Part shown: positions 1 to 41,460 of the stretch, one piece after another
Layout of the letters: each line of letters begins with the position of its first letter
Position numbering within the stretch: the stretch's first letter is position 1
Assembly (NCBI RefSeq): GCF_014696615.1
Contig: NZ_JACJQJ010000075.1
Location: 1-41,460, forward strand
Direction: 5' to 3'
Source of the DNA: Nostoc linckia FACHB-104
GTDB taxonomy: Bacteria > Cyanobacteriota > Cyanobacteriia > Cyanobacteriales > Nostocaceae
Length of the DNA stretch: 41,460 bases
The notes under the pieces: generated by a model
Told to the model about the DNA's origin: nothing
What the model saw: the letters and a program-made list of their open reading frames with translations, nothing else
The model's database searches: none
Translations under genes and position numbers: made by a program

Positions 1-95
1 CACCGACTTCTATTACGAATACAAGGCTTTCGGAATCAGATTTAACTAATACCTATGTACTAGCAATTGGCGATCGCATTGTGCCAGTTGCGTAA
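1..95 (+). CDS. 3' end of an unidentified gene (partial)
   Basis: The frame starting at base 3 is open from the window edge to a TAA at 93-95 and encodes about 30 residues ending in TNTYVLAIGDRIVPVA. The other two forward frames stop within the first 50 bases. The fragment carries a GCGATCGC-type octamer in frame, as many cyanobacterial genes do. It is too short to name. It could be the tail of a secreted or membrane-fusion protein, but that is only a guess. Bases 96-245 contain a CT-rich low-complexity stretch and a TTGGAAGTCCCT match to the ends of the small elements at 16376 and 31333. Confidence 0.35.
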   Translation, partial: PTSITNTRLSESDLTNTYVLAIGDRIVPVA

Positions 96-245
96 GTCCT
101 GCCAATTTCTGGATTCAACACAACTTTTTGTCTCTCCTGCTCCCCGCCCCCCTGTCTATACAACTTGGAAGTCCCTCACAATGGGTGGAACCGCAGCAAC
201 AATTTTTTGATAGAGTGATGCTTTGTCTAATGCTCTTCATTTTCT

Positions 246-1268
246 ATGTTGTCCCAGGTATCGCTCCCTCAATCGCTGCAAACAGGCTTACCTCTCACTG
301 CTCTTGCACCCATGCAGGATGTGACAAACCTGTGGTTTATGAAAGTAATTGCCCAATACGGCAGCCCTGATTACTTCTTTACCGAGTATTTTCGCGTCAA
401 TGAGACTTCACGGCTAAATCGTAGCATTCTGGCAGCAATCACCGAAAACGATACAGGTCGCCCGGTTTTTGCTCAAATGATTGGCGAAAGCATTCCAGAC
501 TTGGTAAGAACAGCAAAGGAACTTTGCAACTATAATATTGCTGGCGTTGACTTGAATATGGGCTGTCCAGCACCGAGAATCTATCGCAAGCAAGTTGGGG
601 GTGGATTGCTGCTCACGCCAGAAAAAGTGGATCGGATTTTGGGAGAATTACGACAAGCAGTCAGCGATCGCCCTTTAACTGTGAAGATGCGTGTAGGCTT
701 TGAAAATACAGATACTTTTTACAAGATTCTAGATTTGATCAATCGCCACAGCATTGATTTACTGAGTTTACATGGTCGCACGGTCAAAGATATGTACCAC
801 GGGCCAGTCAAATATGATTTGATTGCTGAAGCCGTAAGGTGGGTAAATTGCCCAGTGCTTGCCAACGGTAATATTTACTCAGCGAAAAAAGCCCTAGAAG
901 TACTTTCCCAAACTGGCGCAGCAGGTGTAATGGTGGGACGCTGGGCGATTGGGAATCCTTGGTTGTTTAATCAAATTCGCCAAGCTTTGCAAGGAGAAGC
1001 GATCGCACCCGTACCTTTAGTAGAGGTACGCAACTATATTGAGCGTTTATGGCAAACTCCTGAAGCGCCAAATATACCAGAGCGGGCGCGGGTAGGCTAC
1101 CTAAAAATGTTCCTTAACTACATTGCCTTAAGTGTAGATGCAGAAGGGCATTTCCTACGGTTGATGCGTCAAGCACAAACTGAGGTAGAACTATTTAAAA
1201 TTTGCGATCGCTTTCTCCTAGCTGAAGAAACAAAAACTTTAGCCCTAGAACCCTATCAAGGCGTGTGA
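246..1268 (+). CDS. tRNA-dihydrouridine synthase (Dus family)
   Basis: The 340-residue protein is a flavin-dependent tRNA-dihydrouridine synthase, which reduces specific uridines in the tRNA D-loop or nearby with NADPH and FMN. The TIM-barrel hallmarks are visible in order: LTALAPMQDVTN near residue 17 (FMN-binding first strand), VDLNMGCPAPRI near residue 100 carrying the catalytic cysteine, LTVKMRVG near 143, LSLHGRTV near 173, LANGNI near 204 and GVMVGRWAIGNPWLF near 228 (phosphate-binding loop). The length fits the family. The ATG at 246 is the only start upstream of the first strand; no clear Shine-Dalgarno sequence precedes it. The lack of a Zn or dsRNA-binding extension and the overall pattern resemble DusC/DusA-type enzymes, but the subfamily is not certain. 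It stands alone, with 380 bases before the next gene. Confidence 0.93.
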   Translation: MLSQVSLPQSLQTGLPLTALAPMQDVTNLWFMKVIAQYGSPDYFFTEYFRVNETSRLNRSILAAITENDTGRPVFAQMIGESIPDLVRTAKELCNYNIAGVDLNMGCPAPRIYRKQVGGGLLLTPEKVDRILGELRQAVSDRPLTVKMRVGFENTDTFYKILDLINRHSIDLLSLHGRTVKDMYHGPVKYDLIAEAVRWVNCPVLANGNIYSAKKALEVLSQTGAAGVMVGRWAIGNPWLFNQIRQALQGEAIAPVPLVEVRNYIERLWQTPEAPNIPERARVGYLKMFLNYIALSVDAEGHFLRLMRQAQTEVELFKICDRFLLAEETKTLALEPYQGV

Positions 1269-1505
1269 TATTAATTCAAAATCCCCTGCAGGAATCACAA
1301 AGCGTTACAAAATTCAAAATAAATGCTTCTTTCATTTTTGAGCATGGTTGTCCTGCGGCAAAATTCAAATTATCTTAATAAATTTTCTAGGCTTTCTACG
1401 GGTATATACTGAGAGTTTGCAATTTAATAAATTCGAATCAAAATTGCTGAAACTTATATATATAAAGTATTTAGTGTTCATCGATGACGGAACGTAGCAG
1501 AGCAA

Positions 1506-1544
1506 CTTTACATAAGCATTATGTGAGAGCCTAATTATGTAAAG
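1506..1544. repeat. 10-bp perfect inverted repeat in the 1269-1648 spacer
   Basis: CTTTACATAA at 1506-1515 is the exact inverse of TTATGTAAAG at 1535-1544, with a 19-base loop that itself contains a second ATTATGT half. It lies about 105 bases upstream of the PEP-CTERM gene, so it may be an operator or RNA hairpin in its 5' region. No T-run follows, so it is not a terminator. The rest of the 380-base spacer is AT-rich with the AATTCAAAAT repeats common in such genomes; I see no gene in it. Confidence 0.35.
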
Positions 1545-1648
1545 AACTAGTGACCTTAATCTGTCGTTAAAGTAAGTATTCTCAACTAAATGATAGGATG
1601 CGAAGAATTTTTACATCGTGATAGAAATAGGAAGGTAATTCTAACCTT

Positions 1649-2833
1649 ATGGTACGCGGATCAATAATTATTCCCATAATATTTATTAGCTTAGCTGGGA
1701 AGGCTGAAGCTGCTACTTTCTATATGATAGATAGAGACTCTGGTACTCTATTTACTTCTCATAATAAAGCGATAGTTACACAACTAAAGCCAATTAGTTT
1801 ACGTTATTCATCATCAAATAACCTATCGTTTGATAGCTCCTATGATAATCAGGTTACTGACTACATCATCAACACTAAAAACATTATCAAGGATGCCAGT
1901 ATTTCTGGTAATCCTGTAAGGAGCTTTCCTGTTATAGGTGCAAATATTGTTGCCACATACCACAATAAAACCAGGGTAAGCTTAAGACCAGATTTTATCC
2001 AGATTGTCAGCATAAAAAAGCCACTTAATAGTGCAAAGCCACCATACCTTGAGCCAGTAGCAAATCATCACAAGATCACATTTGATAATAATGAGAAGAA
2101 ACCCTTTGGATTTCAATCAGGTGCAAATTTCTCTTTTCCAGATTTCTCGAAAAGGCTAACTAAGTTTGCAACTCCAAGTATTTCTACTGGAGCTTTTATC
2201 AACCCAAAACGCTCATCTAGTTTTGGTAAAAACAATTTCAATTGGGTATCTAGAAAACCCTCACAGCTTACCTTTATACCTAAAGCGTTTCATCCCAAAC
2301 CTGATAAAGTTTTTTCTCTGGAAAAAATTCATGATTTCAACGGGACTATTGTCACAGGGGCAGAGGTAAACTCTAGACTTGACAACACAATGAAGAATAA
2401 TCAGCAAATAATAGCTGGGTTATCTCTCATCAATACACTGAACACTGCTGATCCTGAAACCAGTACAGACACCGGATCAATTAACTTGAGTAGTTTTACC
2501 TCCAAAGTCACAGTTTTAGAGGAATCATCCACTTCAGCAAATCTCTTTGCAAAGTTTGTTGCAGATACAGTAACACCTTCTACTATCTCAGATGCAAGCA
2601 AATCACTGTTAGCACCATTGGACTTGCCTAAAATATCAACAATAGGGATTCAAATACTAGGCTTTAGTCACTCATCTCAGTTTGGTTTCATGAAAAGTGA
2701 TTACTTCTCAGAGAGTAATCAAATAAAATCAGTACCAGAACCAACTTCAACATTACCTAGTCTCATAGGGCTACTTTTGGCTTGCTATTCAAGCTTGAAA
2801 AAGAGGGGAATAAATACACTACAAGTAAAATAA
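1649..2833 (+). CDS. PEP-CTERM sorting domain-containing exported protein
   Basis: The 394-residue protein begins with a hydrophobic signal-like stretch (VRGSIIIPIIFISLAG) with AEAATF as a plausible signal peptidase site. It ends with the three-part PEP-CTERM signal: VPEPTST near residue 361, a hydrophobic segment (LPSLIGLLLACYSS) and a basic end (LKKRG). In the known system, PEP-CTERM proteins are cut and anchored or released by an exosortase, often in strains that make exopolysaccharide. The middle is rich in Ser, Thr, Asn and Lys, has no Cys of note, and matches no family I recognise, so the role is unknown. The ATG at 1649 follows GGAAGG at a rather long distance. A rho-independent terminator follows directly. 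No exosortase is visible in this window. Confidence 0.75.
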   Translation: MVRGSIIIPIIFISLAGKAEAATFYMIDRDSGTLFTSHNKAIVTQLKPISLRYSSSNNLSFDSSYDNQVTDYIINTKNIIKDASISGNPVRSFPVIGANIVATYHNKTRVSLRPDFIQIVSIKKPLNSAKPPYLEPVANHHKITFDNNEKKPFGFQSGANFSFPDFSKRLTKFATPSISTGAFINPKRSSSFGKNNFNWVSRKPSQLTFIPKAFHPKPDKVFSLEKIHDFNGTIVTGAEVNSRLDNTMKNNQQIIAGLSLINTLNTADPETSTDTGSINLSSFTSKVTVLEESSTSANLFAKFVADTVTPSTISDASKSLLAPLDLPKISTIGIQILGFSHSSQFGFMKSDYFSESNQIKSVPEPTSTLPSLIGLLLACYSSLKKRGINTLQVK

Positions 2834-2859
2834 ATCTCCCTCAAATATAAGTCGGCATT

Positions 2860-2890
2860 AAACTCCATCCTCTTATGGGTGGAGTTTTTT
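2860..2890 (+). terminator. Rho-independent terminator after the PEP-CTERM gene
   Basis: AAACTCCA (2860-2867) pairs with TGGAGTTT (2880-2887), extended by CC/GG pairs near the loop, and is followed by a run of T residues. It starts 26 bases past the stop codon at 2833. Confidence 0.8.
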
Positions 2891-2893
2891 TTA

Positions 2894-3037
2894 AATGGCG
2901 GAATCTGGGATGTAGCAAAAGCCAAACAAGTATACAGCATTCCAGATGATTATGAGCCTATCTTGGCGATCCGCAAACTCTCTCAGAAAGGTTACAACAA
3001 CGAGAATTGGCGCTACGCAGCCGCAAATCTCTGGTAG
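2894..3037 (+). pseudogene. Possible gene remnant, nitroreductase-like C-terminal fragment
   Basis: A 47-codon open stretch with no good start encodes IWDVAKAKQVYSIPDDYEPI and continues with LAIRKLS to a TAG at 3035. The pattern of Ile-Pro-Asp-Asp-Tyr-x-Pro-hydrophobic resembles the region before the C-terminal strand of nitroreductase-family proteins. Without an N-terminal part or start it looks like a decayed fragment. The remaining spacer to 3293 has no gene; an imperfect hairpin (CGACTTC / GAAGTTG) lies near 3209-3226 before the efflux operon. Confidence 0.3.
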
Positions 3038-3293
3038 TTGGAATCAAGTGTTACCAGTAATCACCAGCCAAGATTGAAGGCTTTTGCAGCTATCCAGAGT
3101 TGAGGTGAATATTTTCCTACTCAGGTTGGAGGATTAATTATTTAGATCAGCTAATAATTGATTGTTCCGCTTTAGTGGTCATTAATATTGTTGAGCTGCA
3201 AGATACCCGACTTCCTTCAAGAAGTTGAGTATATAAACCCTTACCAATTTACATCTAAATTAATTTTGCCTGGGCAGTATAAAGGTTGCACTA

Positions 3294-4607
3294 ATGGAAA
3301 CTCCTAATCCTAAAATTAATAATTCTGCTTTCAGAAAGCTTTCAGGACAACAAGGGCTGTTGGTAGGGTTGGGGCTGGGTATAGTCTTAGCTATTGGCGG
3401 GATCACTGTGTTTTCTCGTTTTGGTAATCAGCCCTCAGCTGCTCCCACTAAAACTGCTCCCGCCGCCAATGCTAAAAATGCCGCATTGCCGGTGAAGGTT
3501 CAGCAAGTTGCCACTAGTACGACTGAAGAAAGTACCAATTTTGTAGGAGCGTTAGAAGCACAGCAAAAAGTCACGCTACAACCGCAAATTCAGGGGCAAA
3601 TTGAAAATATTCTCGTGTCTAGCGGGCAACGGGTGCAGAAGGGAACGCCCATCGCATCATTGAGTTTAGATCAGACTCAGGCAAATGTTGCTAGTTCTAT
3701 CGCCGCCGCTAATGCTGCCCGAGCGGGGTTAAACACGGCGCAAGCACAACTACAACAAGCCCAGGCACAGCGTACTAAGGTAGCCGCAAATCTTCAGCTC
3801 CAGCAAACGCAATTGAAGCGTACCCAACAATTAGTGGCTGAGGGAGCATTGGCAACACAGCAGTTAGATATTGCCAGGAATAATGTCCAAGCGGCGATCG
3901 CGGATTTACAAGCCGCAGATAAAGAAGTTGCAGCCGCTAATGCTGGTATTAGGCAAACCCAGGCTAATATCCGCCAAGCCCAAGCAGGTACAGCGGCGGC
4001 GCAAGTGAATGTCAATCTCAAACGAGTAGTATCACCGATTAATGGCATAGTTGGTGAATTTCCTGTGAAAATCGGAGATTATCTCAGCACTGGGCAAACA
4101 ATCACCACCATTATCCAAAATGATGCCCTGGATTTAAATCTTTCTGTACCTTCCAATCGCTTGAAGCAACTGCGAGTGGGTTTGTCGGTGCAGTTAGTCG
4201 ATCCGACGACGCAGCAAGTCATCGGCACGGGGGCAATCAACTATATTTCTCCCACAGTCAGTTCTAATCAGCAATCGATTTTGAGCAAGGCACGCTTTAA
4301 CAATTCCCAAGGACGATTGCGTGATGGGCAATATGTACAAGCGCGGATTATTTGGAATCGCCAACCAGGAATATTAATTCCCACCGTCGCCATTTCTCGG
4401 ATTGGCGGACAAAGTTTTGTGTTTGTCACAGAAAACACAACCGTAAATGGTAAGCCGCAGCAAATTGTGCATCAGCGTTTAGTACGCCTCGGTGATATTC
4501 AAGGAACGAATTATCAAGTTCTTGAAGGACTCAAACCCGGCGAAACCATTGTTACATCTGGCATTCTCAAACTGAGAGAAGGCACACCCATTCAACCCCA
4601 ATCCTAA
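3294..4607 (+). CDS. RND efflux periplasmic adaptor (membrane fusion protein)
   Basis: The 437-residue protein is the HlyD/AcrA-type adaptor that links an RND permease to an outer membrane channel. A single membrane anchor (LLVGLGLGIVLAIGGITVF) lies at about residues 23-41, then an Ala/Pro-rich linker. The first lipoyl half-motif (VTLQPQIQGQIENILVSSGQ) lies near residue 92. A long alpha-hairpin very rich in Ala and Gln fills about residues 128-245. The second lipoyl half (IVGEFPVKIGDYLSTGQ) follows near 255. Beta-barrel and membrane-proximal domains reach the end (LKPGETIVTSGILKLREG). No lipobox Cys is present. It lies 17 bases before the permease start, so the two form one operon. The substrate cannot be told from sequence. 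Confidence 0.92.
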   Translation: METPNPKINNSAFRKLSGQQGLLVGLGLGIVLAIGGITVFSRFGNQPSAAPTKTAPAANAKNAALPVKVQQVATSTTEESTNFVGALEAQQKVTLQPQIQGQIENILVSSGQRVQKGTPIASLSLDQTQANVASSIAAANAARAGLNTAQAQLQQAQAQRTKVAANLQLQQTQLKRTQQLVAEGALATQQLDIARNNVQAAIADLQAADKEVAAANAGIRQTQANIRQAQAGTAAAQVNVNLKRVVSPINGIVGEFPVKIGDYLSTGQTITTIIQNDALDLNLSVPSNRLKQLRVGLSVQLVDPTTQQVIGTGAINYISPTVSSNQQSILSKARFNNSQGRLRDGQYVQARIIWNRQPGILIPTVAISRIGGQSFVFVTENTTVNGKPQQIVHQRLVRLGDIQGTNYQVLEGLKPGETIVTSGILKLREGTPIQPQS

Positions 4608-4624
4608 ATCCAGGAGACTTGAGC

Positions 4625-7600
4625 GTGTCGATCGCGAACAACTTTATTAAACGCCCGGTATTAACTACTGTTTGTACTTTAGTGATTCTGATTGTGGGGT
4701 GCGTGTGTATTCCGCTACTACCACTCAACTATTTGCCAGATATTGCTCCAATTCGTGTTCAGGTGTCAGCTAACTATACTGGGGCAGATGTTGCCACGGT
4801 TGAAAGTGCTGTGACCACAACCTTAGAACGGCAAATTAATGGTGTCGAGGGTATGCAATACATGACCTCGAACAGTTCCGCTGGCAGTAGCCAAATTTCA
4901 GTATATTTCGGGGCACAAACAGATAAAAATATTGACCAGGTAAACGTACAAAATCGCATCGCCCGGGCAACACCCCGCTTACCAACCAGCGTGCAACAGT
5001 TGGGTGTGACAGCACAAACGGCTTCTACGAGTATTTTGTTGGTGTATACCTTCTATGCCGAAAATAACGAGTACGATCCGCTATTTATCAGTAACTATAT
5101 TGACCTAAATTTACGCGATCAACTGCTGCGAACGCCAGGGGTGGGCGATTTGACGATTTTTGGTGAAAAGCGCTATGCCATGCGGTTATGGCTCGACCCC
5201 AATGCCTTGGCGAGTCGGCAATTAACCGTGGCAGATGTAGCCACAGCATTGCGATCGCAAAATATTCTCGCTGGGGCTGGAACTATAGGACAAGCACCCA
5301 TACCCCCAGGACAAAGCTATGAAATTCCCCTGCGGGTGAATGGCCAGTTCCAAAATGCATCGGAGTTTGAGAACCTGGTAATTAAAGCTGGGAGTAATGG
5401 AGATTTAATTAAACTCAGAGATGTCGGACGGGCGGAACTCGGCTCGGAGACTTACGCCAGTAATGCCAGAAATAATGGCAAACCTGCGATTGGGCTGGCA
5501 ATTTATCAATCGCCAGGAAGTAATGCGCTAGATGTGGCGAAAAACATTGAAGCGCAGATGGAGGAGCTGAGTAAAGAGTTTCCACCAGGATTAAAAACCA
5601 AAGTAGTTTACGATACCGTGGGGTTTGTGCAAGCTTCCCTAGAAGAAGTAGTGAAAACTCTGGCGGAAGCGATCGCCTTGGTTGTCTTGGTGATTTTTCT
5701 GTTTCTCCAAGACTGGCGCGCCACAATTATTCCCCTGGTGGCAATTCCGGTTTCCCTAGTTGGCGCATTAGCATTTGCTTACATATTCAGATTTTCACTC
5801 AACAATTTAACTTTATTTGGCTTAATCTTAGCCACAGGGTTAGTAGTGGATGACGCGATCATCGTTGTCGAAGCGATCGCTCGCAAAATTGAACAGGGAG
5901 TCAGACCCCTGCAAGCTTCCTTTGAAGCAATGGAAGAACTGACGGGGGCGGTAGTTGCAACATCCTTGGTATTGATGGCGGTGTTTATTCCGGTGGCATT
6001 TTTCCCAGGTTCCACCGGAAAAATGTATCAGCAGTTCGCCTTAGTCATTGCATTTTCTATTGTTATTTCAACCTTTAACGCCCTTACCTTCAGTCCTAGT
6101 ATGGCGGCGATTTTGCTGCGTCCGCCGCAACCCAAACGCGGGCCACTGGGCTGGTTTTTTACCAAATTTAATCAGGTTGTGGCCTGGATTATTGAAAAGT
6201 TTTTGGAGATCGTCCGTTTTTTAATTCGCCTGCGTTATGCTGTTGTGGCATTGTTTGTTGTGGGATTATTCGGGACTTATTTTATGTTCACCCAGGTGCC
6301 CACAGGATTTGTACCCAACGAAGACCAGGGTATTGTCTTAGGCATTATTCAAGGCCCCGATGGAGTTGCCCTCAATTATACAGATGAAGTAATTACCCAA
6401 CTTGAACAAATTCTGCAAAAAGAACCAGAAATTGATAACGTTTTTGCGACTTCCGGATTTGGTTTTGCGGGTAGCGGCTCAAATCGCGGTGTCTTCTTTG
6501 CCAAGCTGAAACCTTGGGAGGAACGCACCAACCCAGACCAAAGCGCCTCAGCAATTTTAAAGCGAATTAATGGCGCATTTCAAACCATACCAGAAGCGAT
6601 TATTACCGCAGTCAATCCGCCGCCAATTCAAGGTTTTAGTACCTTGGGGGGATTTGAGTTACAACTAGAAGACCGCACCAACGGTAGATTGACAATTGAT
6701 GACTTCTTCGCCAACGCCCAAGCAGTGATTGCTCAAGCAAATCAACAACCATCTCTGGCTGGTGGTGTGTTTACGCAGTTTACCGCCAGTACACCCCAGT
6801 TTCAAATCGACTTCGATCGCAATCGCCTAGAAGCACTCAATGTCGATTTTCAGCAAGCTGTCAACACCTTGGGCGCAGCCATTGGCTCGCAATATGTCAA
6901 TGATTTTACCTTGGGACAGCAGAGCTATCGCGTTTATGTACAAGCCGAAGGGAATTACAGGCGATCGCCAGATGATATTAATCAACTTTATGTGCGATCG
7001 GCAAACAATCAAATGGTGCGCTTGAGTGAAGTAGCGAAACTGACACCCATTACAGGGCCATCTGTCATCTCTCATTACAACGGCTTCCGCGCCATTAGTA
7101 TCCAAGGTAGAGAAGCACAGGGTTACAGTAGCGGACAAGCAATCCAAGCCATGCAGCAAACAGTAACCGCCACTGCATTACCAGGCGTGGGTAGTGATTG
7201 GACAGGAACCGCCCGCGAAGAATTATCCGCAGGTAACTTGGGGATTCTAATTTTTGGCTTCGGGATTATTATGGTGTTCCTCACCCTAGCTGCTCAGTAT
7301 GAAAGTTATGTTGACCCCGTCATTATTCTGTTAACCGTACCATTAGCATTGTTCGGTGCGTTGAGTGCGCTATCGTTGCGCGGTTTGGTTAACGATGTTT
7401 ACGCCAACGTCGCCTTAGTAATGTTGATTGGACTCGCCTCCAAAAACGCGATTTTGATTGTCGAGTTTGCTAACCAAGCCTTTGAGCAAGGAATGACAAT
7501 TACCCAAGCAGCCTTAACAGCCGCCCAAGAGCGATTTCGACCAATTGTCATGACATCCAGTGCCTCATTGCTGGGATTCTTCCCCCTCGTCATCGCCTCC

Positions 7601-7852
7601 GGTGCAGGTTCCGCCTCCCGTTGGTCGTTAGGAACGGCATTATTTGGGGGATTACTGGTAGCAACAGTTTTAAGTTTGCTGATTGTGCCAGTTTTGTATG
7701 TCATCATCAAGAATTTGGAAGAACGCTTCTTAAAGCGCAAACCTAGTCATCAAAACAAATCGCCTAACTCAGATAGACAAGAGGAAGAACAAGTAGTTGC
7801 TGGGGTGGGAAGCCACGGTGGTGATGAGCGCGGTTCTGGTGATTCCAGGTAA
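4625..7852 (+). CDS. RND (HAE1/AcrB-type) efflux permease
   Basis: This protein of about 1075 residues is a full-length proton-driven RND multidrug-type transporter. The first membrane segment follows NNFIKRPVLTTVCTLVIL. The proton relay Asp pair is seen in LATGLVVDDAIIVVEAIARK near residue 405, and the second-half counterpart is LIGLASKNAILIVEFANQAFEQ near residue 943. I place the start at the GTG at 4625, because GGAG at 4613-4616 is eight bases from it but only two from the upstream TTG; it also gives the usual MSIANNFIKRPV beginning. The last 35 residues are a charged Glu/Gly/Ser tail without similarity to the family. The upstream adaptor shares the operon. No outer membrane TolC-type gene is present here. 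Confidence 0.95.
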   Translation: MSIANNFIKRPVLTTVCTLVILIVGCVCIPLLPLNYLPDIAPIRVQVSANYTGADVATVESAVTTTLERQINGVEGMQYMTSNSSAGSSQISVYFGAQTDKNIDQVNVQNRIARATPRLPTSVQQLGVTAQTASTSILLVYTFYAENNEYDPLFISNYIDLNLRDQLLRTPGVGDLTIFGEKRYAMRLWLDPNALASRQLTVADVATALRSQNILAGAGTIGQAPIPPGQSYEIPLRVNGQFQNASEFENLVIKAGSNGDLIKLRDVGRAELGSETYASNARNNGKPAIGLAIYQSPGSNALDVAKNIEAQMEELSKEFPPGLKTKVVYDTVGFVQASLEEVVKTLAEAIALVVLVIFLFLQDWRATIIPLVAIPVSLVGALAFAYIFRFSLNNLTLFGLILATGLVVDDAIIVVEAIARKIEQGVRPLQASFEAMEELTGAVVATSLVLMAVFIPVAFFPGSTGKMYQQFALVIAFSIVISTFNALTFSPSMAAILLRPPQPKRGPLGWFFTKFNQVVAWIIEKFLEIVRFLIRLRYAVVALFVVGLFGTYFMFTQVPTGFVPNEDQGIVLGIIQGPDGVALNYTDEVITQLEQILQKEPEIDNVFATSGFGFAGSGSNRGVFFAKLKPWEERTNPDQSASAILKRINGAFQTIPEAIITAVNPPPIQGFSTLGGFELQLEDRTNGRLTIDDFFANAQAVIAQANQQPSLAGGVFTQFTASTPQFQIDFDRNRLEALNVDFQQAVNTLGAAIGSQYVNDFTLGQQSYRVYVQAEGNYRRSPDDINQLYVRSANNQMVRLSEVAKLTPITGPSVISHYNGFRAISIQGREAQGYSSGQAIQAMQQTVTATALPGVGSDWTGTAREELSAGNLGILIFGFGIIMVFLTLAAQYESYVDPVIILLTVPLALFGALSALSLRGLVNDVYANVALVMLIGLASKNAILIVEFANQAFEQGMTITQAALTAAQERFRPIVMTSSASLLGFFPLVIASGAGSASRWSLGTALFGGLLVATVLSLLIVPVLYVIIKNLEERFLKRKPSHQNKSPNSDRQEEEQVVAGVGSHGGDERGSGDSR

Positions 7853-8464
7853 ATTTGAGCAGAGGGAGCAGAGGAAGCAGGGGAGAGGAGGGAGAAAATT
7901 CTGAGTTGTTGTTCGTTCTCAAAAGATGTTTTGCGATCGCTATTTTGACTGGTGATATTGAAATACAGTTCAGTGAAGAAAATCAATTGATAACACAACC
8001 AGAAAACTAGTTACTCAACAAAAAAACAGAACAATGATTTTGGAGGGGGTTTGGGGGAGAATCCCCCAATTGATCTGGCTTTTTTAATAAGTGGCAAATC
8101 AATCGCTAATGAGCTTAACCCAAGCGTATTGCGTAATATTGGAATCCTAGTCAAGAGCGATCGCAAATTTCTATTATGCAGACTGTGTAGTCCTCACCTT
8201 GTTAAACAATACAAAAAACTGTAGCCGCGCTACTTAACACACCTATCTCTAAACGCATATCAGCTGATTAAAAAATTTTAAAGATTCCGATCCGACTTAG
8301 AAATACACTGAGACAATAAAAGTGTACCCTGATAATTTAATATCAAGTCCGGTTAATTAATCATGATATGGGCATCTCTGTTTCCCCTTGCTCCCTGCAG
8401 CCTTCATGATGAGTCTTTAACCAAACAAGATATAACAGGGGTGTTGAGTATCGGAGCAAAGCAA
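7853..8464. other. Intergenic region with low-complexity repeats and a G/C hairpin
   Basis: No convincing gene is visible. A purine-rich stretch (GCAGAGGGAGCAGAGGAAGC type) lies at about 7858-7894. A hairpin of TTGGGGG (8051-8057) and CCCCCAA (8063-8069), followed within 12 bases by a run of T, may end the efflux operon transcript or be one of the repeats scattered in such genomes. The stretch before 8465 can be read as an open frame from 8363, but the ribosome site favours the later start. Confidence 0.4.
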
Positions 8465-8740
8465 ATGAACGCTAAACTGATCGCTTTCTCTGGAATTGTG
8501 ACTGCATTATTAGGCGCTGGAATAGGTTTTATTATTGCCTATTTACTTCCTTCCCCCTATACAAGCCCAATGTATAAGGATTTGGCGGCAAAATACGCCA
8601 TTATCGGTGGCGTGGCTGGTTTGCTGATTGGCTCCAGTCAAGAAATGGTTCGCGAACTGAAGCAAGAACGAGATGCAGAAGAAGAATTACTACGAGATTT
8701 AGATAAAGCTATTCGCACTAGTGCGAACAAACAAAAGTAA
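8465..8740 (+). CDS. Small two-helix membrane protein of unknown function
   Basis: The 91-residue protein starts MNAKLIAFSG and has two hydrophobic stretches: about residues 4-26 (GIVTALLGAGIGFIIAYLL) and about 43-56 (YAIIGGVAGLLIGS). A charged coiled tail rich in Glu, Arg and Lys (MVRELKQERDAEEELL) follows. The ATG at 8465 is chosen because GGAG lies eight bases upstream. A longer frame from 8363 adds 34 residues of unlikely composition. I do not recognise the family well enough to name it; similar small proteins are common and uncharacterised in cyanobacteria. It is transcribed alone, with a hairpin after it. Confidence 0.7.
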   Translation: MNAKLIAFSGIVTALLGAGIGFIIAYLLPSPYTSPMYKDLAAKYAIIGGVAGLLIGSSQEMVRELKQERDAEEELLRDLDKAIRTSANKQK

Positions 8741-8769
8741 GGACTCATAGCAATTCAAAATTCAAAATA

Positions 8770-8790
8770 GCCTTTGGGAACGCCAAAGGC
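8770..8790. repeat. Hairpin after the small membrane protein gene
   Basis: GCCTTTGG (8770-8777) and CCAAAGGC (8783-8790) form a perfect 8-bp stem with a 5-base loop, flanked on both sides by AATTCAAAAT repeats. There is no T-run. It may be a repeat element or stabilise the 3' end of the mRNA. Confidence 0.45.
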
Positions 8791-8882
8791 GAACAAAATT
8801 CAAAATTAAAAAACTTCTACAAAATCTAAGTTTTGGAGTTTTAATCTGTTGTCAAATTCCAATTTTTGACCCTTGATTACAG

Positions 8883-8898
8883 ACGCGATTAATCGCGT
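8883..8898. repeat. 16-bp perfect palindrome ACGCGATTAATCGCGT
   Basis: The palindrome lies 34 bases beyond the stop of the 59-residue - strand gene. It could be a short hairpin terminator for that gene or a protein-binding site. No strong T-run follows on either strand. Confidence 0.4.
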
Positions 8899-8932
8899 TT
8901 ATCCAACTATTAACCCGCTTAAAATTACTACT

Positions 8933-9112
8933 TTAAAACACTAAAACTCGATAGAAAATCACTGGTAACCCAGCAATTACAGCAGCAATACCTGTCCACA
9001 AAGAAAAACGCTCAATATCAAATTCATCCAAAGCTACACTCATTTCATTAAATATCAATATCAGAACTGTTAGTATCAGAAAAAAGAAGCCAAAGTGTTG
9101 TAAATCAATCAT
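8933..9112 (-). CDS. 59-residue hydrophobic membrane protein
   Basis: A short - strand gene starts at the ATG at 9112-9110 and stops at TAA 8935-8933. The ATG is preceded by AAGGAT at a normal ribosome-site distance. The product begins MIDLQHFGFFFLILTVLILI, a hydrophobic helix at about residues 7-21. An acidic connector (LDEFDIERFSLW) follows, then a second helix (TGIAAVIAGLPVIFY) near 40-54. Two helices, a good ribosome site and a clean stop support a real gene, although it is too short to assign by similarity. It is isolated and points away from the long spacer to its right. Confidence 0.55.
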   Translation of the reverse strand: MIDLQHFGFFFLILTVLILIFNEMSVALDEFDIERFSLWTGIAAVIAGLPVIFYRVLVF

Positions 9113-9938
9113 TATTATCCTTATCTTTTTTATAGAAAGTGGTCAAATTTATCTGTAAAAAGCTCTGGCAGATTTTTACGAACTGAGAAGTTTGTAAAAA
9201 GTAAGATTGAACATTAATGTCAATCAGTGAGGCAATAACCTGAGCTTTGTCAATTGCATTAAAAGAATTTTATGCATGGTCAAACAGGTTTTAACCTACC
9301 TAAGGCAGAAGGAATACCTATATCACTAGGAGTAAATTGCTAATACTTGTTTGCCATTCAAGAAAAAATCCAACTAATGAGTTGACTGACTGAAATCTGT
9401 TGGAGGATTATTACAACTCAACGTGATCAAAATAACAATTTAATCAAATATACAGCGTATTTCAGATATATGTACGCAAGCGAACAGACTCAGACTGAAT
9501 TTATTAGTAAATTTAGAAAAAGAGTAGCAACAGGAAAATCATCTGTGCTAAAGGCTAAGAATAATTTCAATGATTGATTAGTGAATACTTATTTATATTG
9601 AGCAACCTTAAAATTCAGAGATATATACGACATCAATACATATAAAAATATATGTATTGATAATTTATATTTAGTTTTTAATATTGATATATTTTTAATA
9701 CCTGAGGCTTAATATTTCATTTGGCTATATTTACTTTGATAGATGATATATACGCAGATTAAATATTATTTTTATAAAGAAGCATCCAAAATATTTGTTA
9801 TACCAATTCGAGATAAAAATGCGCCAAAATAGGTTGGAATCTTTTGCTGAAAGTGATTCTGGCGCTAGCTTATAGCGAAAAGGTATTAAAGATTTGCTAG
9901 TCAGGATTAATAAAATTAAGGAACAAGAGCGAGCTTTT
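9113..9938. other. 826-base AT-rich spacer before the glycosyltransferase-mutase gene
   Basis: I see no gene here. Both strands are rich in stops, and an open frame at 9731-9970 on the - strand mostly overlaps the next gene and has no support. The stretch 9600-9790 is extremely AT-rich with repeated ATATAT and TATTGATA words, as expected of a promoter or long untranslated leader. No clear promoter hexamer pair or riboswitch fold could be assigned by eye. Confidence 0.4.
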
Positions 9939-12377
9939 ATGCCCAGTGAAAAAGCTAAAGTCAAAAACAACGGAGCCAGTAATATTATTTCGCCAAAGCA
10001 AGCTAAAACAAAACGAAGAGAAATAGACGAAACGCAATTATCAGGTACATCACGGCTACATTCTAGTTCATCCCATAAAAAAACTCAACCGACAGAAACC
10101 TTTAAAGATACTCCTGATATAATTTGTTTATCTCATTTACGTTGGAATTTTGTTTATCAAAGACCACAACATCTTCTGAGCCGTTGCGCTCAAGGCAAGC
10201 GAGTCTTCTTGATTGAAGAGCCAATTTTCTCTGCCGATCCCTTAGCCAGATTAGATATTAATGAAGATGGGAGTGGAGTAGTTGTGGTTGTGCCACATCT
10301 ACCACAAAATCTTAGCCAAGAAGCAATCAATGCAGATTTACAAGTACTAATTGATGGTTTGTTGGTAGAACAGAAAATCAACAAATACATTTGTTGGTAC
10401 TACACACCAATGGCGATCGCTTTTACTCGCCACTTGCAACCCCAAGCTGTCGTGTACGATTGCATGGATGAGTTGTCTGCATTCAAAGGCGCATCACCGA
10501 CTCTAAAGAATTACGAAGCCGAACTATTCCGCCTTGCAGACTTAGTATTTACAGGGGGACAAAGCCTTTACGAAAGTAAGGTAAACCAGCACCCTAACGT
10601 CTATGCCTTTCCCAGCAGTGTAGATGTGCCACACTTTGCCCAAGCGAGACATCTTCCAGAACCAGCAGATCAAGCCCACATTCCCCATCCGCGTCTGGGC
10701 TTTTTTGGCGTAATTGACGAACGGATGGATATAGAATTACTTGCTGGGATTGCCGATAGCCGTCCAGATTGGCATTTAGTAATTATTGGCCCAGTTGTCA
10801 AAATCGATCCAGCCACTTTACCACAGCGCGAGAATATACATTATCTCGGTAGTAGAGACTATAAACAGCTACCTGCATATTTAGCAGGATGGGATTTAGC
10901 AATGCTACCGTTTGCGCTGAACGAGTCAACACGCTTTATTAGCCCTACGAAAACTCCAGAATATCTAGCCGCAGGTAGACCTGTAGTATCCACCTCAATT
11001 CAAGATGTGGTGCGTCCTTACGGAGAGTCGAATTTGGTGCGAATTGCAGACACAGTTCCTGAGTTCGTCGCCGCCGCCGACAAAGCAATGCGAGAGGACA
11101 CCCGAACATCAGCATGGTTGACCGAAGTAGATACATTTTTAGAAAAGATTTCTTGGGATCGGACTTGGGCTGCAATGATGAAACTAATTGATTCTGCGAT
11201 CGCAGCCCGTGATAGTGAAGACAAAGTTAACTCTAAAGGTGCAGTAGGTACACAAGCACCAAACATCATCACCAGAGATTTTGTCTTCGATTACTTAATT
11301 GTAGGTGCTGGTTTCTCTGGTAGCGTCATTGCCGAACGTCTAGCAAATCAGTCTGGTAAAAAAGTGCTGGTTGTAGACAAGCGCAATCACATTGGTGGTA
11401 ATGCTTACGACCATTATGACGAGCATGGTGTTCTTGTACATAAATACGGCCCGCATATCTTTCACACCAACTCCCGCGAAGTCTTTGAATACCTTTCACG
11501 CTTTACACAGTGGCGGTCTTACGAACATCGCGTTCTTGCCAGTGTAGACGGGCAACTTGTTCCTATCCCCATCAACCTCGACACCATTAACAAGTTGTAT
11601 GGAATGAACCTCAATTCATTTGAGGTAGAGGAATTTTATAAATCGCTTGCGGAACCCATAGAACAAATCCGCACTAGTGAGGATGTAGTAGTTAGCAAAG
11701 TGGGTAGAGAACTGTATGAAAAGTTTTTCCGCGGTTATACCCGCAAACAATGGGGACTCGACCCCTCAGAACTTGATAAATCAGTAATTGCCCGGATACC
11801 AACCCGCACTAACCGTGACAGCCGCTACTTTACCGATACTTACCAGGCAATGCCACGGCACGGCTTTACCCGGATGTTTGAGAATATGCTTAATCATCCG
11901 AATATCAAGGTAATGCTAAACACAGATTACCAAGAAATTCAAAAAGCCATTCCTTGCCGGGAGATGGTTTACACAGGGCCAGTGGATGAATTTTTTGATT
12001 ATCGCTACGGCAAGCTACCCTACCGTTCGCTTGATTTTAAGCATGAAACACACAACACCAATGTGTTTCAATCAGCACCAGTTATTAACTATCCGAATGA
12101 ACAGCTTTATACCCGTGTGACGGAATTTAAGTACTTGACTGGTCAGGATCACAATAAAACTAGTATTGTGTACGAGTTTCCCAAGGCTGAGGGTGATCCT
12201 TACTACCCTGTACCACGTCCAGAAAATAACGAAATGTACAAGCAGTATAAAGCGCTGTCTGATACAACAGCAGGAGTCTACTTTGTTGGGCGACTAGCAA
12301 CCTACAAGTATTACAACATGGATCAATGTGTGGCACAGGCTCTTTCTGTGTACAAGCAAATTGCGGTTAAAGCTTGA
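9939..12377 (+). CDS. Fused glycosyltransferase and UDP-galactopyranose mutase
   Basis: The protein of about 812 residues carries two enzymes. Residues about 40-430 form a GT-B-type glycosyltransferase: ICLSHLRWNFVYQRPQHLLS at the start, a sugar-donor site FISPTKTPEYLAAGRPVVST, and the Glu spacing usual for the family. From residue 451 a complete UDP-galactopyranose mutase follows: the FAD-binding VGAGFSGSVIAERLA, then NHIGGNAYDH, YGPHIFHTNS, RKQWGLDP and a final VGRLATYKYYNMDQ. The mutase interconverts UDP-galactopyranose and UDP-galactofuranose, so the fusion suggests a galactofuranose-containing surface glycan, though the transferase substrate is unproven. A TTG at 9894 would add 15 residues; ATG 9939 is preferred. 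The long spacer before it suggests its own promoter, and a hydrolase-reductase fusion follows in the same direction. Confidence 0.88.
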   Translation: MPSEKAKVKNNGASNIISPKQAKTKRREIDETQLSGTSRLHSSSSHKKTQPTETFKDTPDIICLSHLRWNFVYQRPQHLLSRCAQGKRVFLIEEPIFSADPLARLDINEDGSGVVVVVPHLPQNLSQEAINADLQVLIDGLLVEQKINKYICWYYTPMAIAFTRHLQPQAVVYDCMDELSAFKGASPTLKNYEAELFRLADLVFTGGQSLYESKVNQHPNVYAFPSSVDVPHFAQARHLPEPADQAHIPHPRLGFFGVIDERMDIELLAGIADSRPDWHLVIIGPVVKIDPATLPQRENIHYLGSRDYKQLPAYLAGWDLAMLPFALNESTRFISPTKTPEYLAAGRPVVSTSIQDVVRPYGESNLVRIADTVPEFVAAADKAMREDTRTSAWLTEVDTFLEKISWDRTWAAMMKLIDSAIAARDSEDKVNSKGAVGTQAPNIITRDFVFDYLIVGAGFSGSVIAERLANQSGKKVLVVDKRNHIGGNAYDHYDEHGVLVHKYGPHIFHTNSREVFEYLSRFTQWRSYEHRVLASVDGQLVPIPINLDTINKLYGMNLNSFEVEEFYKSLAEPIEQIRTSEDVVVSKVGRELYEKFFRGYTRKQWGLDPSELDKSVIARIPTRTNRDSRYFTDTYQAMPRHGFTRMFENMLNHPNIKVMLNTDYQEIQKAIPCREMVYTGPVDEFFDYRYGKLPYRSLDFKHETHNTNVFQSAPVINYPNEQLYTRVTEFKYLTGQDHNKTSIVYEFPKAEGDPYYPVPRPENNEMYKQYKALSDTTAGVYFVGRLATYKYYNMDQCVAQALSVYKQIAVKA

Positions 12378-12390
12378 AAACCGACAACGG

Positions 12391-12561
12391 GTAGGATGCG
12401 TTAATAAGCTGTTACGCATTTAAATTGTGTATTTCGCACTCAGGTTGTCAAAAGTCAAAAGTCCAAAGTCCAAGCTAGCCTTTGACCCTGGACGATTGAC
12501 CCTTGACAGTCCTAACACCAGAATATTTGATTTAGGTGCGTATCAGCTTAACGCATCCTAC
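12391..12561. repeat. Inverted repeat GTAGGATGCGTTA ... TAACGCATCCTAC with inserted low-complexity DNA
   Basis: GTAGGATGCGTTA (12391-12403) is the exact inverse of TAACGCATCCTAC (12549-12561). The 145 bases between them hold GTCAAAAGTC-type short repeats. The same two arms occur close together at 38490 and 39426, where they form tight hairpins. This copy looks like one such hairpin opened by inserted repeat DNA. It fills the gap between the two fused sugar genes. Confidence 0.6.
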
Positions 12562-12618
12562 ATGGAGAGGATTTTAAATCCAAAATCCGAAATCTAAAAT
12601 TGGTATGAGTTTTAACTT

Positions 12619-14856
12619 ATGGCTTCTGCTTTTAAATCGTCACTGAACACTACTAAATCGCAACTTCCCTTAGAAATGTGGGCTGGTGTCGAGTGTACGG
12701 TTAATCGTGTGGGTGAAGAGTATTTCGATCAGTTAGAACGCAATGGTCATGCAACGCGCTTGCATGACCTGGATTTATTCGCTGAACTAGGTATACAGGT
12801 AATCCGCTATCCAGTACTGTGGGAACGCATAGCACCTAATGGTTTAGAGAATGCTGATTGGTCATGGGCAGATGAACGCTTGGAACGCTTGCGGGAACTG
12901 GGTATTCGTCCAATTGTGGGATTAGTGCATCATGGTAGCGGCCCGCGTGATACCAGCTTGATAGACCCAGAATTTCCGGAGAAATTAGCGGTTTTTGCCC
13001 GTGCAGTAGCGGAACGCTATCCTTGGATCACACATTACACGCCTGTCAATGAGCCACTAACAACCGCCAGATTCAGTGGGATGTATGGACACTGGTACCC
13101 TCACGGTCGGGATGCTTTAACTTTTGCCCGGGCTTTGTTAGGGGAATGTCGAGCGATCGCACTTTCAATGCAAGCCATCCGCGAAGTTAACCCCGATGCC
13201 AAATTGGTACAAACCGAAGATTTGGGAAAGACTTACAGTACACCCAAACTAACTTATCAAGCGGAATTTGAGAACGAGCGTCGCTGGTTAAGTTTAGATT
13301 TATTGTGCGGTCGAATTAACCCAACTCATCTTATGTGGGGTCACTTGCGTGACAGTGGTGTTACCGAGGCTGATCTGGAAGTATTTTTACAAAATACCTG
13401 TCCCCCTGACATTATCGGCATTAACCATTACCTCACAAGCGAGCGCTTTTTAGATGAGCGTCTAGAAAATTATCCCGCTTGGACGCATGGGGGTAATGGG
13501 CGGGAGAACTATGCAGATGTGGAAGCTGTGCGAGTTTGTGCTGAAGGTTTGGCAGGGCCACGTACATTGCTCCAAGAAACATGGGAACGCTATCAACTAC
13601 CCCTAGCTGTCACTGAAGTTCATCTCAGTTGCACCCGCGAAGAACAGTTACGCTGGCTTTATGAAGTATGGAATGCAGCGCAAGAATTACAAAATCAAGG
13701 TGTAGATATTCGTGCTGTGACTGCTTGGGCACTTCTTGGCAGTTACGATTGGAATAGCTTACTAACTCGCTGTGCAGGATACTACGAATCAGGTGTATTT
13801 GATTTGCGTTCTTGTAGCGCAGCCACAGCAGAATCAGCACGCCCCCGACCGACAGCGATCGCCAAATTAGTGCAAGATTTAGCCGCAGGACGCAAACCCA
13901 ATCACCCCATACTCGAAACCCCAGGATGGTGGCATCGTCCAGCACGTTTGGTTTATCCAGCAGTTAGCTGTGGCATAAGCAGAGGCGCAGAGGGACAGGG
14001 GCGCAGAGGAGGTAATGGTTCTCGTCCCCTAGCAATAATTGGAGCCACAGGGACTCTGGGCAAAGCTTTTGCGCGGTTGTGCGAAGTGCGGGGAATTTCA
14101 TACCGCTTGCTGACACGGCAAGATATGGATATTGCCAATCCCGCTTCCGTCGGTCAAGCATTGACTGAATTACAACCTTGGGCAGTTGTGAACGCTGCGG
14201 GATATGTGCGGGTAGACGACGCAGAACGTGAACCCCATATTTGTTTAAAAGTAAACGCAGAAGGCCCAGCAATTTTAGCTGCGGCTTGCGCTCAACATCA
14301 TGTAGCACTGCTGACTTTTTCATCAGATTTAGTATTTGATGGTGCGGTGTCTAATCCTTATGTGGAAACTGATACAGTTGCCCCTCTCAATGTCTATGGC
14401 TGCAGCAAAGTTTTAGCAGAAAAGTTTGTATTACAAGCTTATCCAGTATCATTGGTAATTCGCACCAGTGCATTTTTTGGCCCCTGGGATGAGTATAACT
14501 TTGTTACCATTGCCCTGAGACAATTAGCAGCTGGTAATACTTTTGTTGCCGCAGAAGATGCGATCGTCTCACCTACTTATGTACCAGATCTGGTGCATAC
14601 CAGCCTAGATTTGCTAATTGATGGCGAAAACGGTTTGTGGCATTTGGCTAATAAAGGCGCTGTCGCTTGGGCTGACTTAGCACGATTAGCAGCGAAAAAA
14701 GCAGGTGTGAGTGTCAACAGTCTAATTTCTGTGCCTAGCCAAGAACTAGGTTTCATTGCTCCCCGCCCAGCTTACAGCGTTCTCGGTACTAATCGCGGTG
14801 AATTAATGCCACACCTTGACAGTGCAATTTCTCGCTACTTGGAAGAAAGAAGCTAA
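12619..14856 (+). CDS. Fused GH1-like glycoside hydrolase and RmlD-like sugar-nucleotide reductase
   Basis: The 745-residue protein joins two folds. Residues about 18-430 resemble family 1 glycoside hydrolases: WERIAPNG near 69, the acid/base Glu in PVNEPLTT (E145), IIGINHY near 265 and a likely nucleophile Glu in AVTEVHL (E333). From about 471 an NAD(P)-binding reductase of the RmlD (dTDP-4-dehydrorhamnose reductase) type begins: IIGATGTLGKAF, VVNAAGYVRVDDAE, TFSSDLVFDG, and YGCSKVLAEK with the catalytic Tyr-x3-Lys. The linker at about 451-470 is Gly/Arg-rich and encoded by GCGCAGAGG-type repeat DNA (13980-14010), as if a spacer repeat had been taken into the reading frame. It lies in the same direction as the glycosyltransferase-mutase fusion, so both probably serve one surface glycan. 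The substrate is unknown. Confidence 0.85.
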   Translation: MASAFKSSLNTTKSQLPLEMWAGVECTVNRVGEEYFDQLERNGHATRLHDLDLFAELGIQVIRYPVLWERIAPNGLENADWSWADERLERLRELGIRPIVGLVHHGSGPRDTSLIDPEFPEKLAVFARAVAERYPWITHYTPVNEPLTTARFSGMYGHWYPHGRDALTFARALLGECRAIALSMQAIREVNPDAKLVQTEDLGKTYSTPKLTYQAEFENERRWLSLDLLCGRINPTHLMWGHLRDSGVTEADLEVFLQNTCPPDIIGINHYLTSERFLDERLENYPAWTHGGNGRENYADVEAVRVCAEGLAGPRTLLQETWERYQLPLAVTEVHLSCTREEQLRWLYEVWNAAQELQNQGVDIRAVTAWALLGSYDWNSLLTRCAGYYESGVFDLRSCSAATAESARPRPTAIAKLVQDLAAGRKPNHPILETPGWWHRPARLVYPAVSCGISRGAEGQGRRGGNGSRPLAIIGATGTLGKAFARLCEVRGISYRLLTRQDMDIANPASVGQALTELQPWAVVNAAGYVRVDDAEREPHICLKVNAEGPAILAAACAQHHVALLTFSSDLVFDGAVSNPYVETDTVAPLNVYGCSKVLAEKFVLQAYPVSLVIRTSAFFGPWDEYNFVTIALRQLAAGNTFVAAEDAIVSPTYVPDLVHTSLDLLIDGENGLWHLANKGAVAWADLARLAAKKAGVSVNSLISVPSQELGFIAPRPAYSVLGTNRGELMPHLDSAISRYLEERS

Positions 14857-15296
14857 AAATGTTAGATTTTGGATTTCAGATGGAAATAAAATTCCACATT
14901 GCCAATCACTATGATGTTACTTTTGCACCTAAAGATAGAAACAAAACTATATTCGTATGGATAGAATAAGAACATTAAATTAGATATTAATTCCAGTAAT
15001 TTTGCTGTTAAATATTGATTTTTTTGGTTCTTCGGTAGGTGTTATGCTGAAATTTTAATTAAACCTCAAAATTTTCCTTGAAAATCAAGGCTTACAGGCG
15101 ATTATAGATTCAATTTCAATGCCAAGGCTCAAACGATAATTATAATGCCTGTTATTATTCCCCAATAAGGGTTTCAGGCTTATTTGCAGACATTTTTAGC
15201 ATAACAGATACGGAAGAGCCATTTTTTTTGATAACACGGCTAACAAACTACAATTAATCTTCTAATTTAAGTTATGAATGCAAAAGAGGTCTCGGC
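14857..15296. other. 440-base spacer before crtW
   Basis: No gene is supported. It contains a short hairpin CCTTG/CAAGG near 15075-15090 and GCCTG/CAGGC arms around 15147-15178. A possible -10 box TACAAT lies near 15249, with TTGATA 15 bases upstream, which could drive the ketolase gene; spacing is shorter than ideal. Confidence 0.3.
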
Positions 15297-16076
15297 TTGA
15301 ATATTTGTGAGGAACCGCTTAGCTATTATGTGGAAATTGAGCAATTTAGCACTAAACAAGATACTGTTTATGGGCTGATAATTGCAATCCTAATTATTAG
15401 CTTTTGGGTAGGTAATTTAGCTTTGTTACTTAGTATTAACTGTGCCACATTGCCAATTTGGTTAATACCGATAGCAATAGTTTGGCAAATGTTTCTTTAT
15501 ACAGGGCTATTCATTACTGCACATGATGCTATGCATGGGTCGGTTTTTCGCAGAAATCCGAAAATTAATAATTTTATTGGGTCGCTAGCTGTAGGACTTT
15601 ACGCTTTTTTTCCGTATCAAAAGATGTTAAAAAAACATTGGTTGCATCATCGTTATCCTGCTAGTAAATTTGACCCCGATTTTCATGATAACAATCAAGA
15701 AAATCCTATTTTGTGGTATTTTCGCTTTATGCGAGAATACTCGACTTTGCAACAACTAATAGCCCTAAATATCGTATTTAATATAGCTAAATATGTTTTG
15801 CATATTCCCGAAATAAATCTCATTCTATTTTGGATTATTCCGCCAATTTTAAGTTCTATTCAACTGTTTTATTTCGGCACATACTTACCTCATCGAGAAC
15901 CAGAAACAGGGTACATTTATCCCCATTGCAGCCAAACAATGGCATTACCAATTTTTTGGTCATTCATTACTTGCTACCACTTTGGTTATCATGAAGAACA
16001 TCATGAATATCCCCATGTACCTTGGTGGCAACTTCCATCTGTATATAAGCACAGAGAAAGTGTTGGGCAAAATTGA
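15297..16076 (+). CDS. crtW: Beta-carotene ketolase, CrtW type
   Basis: The 259-residue membrane protein belongs to the fatty-acid-hydroxylase-like diiron family, and its pattern matches cyanobacterial CrtW, which adds 4-keto groups to beta-carotene to give echinenone or canthaxanthin. The histidine boxes are all present: HDAMHG near residue 79, KKHWLHHRYP near 113, FHDNNQ, and EEHHEYPHVPWWQLP near 230. Hydrophobic segments lie between them. In-frame ATG codons are absent near the start; TTG at 15297 follows AGAGG at seven bases, so it is the best start. The gene is followed by the broken start of a glycosyltransferase gene, which suggests that a ketocarotenoid glycoside pathway once lay here. 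Confidence 0.9.
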   Translation: MNICEEPLSYYVEIEQFSTKQDTVYGLIIAILIISFWVGNLALLLSINCATLPIWLIPIAIVWQMFLYTGLFITAHDAMHGSVFRRNPKINNFIGSLAVGLYAFFPYQKMLKKHWLHHRYPASKFDPDFHDNNQENPILWYFRFMREYSTLQQLIALNIVFNIAKYVLHIPEINLILFWIIPPILSSIQLFYFGTYLPHREPETGYIYPHCSQTMALPIFWSFITCYHFGYHEEHHEYPHVPWWQLPSVYKHRESVGQN

Positions 16077-16220
16077 AGTTACAGGGGAAAGGGGGGACAA
16101 GGGGAATAATTAATGATACCTGGCCTTGTTTCCTCTCACAAATGACTAAGGACAAATAATAAATGACAGCCTCCAGCAGTTATTTTGGATTGCGCCGATT
16201 TACCTAGAATCTCAAATGCA

Positions 16221-16375
16221 ATGAGTCACTTTGGCATTATTTATCCACCCTATCCTGGACATTTAAATCCCCAAGCAGGGAAGGCTGTACAGCAGCAGCA
16301 GAAGCTGGTTCGGCAGATGGCGATTGAGGCTTTGAATCTAAAGTTAAAGGTGAGGCTGGGTGCATCTTTCCCCTT
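16221..16375 (+). pseudogene. Truncated carotenoid/macrolide-type glycosyltransferase remnant
   Basis: The frame from ATG 16221 begins MSHFGIIYPPYPGHLNPQ, the typical first strand and loop of MGT/CrtX-type UDP-sugar glycosyltransferases (FGIICPPxxGHLNP). After 18 residues the similarity stops and an unrelated Gln/Lys-rich segment (GKAVQQQQKLVRQ) follows. The frame then runs into the inverted-repeat element at 16376. A full enzyme would need about 400 residues, so this is a fragment left by deletion. Its place after crtW fits a former glycosyltransferase of keto- or hydroxycarotenoids, but that role is inferred. Confidence 0.55.
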
Positions 16376-16493
16376 AGGGACTTCCAGAAAATAAATTATA
16401 CCTTTTCATAGCGGCAGATTCTTTCTCCTCTGCTGACAAAGCGTTCGCGTAGCGTCCCGCAGGGATGGAATATTTTTTTAGTTGGAAGTCCCT
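16376..16493. mobile_element. MITE-like element, family B copy 1
   Basis: The 118-base element has perfect 11-base terminal inverted repeats (AGGGACTTCCA and TGGAAGTCCCT). Inside are GGCAGATTCTTTCTCCTCTGC and the GCGTTCGCGTAGCGTCCCGC repeat. The same order of parts is found at 31333-31461. It has no coding capacity, so it would depend on a transposase elsewhere. Confidence 0.75.
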
Positions 16494-16747
16494 AAATGTA
16501 CGCCAGCTTATGAAGTGCGATCGCATCAAAATAGGACATAAATATTATAGTAATCATTCCAGATTATCAATATCTCTACTCATAAACATATTTTCTAGGT
16601 AATTTACCGTAAATAATAGGTTAAAACTAGATTTTTTTTGTCACTTTTAGAATTTCACAATTCTAGAAAAATATCAAATCCTTGCAGAAGATAGTAATTA
16701 ACAGCAGTAACCTGCTAAATGCAAAATCTGATATTTTTCAGTTACCC
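16494..16747. promoter_or_regulatory. AT-rich region upstream of the RiPP modification operon
   Basis: This spacer should hold the promoter of the kinase-HopA1-LanM operon. It is AT-rich with GTAAATAATAGG near 16608 and TTCACAATTCTAGAA near 16652-16667, but I cannot assign -35 and -10 boxes with confidence. A TTG at 16682 in frame with the kinase gene could extend it by 22 residues. Confidence 0.3.
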
Positions 16748-17911
16748 ATGACCTTTTTATTAAATGCTCAGAATGTCTGCGATTATTTAGCTAGACATAA
16801 CCTTTGTTCTCCAAGCGAAACAAACCAGATTGACATAGAGTTAAAATCTGCTAAAAATTTTAATTTATTACTAACACTGCCAAATCATCAAAAGCTGTTA
16901 GTCAAGCAAGAACGTCACAATCACGAAGGGAAAGCATCGGGAGAATTTTTAAGTGAGTGGCGCATTCATGAATTTATACAAAAATTTCCTGAATTAAATC
17001 ATCTTCGCCCTTCCCTACCAGAGATACTGCATTATGATGCAGAAAATTCCATTATGGTTGCGAGATATTTAGATGATTATCAAGATTTAATGGAATTTTA
17101 CACCCAAGAGAAAATTTTTGATAGTAAAATTGCTGCGGCAATAGGTAATTTCTTAGCTAATATTCATCGTCATACTTTCAATCATCAAGAATATCAGGCT
17201 TTCTTATCGGGTAATTCAGATGATTCTTACACAGAACAAGTAAGAAGAATGGTTCATTATTTAGAAATAATAGAACCAGAAATTTTTGGTTTAGTACCTA
17301 CTGATGGGTTAAGATTTTTTGCCCTATATCAACGTTTTGATAGCTTAGGCACAGCTTTAAAAAATTTGGGTAATGCTGTGATTCCTTGTTGCTTAACTCA
17401 CAATGATCTCAAGCTAAATAATATATTAGTTCATAAAAATTGGCAGCAATCAACTAACAATATTATTCGCATAATTGATTGGGAACGTTCTGCTTGGGGA
17501 GATCCCGCATTTGATTTAGGAACACTAATTAGTAGCTACGTTCAATTATGGCTGGGTAGCTTAGTTATCAGTAAATCTTTGAGTCTGGAAGAATCTCTAA
17601 GTTTAGCGATGACTCCCCTAGAAAAGCTTCAGCCTTCAATTGCGACATTAACCCAAGTTTATTTGCAGACATTCCCAGAAATTTTAAAACACCGTCCTGA
17701 CTTCTTGCTGCGTGTGATGCAATTTACAGGTTTTGCTTTGATTCAAGGGATTCAAGCAATGATTCAGTATCAAAAATCTTTTGGCAATACAGGTATCGCC
17801 ATGCTTCAGGTTGCTAAAAGTTTATTATGTCGTCCAGAACAGTCAATACCAACAATTTTTGGTGCGATTGGTACAAGCGAATTAATTCAACAAACTGCTT
17901 TAACTGCTTAA
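16748..17911 (+). CDS. Phosphotransferase-family kinase of the RiPP locus (LanK-like)
   Basis: The protein of about 387 residues has the aminoglycoside-phosphotransferase/choline-kinase fold. It shows a lysine strand (KLLVKQERHNHEGKASGEF), the catalytic loop CCLTHNDLKLNNILVH near residue 215 (His-x-Asp with the downstream Asn) and the metal-binding IIRIIDWERSAWGDPAFDLG near 243. All core catalytic residues are present, so it should be active. In class V lanthipeptide systems a kinase of this fold phosphorylates Ser/Thr of the precursor before a HopA1-type lyase removes phosphate. Here it lies 24 bases before a HopA1 gene and upstream of LanM, so the same job is likely but unproven. The start is uncertain: ATG 16748 (beginning MTFLLNAQNV) or TTG 16682; neither has a good ribosome site. 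Confidence 0.82.
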   Translation: MTFLLNAQNVCDYLARHNLCSPSETNQIDIELKSAKNFNLLLTLPNHQKLLVKQERHNHEGKASGEFLSEWRIHEFIQKFPELNHLRPSLPEILHYDAENSIMVARYLDDYQDLMEFYTQEKIFDSKIAAAIGNFLANIHRHTFNHQEYQAFLSGNSDDSYTEQVRRMVHYLEIIEPEIFGLVPTDGLRFFALYQRFDSLGTALKNLGNAVIPCCLTHNDLKLNNILVHKNWQQSTNNIIRIIDWERSAWGDPAFDLGTLISSYVQLWLGSLVISKSLSLEESLSLAMTPLEKLQPSIATLTQVYLQTFPEILKHRPDFLLRVMQFTGFALIQGIQAMIQYQKSFGNTGIAMLQVAKSLLCRPEQSIPTIFGAIGTSELIQQTALTA

Positions 17912-17935
17912 TCGACTTTTTATCATTCAATTATT

Positions 17936-19039
17936 ATGCAATTACTTAACTCTGTTCAAATTCAGCTTAACCCTGGCATCAATCAGCGCTTAGTCAATGT
18001 TCTTGAAGATATTGTTAACAACATTGAAATTCGCTCTGATTTTTCCATTCGCCATCCAGATTATCAACCCTTGGAAGTACCTGCTGAAGCTGTTGAACGC
18101 TTTCAAAAATTTTCTGAAGAAATACAGCAAAAATATCTCAGTTTACAATTGCGAAGTTTTCTTTATGGTATTTATTACAACGGTTCAATGCGAAGTGAAC
18201 TAGCAGCAGATAAAAAAACAAACAATTTACCCTTAGATTTAGAAAATAATACAGTTTTAGGGGTAGATGTAGTCTTTTATAAACAATTGCATGAAAGTAA
18301 TTCTGGAGAAGGATATTTTCAGCCAGGATGGTCAATCTTAAAAGAAGAGAGTGATAGTAGATTAATAGTTAGTAAGGGTGGGTTGAGGCTGCACATTCAA
18401 CGGGATAAACATTTACCTTCATCTCATACATCTGCTGCTGTCGGTGATTTAGTTCCGATTAAAATGCCAAAAAATATTGTCCAAAGCGGCTTTTACATGG
18501 CAGTTGGTAATGCTGGATTATCTCGCCCTAGTACAGAAAATCTACAGATTGTGCGAATATATTTCAATCTCACCCCAGCAGGTGCTATTGCTGTTATGGG
18601 TAACATCACACAGCATTTAAATCAGATAAATATACCTTTTCAATTTAAAGTTTTGTACCATCCCAAAGATTATAATCGCTACGATTCTGGAGTCTTGTAT
18701 TTTGATAAAAGTGATTATGAATTGTTGAGCAAATCATTAAATAGGATTTATCTAGAAAATCGTGAACACTTTAAATCAGAAATTCCTCTATTCACCAAGG
18801 AACTAGCACCAGGTTTAGGTTTAGCAGAAGAACCAAATCAAAAGTTTGCCGAACAAGAAAGTTTTGGGATGAATCGCTGTCAGATAATTGCAAATGGTTT
18901 ACTCACCGCTTGGTATCAAGGAGATAATTCCCCTCAAAGACGGATAGAAGCAATTCAAGAGCAATTTTTGCTGCTAGGAATTGATTTAGAACGTGTTCAC
19001 CTCAATGCTAATTCTGAAGATATTTACCAAATATTATAA
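17936..19039 (+). CDS. HopA1-family protein, candidate phosphothreonine/serine lyase
   Basis: The 367-residue protein resembles the family named after the Pseudomonas type III effector HopA1. Landmarks are YLSLQLRSFLYGIYYNGS near residue 63, the conserved middle block VSKGGLRLHIQRDK near 145, GDLVPIKMPKN near 168, GFYMAVGNAG near 183, and VRIYFNLTPAGA near 205 that opens the C-terminal half. HopA1 proteins are related to OspF-type phosphothreonine lyases by fold, and the class V lanthipeptide lyases (LanY/LxmY type) belong here. It is therefore the natural partner of the upstream kinase: one phosphorylates, the other eliminates phosphate to give dehydroamino acids. That role is inferred from context. 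Spacing is 24 bases from the kinase and 57 from LanM, so the three genes form one operon. It is not a secreted toxin as far as can be seen, with no signal sequence. Confidence 0.82.
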   Translation: MQLLNSVQIQLNPGINQRLVNVLEDIVNNIEIRSDFSIRHPDYQPLEVPAEAVERFQKFSEEIQQKYLSLQLRSFLYGIYYNGSMRSELAADKKTNNLPLDLENNTVLGVDVVFYKQLHESNSGEGYFQPGWSILKEESDSRLIVSKGGLRLHIQRDKHLPSSHTSAAVGDLVPIKMPKNIVQSGFYMAVGNAGLSRPSTENLQIVRIYFNLTPAGAIAVMGNITQHLNQINIPFQFKVLYHPKDYNRYDSGVLYFDKSDYELLSKSLNRIYLENREHFKSEIPLFTKELAPGLGLAEEPNQKFAEQESFGMNRCQIIANGLLTAWYQGDNSPQRRIEAIQEQFLLLGIDLERVHLNANSEDIYQIL

Positions 19040-19096
19040 GTATCTTAGCTAATGTAATTAAAAAATATTTTACAGAAATTTATCGAGAATAATAGA

Positions 19097-22000
19097 ATGA
19101 AAATATCTGACTCAAAAATATCCCAAATAGTTATTAACGCTACTTTCTTGTCTGAAAACTTCAATACCAAAGATTATCAAAATATAAATTCTCAGCAACT
19201 TGATCAAAACCTAATTGAAAAACGTCTGCAAAATTGGTGTCAAGCAATTGGCGGAGAAGAAAAGCTAAAACAACGTCTTCGTTGGGATGGATTAGATTTA
19301 AATACAGTGCGTCCTTTATTAGTAAAAGCAGATTTTGGCAAAGATGATAAATTACCAGCTTGGGCAGAAACCCTAAAAGAATTAATTGAAAGTGGTATAT
19401 CTTTACTAAATTTAGAAGCAGCAGAAAAATTACCACTTGATTCCCAAAAACCTTTACCTTTTGAAGATTTTTATTTTCCATTTATCTTAGTAGCGCGCCG
19501 TAAATTATCTGCGGCGCTATCTCCAAATTATGATTTAGCATTATTAAGTACAGAAGCATATTTAACCTTAGAATATAGCTTACTGCAACAACTAGTAAGT
19601 TTAGGTACCGAAACATTATTATTTGAGTTTGATAAATTGCGCTCAAATCAAGCTTCTGCAAAGCAAGATAACTATATAGCAGAAAATAACAGTCGAATTA
19701 TTTATGATCAATTCATTCAAAATCTGCTCGAAGATGGAGGCTTAAAGTTTTTTGAGCATTACCCTGTTTTAGCAAGACTGATCGCTACCAATATTAATTT
19801 TTGGGTAACTAATACCATTGAATTTATCCAAAGGTTACAAGCTGATATCTCAGAAATTGAGCAGACTTTCTCTAAATATCCAAACATAGGAAAAGTCAAG
19901 GAAATAGAAACATCCCTATCAAACCGTCATCATGGTGGACGTAGCATTTTAGCTATTACCTTTGATTCAGGAATCAAAATTGTCTATAAACCTAAAGATT
20001 TGAGCTTAGATGTAGCTTTTAATAATTTACTAGATTGGTGTAATCAAGAAAGAATATCTTTACCATTTAAAATTACCAGAATTCTTCAACGGAAAGAATA
20101 TGGCTGGGTTGAATTTATTGCTCACCAACCTTGTGAGAATCAAGTCGCAGTCAACAACTTTTATAAAAGAGCAGGAATGTTATTATCACTGCTATTTGTA
20201 TTAGGCGCTAAAGACTGTGGCTCTGAAAATGTGATCACCAATTCTGAATATCCAATCCTGATTGATGCTGACATCTTAATGCATCCTATAGTTAAAAGTC
20301 ATGATGAATCAGAAGACTGGTTTCAAGATTCAGTTTTAAAAGCGGGATTTTTACCTGCTTGGGAAGGTAATACATTCTCAAAAAATGCTCAAGATTCCAG
20401 TGTACTGGGCAATATTTATCCTCAACAAGTCAATGCTTCTAGGGAGTGGCAATTTATTAATACAGACGGAATGCATCTAACCTCTAAAACAGCAATTATT
20501 CCTTCTGGTACTAATGCGGTAATTTTAGAAGGTAAACCTGTTTCGCCCAGGAACTATATAGAGAAAATTGTCACTGGTTTTGAGGAGATATATCGCTTAT
20601 TCATCAAAAATAAAGAAACTTTGTTGGGTCAATACAGCCCTCTATCAACTATCAAATCATTAAAGTCTCGATTTATCCCTCATCCATCCATACTATATGC
20701 TATCGTCGCTAAAAACAGTCTCAATCCTCAATCTTTGCGTAATGGCATAGAATATAGCATTCTGATTAATAGCTTAATTGATACTTTTAGTCGTTCTTTG
20801 TTAGAAGTTGAAGCTAATCCAGAAAGTTGGGCAATTTGGCAAGCAGAAACAAGGTTTTTACAACAGCAAGATATTCCCTATTTCTCTGTATCCTGTAATA
20901 GCAGTGATTTAGAAATTGAACGAGACAGGCCAATCAAGCAGTTGTTTAAAATATCCAGTTACCAAAGTTTAATTACTCAACTGCAAAATCTTGATGAACA
21001 TAATTTAGCCTTACAAATTAAATTAATTCGGATGAGTTTTGATGCCAAGTTTGCTCATCTAACCCTGAAAGATACTGTTTTACAGGGCAATTTTTCACAA
21101 TTCCACTCACTGACTCATGAACAATTACTCCAAGAAGCTGTAGAAATTGGCAATAATCTTGTCTTCAATGCAATTTGGAATTCTAACGGATGCAGCTGGA
21201 TTAATTTAGATTATATTTTCCAGGCTAATCGCTACCAACTCCAGCCGTTAGATGATTCTTTATATATAGGGCGTACCGGAGTGAGTTTGTTCCTAGCAGC
21301 CTTAGCCAAAATAACTGGTAGAAATGAATTTCAAGAAGTGGCTTTAGCTGCTTTATCACCTTTACAGCAATCGCTAAAAAAATCAGAAATCCGCAAAGAA
21401 ATAATCAAGTCAGAATTTGGTTTATTGGGTATAGGTGGTTTTATCTACAGTCTAGTTAAAATTAGTCAATTTCTGGCAGAGCCAAGTCTTTTAGAATCTG
21501 CCCAGCTTGCTGCAAAACTACTGACGAAAGAGGTAATTGCTAATGATGAAAAGCTGGATATTATTTGGGGAGTTGCGGGGGCAATTCCAGGTTTATTAGC
21601 CCTTTATCATCAAACAGGTGAACAAGGTGTGTTAGACATAGCAGTCACCTGTGGCAATCATTTATTATCACATCGAAGTAATAGTAACCCTAGAGCATGG
21701 TTAACAATAGAAAGTAAAAAACCTTTAACTGGTTTTTCTCACGGTGCAGCAGGTATTTCTCTTTCTCTATTGCGCCTATATGCTGCTACCGCAGATATAG
21801 CTTTTTTAGAAGCTGCACAAGAAGCAATTGAATATGAAAAAAGTGTTTTTGATGAATCAGTTCAAAATTGGCCAGACTTCCGATTATCGGAAAAAACAAA
21901 TCAAATTAAATTCTTGCATACTTGGTGTCATGGAAGTGCTGGAATTGGGTTAGCCCGTTTAGGTAGTTTGTCAATTATACAGACAGAGGAAATTTACTCA

Positions 22001-22327
22001 GACATTAATATCGCTTTAGAAACTACCCAAAAGTATGGAATACCTAGCACAGATATAGATCATCTTTGCTGTGGACATATGGGGAGAGTAGAACTGTTTA
22101 TTTTAGCATCCCAAAAACTGGGCAATCAAGAATGGCTAAACACTGCCATAAAACAGGCTGCATTAGTTATAGAACGGGCAAAATTAAATGGAGAATATTA
22201 TTTTTCTTCTCACTCCTATAAATCTGCTTATAGCCCTAGTTTTTTCAGAGGTGATGCGGGTATAGGTTATCAATTGTTACGTTTAGCATTTCCTGCCTCT
22301 TTACCTTCAGTCTTAACTTTAGAGTGA
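19097..22327 (+). CDS. lanM: LanM-type lanthipeptide synthetase, CCG class, with altered dehydratase motifs
   Basis: The 1076-residue protein has the LanM order: a kinase-like dehydratase (DUF4135 type, about residues 130-640) and a LanC-like cyclase (about 710-1076). The cyclase is complete: GVAGAIPGLLALY, GFSHGAAGIS, WCHGSAGIG (C944) and HLCCGHMG (C991, C992), giving three Cys zinc ligands as in the ProcM group. The dehydratase keeps VYKPK (K298), D373, N378, D390 and R525. By eye it differs where LanM enzymes usually have Asp-x-His (N276-x-H278), where Asp-x-His-x2-Asn is usual (D373-C-G375-x2-N378) and at a Thr (S531). So the phosphorylation and elimination steps may be weak or lost, with the neighbouring kinase and HopA1 protein taking over. 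The alignment is from memory and needs checking. It is the last gene of its operon and is followed by a terminator. Confidence 0.92.
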   Translation: MKISDSKISQIVINATFLSENFNTKDYQNINSQQLDQNLIEKRLQNWCQAIGGEEKLKQRLRWDGLDLNTVRPLLVKADFGKDDKLPAWAETLKELIESGISLLNLEAAEKLPLDSQKPLPFEDFYFPFILVARRKLSAALSPNYDLALLSTEAYLTLEYSLLQQLVSLGTETLLFEFDKLRSNQASAKQDNYIAENNSRIIYDQFIQNLLEDGGLKFFEHYPVLARLIATNINFWVTNTIEFIQRLQADISEIEQTFSKYPNIGKVKEIETSLSNRHHGGRSILAITFDSGIKIVYKPKDLSLDVAFNNLLDWCNQERISLPFKITRILQRKEYGWVEFIAHQPCENQVAVNNFYKRAGMLLSLLFVLGAKDCGSENVITNSEYPILIDADILMHPIVKSHDESEDWFQDSVLKAGFLPAWEGNTFSKNAQDSSVLGNIYPQQVNASREWQFINTDGMHLTSKTAIIPSGTNAVILEGKPVSPRNYIEKIVTGFEEIYRLFIKNKETLLGQYSPLSTIKSLKSRFIPHPSILYAIVAKNSLNPQSLRNGIEYSILINSLIDTFSRSLLEVEANPESWAIWQAETRFLQQQDIPYFSVSCNSSDLEIERDRPIKQLFKISSYQSLITQLQNLDEHNLALQIKLIRMSFDAKFAHLTLKDTVLQGNFSQFHSLTHEQLLQEAVEIGNNLVFNAIWNSNGCSWINLDYIFQANRYQLQPLDDSLYIGRTGVSLFLAALAKITGRNEFQEVALAALSPLQQSLKKSEIRKEIIKSEFGLLGIGGFIYSLVKISQFLAEPSLLESAQLAAKLLTKEVIANDEKLDIIWGVAGAIPGLLALYHQTGEQGVLDIAVTCGNHLLSHRSNSNPRAWLTIESKKPLTGFSHGAAGISLSLLRLYAATADIAFLEAAQEAIEYEKSVFDESVQNWPDFRLSEKTNQIKFLHTWCHGSAGIGLARLGSLSIIQTEEIYSDINIALETTQKYGIPSTDIDHLCCGHMGRVELFILASQKLGNQEWLNTAIKQAALVIERAKLNGEYYFSSHSYKSAYSPSFFRGDAGIGYQLLRLAFPASLPSVLTLE

Positions 22328-22336
22328 AATAATTAT

Positions 22337-22516
22337 TTACTAAGTAAGTAGGCACAAATAAACCTAGCTATGTAACAAAATATAAAAAGCCAAAAACCTT
22401 GTGATTGCTACCCTACCCTACGCGAACACTTCGCTATGCTCCGTACCCTGCGGGAAGGCGTTCCGCCAACGTAATGACATCGTTATAAATTTTCTGGACT
22501 ACCTACTTATAAGTAA
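22337..22516. mobile_element. Possible MITE-like insertion after lanM
   Basis: TTACTAAGTAAGTAGG (22337-22352) and CCTACTTATAAGTAA (22502-22516) are near-perfect inverses with a one-base offset, enclosing about 150 bases. The inside holds a GC-rich ACGCGAACACTTCGCTATGC-type repeat related to the GCGTTCGCGTAGC motif inside the family B elements. No coding potential is seen. It may be a mobile element or simply a repeat-rich spacer. Confidence 0.35.
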
Positions 22517-22554
22517 TTAACAATTCTATATAGCCTGAAGAATTTATCACTGAT

Positions 22555-22584
22555 CAGCACAAGAAATTTTTTGTGCTGTTTTTT
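22555..22584 (+). terminator. Rho-independent terminator of the modification operon
   Basis: CAGCACAA (22555-22562) pairs with TTGTGCTG (22571-22578), followed directly by TTTTTT and a further T-rich stretch. It lies about 230 bases past the lanM stop and 300 before the first precursor, so the precursors are probably transcribed from their own promoter. Confidence 0.85.
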
Positions 22585-22880
22585 GTGTTTTTCACTAATC
22601 TTATCTTGGATAAATAGAGTGACCAAAATAGGTTATTTTTATCCTCAAAACATGATTGTTTTACACAGTATTATTTCTTGTAAAATAAATCCTAAACAAC
22701 CATTGTTAATTGCTCTGGGCTTAAAAAAGCAGTATTAAAAAGATATTTTTATGTCACATAAATACTTTTTAATTTATTGTTTTTAGTAATCAAAATAATT
22801 ATTATAAGAATGTAGGTCAAAGATATTATTTTGATTTACGAATTCTGCTAAAAACAAAGAATTGTTGGAGATAAAGACAA
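22585..22880 (+). promoter_or_regulatory. Promoter and leader region of the precursor array
   Basis: This AT-rich stretch lies between a terminator and the first precursor and has no gene. TATAAG at 22803-22808 is a possible -10 box about 70 bases before the ATG, without a convincing -35. The ribosome site is GGAG at 22867-22870. Its position makes it the likely control point for precursor amount. Confidence 0.4.
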
Positions 22881-23090
22881 ATGGCTAATATCAAAGTAAA
22901 TGATTTATTGAATCTCAATCTTACTGGTGCTGAGTTGTTTAATGATTCAGAAAGCTTTTTGACTGAACTGAGCGAAGAAAGTGAGCAAATCAATATTCAT
23001 GGTGGTCTTCCTTGCATTCCTCCTACGGGCTGTGAGGCAACAAAACTCTGTATTAGGGGAACAGGAATTATTATCGTAGGTCTAGTCTAA
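22881..23090 (+). CDS. Lanthipeptide-type precursor 1
   Basis: The 69-residue peptide begins MANIKVNDLLNLNLTG and has an acidic leader (FNDSESFLTELSEESEQ) ending in the double-glycine site IHGG, where the C39 peptidase of the exporter would cut. The core is about 27 residues with three Cys spaced five residues apart, including CEATKLC. It has Thr but no Ser to dehydrate and a very hydrophobic end (GIIIVGLV). The leader matches the four following copies almost residue for residue, while the core is unique. The ATG follows TTGGAG at ten bases. In the known chemistry, Thr dehydration and Cys addition would give methyllanthionine rings; the actual product is unknown. Confidence 0.9.
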   Translation: MANIKVNDLLNLNLTGAELFNDSESFLTELSEESEQINIHGGLPCIPPTGCEATKLCIRGTGIIIVGLV

Positions 23091-23095
23091 TCATA

Positions 23096-23137
23096 TTATT
23101 AGGGGTTATTTACATTGTGTAAACTCACCCCTAATAA
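23096..23137 (+). terminator. Intercassette stem-loop 1
   Basis: TTATTAGGGGT (23096-23106) is the exact inverse of ACCCCTAATAA (23127-23137), with an inner TTTAC/GTAAA stem. It begins six bases after the precursor 1 stop. No T-run follows, so partial termination, RNA processing or 3'-end protection are all possible. Confidence 0.65.
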
Positions 23138-23209
23138 AACTATTAATTTATTTAAAATTGTTAGATTAATAGCCAGGATAAACACGAAAAATCATGGAAG
23201 TAAAACCAA

Positions 23210-23428
23210 ATGGCTAATATAAAGGTAAATGATTTATTGAATCTTAACCTGACTGGTGCTGAGTTATTTGACGATTCAGAAAGTTTTTTGACTGAACTAA
23301 GCGATGAAAGCTCACAAATTAATGTTTATGGTGGTTATTGCGTTCCTACTAGCTGTCTGGAAGTAACGAATGTCTGCATGACAATGACGATATTTTTTGC
23401 ACAGATGGCAGTAAATATGGAAGCATAA
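23210..23428 (+). CDS. Lanthipeptide-type precursor 2
   Basis: The 72-residue peptide repeats the leader (MANIKVNDLLNLNLTG, then FDDSESFLTELSDESSQ) with cleavage site VYGG. The core of about 30 residues starts YCVPTSCLEVTNVC, a Cys-x4-Cys-x6-Cys pattern with Thr and Ser between the cysteines, followed by a hydrophobic, Met-rich tail ending NMEA. The ribosome site is GGAAG. Base identity with the leader of precursor 1 is very high, showing recent duplication, whereas the core differs at nearly every position. That is the pattern expected if one enzyme set processes many substrates. Confidence 0.9.
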   Translation: MANIKVNDLLNLNLTGAELFDDSESFLTELSDESSQINVYGGYCVPTSCLEVTNVCMTMTIFFAQMAVNMEA

Positions 23429-23435
23429 TCACATT

Positions 23436-23473
23436 ATTAGAGGTGGTTTATATTGGTTTAATTCACCCCTAAT
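23436..23473 (+). terminator. Intercassette stem-loop 2
   Basis: ATTAGAGGTG (23436-23445) pairs with CACCCCTAAT (23464-23473) with one mismatch. It occupies the same place relative to the stop codon as stem-loop 1 and lacks a T-run. Confidence 0.5.
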
Positions 23474-23541
23474 CAAACTATAAATCAAGTCAAAATGCTC
23501 GATTTATAGCCTGAAAACAAAAATAATTGAGGCAAAATAAA

Positions 23542-23748
23542 ATGGCTAACATTAAAGTAAATGATTTATTGAGGCTTAATCTGACTGGTACTGAATTATT
23601 TAACGATTCAGAAAGTTTTATGAAAGAGTTAAGTGAGGATGACTATCAGGTATTTGGCGGTGGCGCTTGTGCAGAATGTACTTGTGCTCGAACTTCAGGA
23701 CTTTGTTACTGGAAAACTAACGTTGTTGCGATGGGACAAGAAGAATAG
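23542..23748 (+). CDS. Lanthipeptide-type precursor 3
   Basis: The 68-residue peptide starts at ATG 23542 (GAGG nine bases upstream), although the frame is open from 23527. The leader MANIKVNDLLRLNLTG, FNDSESFMKELSEDD ends in VFGG. The core of about 28 residues begins GACAECTCARTSGLC, with four Cys crowded into 13 residues, and ends in a polar tail (VVAMGQEE). The Cys-Ala-Arg-Thr-Ser-Gly-Leu-Cys block matches equivalent blocks in cores 1, 2 and 5. Its leader shares the SEDD variant with precursor 5, so these two are closest relatives in the array. Confidence 0.9.
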   Translation: MANIKVNDLLRLNLTGTELFNDSESFMKELSEDDYQVFGGGACAECTCARTSGLCYWKTNVVAMGQEE

Positions 23749-23800
23749 GCAATCTTTCTCACGGATAATAATTTGTAGCTGCCGCTTATTAAATATATTG

Positions 23801-23827
23801 TTAGAGATGCTTTACCGCACCTCTAAT
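23801..23827 (+). terminator. Intercassette stem-loop 3 (degenerate)
   Basis: TTAGAG (23801-23806) and CTCTAA (23821-23826) with nearby TGC/GCA pairing form a weaker version of the stems seen after precursors 1, 2 and 4. This cassette is about 30 bases longer than the others. Confidence 0.4.
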
Positions 23828-23901
23828 TAAACTATTAATCAATCTGAAATTGTTTGATTAATAACCAGAAGAAAAACAAAAAATCATGGAGATAAAATCA
23901 A

Positions 23902-24105
23902 ATGGCTAATATCAAAGTAGATGATTTATTGAATCTGAAATTGACTGGTACTGAGTTATTTAATGATTCAGAAAGTTTTCTGACTGAACTGAGTGATGAA
24001 AGTGAGCAAATCAAAGTTTATGGTGGGATAGCTTGTGTGCGTCCTACATTGGATCAAACTTTACCTCCATGCCTCAGAACATCGGTTATTATTACACAGG
24101 TGTAA
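23902..24105 (+). CDS. Lanthipeptide-type precursor 4
   Basis: The 67-residue peptide has the common leader (MANIKVDDLLNLKLTG, FNDSESFLTELSDESEQ) ending in VYGG. The core of about 25 residues has only two Cys, in IACVRPTLDQTLPPC, with Thr at several positions and a beta-branched tail (SVIITQV). Two cysteines allow two rings at most, so it is the least cross-linked of the set. The ribosome site is GGAG. A frame with the same leader and a different core makes it a clear member of the array. Confidence 0.88.
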   Translation: MANIKVDDLLNLKLTGTELFNDSESFLTELSDESEQIKVYGGIACVRPTLDQTLPPCLRTSVIITQV

Positions 24106-24127
24106 ATATGAAACACTAATCACATTA

Positions 24128-24163
24128 TTAGGGGTATTTTACATTGTGTTAATGTACCCCTAA
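24128..24163 (+). terminator. Intercassette stem-loop 4
   Basis: TTAGGGGTA (24128-24136) pairs exactly with TACCCCTAA (24155-24163). Its loop (TTTTACATTGTG) is nearly the same as that of stem-loop 1, so loop as well as stem has been kept. Confidence 0.6.
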
Positions 24164-24228
24164 ACTATTAATCAAGCAAAAATGTCGGATTTATAGCCAG
24201 AAAAACAAAATCATGGAGGTAAAATGAA

Positions 24229-24435
24229 ATGGCTAATATAAGAGTAAATGATTTATTGAATCTTAACCTGACTGGTACTGACTTATTTAACGATTCAGAA
24301 AGCTTCTTAAAAGAGTTGAGTGAGGATGATAATCAGATATTTGGTGGTGGAATTAATTTAACTTTTCCAACGCCATCATGTAATTGTGCCAATACTTCAG
24401 TATGGTGTAAAGGAGAATCAATGATCATGGCATAG
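24229..24435 (+). CDS. Lanthipeptide-type precursor 5
   Basis: The 68-residue peptide has the leader MANIRVNDLLNLNLTG, FNDSESFLKELSEDD and the cleavage site IFGG. The core of about 28 residues carries PSCNCANTSVWC, again a Cys-x-x-Thr-Ser-x-x-Cys-like block, before a short tail (GESMIMA). Thr and Ser before the first Cys could form further rings. GGAGG seven or eight bases upstream is the best ribosome site of the array. Its stop codon is followed after only a few bases by a leaderless core fragment instead of the usual stem-loop, so a deletion seems to have occurred at this end. Confidence 0.9.
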   Translation: MANIRVNDLLNLNLTGTDLFNDSESFLKELSEDDNQIFGGGINLTFPTPSCNCANTSVWCKGESMIMA

Positions 24436-24544
24436 TGATGGAATTTTTGGTGGTACGGTTTGCATTGAAGCTACTTGTATAGAAAATGGATTAGGATGCT
24501 TCAGAAATATAATAATGACAGTTTTTCACAGTATATCAAGATGA
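24425..24544 (+). pseudogene. Leaderless remnant of a sixth precursor core
   Basis: In the +1 frame relative to precursor 5 there is a stop-free stretch with SDGIFGG followed by TVCIEATCIENGLGC, which has the same Cys-x4-Cys-x6-Cys spacing as core 2, and a tail ending in SISR before TGA 24542-24544. It keeps a recognisable end of leader and cleavage site but has no start codon, leader or ribosome site, so it cannot be made as it stands except by frameshifting from precursor 5. The first 11 bases overlap the end of precursor 5. Confidence 0.65.
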
Positions 24545-24574
24545 TTCGTTTTCCAAAAAACAATCATCTTTTTT
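24538..24574 (+). terminator. Rho-independent terminator of the precursor array
   Basis: AAGATGATT (24538-24546) pairs with AATCATCTT (24562-24570), followed by TTTT. The stem overlaps the stop codon of the sixth core remnant and ends the + strand transcript. Confidence 0.85.
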
Positions 24575-24607
24575 ATTTTGACTCATCTTGAGTAAAATTA
24601 TTTATTA

Positions 24608-24650
24608 TAATAGGCAGCCGACTACTTAATAAGTAATTGGCTGCCTATTA
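24608..24650. terminator. Strong hairpin between convergent operons
   Basis: TAATAGGCAGCC (24608-24619) pairs exactly with GGCTGCCTATTA (24639-24650), with an inner ACTTA/TAAGT stem. T-rich flanks lie on both strands (read from either side), so it can serve as a bidirectional terminator, mainly for the - strand export operon ending at 24679. Confidence 0.8.
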
Positions 24651-24678
24651 TATTGTTAATTTAATACTGTATTACTTT

Positions 24679-25416
24679 CTAGTCCAGTTGTTTGATAATC
24701 TCAAATTTAGCGACGTGCTGCTTTACCCACTCGTCAAAAAATTCTGACATAATTTGATAATTTAATTTCTCACTCAATTCGGGTTGAATAATCTCTTCTA
24801 CCATAATCAGATGTACTCCCTTAGAAGTAATAATTGGCTTGAGAAGTTGGGGAGGTTTAGCTGCAAAAACAGCAGCAGAAATTTCTGGCTTTAAATCTTT
24901 ACGATTTACTTTCCCTAGATATCCACATTGGCGACGCAATTCTATATCTTGGATGTATTGATTAGCTACATCATAAAAACTAGTCTCACCTTCTTTAATG
25001 GCATAAAATAACTCCATTGCTAAATCTTCATCATCCAAGATAACTTCATATATAACTGCACCAGCATATTCTAGTTGATTTTCAAAAAAATATGGTTCAA
25101 CTTTGTCTAAAAATAGATGTTGAGCCAACTTATTAGTCAACAAATTTCGGTAAACTAATTCTTCAAAATCATCTAAAGATAAAGCGTGTTTTTCCAACCA
25201 TTTCCAGGTATCTTCAGATGTTTCTAGGGCATTCATTAAACGGAAATTATCTGCTGCTTCTTGCAGTTCCTCAGTCTCTACTTTAATACCTAGTTTTGAT
25301 ACAGTGATTTCAATTATCTTATGGGTAACAATCTTTTCAATTAAGTCAGGAATTTGGCGGTATTGTTTGACAATATGTAGAATATCTTGGTTGCTGACTG
25401 TGATGGTTTGTGACAT
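24679..25416 (-). CDS. PpiC/SurA-type peptidyl-prolyl isomerase of the export operon
   Basis: The protein of 245 residues has an N-terminal helical SurA-like part (ILHIVKQYRQIPDLIEKIV, EDTWKWLEKHALSLDDFEEL) and a C-terminal parvulin-type rotamase. The rotamase shows MELFYAIKEGETSFYDVA, CGYLGKVNRKDLKPEISAAV and PPQLLKPIITSKGVHLIMVEE. It has no signal peptide, unlike exported SurA. In cyanobacteria such isomerases are regular companions of HlyD and C39-peptidase ABC genes in bacteriocin-type loci, though their role in peptide export is not settled. The start ATG at 25416 follows GGAG at eight bases; a TTG five codons upstream is less likely. It is the last gene of the - strand operon, 56 bases after the adaptor gene. 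Confidence 0.85.
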   Translation of the reverse strand: MSQTITVSNQDILHIVKQYRQIPDLIEKIVTHKIIEITVSKLGIKVETEELQEAADNFRLMNALETSEDTWKWLEKHALSLDDFEELVYRNLLTNKLAQHLFLDKVEPYFFENQLEYAGAVIYEVILDDEDLAMELFYAIKEGETSFYDVANQYIQDIELRRQCGYLGKVNRKDLKPEISAAVFAAKPPQLLKPIITSKGVHLIMVEEIIQPELSEKLNYQIMSEFFDEWVKQHVAKFEIIKQLD

Positions 25417-25472
25417 AATTTTGCTCCACAAATAACTGACAGTTACACAAATATCGGATGAGCTATTAAGTT

Positions 25473-26981
25473 TTAGCTTCCTTGTTGCAACTGTTTGAAT
25501 GGGTCTAGTAAAAAGTCAATAATTCGACGCTGACGAACAATTACTTCTGCGGTTGCTGTATCGCCAGGACGTAAAGGTGTACATTTATTTTTACTAGGAA
25601 TACAATTACTTTTCAGGGCAATTTCTAAATTATACGCAGCAATTTTTCCATTAGGTGTATCGATTTCTAATGTGGTTGGTGAAATCTCTAATAACTCGCC
25701 TTCAATGATTCCATAATCTTGAAAAGGATAGGCATCAAATTTTAGTTTGACTGGCAATCCTTTGCGTAAAGAACCACTTTCAGATGTGGGCATTTGTGCG
25801 CGAATAATTAATGGTGAATTTTCGGGAGCAATTTCTGCAACCATTGTTCCTGGTTGAACAACTGCACCAGGACGCTGAATTGGGAGTTGAAATACTCTCC
25901 CAGCAATAGGAGATTTTAAGACTCGTTGCTGTAATTGCAATTGCAAGCTGTTAATTTGACTATTAGTTTGAGCAATTTCTGCTTGTAAGGTAGTCGTTTC
26001 TGTGTCTAAATTTTTTAATTGCTCCTCGCTTTTGAGTACAGCTAGTTTTCCCGAATGAGTTAATGTTTGATAACTGCGTTTTTGTTCCTTTAAGCGCAAA
26101 TATGCTTGTTCAATTTCTGCCTTAGCTTGGCGAATTGTACGCTGATAGCTACTTTGTTGTTCGGCTAGGCGGAGATTAGCTTGTTTGATATCTGATTTGC
26201 TTTGTTCGTATAATCTCTGCCTGTCTTTGGCGATATCTTGCTTATCAACAACATTAATTTCGGGAATAGCACCGGCTTGCTTAAGTTGGCTGTAGCGTTC
26301 TACTTCTCTTTGGGCGCTGGCTAAACTATTTTCTAATAATTTATTTGCCGTTTGAGTTTGTTCAATAGTTTGTCGTGCTTGATTAACTTGGGTGATTTTT
26401 TCGGTTTGTTGAATTTCGTAGGAGTTTTTTAAAGCCGTTAAATTTTGCTGTGCTTGCTCAATTTGGGCTTGTTTTTCTAACTCTTGGGCTTGATTTTGTT
26501 GGCGTTGAGTGGCTAAAGAGACGATGATTTGATTTTTCAGCAGATTTAATTGCGATCGCCTATTTAATTGTCCTTCTAATTTCTCCTTACTTTGGCGCAA
26601 ATCAGACTTAACTAAGTCTGCATCTAATATCATGACAGGTTCTCCAGGTTTGACTAAATCACCTTCTTTTACTGGAATAGATGTAACCGTCCCTGGTACT
26701 GCACTATCTAACTTAAATGTTTTACCTTTTGGCTCAAGTCTTCCCCTAGCTGTACCAGTTTCATCTATTTTCGATAACATCGCCCAAGGTAAAGCAATAG
26801 ATATAAAACTGAGCAAAAAATACAACATACCCCTAGTCCAAACTTGAGGTAAGCTATCTAGTAAATCTTTAGTATATTCAGACAAATCATCAGGCAATTG
26901 ATTGATGTTTGTAGATGATGTGTCTGGCTGTTCGTAGTCATTGATGGTATTTGCTACTTCGCCGTTAAATATCTCGGACAT
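25473..26981 (-). CDS. HlyD-family adaptor of the peptide exporter
   Basis: The protein of about 502 residues is a type I secretion-like membrane fusion protein. A cytosolic N-terminus of about 50 residues precedes one membrane helix (GMLYFLLSFISIALPWAML). A lipoyl half-motif (GTVTSIPVKEGDLVKPGEPV) follows. A very long Gln/Glu-rich coiled coil spans about residues 120-345, then the second lipoyl half (GRVFQLPIQRPGAVVQPG) and a barrel with a C-terminal hydrophobic end. It would join the ABC exporter to an outer membrane channel such as TolC, which is not in the window. ATG 26981 is favoured; a TTG at 27008 would add nine residues that lie next to a mobile element. About 465 bases separate it from the ABC gene, so it may have its own promoter. 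Confidence 0.88.
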   Translation of the reverse strand: MSEIFNGEVANTINDYEQPDTSSTNINQLPDDLSEYTKDLLDSLPQVWTRGMLYFLLSFISIALPWAMLSKIDETGTARGRLEPKGKTFKLDSAVPGTVTSIPVKEGDLVKPGEPVMILDADLVKSDLRQSKEKLEGQLNRRSQLNLLKNQIIVSLATQRQQNQAQELEKQAQIEQAQQNLTALKNSYEIQQTEKITQVNQARQTIEQTQTANKLLENSLASAQREVERYSQLKQAGAIPEINVVDKQDIAKDRQRLYEQSKSDIKQANLRLAEQQSSYQRTIRQAKAEIEQAYLRLKEQKRSYQTLTHSGKLAVLKSEEQLKNLDTETTTLQAEIAQTNSQINSLQLQLQQRVLKSPIAGRVFQLPIQRPGAVVQPGTMVAEIAPENSPLIIRAQMPTSESGSLRKGLPVKLKFDAYPFQDYGIIEGELLEISPTTLEIDTPNGKIAAYNLEIALKSNCIPSKNKCTPLRPGDTATAEVIVRQRRIIDFLLDPFKQLQQGS

Positions 26982-27016
26982 AATGTCTTTTTTGGGGGAA
27001 ATTTGCAATTGATGGC

Positions 27017-27126
27017 AATACTTGTCGGTTAAGGGGAAAAAGGAGAATGGGAAAAGGGAAATAACAAACCTTTAACCTTTTCCCCAAAACCCATTTTGAG
27101 TTCAAAATGCTTAACCGATTAGTATT
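27017..27126. mobile_element. MITE-like element, family A copy 1
   Basis: The 110-base element has imperfect terminal inverted repeats: AATACTTGTCGGTTAAG at the left and CTTAACCGATTAGTATT at the right. Inside is purine-rich AAGGGGAAAAAGG and a CCTTTAACCTTTTCCCC block. A related element of 124 bases lies at 31065-31188. It sits 36 bases upstream of the HlyD start, between the adaptor and ABC genes, and may disturb or supply transcription signals there. Confidence 0.7.
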
Positions 27127-27191
27127 TAGTTTGATGCTTAAAAATACTTGCATATACCATTCCACTTAAATCTTGAGACAAATTAGCTATA

Positions 27192-27219
27192 TAGAGGTTT
27201 GAGTAATGCTAAACCTCTA
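27192..27219. repeat. Hairpin in the ABC-HlyD spacer
   Basis: TAGAGGTTT (27192-27200) is the exact inverse of AAACCTCTA (27211-27219), with a 10-base loop. It lies 226 bases downstream of the ABC stop codon on the - strand. Without a T-run it may slow rather than stop transcription. The rest of 27127-27445 shows no gene. Confidence 0.4.
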
Positions 27220-27445
27220 CGCAAAATCTATCTTTCAATATTTTTGTGAATTGGTATAAAGAAGCGAATAGGGAATAAAGATGTAATAAAAGTTTTTCAA
27301 AAATCAAACATTTAAGGATATCACGCTTGACTGTGAAAGATGATCTGTAAAAATCACAGTAATCATCAGTTGTAACTCTCAATCAGATTAGTTAGAATTT
27401 CCGAAGTGAGATATGCTTGAATTGTTCCATTTTTCTCATCTCAAT

Positions 27446-30169
27446 TTAAGCTGATGCATCTAACTGTTGTTGGTTGAGATAGAAATAATGTCCGCGTTTA
27501 CTCATCAATTCTTGGTGAGTTCCACTTTCAATTAATACACCTTTATCTAAGACCAAAATTAAATCGGCATTTCTGACAGTGGAAAGACGATGAGCAATTA
27601 CTAAGGTAGTTCTTCCCTTAAGAATTGTATTAAAATTCTTCTGAATTATTCTTTCCGATTCAGTATCTAAATGGGAAGTTGCCTCATCTAAAATTAATAA
27701 GCGAGGATTACCTAATAAAGCTCTAGCTATAGCGATTCTTTGTCTTTGTCCTCCTGAAAGCATTCCTCCGCCTTCACCAGTTTGAGTTTCATAGCCCATT
27801 GGTAATTTTTTAATGAACTCATCAGCACCAGCTTGAGTTGCGGCTGCAATGATTTCTTCTAATTTTGCACCTGGATGTCCTAAGCTAATATTTTCCCGAA
27901 TTGTACCGCCAAATAAAAATGTATCTTGGTCAACTACTCCAACTTGTTGGCGTAAGGAACGTAAGGAAATAGTAGTAATATCGCATCCATCAATGAATAT
28001 GTTGCCATCGCTAGGGGGATATAAGCCTAAAACTAACTTAGAAATGGTAGTTTTTCCCGAACCACTGCGTCCTACTAATGCTACCATCTGTCCGGGTTGA
28101 ATATGAAAGCTGAGGTTTTCGATCACATTAGTATCACTTTCTGAGTGATAGCGAAAGGTGACATTTTTAAATTGGATGTCACCTTTAATTGTAGGTAAAT
28201 TCTGTTTGATTTGCTTTTGTAAGTTTTCTTCTGGTTCGGCATCTAATACATCATTAATGCGTTCCATAGCAATTACAACTTCTTGCAGTTGGTTCCACAA
28301 TACTGTTAAACGTTGAAAAGGCGCAATAATCGTATTTAACAGCATATTAAATGCCACAAGCTGTCCAATTGTTAATTGATTTTGAATGACTAAATGCGCT
28401 CCAAACCACAGCATAGCTGTAGTGGCAATTGCTTGAATTGAATTGCTAAAAATTTGCAAGCGATTGCTAATAACTTCTCCAGAAAACCCTGTTTTAATAG
28501 CTTTGTGCAATAACTCTTCCCAATGCCAACGTACTGTTTGTTCTACGGCTGTAGATTTCACTGTTCGCACCCCAGAAATAGCTTCAATTAGATAGCTACT
28601 TTCTTGGCTATAAGCACTAAATATTTCACGGGAAATCTTCTTTAGGAATGGTGTTGCAATCAAAGCTAGTAAAAAGAATGGCGGTACAATTAATAAAGCC
28701 AGTAATGCCATTTGCCAACTGTACCAAAACATTAATCCTACATAGATAAATACTGTGAGTAAATCTAAGAGGATTGATAAAGCTTCTCCCGATAGAAAGC
28801 GTTGAATTTTGCGATTTTCTTGGACGCGAGAAATAATATCCCCAACATAACGCGTTTCAAAAAAACTTAGAGGAAGTTGTAAAGTATGACGGATAAATCC
28901 GACAATTAAAGCAACATCTAGCTTATTGGCAGTATGGTCTAGTAAATATTGCCGTAAACCTGTTAGTGCTACCCGAAATAAACTAAAAATTAGCAATCCT
29001 AAACCTACAGCCGTTAAGGTTAACTCAGAACGCTGTACCACCACTCTATCGAGAATAAACTGGGTAAATAAAGGGGTAATTAAGCCAAATATTTGGATAA
29101 ATAAGGAAGCCAGAAATACTTCCAGCAACACCAAGCCGTGAGGTTTAATTAACTCAAAAAATTGCCAAAAGGGTGTTGTCGCCTCTTCCGTGTCTTTTAA
29201 AAGGGCTGTGGGTTGCAGTAGCAGTGCATATCCAGTCCAATCTGCTTTAAATTCCCGGTGAGTCAGGGTACGTTGACCAATACCTGGGTCTGCAACTATG
29301 ACATATTTATTGGTGATTTCATAGACAACTATATAATGTTTGCCCTCCCAGTGAGCGATCGCAGGTAATTTTTGCTTGGCTAATTGGTCGAGACTGGCTT
29401 TTACGGGTCTTGTGTTAAATCCGATACTTTCGGCTGCGATGGATAATCCCCGCAGAGATGCACCATTGCGGTCAACATTGGCAATATCTCGCACAAAATT
29501 GACACTAAAGCGCTTTCCCCAATAACGCGACACCATCACCAAACAAGCTGCACCACAATCTGATGCACTCTGTTGGGCAAAATATGGATAGCTTTTGGTG
29601 ACGCGTTGCCATAAATGCCCGACTCTTTGTGTAGGGTTGGGAAAGTAAGCTTTGCTAATCTTTTTCTGGGAATTACTTGCTGCTGGTGGGGAAGAACTTG
29701 TGATGCTTGGCTGTTCAATAAGCTGGGGAGATGGGGTTTCATTGTCAGACTTAACAAACAGAGAATTTCTTGCTTGTGCTTGGGTAAGTAAATGTTCGTA
29801 AATTTGTGGAAATTTGCCTATCAATGATGACAGCGCTGCATCAGCAATAAAAGCCAGGTGTAAATTAACACTAGCTCTGGCTGCATAAGCTTGAAAACCA
29901 GCCTCTCGAAACAAGGTAAATTCCCCAAATGATTGTCCTACCTCCAAGGTTGCAATCAATTCACCTGCATCATCGAGTAATCTGACTTTACCTGCAAGTA
30001 CAATGTAGATACCTGGTTCAACATCTGTTCCTTGCCAAAATTTTCCCACCTTGGGAGTAAGATATTTAACTTGTTGAAGGCAGTGCTGTAAGTCTTCTGA
30101 GGAGAGAGAATAACCCAAGACACTGCATAGTTGCTGCACAGACAGCGACTCTGATATATGTTGCGCCAT
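27446..30169 (-). CDS. C39-peptidase ABC exporter with N-terminal cyclic-nucleotide-binding-like domain
   Basis: The 907-residue protein both trims and exports double-glycine peptides. Residues about 35-140 form a Crp-type nucleotide-binding fold (GTDVEPGIYIVLAGKVRLLD, VGQSFGEFTLF). The C39 peptidase follows at about 195-320 with a full triad: C205 in SASDCGAACL, H278 in GKHYIVVY and D294 in VADPG. The membrane domain covers about 335-620. The ATPase has Walker A GRSGSGKTT, signature LSGGQRQR, Walker B LLILDEATSH and the switch His in IAHRLS. In known systems the C39 domain cuts after Gly-Gly, which fits all five precursor leaders. The layout resembles HetC-type cyanobacterial proteins. AGGA lies just before the ATG at 30169. 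The HTH gene lies 36 bases upstream. Confidence 0.93.
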   Translation of the reverse strand: MAQHISESLSVQQLCSVLGYSLSSEDLQHCLQQVKYLTPKVGKFWQGTDVEPGIYIVLAGKVRLLDDAGELIATLEVGQSFGEFTLFREAGFQAYAARASVNLHLAFIADAALSSLIGKFPQIYEHLLTQAQARNSLFVKSDNETPSPQLIEQPSITSSSPPAASNSQKKISKAYFPNPTQRVGHLWQRVTKSYPYFAQQSASDCGAACLVMVSRYWGKRFSVNFVRDIANVDRNGASLRGLSIAAESIGFNTRPVKASLDQLAKQKLPAIAHWEGKHYIVVYEITNKYVIVADPGIGQRTLTHREFKADWTGYALLLQPTALLKDTEEATTPFWQFFELIKPHGLVLLEVFLASLFIQIFGLITPLFTQFILDRVVVQRSELTLTAVGLGLLIFSLFRVALTGLRQYLLDHTANKLDVALIVGFIRHTLQLPLSFFETRYVGDIISRVQENRKIQRFLSGEALSILLDLLTVFIYVGLMFWYSWQMALLALLIVPPFFLLALIATPFLKKISREIFSAYSQESSYLIEAISGVRTVKSTAVEQTVRWHWEELLHKAIKTGFSGEVISNRLQIFSNSIQAIATTAMLWFGAHLVIQNQLTIGQLVAFNMLLNTIIAPFQRLTVLWNQLQEVVIAMERINDVLDAEPEENLQKQIKQNLPTIKGDIQFKNVTFRYHSESDTNVIENLSFHIQPGQMVALVGRSGSGKTTISKLVLGLYPPSDGNIFIDGCDITTISLRSLRQQVGVVDQDTFLFGGTIRENISLGHPGAKLEEIIAAATQAGADEFIKKLPMGYETQTGEGGGMLSGGQRQRIAIARALLGNPRLLILDEATSHLDTESERIIQKNFNTILKGRTTLVIAHRLSTVRNADLILVLDKGVLIESGTHQELMSKRGHYFYLNQQQLDASA

Positions 30170-30205
30170 GAAATCCTGAACTAGTACTTACTTTTTTTTG
30201 CGTAT

Positions 30206-30805
30206 TTATTTCTCTGATTCCCAAAGAAAAAATCCCGTAAAATTACGCGATTTTTCGGATTTAAGGTCAGAAATCAAGATTTTTTGTCCTGCGGTTTTCT
30301 CTGTATGTTCACTCTGAGATGGAGTGGGTTTAGGGATGGTTGATAATCCCATTTGTTTGAGGATGCGTTTCAGATGGCGATCGCTCACATCAATTCCTAA
30401 TTCTTTCGCTAAATGCTTTCGCAACCAATTGACTGTCCAGCGTCTAAACCCATAGCCACAATCCCTAGGATTTTGAGAAAGTAACTGTTGTAAGCGTTCC
30501 AAATATTCCTGATTAATTGCTTTTGGGCGACCTAGAGGACAATCTTGCCATTGGTGCGCCATCCCAGTACGCGCAATATGCATCCAATGTCGTGCTGTTG
30601 CTGGAGAACATTTTAATGTCTGACAAATTTCGGTTTGAGTTTTACCCTCATCCGCCAACAACATAATTTCGATTCGCTGACGATAAGACTCAGACAAATC
30701 ATCTTGTAAATTTTTTTGCAGCTGTTTACGCTGAAATGGTGTTAAATACTTACCTGTTCCCATATTTGGGAGATTAACTTCAGGCTGCTCAAAATCGTTT
30801 GACAT
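30206..30805 (-). CDS. HTH protein resembling the DNA-binding half of an IS630-type transposase
   Basis: The protein of 199 residues has a helix-turn-helix of the type found at the start of IS630-family transposases (MLLADEGKTQTEICQTLKCS, then PATARHWMHIARTGM). A winged-helix second domain follows (RRWTVNWLRKHLAKELGIDV, then SDRHLKRILKQMGLS). The catalytic DDE half of a transposase (another 150 residues or so) is missing. The C-terminus is a polar tail ending FTGFFLWESEK. It lies just upstream of the ABC exporter gene in the same direction, so it may be a domesticated regulator of the export operon, or a remnant of an insertion sequence. Start ATG 30805 is preceded by an in-frame GTG at 30808; neither has a clear ribosome site. 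Confidence 0.75.
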   Translation of the reverse strand: MSNDFEQPEVNLPNMGTGKYLTPFQRKQLQKNLQDDLSESYRQRIEIMLLADEGKTQTEICQTLKCSPATARHWMHIARTGMAHQWQDCPLGRPKAINQEYLERLQQLLSQNPRDCGYGFRRWTVNWLRKHLAKELGIDVSDRHLKRILKQMGLSTIPKPTPSQSEHTEKTAGQKILISDLKSEKSRNFTGFFLWESEK

Positions 30806-30847
30806 CACGGTATTTGGCTGTTGATTCCCTGTAGATTGACTGATAAA

Positions 30848-30876
30848 CTTTTATGCACCCTGAGAGTTAAAGTCAA
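30848..30876 (-). promoter_or_regulatory. Candidate sigma-70-type promoter of the export operon
   Basis: On the - strand TTGACT (30876-30871) is followed after exactly 17 bases by TAAAAG (30853-30848), about 40 bases before the HTH gene start. A CTGCATGATGCAG palindrome lies upstream near 30922-30934 and could be an operator. This is assigned by eye only. Confidence 0.4.
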
Positions 30877-31064
30877 AATAACCGTAAAATTCGGTATATT
30901 TTAAGTTATTTTTATTACGCTGCATGATGCAGACGTAAGTTTTTTTTGCCCAAAAGTCAATACTTTGGGAATTGATACTAGTAACTACACAGATAAGAAA
31001 TTATTTTCCGTAAAGATTTTATTGAGTACAATTAGGCGGGCAAATGCGCGATCGCACATAGAGC

Positions 31065-31188
31065 AATACTTGTCGGTTAAGGGCAAAAGGGGAAGGGGCA
31101 AAGGGGCAAGAAAAAACCTTTAACCCTTACCCGTTAACCTTTTCCCCAAACCAAATTCCGAGTTGAAAATCCTTAACCGAGCAGTATT
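31065..31188. mobile_element. MITE-like element, family A copy 2
   Basis: The 124-base element starts AATACTTGTCGGTTAAG and ends CTTAACCGAGCAGTATT, its near-exact inverse. The interior (GGGGAAGGGGCAAAGGGGC and CCTTTAACCCTTACCC blocks) is a longer form of that at 27017-27126. Both copies flank the ABC exporter and HTH genes. Confidence 0.75.
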
Positions 31189-31192
31189 GAGT

Positions 31193-31332
31193 AGGGACTT
31201 CCAAATAAAAAAATAATCAATAAGATGACATAAATAGAAGCCCCCACAGATTCACGTGAAGGCTTCTATTTTGAATTTTGTTAGCGCAGCGCGTCATTTT
31301 TAATTCCCCCAAAGGGGTTTGACGTTTCGCTT
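31193..31332. mobile_element. Related inverted-repeat fragment with internal hairpin
   Basis: It begins AGGGACTTCCAAATAAAA, matching the outer end of family B elements, and abuts the complete copy at 31333. Inside, AAATAGAAGCC (31232-31242) pairs exactly with GGCTTCTATTT (31261-31271), and the loop holds the palindrome TTCACGTGAA. The hairpin may also act as a terminator for the radical SAM gene on the - strand. No gene is visible between 30809 and 31460. Confidence 0.5.
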
Positions 31333-31461
31333 AGGGACTTCCAGAAAATAAATTATCCCATTTTCATAGTGGCAGATTCTTTCTCCTCTGCTTCCTCTGC
31401 ATACACAGCGTTCGCGTAGCGTCCCGCAGGGATGGAATATTTTTTTTAGTTGCAAGTCCCT
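31333..31461. mobile_element. MITE-like element, family B copy 2
   Basis: The 129-base element begins AGGGACTTCCAG and ends with TGCAAGTCCCT (one mismatch in the terminal repeat). The interior order matches the element at 16376-16493, including GCGTTCGCGTAGCGTCCCGC. Its last base falls in the stop codon of the radical SAM gene, so its insertion may have set that gene's present end. Confidence 0.75.
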
Positions 31462-32576
31462 TAAAGGCGGCGTAACCAAGTAGCTTGTTCCCAGACGGAT
31501 TTCAGAGAAACTAGATTTTTACGGTTAAACCAATATTTCCAAGCTTTGTAAAATTGTCCTTTTGCTGCTGCTTGTACGCCATCACTGACAGCAATACCAA
31601 TGTGTTGCATGACACTAGAGTCGCGGTAGCAGTCAATCATACAAGCAGTACAGCCATCACGAACTCTTTGGGAGTTATCAAACTCAGTGATATGACACAT
31701 GGGTTTATCCCAGTTGTGGCAACGGTAAAGGTTAAGATGCCAGTCTAAATAAAACAATTTCCAGCCGCCAAGACAGCCAAATTGCTCTGGTTCACCACGT
31801 AAGTGGCGCTGCATATCTTCAATAGAAGCGGTAGGATTGACAACTGGAAATTCACGTTTAAGAGCTTTTAAAGTCTCAAAGCGCTCATCCAACTCTTCTG
31901 CGGTGTAATCTACTAAGTTTGACTCCGCGTAACCAAGATAGGAAGATCCCAGAGTGGTGAGGGGATAAGAGAAAGTGACACTGTCAAATCCCAGGTACTT
32001 TAAAAATGGTGGTAACTGAGAGTAATCATCCACCAGTCGGCTCATGGTTACTGAGGCTGTAGTACTGATATTTCGGCGTTGGAAATGGGCATTAGCATTA
32101 CGGATGCGATCGCACACTCCCTTAAGTCCCCGATTCTGCTCATGTTTCTCGACTTCAGCCGCATCAATGGAAATAATCACACTGATCAACCCAGCATCAG
32201 CCATCTCATCAATTCGCTGTGGTGTCAGCAGAGAACCATTAGTGACTAACATCGGTGCCATACCGATACTTGATGCATGAGCAATCATCTCATTGAGATG
32301 GGGATGAGCCATTGGTTCACCACCCACATAAATTAAGAAATACACTCCATTGCGATAGAGGATTTCTGCTGCTTCTTTGGCCTGTTCTAAGGTTACAGAA
32401 TGCCGTTGTTCCATCGGCATTTGATCCACTGCAAAGCTGCAAAACCCGCAACGAGCATTACAAACGCTGGTAATGGCAAATTGACACGTACCAGGGCCAC
32501 CATCCTGTAATGCCTGTAGTGCCATTTGCCATAAAGAGCGGCGTTTTGTTCCTACCGCCAAACTATTTTTTGCCAT
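31461..32576 (-). CDS. Radical SAM protein of unknown substrate, beside hpnH
   Basis: The 371-residue protein carries the [4Fe-4S] motif CNARCGFCSF near residue 39, the SAM-binding GGEPMAHP near 85, and a set of C-terminal cysteines (GCLGGWK, YRCHNWDKPMC, CTACMIDCYRD) suggesting extra cluster ligands. The layout resembles the adjacent HpnH, including a final Cys-x2-Cys-x3-Cys block, so it is probably a paralogue within hopanoid or isoprenoid modification. The exact reaction is not known. The ATG at 32576 has no ribosome site: GAGTGCT-type 7-base repeats lie directly upstream. The stop codon lies at the edge of a small mobile element. It shares direction with hpnH, 146 bases away, so it may be co-transcribed. 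Confidence 0.85.
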   Translation of the reverse strand: MAKNSLAVGTKRRSLWQMALQALQDGGPGTCQFAITSVCNARCGFCSFAVDQMPMEQRHSVTLEQAKEAAEILYRNGVYFLIYVGGEPMAHPHLNEMIAHASSIGMAPMLVTNGSLLTPQRIDEMADAGLISVIISIDAAEVEKHEQNRGLKGVCDRIRNANAHFQRRNISTTASVTMSRLVDDYSQLPPFLKYLGFDSVTFSYPLTTLGSSYLGYAESNLVDYTAEELDERFETLKALKREFPVVNPTASIEDMQRHLRGEPEQFGCLGGWKLFYLDWHLNLYRCHNWDKPMCHITEFDNSQRVRDGCTACMIDCYRDSSVMQHIGIAVSDGVQAAAKGQFYKAWKYWFNRKNLVSLKSVWEQATWLRRL

Positions 32577-32578
32577 AG

Positions 32579-32597
32579 TGAGTGCTGAGTGCTGAGT
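32579..32597. repeat. 7-base tandem repeat (TGAGTGC) before the radical SAM gene
   Basis: Two full TGAGTGC units and a partial third lie immediately upstream of the - strand start codon at 32576, where a ribosome site would be expected. The inverse of the same unit is found inside hpnG. Confidence 0.6.
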
Positions 32598-32606
32598 TTT
32601 GAGAAG

Positions 32607-32635
32607 CCCACACTTCTAGCTTGCTGAAGTGTGGG
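32607..32635. repeat. Hairpin resembling an IS200/IS605-type end
   Basis: CCCACACTTC (32607-32616) pairs exactly with GAAGTGTGGG (32626-32635), followed by AGTATGTCAA. Hairpins of this kind lie at the ends of IS200/IS605-family elements in cyanobacteria. No TnpA or TnpB gene is nearby, so it would be a solo end or derived repeat. A CCCTGCTC low-complexity run follows at about 32676-32712. Confidence 0.45.
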
Positions 32636-32722
32636 AGTATGTCAAGAAGAGGAATTGGGGCAGGGGGAAAGGGCTTGTTCCCCCTGCTCCCTGCTCCCTG
32701 CTCCCCTGCCTCTTCCGGTCAG

Positions 32723-33739
32723 TTATTTACCAAACACAGTACCGAGGGAACGGGCAATGTTTTGTGGTTGCATCGCATCCATTGCGGCTGTGGGTTCGTA
32801 GCCACAGTGCATCATACAATCGGCGCATTTGGGATTACCACTGGCGCGGCCGTATTGGCTCCAGTCGGTTTCTTCTAGCAATTCTTTAAAGGTGGCGTAA
32901 TAACCATCACCAAAGAGGTAACAGGGTTTTTGCCAACCAAGAACGCTGTAACTAGGACTACCCCAAGGTGTACATTCGTAGTCCTTTTCGCCAGTGAGAA
33001 AGTCTAAATATAAGGGGTTATGATTGAAGTTCCAATTTTTCTTGCCTGCTTTCTGGGGAGCCAAGATTTCCCGGAATAAGGCGTGTGTTTGTTCACGCTG
33101 GAGAAAATGATTTTGATCTGGTGCTAATTCGTAGCTATAACCAGGAGAAATCATCATCCCATCTGTATTCAAAGTTTCTAGAAACTCAAAGAACTCATGC
33201 ATTTCTTTGGGGTCAGTACCATCAAAGATGGTGGTGTTAGTTGTGACGCGAAAACCCCTGGCTTTAGCAGCACGAATGGCTTTAACAGCAATATCAAAAA
33301 CGCCTTTGCGATCAACAGATTTGTCGTGTAAATCGCGCATTCCGTCTAAATGAACGCTGAAGGTGAGGTAAGGGGAAGGTTGAAATTTATCAAGGCTTTT
33401 TTCTAATAACAAACCATTGGTACACAAGTAAATATATTTCTTGCGTTCCACTAATCCCCGAACAATTTCATCAATTTGGGGATGCATTAGCGGTTCTCCC
33501 CCAGGAATGGAAACTACTGGTGCGCCGCATTCTTCCACAGCAGCAAAGCACTGTTCTGGGGTAAGATTTTGCTTTAAGATTTCCGGTGGATGCTGAATTT
33601 TACCACAACCATTACAAGCTAAGTTACACCGAAAAAGCGGTTCTAACATTAATACTAAAGGAAAGCGTTTGCGTCCTTTCAAGCGTTGCGTAACTAGATA
33701 TTTCCCAATATCTATAGCTTGTTGTAGATTAATCGCCAT
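32723..33739 (-). CDS. hpnH: HpnH, adenosylhopane synthase (radical SAM)
   Basis: The 338-residue protein matches HpnH, which joins the 5'-deoxyadenosyl radical from SAM to diploptene to form adenosylhopane, the first step of C35 bacteriohopanepolyol side-chain synthesis. Seen in order are [20 protein letters not shown] (cluster Cys at about 38, 42 and 45), [41 protein letters not shown] and the C-terminal [12 protein letters not shown] block typical of the family. The length is normal. ATG 33739 follows GAGGAG at about 12 bases. The neighbours hpnA and hpnG complete a side-chain module; the squalene-hopene cyclase is not in this window. Confidence 0.93.
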
Positions 33740-33782
33740 TACTTCTGTTCACTCCTCTGTTGGTTAAAACACCACTAATAAC

Positions 33783-33810
33783 AATTCGTAATTCGTAATT
33801 CGTAATTCGT
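33783..33810. repeat. 7-base tandem repeat (AATTCGT), four units
   Basis: Four exact AATTCGT units followed by AATTACG lie between hpnH and hpnA. This is a short tandemly repeated repetitive sequence of the kind frequent in heterocystous cyanobacteria. Confidence 0.85.
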
Positions 33811-33876
33811 AATTACGAAAATCCGACACAAGTATGAAGAATCAAGGCTCAAGGATTGGGGCTGAAAAAGTAGATT

Positions 33877-34863
33877 TCATCCTTTGACGTAGCCTCTGCT
33901 AACGAACCAATCGACAGCATCTTTAAGGGCTGTTGTGAGAGAAGATTGCGGTAAGCCTAATTCTCTGACTGCTTTGGATGCATCGTAGTACATGGGTTGT
34001 TGCGCCATGCGTACACCATCTAAGGGTACTGAGGGCGCTTTACCAAATGGTGCGAGAATTTTTTCATCTACCCAAGCAGCAGTTAGGGGTAGCCAAGCAG
34101 GTACAGCCTTTTGCGGGGCTGTTAAACCTGTGATTTGGGCGAGTTGTTCTAAAAGTTGCTTCAGGGTAAGATTTTGATGCCCTAAGATATAGCGATCGCC
34201 TGATTTACCTTGCGTTAATGCTAGTAAATGACCTTTGGCTACATCTCGCACATCAATGAAATTCAAGCCAGTATCCATGTAAAAGGGCATTTGTCGCCGC
34301 AAAAACCGCAGGATAATATCCCCCGTGGGGGTAGGTTTAATATCCAAGGGCCCAATTGGGCTACTGGGATTGACCACAACGATTTCCTGACCTGTACTAG
34401 CTGCTTGCATCGCTACCTGTTCCGCCAGAAATTTTGACTTTTTGTAGTGACCAACCAATTTCTCTAAGGGACTCTGATGAGTTTCATCTACGACTTTACC
34501 AGATTCCCCGACCCCAATTGCGGCTACGGAACTGGTATATACAGTGCGTTCAATTCCAGCTTGTTGGGCTGCGGTTAAAACGTTGCGCGTACCTTGGACG
34601 TTTTGGCGGTAAAGTAACTCTTGGTCTGTTTGCCAAAGGGAATAATGGGCTGCAACATGAAACAAATATTGACAACCCTGCATTTTCTGCGCCAAATCTC
34701 CATCATTGAGATCGCCCTTGACAATGTCTACATCTAGCCCTTGGAGGTTTTGCAGGTTGCTGCTAGGGCGTACCAGTGCTTTGACTGTATATCCTTCTTG
34801 CAACAGCAACCTCACCAAATGGGCACCAATAAAACCAGTACCCCCGGTTACAAAAACCTGCAT
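33877..34863 (-). CDS. hpnA: HpnA, hopanoid-associated NAD-dependent sugar epimerase
   Basis: The 328-residue protein is an extended short-chain dehydrogenase/epimerase. VTGGTGFIGAHLVRLL at the start is the NAD-binding loop, VKGDLND and FHVAAHYSLW follow, VYTSSVAAIG is the catalytic Ser strand, and HYKKSKFLAEQ near residue 139 carries Tyr-x3-Lys. The family is linked to hopanoid loci, though its substrate in the pathway is not firmly known. The ATG overlaps the stop of the upstream RND gene by one base (TAATG), which implies translational coupling with that transporter. The next gene downstream is hpnH, 137 bases away across a 7-base repeat array. Confidence 0.88.
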   Translation of the reverse strand: MQVFVTGGTGFIGAHLVRLLLQEGYTVKALVRPSSNLQNLQGLDVDIVKGDLNDGDLAQKMQGCQYLFHVAAHYSLWQTDQELLYRQNVQGTRNVLTAAQQAGIERTVYTSSVAAIGVGESGKVVDETHQSPLEKLVGHYKKSKFLAEQVAMQAASTGQEIVVVNPSSPIGPLDIKPTPTGDIILRFLRRQMPFYMDTGLNFIDVRDVAKGHLLALTQGKSGDRYILGHQNLTLKQLLEQLAQITGLTAPQKAVPAWLPLTAAWVDEKILAPFGKAPSVPLDGVRMAQQPMYYDASKAVRELGLPQSSLTTALKDAVDWFVSRGYVKG

Positions 34864-37610
34864 TAATTATTACCCCGCTTTTTGAACCGAGGAAACCAAT
34901 CATCTAAGATGACGTAGACTACAGGCACAACAATTAAACTCAGGAGAGTGGAACTTACCAAACCACCAGCGATCGCAACAGCCATAGGCGATCGCAATTC
35001 TGAACCTGCTCCCAACCCCAAGGCAATAGGTACCATGCCTAAAATTGTCGCCGCAGTGGTCATCATAATTGGTCGGAGGCGCACTGGCCCGGCTTTGAGG
35101 ATAGCTTCTTTCCGTTCTAGCCCTGATGCCCGCAATTGGTTGATGTAATCAACAATCAAGATGGCATTTTTATTGGCGATACCCAACAAAAATACAAAGC
35201 CGATCAGGGAAATCATGCCGAAATCGCTCTTAGTAATTAACAGCGCCAACATTGCCCCTACTATAGCTAAGGGTAAAGAAACGCCAATTACTACAGGGTC
35301 TACCCAGCTTTTAAACAGCCAAATTAGTACTACTACAATACAAAGTGCTGATAAAGCCAAGGTAGTGCCAAAGCTGCCAAACACTTCTCCTAAACGGGCA
35401 GAGTCTCCACCTAAGTCTAAAGAAACACCTTTTGGTAACACGGCTTTAGCTTCTGCTACAACTTTATCAGTAGCATCACCTAAAGACATATCCTTGCCCA
35501 GGTTGGCACTAATATAAGCCACACGCTGGTTATTTAGACGCTCAATTTGAAAAATCTGATCGCTTTGATTGTTATCACCTGTAACACTGACATCAGCGAA
35601 TCCGGGTAATTTTACTAAGCGGTCTTTGATATCCTTAGCTGCCTTACCTAGTGCTTTGAGGTCATTCCCTCTTAAGGCTAATTGCAAAGGTTTTTGCCCG
35701 CCAGTATCCACAAATTGAATATCTTCAACGCTGGTAGTCACCCCAGGTAGATTAGGCAAAGAAGAACGAAATTGATCCTGGAGTTCCGCAGTTGAGATTT
35801 TGCGGTCTTCCTTGAGTTTCACATACAGCGTCCCTTTATTTGGCTCACCCTCCCGTGAACCAACTGTAGTAAATACAGTTGCCACAGCAGGCGATTTTCT
35901 CACCACCTCTTCCAACTTCCTCGCAACTTGCAAAGAATCGTCTAGGGGATTGGGGATTGGGGATTGGGGACTGGGGATTGGGGATTGGGAATTGGGGACT
36001 GGGGATTGGGAATTTATATTTCCCCCTGCCCCCTGCTCCCTGCCCCCTGCTCCCTGCCCCCCTGCCTCCTGAGCTGCTCTCAAATGCTCAGGTAAACTCA
36101 ACAACGGGGCGGTGTAGGTAATGTTAAATTCGCCGCGATCAAGTTTGGGAATAAAGCCTTTGGGAATTAGGGGAATGATGGCGATACCCCCAATAAAGCT
36201 AAGTAAAGCTAACCCCATGACTATTCGCTTGTGATCCAAAGACCAACCGAGCAAATCGCGGTAAGCTTGAGCAAAACGAATCCCTATTTGAGATTCGCGC
36301 CGACGGGAACGGGAAGAGTTAGGTTTGAGCCAATAAATCGACAGTACGGGTGATAAGGTTCTGGCCACTAGCAAGGAAGCTAACATGGCAGCAGAAACCG
36401 TAATTCCAAATGGCTTGAAAAACTGACCAATAACTCCCCCCATCAACCCAATTGGCAGAAAAACTGCTACGGCGGTGAAGGTGGCGGCGGTAACTGTCAG
36501 CCCAATTTCATTGGTAGCAGCAAATGCAGCTTGACGGGGAGTTTCGCCGTCTTCGACGTGCCGCATGATGTTTTCTACATCCACGATCGCGTCATCGACA
36601 ATACTACCAATTACCAAAGCTAAGGCTAATAGGGTAATGGTTTCTAAATTGAAGCCAAAAAACGCCATGACGATAAATGTCGCCAACAAAGATATGGGAA
36701 TCGCCAAGGCGGAAATCAAAGTGGCTTGCCAGTTCCATAAAAATGGAAATATCACTACTACCGACAAGACTATAGCTTCAATCAAAGCATCGATTGTGGA
36801 ATGGGTGGCGTTGCGGATAAACTCAGCCTGAGTCGCAGCTAAGGTGAGTTTGACATCTTTCAGGGAAGACCGCAGCTTTTGGACTTCTTTCTCAACGCTG
36901 CTTACCACTTCTAAAGTATTAGCGGTGCCTTTTTTGATTACCTGAAATGCCAAAGCATCTTTACCATTAAAGTGAACTAAAGTAGCCCCGCCTGTAGGTA
37001 AAGCCCCTGCATTTGCTGATAGCTGGGGAGGTGAGGTATTAGCAGTACCCAATAGTGCTACTTTTAACACCCCCGGCAGTTTAGCGATCGCGGGAACTAT
37101 CTGGTCTTTTGCCAATTTCGTCAAATCCGTAAGATTCCCTGAGGGACTCTCGATGGCGTAACTAATGGCAGCTGACTCATTTAAGTTCAGCGGAATAATT
37201 TTGTAATTTGCTCCCTGAGTCAGGGTTAACTTTTTCAGCGCTGTTTCTACTTGGCGAGTTGATTTGTCGAGGTTTGTACCAACTACAAACGACAAACTTA
37301 CAGCAGTTTGCCCTGGATAAGTCGATGAGCGGATGTCCTCAAGTCCTTCCAGAGATTGCAAACCTTTTTCTATTGGTTGAGTCAGTTTTGTCTCCGTATC
37401 CAGAGCCGTTTCTAAGGGGGCGGTAGCATTTACCACCACTACAGGAAAGGTAATATCTGGAAACAAAGCATACTTGAGGGAGCTGAAAGCTAATAGCCCG
37501 GCTACCGTCACAGCAATCCAAAAACCTACCGTCAACCACGAAAATTCAATCGCCAATCTAGAAATATTAAAGCGCTCTCGTGCGGATTTTGAGCTAATAG
37601 GCTTGACCAT
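34863..37610 (-). CDS. RND-family transporter coupled to hpnA, with repeat DNA in its frame
   Basis: The 915-residue protein is an HAE1-like RND permease. An N-terminal helix ([17 protein letters not shown]) comes first; the proton-relay Asp pair lies in [18 protein letters not shown] near residue 340; and the second-half helix is [19 protein letters not shown]. It is about 120 residues shorter than usual, and part of the porter domain seems reduced. At about residues 511-555 the frame holds a Gly/Gln-rich stretch and a 7-residue NSQSPIP-type repeat, encoded by ten GGGGATT-type units and CCCTGCTC repeats (35945-36070). This insert has no counterpart in the family. One-base overlap with hpnA suggests a role in moving hopanoids or their precursors, but no direct evidence shows the substrate. 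Confidence 0.85.
35945..36070. repeat. 7-base tandem repeat array (GGGGATT, ten units) plus CCCTGCTC repeat inside the RND gene
   Basis: Ten 7-base units (GGGGATT with GGGGACT and GGGAATT variants) fill 35945-36014 exactly. CCCCCTGCTCCCTGC-type repeats continue to about 36070. Both are of types normally seen between genes (compare 138-155 and 32676-32712). On the - strand they stay in frame with the transporter. Confidence 0.9.
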
Positions 37611-37754
37611 CTTGGAAAATCATCGTGCGGGTGACACAATTATTAGTCATGCTACAGTACAACACCCAAAGTTTGCGAGTTATATCTACCGTCGGATGGT
37701 AATGTTACTGAATTTCAGGGGGACTGGGGGACAAGGGGACAGCAGAAGAATAGC

Positions 37755-37789
37755 AATTACCAATTACCAATTACCAATTACCAATTACC
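37755..37789. repeat. 7-base tandem repeat (AATTACC), five units, abutting the hpnG start
   Basis: Five exact AATTACC units end two bases before the ATG at 37791, occupying the whole position of a ribosome-binding site. The gap between the divergent RND and hpnG genes is otherwise about 145 bases with no other gene. Confidence 0.9.
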
Positions 37790-37790
37790 C

Positions 37791-38477
37791 ATGACCAGTA
37801 TAATTCTTGTCCCCCAAGGAGCAGAGTTTAAAGCTGTTTCTCGCGGCTTAAGCACTATTAGTAGCTCAATGCCAAAAGTTATACCTATACCTGTAGGTAT
37901 AAAACCTTTAAACACATATCTGCATCAATTGCAAGCTGATGGTATATTTTTGAATCCTTCAGAGGCGAGAGTGCTAATTATGGGTCTGTGTGGTAGTTTA
38001 TCGCCCCAGTACCCTGTAGGTAAAATTGTGCTGTATGAAAACTGTATTTATCAAGGGAAAGCACAAGAGTGCGATCGCACTTTCACCTCTCAACTACACT
38101 CAGCACTCAGCACTCAGCACTCAGCACTCTCTCTAGTCAAAGGATTAACAAGCGATCGCGTCATTTGTGCGGCTACAGAAAAACGCCATCTAGGAGATAC
38201 TTTAGGTGCAGATGTTGTAGACATGGAAGGATTTGCAGCTTTAGAATTTTTCCATCCGTTGGGTATTTCTGTAGCTATGTTGCGTGTAGTCAGCGATGAT
38301 TGTAACCATGATATCCCTAACCTCTCATCAGCAATTAGTGCTGATGGTTCCCTCAAACCCTTACCTTTAGCAATTACATTACTTCGACAGCCTTTTGCTG
38401 CTACTAATTTAATTCGTGGTTCTTTAAAAGCATTAAAAGTTTTAGAACAAATCCCAGCCTTATTATTTTCCGCCTAA
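37791..38477 (+). CDS. hpnG: HpnG, hopanoid-associated nucleosidase/phosphorylase
   Basis: The 228-residue protein belongs to the purine nucleoside phosphorylase/MTA-SAH nucleosidase fold. HpnG removes adenine from adenosylhopane to give ribosylhopane. Visible landmarks are ILVPQGAEFKAV at the start, VLIMGLCGSLSP near residue 63, DRVICAATEKRHLG near 121, VVDMEGFAALEF near 142 (the Met-Glu ribose-binding motif) and VAMLRVVSDDCNHDIPN near 159 with the catalytic Asp. An insertion of about 12 residues (QLHSALSTQHSALSL) lies at about 101-116, coded by the CACTCAG tandem repeat. The ATG at 37791 has no ribosome site because a repeat array abuts it. It is divergent from the RND-hpnA-hpnH genes. A hairpin repeat follows the stop. 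Confidence 0.87.
   Translation: MTSIILVPQGAEFKAVSRGLSTISSSMPKVIPIPVGIKPLNTYLHQLQADGIFLNPSEARVLIMGLCGSLSPQYPVGKIVLYENCIYQGKAQECDRTFTSQLHSALSTQHSALSLVKGLTSDRVICAATEKRHLGDTLGADVVDMEGFAALEFFHPLGISVAMLRVVSDDCNHDIPNLSSAISADGSLKPLPLAITLLRQPFAATNLIRGSLKALKVLEQIPALLFSA
38097..38129. repeat. 7-base tandem repeat (CACTCAG), 4.7 units, inside hpnG
   Basis: Four full CACTCAG units and a partial fifth are read through in the hpnG frame. Because the unit is 7 bases, any gain or loss of one unit would shift the frame, and only changes of three units keep it. Confidence 0.9.
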
Positions 38478-38489
38478 TATTCCGCTTTT

Positions 38490-38519
38490 GTAGGATGCGT
38501 TACGCCATAGGCTAACGCA
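38490..38519. repeat. Hairpin repeat after hpnG
   Basis: GTAGGATGCGTTA and TAACGCAT form a stem around a 10-base loop (CGCCATAGGC), 13 bases past the hpnG stop. The same stem and loop occur at 39426-39461. It may help end the hpnG transcript. Confidence 0.7.
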
Positions 38520-38616
38520 TCTGGATTTTCACCGTGCAACCATTTCACAAAATAAAATAGAAATAATATGGCAACCATTGAGTAAATTTTTAATTTTGAA
38601 TTTGGAGCCAAGCCAC

Positions 38617-39195
38617 GTGACATCACTTACATTAAAGCTCGATTCTGTAATTAAACTCACTTCAGAAGAGTTTTATCAACTCTGCCAAGATAACCCTGAT
38701 TTGAAATTAGAACGTAATGCTGAAGGAGAACTAATTATAATGCCACCTACAGGAGGAGAAACCGGGAAACGCAATGTTAATTTAATATTGCAAGTAGCAC
38801 AATGGAACGAGCAAAATCAACTAGGAGAAGTGTTTGATTCTTCTACAGGATTTACTTTACCAAATGGTGCTGACCGTTCTCCTGATGTTTCTTGGTTAGA
38901 AAAAAGTCGCTGGGATGCTTTGACTCCAGAACAAAGAGAAAAATTTATTCCTTTATGTCCTGATTTTGTCATTGAAATACTGTCACCATCAGACAGGCTG
39001 CAAAAAGTGCAAGAAAAAATGCGAGATTATATTGATAATGGTTGCCGTTTAGGTTTGTTAATTAACCGTAAAAAACAAGAATTAGAAATTTATCGCCCTC
39101 AGCAACCAGTGGAAATTTTAACAGCACCAACAACAGTGTCGGGAGAAGATGTGTTACCTGGATTTATCCTAAATTTACAGAAAATCTGGGAATAG
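38617..39195 (+). CDS. Uma2-family protein (DUF820), predicted PD-(D/E)xK nuclease fold
   Basis: The protein of 192 residues belongs to the Uma2 family, greatly expanded in cyanobacteria, with a restriction-endonuclease-like fold. Typical parts are LTSEEFYQLCQDNPDLKLER, LIIMPPTGGETGKRN, GFTLPNGADRSPDVSWL with the core Asp, PDFVIEILSPSD with Glu, QEKMRDYIDNGCRLG and INRKKQELEIYRP. The biological role of the family is unproven. I choose GTG 38617, preceded by GGAG at about nine bases; a TTG at 38578 would add 13 residues of doubtful value. It stands alone between two copies of the same hairpin repeat. The gap 39196-39457 holds no gene; it has an AACCACAAAGGCGCAAAGG-type repeat near 39239. Confidence 0.85.
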   Translation: MTSLTLKLDSVIKLTSEEFYQLCQDNPDLKLERNAEGELIIMPPTGGETGKRNVNLILQVAQWNEQNQLGEVFDSSTGFTLPNGADRSPDVSWLEKSRWDALTPEQREKFIPLCPDFVIEILSPSDRLQKVQEKMRDYIDNGCRLGLLINRKKQELEIYRPQQPVEILTAPTTVSGEDVLPGFILNLQKIWE

Positions 39196-39425
39196 ATGCT
39201 AATACCAATTCTGGATGAAGACGCGCCAAATTATATAACGAACCACAAAGGCGCAAAGGACACAAAGAAAGAATGAGAAAAATTCAGCGCAGCTTCATAA
39301 AGAAACGGTATAAGAATATTAGTACTTTGTAAATAAAATTGAGATGTCTCACAGTGATGCATGGAATCTCTTAAATTTAAATCCCTCATTATTTTACTTA
39401 TTCTTTAGCTCAGAATATTTTGATA

Positions 39426-39461
39426 GTAGGATGCGTTACGCCATAGGCTAACGCATCCTAC
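39426..39461. repeat. Hairpin repeat at the end of the acyltransferase-like gene
   Basis: GTAGGATGCGTTA (39426-39438) is the exact inverse of TAACGCATCCTAC (39449-39461), with loop CGCCATAGGC. The stop codon of the - strand membrane protein gene (39460-39458) lies within the right arm, so the repeat may provide both its stop and its terminator. Confidence 0.8.
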
Positions 39462-40528
39462 TTATGAGGTAAAATTTTATCGAAACGCTCATCCACGGTT
39501 AGCCAACACATCAAAGCAATAGTAGCTAGGCTGAGTATTAGGTTTAATGGATGAATAAAATTCATAGATACAATATAACCCGCTAAGGGAAACAATAAAA
39601 ATTGTATCCATAAGCATTTCATAGTTTTTTTACCTATATTTTCTAAAAAATTTAGAACCAAAGAAAGTTGGTTTTGCATAAATTTTGATTTAATGATACT
39701 CTCTATAACAAATAATAATAAAACTGAAACAATAATACTAACTAGTAAATAGCTTAACTCTCCACTCTTCTTCCAAATTCTTCCCTGATACATTTGATGT
39801 TGAAATTTGGAATCTGCAATAAATATCAGGGCGAAAAAGCTAATATTCATCAATACTAATACTGGCATTTTTATAATTGGCATTCTTCCTTTTTCTCTCA
39901 GAAATAGACCCAGACAAACACCTGTGATAAATATGGGTATACTTTGAAGGCAACGAAATCCTTGAGCGTAAAAATCACGAAAGAATGAGTCAGGGGCTAT
40001 TTGCACCAATAGATAGCCGGAAATATATAAAATAGTGGAAATACCAAAAGCCCTAGCCACTGTAAGATAGTTAAATTCTCGGAATAAAAATTGCAGACCC
40101 AGAAAAAGGGCAAAGGCGACGATAAAGGGTACCAAAAAGTCAGCAAAAGTTAGCCTCTGTTGTAAGGTTACTGCATTGATTAGTTGATCGCGAGCAATAG
40201 TAGGTATCATGCTCACACTGGCTTCTTTATTTCTCAAAAGGTAAGTAACTACTGCGCTGGGTAATCCACCAATCAAATAGACAATTAAAAGTTTGCCTAA
40301 TACTTCTGGTTTTTTGGTACGGCGTGACAAACCATTACCAATACCAAAACACAGCAGAAAGGTAGAAAAGATGTAGGGGTCAAACAAATTGAACGGTAAT
40401 TGTAGTAAGTAAGTAGAAAAGAAGAAAGCGCAATGGCGAGTCGCCATCGCGATCATTACGAAGCCCTTTGTTACATCTAATACTTGCAAGCGTGACGGCA
40501 ACGGTCTATGCTCTTGAGCAGTTGTCAT
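39458..40528 (-). CDS. Polytopic membrane protein, acyltransferase-like
   Basis: The 356-residue protein has about ten hydrophobic helices. It begins with SRLQVLDVTKGFVMIAMATRH, a pattern like the first helix of acyltransferase-3/OpgC-type and DUF1624-type proteins, in which a conserved Arg or Asp and a His near the first helix take part in acyl transfer. Later helices include LLIVYLIGGLPSAVVTYLL, FLVPFIVAFALFLGLQFLF and SIPIFITGVCLGLFL. A role in acylating a sugar or surface polymer is possible but not shown. It is alone on its strand with 94 bases to the gene upstream, so it may share transcription with that gene. Confidence 0.6.
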   Translation of the reverse strand: MTTAQEHRPLPSRLQVLDVTKGFVMIAMATRHCAFFFSTYLLQLPFNLFDPYIFSTFLLCFGIGNGLSRRTKKPEVLGKLLIVYLIGGLPSAVVTYLLRNKEASVSMIPTIARDQLINAVTLQQRLTFADFLVPFIVAFALFLGLQFLFREFNYLTVARAFGISTILYISGYLLVQIAPDSFFRDFYAQGFRCLQSIPIFITGVCLGLFLREKGRMPIIKMPVLVLMNISFFALIFIADSKFQHQMYQGRIWKKSGELSYLLVSIIVSVLLLFVIESIIKSKFMQNQLSLVLNFLENIGKKTMKCLWIQFLLFPLAGYIVSMNFIHPLNLILSLATIALMCWLTVDERFDKILPHK

Positions 40529-40622
40529 ATTGACCCCTGAGCTTATGGTAAATTTGATACAAGGTTTTTACTTGAATGTATCCTTCATAAGCTATTTCCA
40601 GGTCAATTGACTACTCTGAGTG

Positions 40623-41393
40623 TTAAAAAAATAACTTAAATCTTGCTAACTGGGCTGTAATTGCACTGGTGAGAATTTTATTTAGTTGTTTACTATCTTG
40701 AAATTGCAGAATTTGCTGCTTTGGTAAATCGAAGGGAAATTCTCCTTCTAAATCTGGGCGTTGCATTTGCGCTAGTAAAATTTGTTCCGATCGCTTACTT
40801 TGCATCGCATAGCCAAGTTCAATACAGACATTAGGGCTGGGGATTAATTGTGTAGTTTCTTTCCCAGCGATGTTAGCAATGGCTGTCGTATCTGCAATAA
40901 ACAATAAACTTTTGCGGATTTTTCGCAGAATACCAGTAGAAAGCCGTAAGGGGCCGCTACCTGGGCGGTAAGATTCTACTAAGGTTAACGGGAGACGCGA
41001 TCGCTTATTCAAATTTTCCAAACTATTTTGCAACCCTTCTCGCAAAGCCTCACTCGCGTCGGCATACTCGGTTTGATAGCATAAAAAAATTGTCGGATCT
41101 AACTGTGCTAACAGCGCTTGCTTAGTGAAATAGATTTCATGACTAATCAAGTCAATATTGGCTACCGCATAGCCACCGCTACCTTCAATATAAAATTCAA
41201 TATTTTCGCCTTCTAAATAGCGCCCAAACCAAGTTGACTGCTTGACATCGTCACTGTCTTCCAAAAAATCCGCACGCAAACCCGATCGCAGTAAACTTTT
41301 TTTACTGAGGCGAATGTCTGGCTGACGCTTTTCTAGTTCCGCGATCGGCTCATAATCCTGTATATACCATGCCCTGAGCGCAATAATTGACAT
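40623..41393 (-). CDS. Hypothetical soluble protein with possible TIR-like nucleotide-binding domain
   Basis: The 256-residue protein has no signal peptide or membrane segment. Residues about 1-100 form an uncharacterised part (QSTWFGRYLEGENIEFYIEG). The second half has a TIR-like order of strands: TIFLCYQTEYADASEALREG near 101, LPLTLVESYRPGSG near 135, SLLFIADTT near 163 and PSPNVCIELGYAMQSKRSEQ near 186. The Pro-Asn-Val-x-x-Glu-Leu-Gly-Tyr-Ala pattern is typical of TIR-like predicted nucleotide-binding proteins, some of which cleave NAD in defence. The Glu would be the catalytic candidate. The assignment is by pattern only and the gene is not in a visible defence operon. The start ATG lies at 41393; the remaining 67 bases show nothing. 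Confidence 0.55.
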   Translation of the reverse strand: MSIIALRAWYIQDYEPIAELEKRQPDIRLSKKSLLRSGLRADFLEDSDDVKQSTWFGRYLEGENIEFYIEGSGGYAVANIDLISHEIYFTKQALLAQLDPTIFLCYQTEYADASEALREGLQNSLENLNKRSRLPLTLVESYRPGSGPLRLSTGILRKIRKSLLFIADTTAIANIAGKETTQLIPSPNVCIELGYAMQSKRSEQILLAQMQRPDLEGEFPFDLPKQQILQFQDSKQLNKILTSAITAQLARFKLFF

Positions 41394-41460
41394 AAGGCGC
41401 TATTCTTTGCTATTCAACTTCGTACCAGCTTATACCAATTTGGGATTTTGGGAGAGATTA

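Follow-up and report, generated by a model that had tools for sequence, protein, structure and literature searches.

In the cyanobacterium Nostoc linckia FACHB-104, an operon of the class V lanthipeptide type probably employs a repurposed LanM, in which case a LanK kinase and a HopA1-family lyase would dehydrate the precursors and the LanM, with an impaired dehydratase, would serve mainly as cyclase. Judged from sequence, the operon would constitute a new, class Vb-like variant of class V. The window, the whole stretch of 41,460 nt that was analysed (GCF_014696615.1, NZ_JACJQJ010000075.1, positions 1 to 41,460), carries on its + strand, from 16748 to 22327, a LanK-type Ser/Thr kinase of the APH family (16748..17911), a HopA1-family phospho-Ser/Thr lyase of the LanY type (17936..19039) and a full-length LanM of 1076 aa (19097..22327). 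The first-pass annotation had described three genes in order with short gaps, and the coordinates agree, with a single strand (+) and intervals of 24 bases between kinase and HopA1 and 57 bases between HopA1 and LanM. Five GG-leader precursors follow on the same strand (22881-24435): precursor 1 (22881..23090), with a class V-type cyanobacterial leader ending in GG and the core LPCIPPTGCEATKLCIRGTGIIIVGLV; precursor 2 (23210..23428; core YCVPTSCLEVTNVCMTMTIFFAQMAVNMEA); precursor 3 (23542..23748), read from an ATG within a TTG ORF that begins at 23527, with the core ACAECTCARTSGLCYWKTNVVAMGQEE after GGG; precursor 4 (23902..24105; core IACVRPTLDQTLPPCLRTSVIITQV); and precursor 5 (24229..24435), with the core INLTFPTPSCNCANTSVWCKGESMIMA after GGG. 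On the - strand lie a PpiC-type protein (24679..25431), a probable accessory gene with a sub-threshold match (74 vs 180 bits) to the TIGR04500 peptide-maturation family, an HlyD-type membrane fusion protein (25473..27008), probably part of an exporter, an ABC exporter with a C39 peptidase domain (27446..30169), predicted to cut GG leaders and export the products, and a helix-turn-helix protein (30206..30808) that is a possible regulator. An ORF of similar size to the PpiC-type gene occupies the same place in L031, L032, L033 and L035, as compared by position and size only.

The stand-alone APH-type kinase with an intact motif and the HopA1-family lyase with the catalytic Arg, Lys, Arg and Tyr, both marks of class V, are present. 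The kinase was listed as an ORF of 16682-17911 with a TTG start at 16682; the ATG common to its relatives, at 16748, is M23 of that ORF. It matches APH (PF01636; 3.7e-13) and, below the curated cut-off of that model, the NCBIfam LxmK model (6e-23; 81.5 vs 315 bits), and it retains the motif residues H240, D242, N247, D266 and E268 (numbered from the TTG at 16682), as expected of the complete APH-type kinase reported earlier. A profile search of solved structures returned five kinase-type matches, none of them named as a lanthipeptide kinase. The HopA1-family identity of the second protein is likewise upheld, both by its PF17914 match (8.6e-59) and by R207, K238, R248 and Y255, which correspond, by alignment to 9dk1 and spacing, to R187, K219, R229 and Y236 of CaoY, an enzyme whose lyase activity is lost in K219A and nearly lost in R187A (PMC9486802). 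The residue comparison covered 62 HopA1 ORFs (300-480 aa) and 61 LanK ORFs (330-460 aa); in it, the residues matching the four of CaoY are present in 9/9 LanM-linked HopA1s and the LanK motif residues in 9/9 LanM-linked kinases.

The LanM has the architecture of a class II enzyme, with a DUF4135 dehydratase domain (1.4e-117; residues 222-598, 19760..20890), a LanC-like cyclase domain (LANC_like, 3.3e-63; residues 717-1073, 21245..22315) and a TIGR03897 match of 920 bits, above cut-off. The three cyclase zinc ligands of class II LanMs are all in place (C944, codon 21926-21928; C991 and C992, codons 22067-22072) and form a complete Cys-Cys-Cys site that we take to be like that of ProcM. The dehydratase active site is incomplete. 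With residues counted in an alignment to CylM (5dzt), N276 (codon 19922-19924) equates to D252, H278 to H254, K298 to K274, D373 to D347, G375 (codon 20219-20221) to H349, N378 to N352, D390 to D364, R525 to R506 and S531 to T512; D252N and H349G are the changes, T512S also differs, and D373, K298, H278, N378, D390 and R525 are kept. The letters N276-x-H278 and D373-C-G375-x2-N378 had thus been read correctly in the first-pass annotation, and the CylM alignment places its N276 and G375 at D252 and H349. These two changes stand out because Asp occupies the first position in 87/87 canonical cyanobacterial LanMs compared and His the second in 85/87, the exceptions being L026 (Tyr) and L095 (Leu), which are changed at H349 alone. 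The Ser at a usual Thr (531) that had been listed with them was also correctly read, but as a sign of impairment it has no weight and was discarded, since Ser stands there in 10/87 canonical LanMs. At the CylM E366 position the window LanM has D392. A pseudogene or assembly error was ruled out, as N276 and G375 recur in seven genomes of the clade described below and all 12 of its LanM ORFs are full-length.

Twelve LanMs, including that of the window, have at least three of ten active-site positions changed, whereas the other full-length LanMs compared have at most one. The comparison comprised 101 LanM-like rows minus L012 (a HopA1-LanC fusion) and L004 (truncated), which gives 12 + 87; the canonical LanMs were taken from the better-scoring rows, not at random, and the rows are related by descent. 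In a quick tree of 1111 kept columns, the ten catalytic columns among them, the 12 form one clade (SH-aLRT 100). All 12 share the change at the E366 position and keep the three cyclase zinc Cys, and catalytic residues are lost within the clade in several different ways. When only positions with a conservation of 97% or more among canonical LanMs are counted, 38% of clade cells are changed at 9 catalytic positions, compared with 1.8% at 23 non-catalytic dehydratase positions; the 2 zinc positions that pass show no change (0%). Sets of 12 canonical LanMs with complete zinc sites, drawn at random 200 times, gave 0.3% catalytic change (maximum 1.9%). Cyclase positions are changed in 5.7% of clade cells vs 1.2% in the random draws (maximum 3.2%), with none of the clade's changes at a zinc ligand. 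The ratio of dehydratase to cyclase divergence (median over pairs) stands at 1.11 for the clade vs 1.08 for canonical LanMs, and the clade's dehydratase domain is therefore not rotting. Zinc-less, dehydratase-only LanMs were also seen.

LanK and HopA1 genes lie within 4.3 kb of 9/12 clade LanMs; the suggestion that similar neighbourhoods exist in other cyanobacterial genomes proved right, the arrangement of LanM, LanK and HopA1 recurring in eight other fetched loci. None of the 87 canonical LanMs first examined has such a pair or class V-leader precursors nearby. At L170 (G508), a locus found later, a LanK-HopA1 pair lies 3.3 kb from a LanM that is fully canonical (DHKDHNDERT, CCH), which rules out mere proximity to a class V cluster as the cause of LanM degeneration. 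This LanM has its own precursor directly upstream, whose leader resembles those of class II (RAWKDEEYR...) but also weakly matches the class V leader profile (3e-5) and is not cleanly separate. The pair is missing beside three of the 12 degenerate LanMs; in G143 and Moorena, LanK-HopA1 is found elsewhere in the genome, and their HopA1s fall with LanM-linked ones in an 18-member HopA1 clade (support 99). Taken as a whole, the LanM-linked HopA1s do not form a single clade, and three label changes are needed on the HopA1 tree. HopA1 was present in 7/8 genomes searched for co-occurrence with a degenerate LanM, and the eighth, Pleurocapsa, has a LanM with a canonical dehydratase. Within Nostocaceae, such genome-level co-occurrence was dropped as evidence, as HopA1 occurs in 107/108 LanM-bearing genomes searched; it has weight only for G143 and Moorena. 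HopA1 was found in all 43 same-family genomes vs 12 of the other 343, figures taken from the order of a listing that omits 311 of the genomes without a match. Adjacency of HopA1 and LanM was compared by eye among the matches listed, and other cases may exist.

The precursors point in the same direction. Class V-leader precursors lie near 12/12 clade LanMs, and those of the window have leaders of the type common to LanM-less HopA1 loci, not the LanM-type leaders of class II clusters. Small ORFs beside canonical LanMs have leaders of other kinds (read by eye), presumably Nif11/NHLP. Core Cys was found in 30/30 cores at 12 LanM-bearing loci vs 11/131 at 34 LanM-less class V loci (Mann-Whitney p 1.4e-7 per locus, with loci related by descent), and LanM-bearing loci account for 30/41 of the Cys-bearing cores. 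These counts omit six precursor ORFs in which no GG/GA/GS cut could be recognised, one at L036 (N-masked) and five at LanM-less loci. Cys cores occur without a LanM at the locus in 7/34 cases (L060, L061, L064, L133, L142, L145 and L164), the genomes G095 and G320 among them lacking any LanM.

In the mechanism we propose, LanK would phosphorylate Ser/Thr of the class V-leader precursors, the HopA1 lyase would eliminate the phosphate to give Dha/Dhb, and the LanC-like domain of LanM, with its Cys-Cys-Cys zinc site, would close (methyl)lanthionine rings by adding the cysteines of the core. The dehydratase domain of LanM may persist as a scaffold that is folded but catalytically impaired, perhaps binding the leader or docking LanK-HopA1, and the C39 ABC exporter would remove the leader at GG. 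That dehydration had been handed to the kinase/HopA1 pair, with LanM mainly a cyclase, was already the earlier suggestion; it gains support from the recurrence of the arrangement, the residue losses with zinc ligands kept, the class V leaders, the intact HopA1 lyase residues and the tracking of core Cys with LanM, with the exceptions given above. The alternative offered with it, that the two systems act on different residues, is less likely. In its fuller form, LanM would work slowly on some Ser/Thr, LanK-HopA1 on others, and LanM would also cyclise. Residual dehydratase activity of the window LanM is indeed possible, because its subgroup keeps the catalytic Asp (D373), K298, H278, D390 and R525, the window LanM N378 as well, and CylM mutants retain activity: given long incubation, H349A and H254A modify their substrate fully or nearly so (H349A almost fully in 10 h), and D252A gives partially dehydrated products (PMC4550811). 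However, the window LanM combines two impairing changes, clade relatives have lost the D347 residue (5/12; S, K or N), and L023 (G143), the most degenerate dehydratase, has also lost H254, N352 and R506, and its adjoining precursor shares the leader type; with leaders of other kinds beside canonical LanMs, we consider dehydration by both unlikely.

More doubtful still is a relay in which the LanM dehydratase domain phosphorylates but cannot eliminate, HopA1 removing the phosphate that LanM has placed. It would fit the change of the P-loop Asp (D252), one of the four elimination residues of CylM, in 10/12 clade LanMs, with no change at the K274 and D364 positions in any of the 12, but the intact motif of 9/9 LanM-linked kinases means that no other kinase is needed, and the position lost in 5/12 is that of D347, which is essential in CylM, D347A being inactive (PMC4550811). 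Least probable of all, we find it hard to credit that LanM is a decaying passenger and that LanK-HopA1 makes dehydrated peptides that stay uncyclised or cyclise spontaneously. Many class V-type loci do lack a LanM, and the Lan ring of rosin is described as arising by substrate-controlled addition facilitated by RosK-RosY (PMC12291118); against this stand the kept zinc ligands (12/12), the full-length ORFs, the unchanged divergence ratio and the location of most Cys-bearing cores at LanM-bearing loci. Beyond the preferred division of labour, we regard the chances as evenly balanced for a three-protein synthetase, in which a class V pair would be joined by a LanM whose pseudokinase scaffold presents class V leaders and receives the dehydrated peptide, this LanM type having a single cyanobacterial origin, in keeping with the one LanM clade, through its capture by class V clusters, with some relatives working in trans (Moorena, G143). 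Were this true, then, taken together with the zinc-less dehydratase-only LanMs, the LanM family would be breaking up into enzymes with one function each, some keeping the cyclase and others the dehydratase.

It is the synthetase that defines a lanthipeptide class, and clusters are often assigned to one by their Pfam domains; in one large survey, class II was called if PF13575 was present, and LanMs were reported as the only cyanobacterial lanthipeptide enzymes (PMC7268733). A cluster like that of the window would be filed as class II, though its dehydration is probably class V, and the lack of class I-IV synthetases that marks class V does not hold here, as the operon contains a LanM-family protein, if one with a degenerate dehydratase site. 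Enzymes of two lanthipeptide classes thus combine in one cluster, providing natural cases where a LanM cyclase domain would act on peptide dehydrated by other enzymes. They offer a clean test of the role of the dehydratase domain when it is not dehydrating and suggest a cyclase partner for engineering class V-leader peptides.

Compared with class II LanMs (CylM, LicM2 and the cyanobacterial ProcM type), the window enzyme shares the full-length architecture, the TIGR03897 match and the Cys-Cys-Cys zinc site, but differs in D252N, H349G and Asp for E366, and in precursors with another leader type. With class Va (cacaoidin CaoK/CaoY, lexapeptide LxmK/LxmY) it shares the kinase and lyase families, including the matched CaoY residues, whereas its cyclase is LanM-derived and, unlike class Va, the flavin Cys decarboxylase family gave no match among the 28 window ORFs scanned with Pfam. 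HopA1 with a LanC-fold cyclase next to it has been described earlier, the same pairing; the section concerned names LanM for likeness only and mentions no loss of a LanM dehydratase site. The cyanobacterial Family 1A and type-B HopA1-linked peptides resemble the window in being confined to Cyanobacteria and in having a conserved leader (GG in Family 1A), several precursors and a kinase/HopA1 pair (PMC8153245, PMC9486802), and going by these published descriptions the window precursors would belong to Family 1A/type B. Most such loci examined have Cys-free cores and no LanM, whereas the LanM-bearing subset has both core Cys and LanM. Class Vb (LanK, LanY and LanC; mSmoA) likewise has a stand-alone APH-type kinase, a HopA1-type lyase and a LanC-fold cyclase (PMC12291118); in the window, the LanC fold is instead supplied by the C-terminal domain of a LanM whose dehydratase domain is degenerate, the leaders are of a cyanobacterial type and there are several precursors.

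The operon in the window opens with a stand-alone APH-family kinase of the LanK type (16748-17911, forward strand; the listed ORF runs from a TTG at 16682, the ATG common to its relatives being that at 16748), whose match to LxmK, the model of class V kinases, reaches 6e-23 and stays under that model's cut-off. It is followed on the same strand by a protein matching HopA1, the family of LanY-type lyases (17936-19039), and by a LanM of 1076 residues (19097-22327) composed of DUF4135 plus LANC_like, with a TIGR03897 score of 920 bits. Five short precursor ORFs (22881-24435, forward strand) have closely similar leaders ending in GG and differing cores, in which Cys, Ser and Thr are present. Past the stop of the fifth, in another frame, a forward-strand stretch at about 24438-24530, read by eye as ...GIFGGTVCIEATCIENGLGCFRNIIMT, resembles the remnant core of a sixth precursor that lacks a leader. 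Downstream of the precursors, the opposite strand encodes a PpiC-type protein, an HlyD protein, an ABC exporter with a C39 peptidase domain and a helix-turn-helix protein. Just upstream of the operon (15297-16076, forward strand) lies a gene for the beta-carotene ketolase CrtW (NF045690, 431 bits, above cut-off), which is probably unrelated to it; at L032, the locus of Calothrix membranacea FACHB-236, a 257-residue ORF upstream of the operon has a start resembling that of this CrtW.

Alignment of the window's LanM with CylM, the reference LanM of structure 5dzt, pairs N276 with D252, H278 with H254, K298 with K274, D373 with D347, G375 with H349, N378 with N352, D390 with D364, R525 with R506 and S531 with T512, and the residue letters given in the first-pass annotation are correct. 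Ser531, which had been singled out there as unusual, proves unremarkable, as Ser is also found in 10 of 87 canonical (comparison) LanMs. The enzyme combines two changes, each of which impairs alone and neither of which is fatal alone; slow dehydratase activity is possible, because enough dehydratase residues are kept.

Seven loci came from a scan of named genomes, and more relatives from searching 386 and 217 genomes with profiles. When 101 LanM-like proteins were compared, with one fusion and one fragment set aside, at least three changes at ten scored active-site positions were found in 12 LanMs, none or one in 87 and two in none; the canonical LanMs in this comparison were sampled by score, with flanks of varying length, and the rows are related by descent. 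The 12 degenerate enzymes are those of the window, Nostoc carneum NIES-2107 (L031), Calothrix membranacea FACHB-236 (L032), Calothrix sp. CSU_2_0 (L033), Nostocaceae MO_167.B47 (two, L034 and L035), Moorena bouillonii PNG5-198 (L036) and genomes G091 (L011), G143 (L023), G407 (L051), G403 (L056) and G499 (L057), and they form one clade with a support of 100 in a quick tree. With A2, the profile used in the LanM searches, degenerate LanMs score above 1800 bits and others among the matches listed below 1200, a gap tested independently by G407, G403 and G499 only, nine of the 12 being A2 members and Moorena standing outside those lists. At L035, HopA1 and LanM are separated by a 600-residue ORF (7793-9595) in an otherwise similar operon. 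Across a 386-genome sample of the phylum, HopA1 is found in 55 genomes and LanM in 19 of these 55; by listed coordinates, the two adjoin in two of those genomes, the window's and G091. An 829-residue protein of another genome, G296 (L012, 4413-6902), matches HopA1 plus a LanC domain with its zinc ligands kept, adjoins LanK and is a HopA1-LanC fusion. Within the Nostocaceae, HopA1 occurs in 107 of 108 LanM-bearing genomes, and its mere presence there is no evidence.

The D252 position of the 12 clade LanMs is occupied by N in eight, E in two and D in two, the D347 position by D in seven, N in three, S in one and K in one, and the H349 position by G in seven, D in two, Q in one and H in two. At the position that we label E366, D is present in 12/12 clade LanMs versus E in canonical enzymes. 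All 12 also retain the residues at the K274 and D364 positions, together with the three zinc Cys. Changes were counted at positions where canonical LanMs are conserved to at least 97%, and sets of 12 canonical LanMs with complete zinc sites, drawn at random 200 times, served as the control. In the clade, 38% of cells are changed at nine catalytic positions and 1.8% at 23 other dehydratase positions, versus 0.3% (maximum 1.9%) and 2.8%, respectively, in the draws. At 45 cyclase positions the figure is 5.7%, versus 1.2% (maximum 3.2%) in the draws, and at two zinc positions no cells are changed; the cyclase domain is therefore somewhat shifted too, chiefly at residues 774 and 1056, with the zinc ligands spared. 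The median ratio of dehydratase to cyclase divergence is 1.11 in the clade and 1.08 in canonical LanMs, so that the dehydratase domain as a whole diverges no faster in the clade. By these comparisons, the active site of the clade LanMs is relaxed and their dehydratase domain retained.

Residue 774 (window 21416-21418), in the cyclase domain, is Leu or Phe in 12/12 clade members, in place of a Gly that zinc-complete canonical LanMs conserve to at least 97%, a change that might reflect an altered partner or substrate. The mirror case also exists: at least one LanC zinc ligand is lost in 18 of 87 LanMs with a canonical dehydratase (L022, L024, L025 with three genes, L027 with two, L030, L037, L096, L101, L103-L108 and L113). 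Beside the zinc-less LanMs of L025, L027 and L104, the ends of precursor-like ORFs (at most four per gene) provide cores without Cys, and ligand-losing LanMs may make ringless dehydrated peptides.

Nine of the 12 clade LanMs, the window's included, have LanK and HopA1 no more than 4.3 kb away, versus none of the 87 canonical LanMs within the fetched flanks, which mostly span 4-6 kb per side, some being shortened by contig ends; similar neighbourhoods in other cyanobacteria, previously raised as a possibility, do exist. Precursors with the class V-type leader, common to LanM-less HopA1 loci, are found near 12/12 clade LanMs versus 0/87 canonical ones, beside which small ORFs read by eye have different leaders, presumably resembling the Nif11, NHLP and RAWKDEE types. 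At a later find, L170 of genome G508 (5247-14679), a class V cluster adjoins a fully canonical LanM and, with this locus counted, the kinase/HopA1 pair and class V-leader precursors stand near one of 88 canonical LanMs. Immediately upstream of the L170 LanM is a precursor belonging to it, whose leader is class II-like for the most part and gives a weak match to the class V leader profile (3e-5). Loss of the dehydratase site tracks whether a LanM shares the class V precursors, more than how near it lies to the cluster. The L170 leader has a class V-type beginning and then a class II-type continuation, and the locus is possibly a snapshot of how such capture could start.

If LanM is the cyclase, core Cys should track LanM. 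Cys occurs in 30/30 cores at the 12 LanM-bearing loci (two or more in 28/30) and in 11 of 131 cores at 34 LanM-less HopA1 loci with such precursors (two or more in 9/131), a contrast with a Fisher p of 9e-24 over non-independent cores and a per-locus Mann-Whitney p of 1.4e-7. Cys cores without a LanM alongside are found at L060, L061, L064, L133, L142, L145 and L164. The genomes of the first three carry a degenerate LanM elsewhere, those of L142 (G360) and L145 (G199) have one LanM match each, with a canonical dehydratase, and in those of L133 (G095) and L164 (G320) no LanM was found in the search of HopA1-bearing genomes. The contrast also follows HopA1 ancestry in part, because some Cys is present at five of the eight LanM-less precursor loci in the HopA1 clade to which every LanM-linked HopA1 belongs.

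The only convincing solved relative of the window's HopA1 protein is 9dk1_B ('Lyase'); 9DK3, an entry with the same chain, is named in PMC12291118 for the lexapeptide-biosynthesis kinase LxmK. Residues R187, K219, R229 and Y236 of CaoY are discussed in PMC9486802, lyase activity being lost in K219A and nearly lost in R187A. By spacing and the 9dk1 alignment these correspond to R207, K238, R248 and Y255 of the window's protein, the spacing of the first Arg being off by one. Among 62 HopA1 proteins, the full set is present in 9/9 LanM-linked members and 34/53 others, and 16 of the 19 that lack it form a clade without recognisable precursors (L009, L067, L138, L141, L147, L152-L158, L162, L163, L166 and L169). 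In the HopA1s of this clade the catalytic Lys is replaced by Gln or Glu, and none of the 16 loci shows a recognisable precursor within the stretch fetched; the clade represents a conserved pair whose lyase is probably dead. One member belongs to a second LanK-HopA1 pair of the window's genome (L009, 9281-11794; G000:C138 near 66319), the other 15 coming from other genomes. The pair is absent alongside the LanMs of L023 (G143), L034 (MO_167) and L036 (Moorena), and LanK-HopA1 is found elsewhere in each genome; the HopA1s of L058 (G143) and L059 (Moorena) and copies from MO_167 fall with the linked HopA1s in an 18-member clade (support 99). LanM-linked HopA1s do not form their own clade: the HopA1 tree requires three changes, so some class V loci may have lost their LanM, or LanM may have passed from one such locus to another.

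The best explanation, with function read throughout from sequence, is that LanK and HopA1 would dehydrate the precursors and LanM would close the rings. The comparisons support, by inference, the first of the two first-pass proposals, that dehydration has been handed to the kinase/HopA1 pair, with LanM acting mainly as a cyclase. PMC8153245 describes HopA1-linked peptides confined to cyanobacteria and reports a LanC-like cyclase near, or fused to, 20% of HopA1 proteins; some of the present loci may be among these. Cyanobacterial type-B precursors are reported in PMC9486802. Searches of open-licence papers found no description of a kinase/HopA1 cluster whose LanM has lost its dehydratase site. 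The window's cluster departs from class II in both active site and leader, and so is no clean class II system; with a class II-family synthetase present, it is no clean class V system either. In class Vb, as outlined in PMC12291118, LanK and LanY act with LanC, and the window's system would work alike, the LanC here being the tail of LanM.
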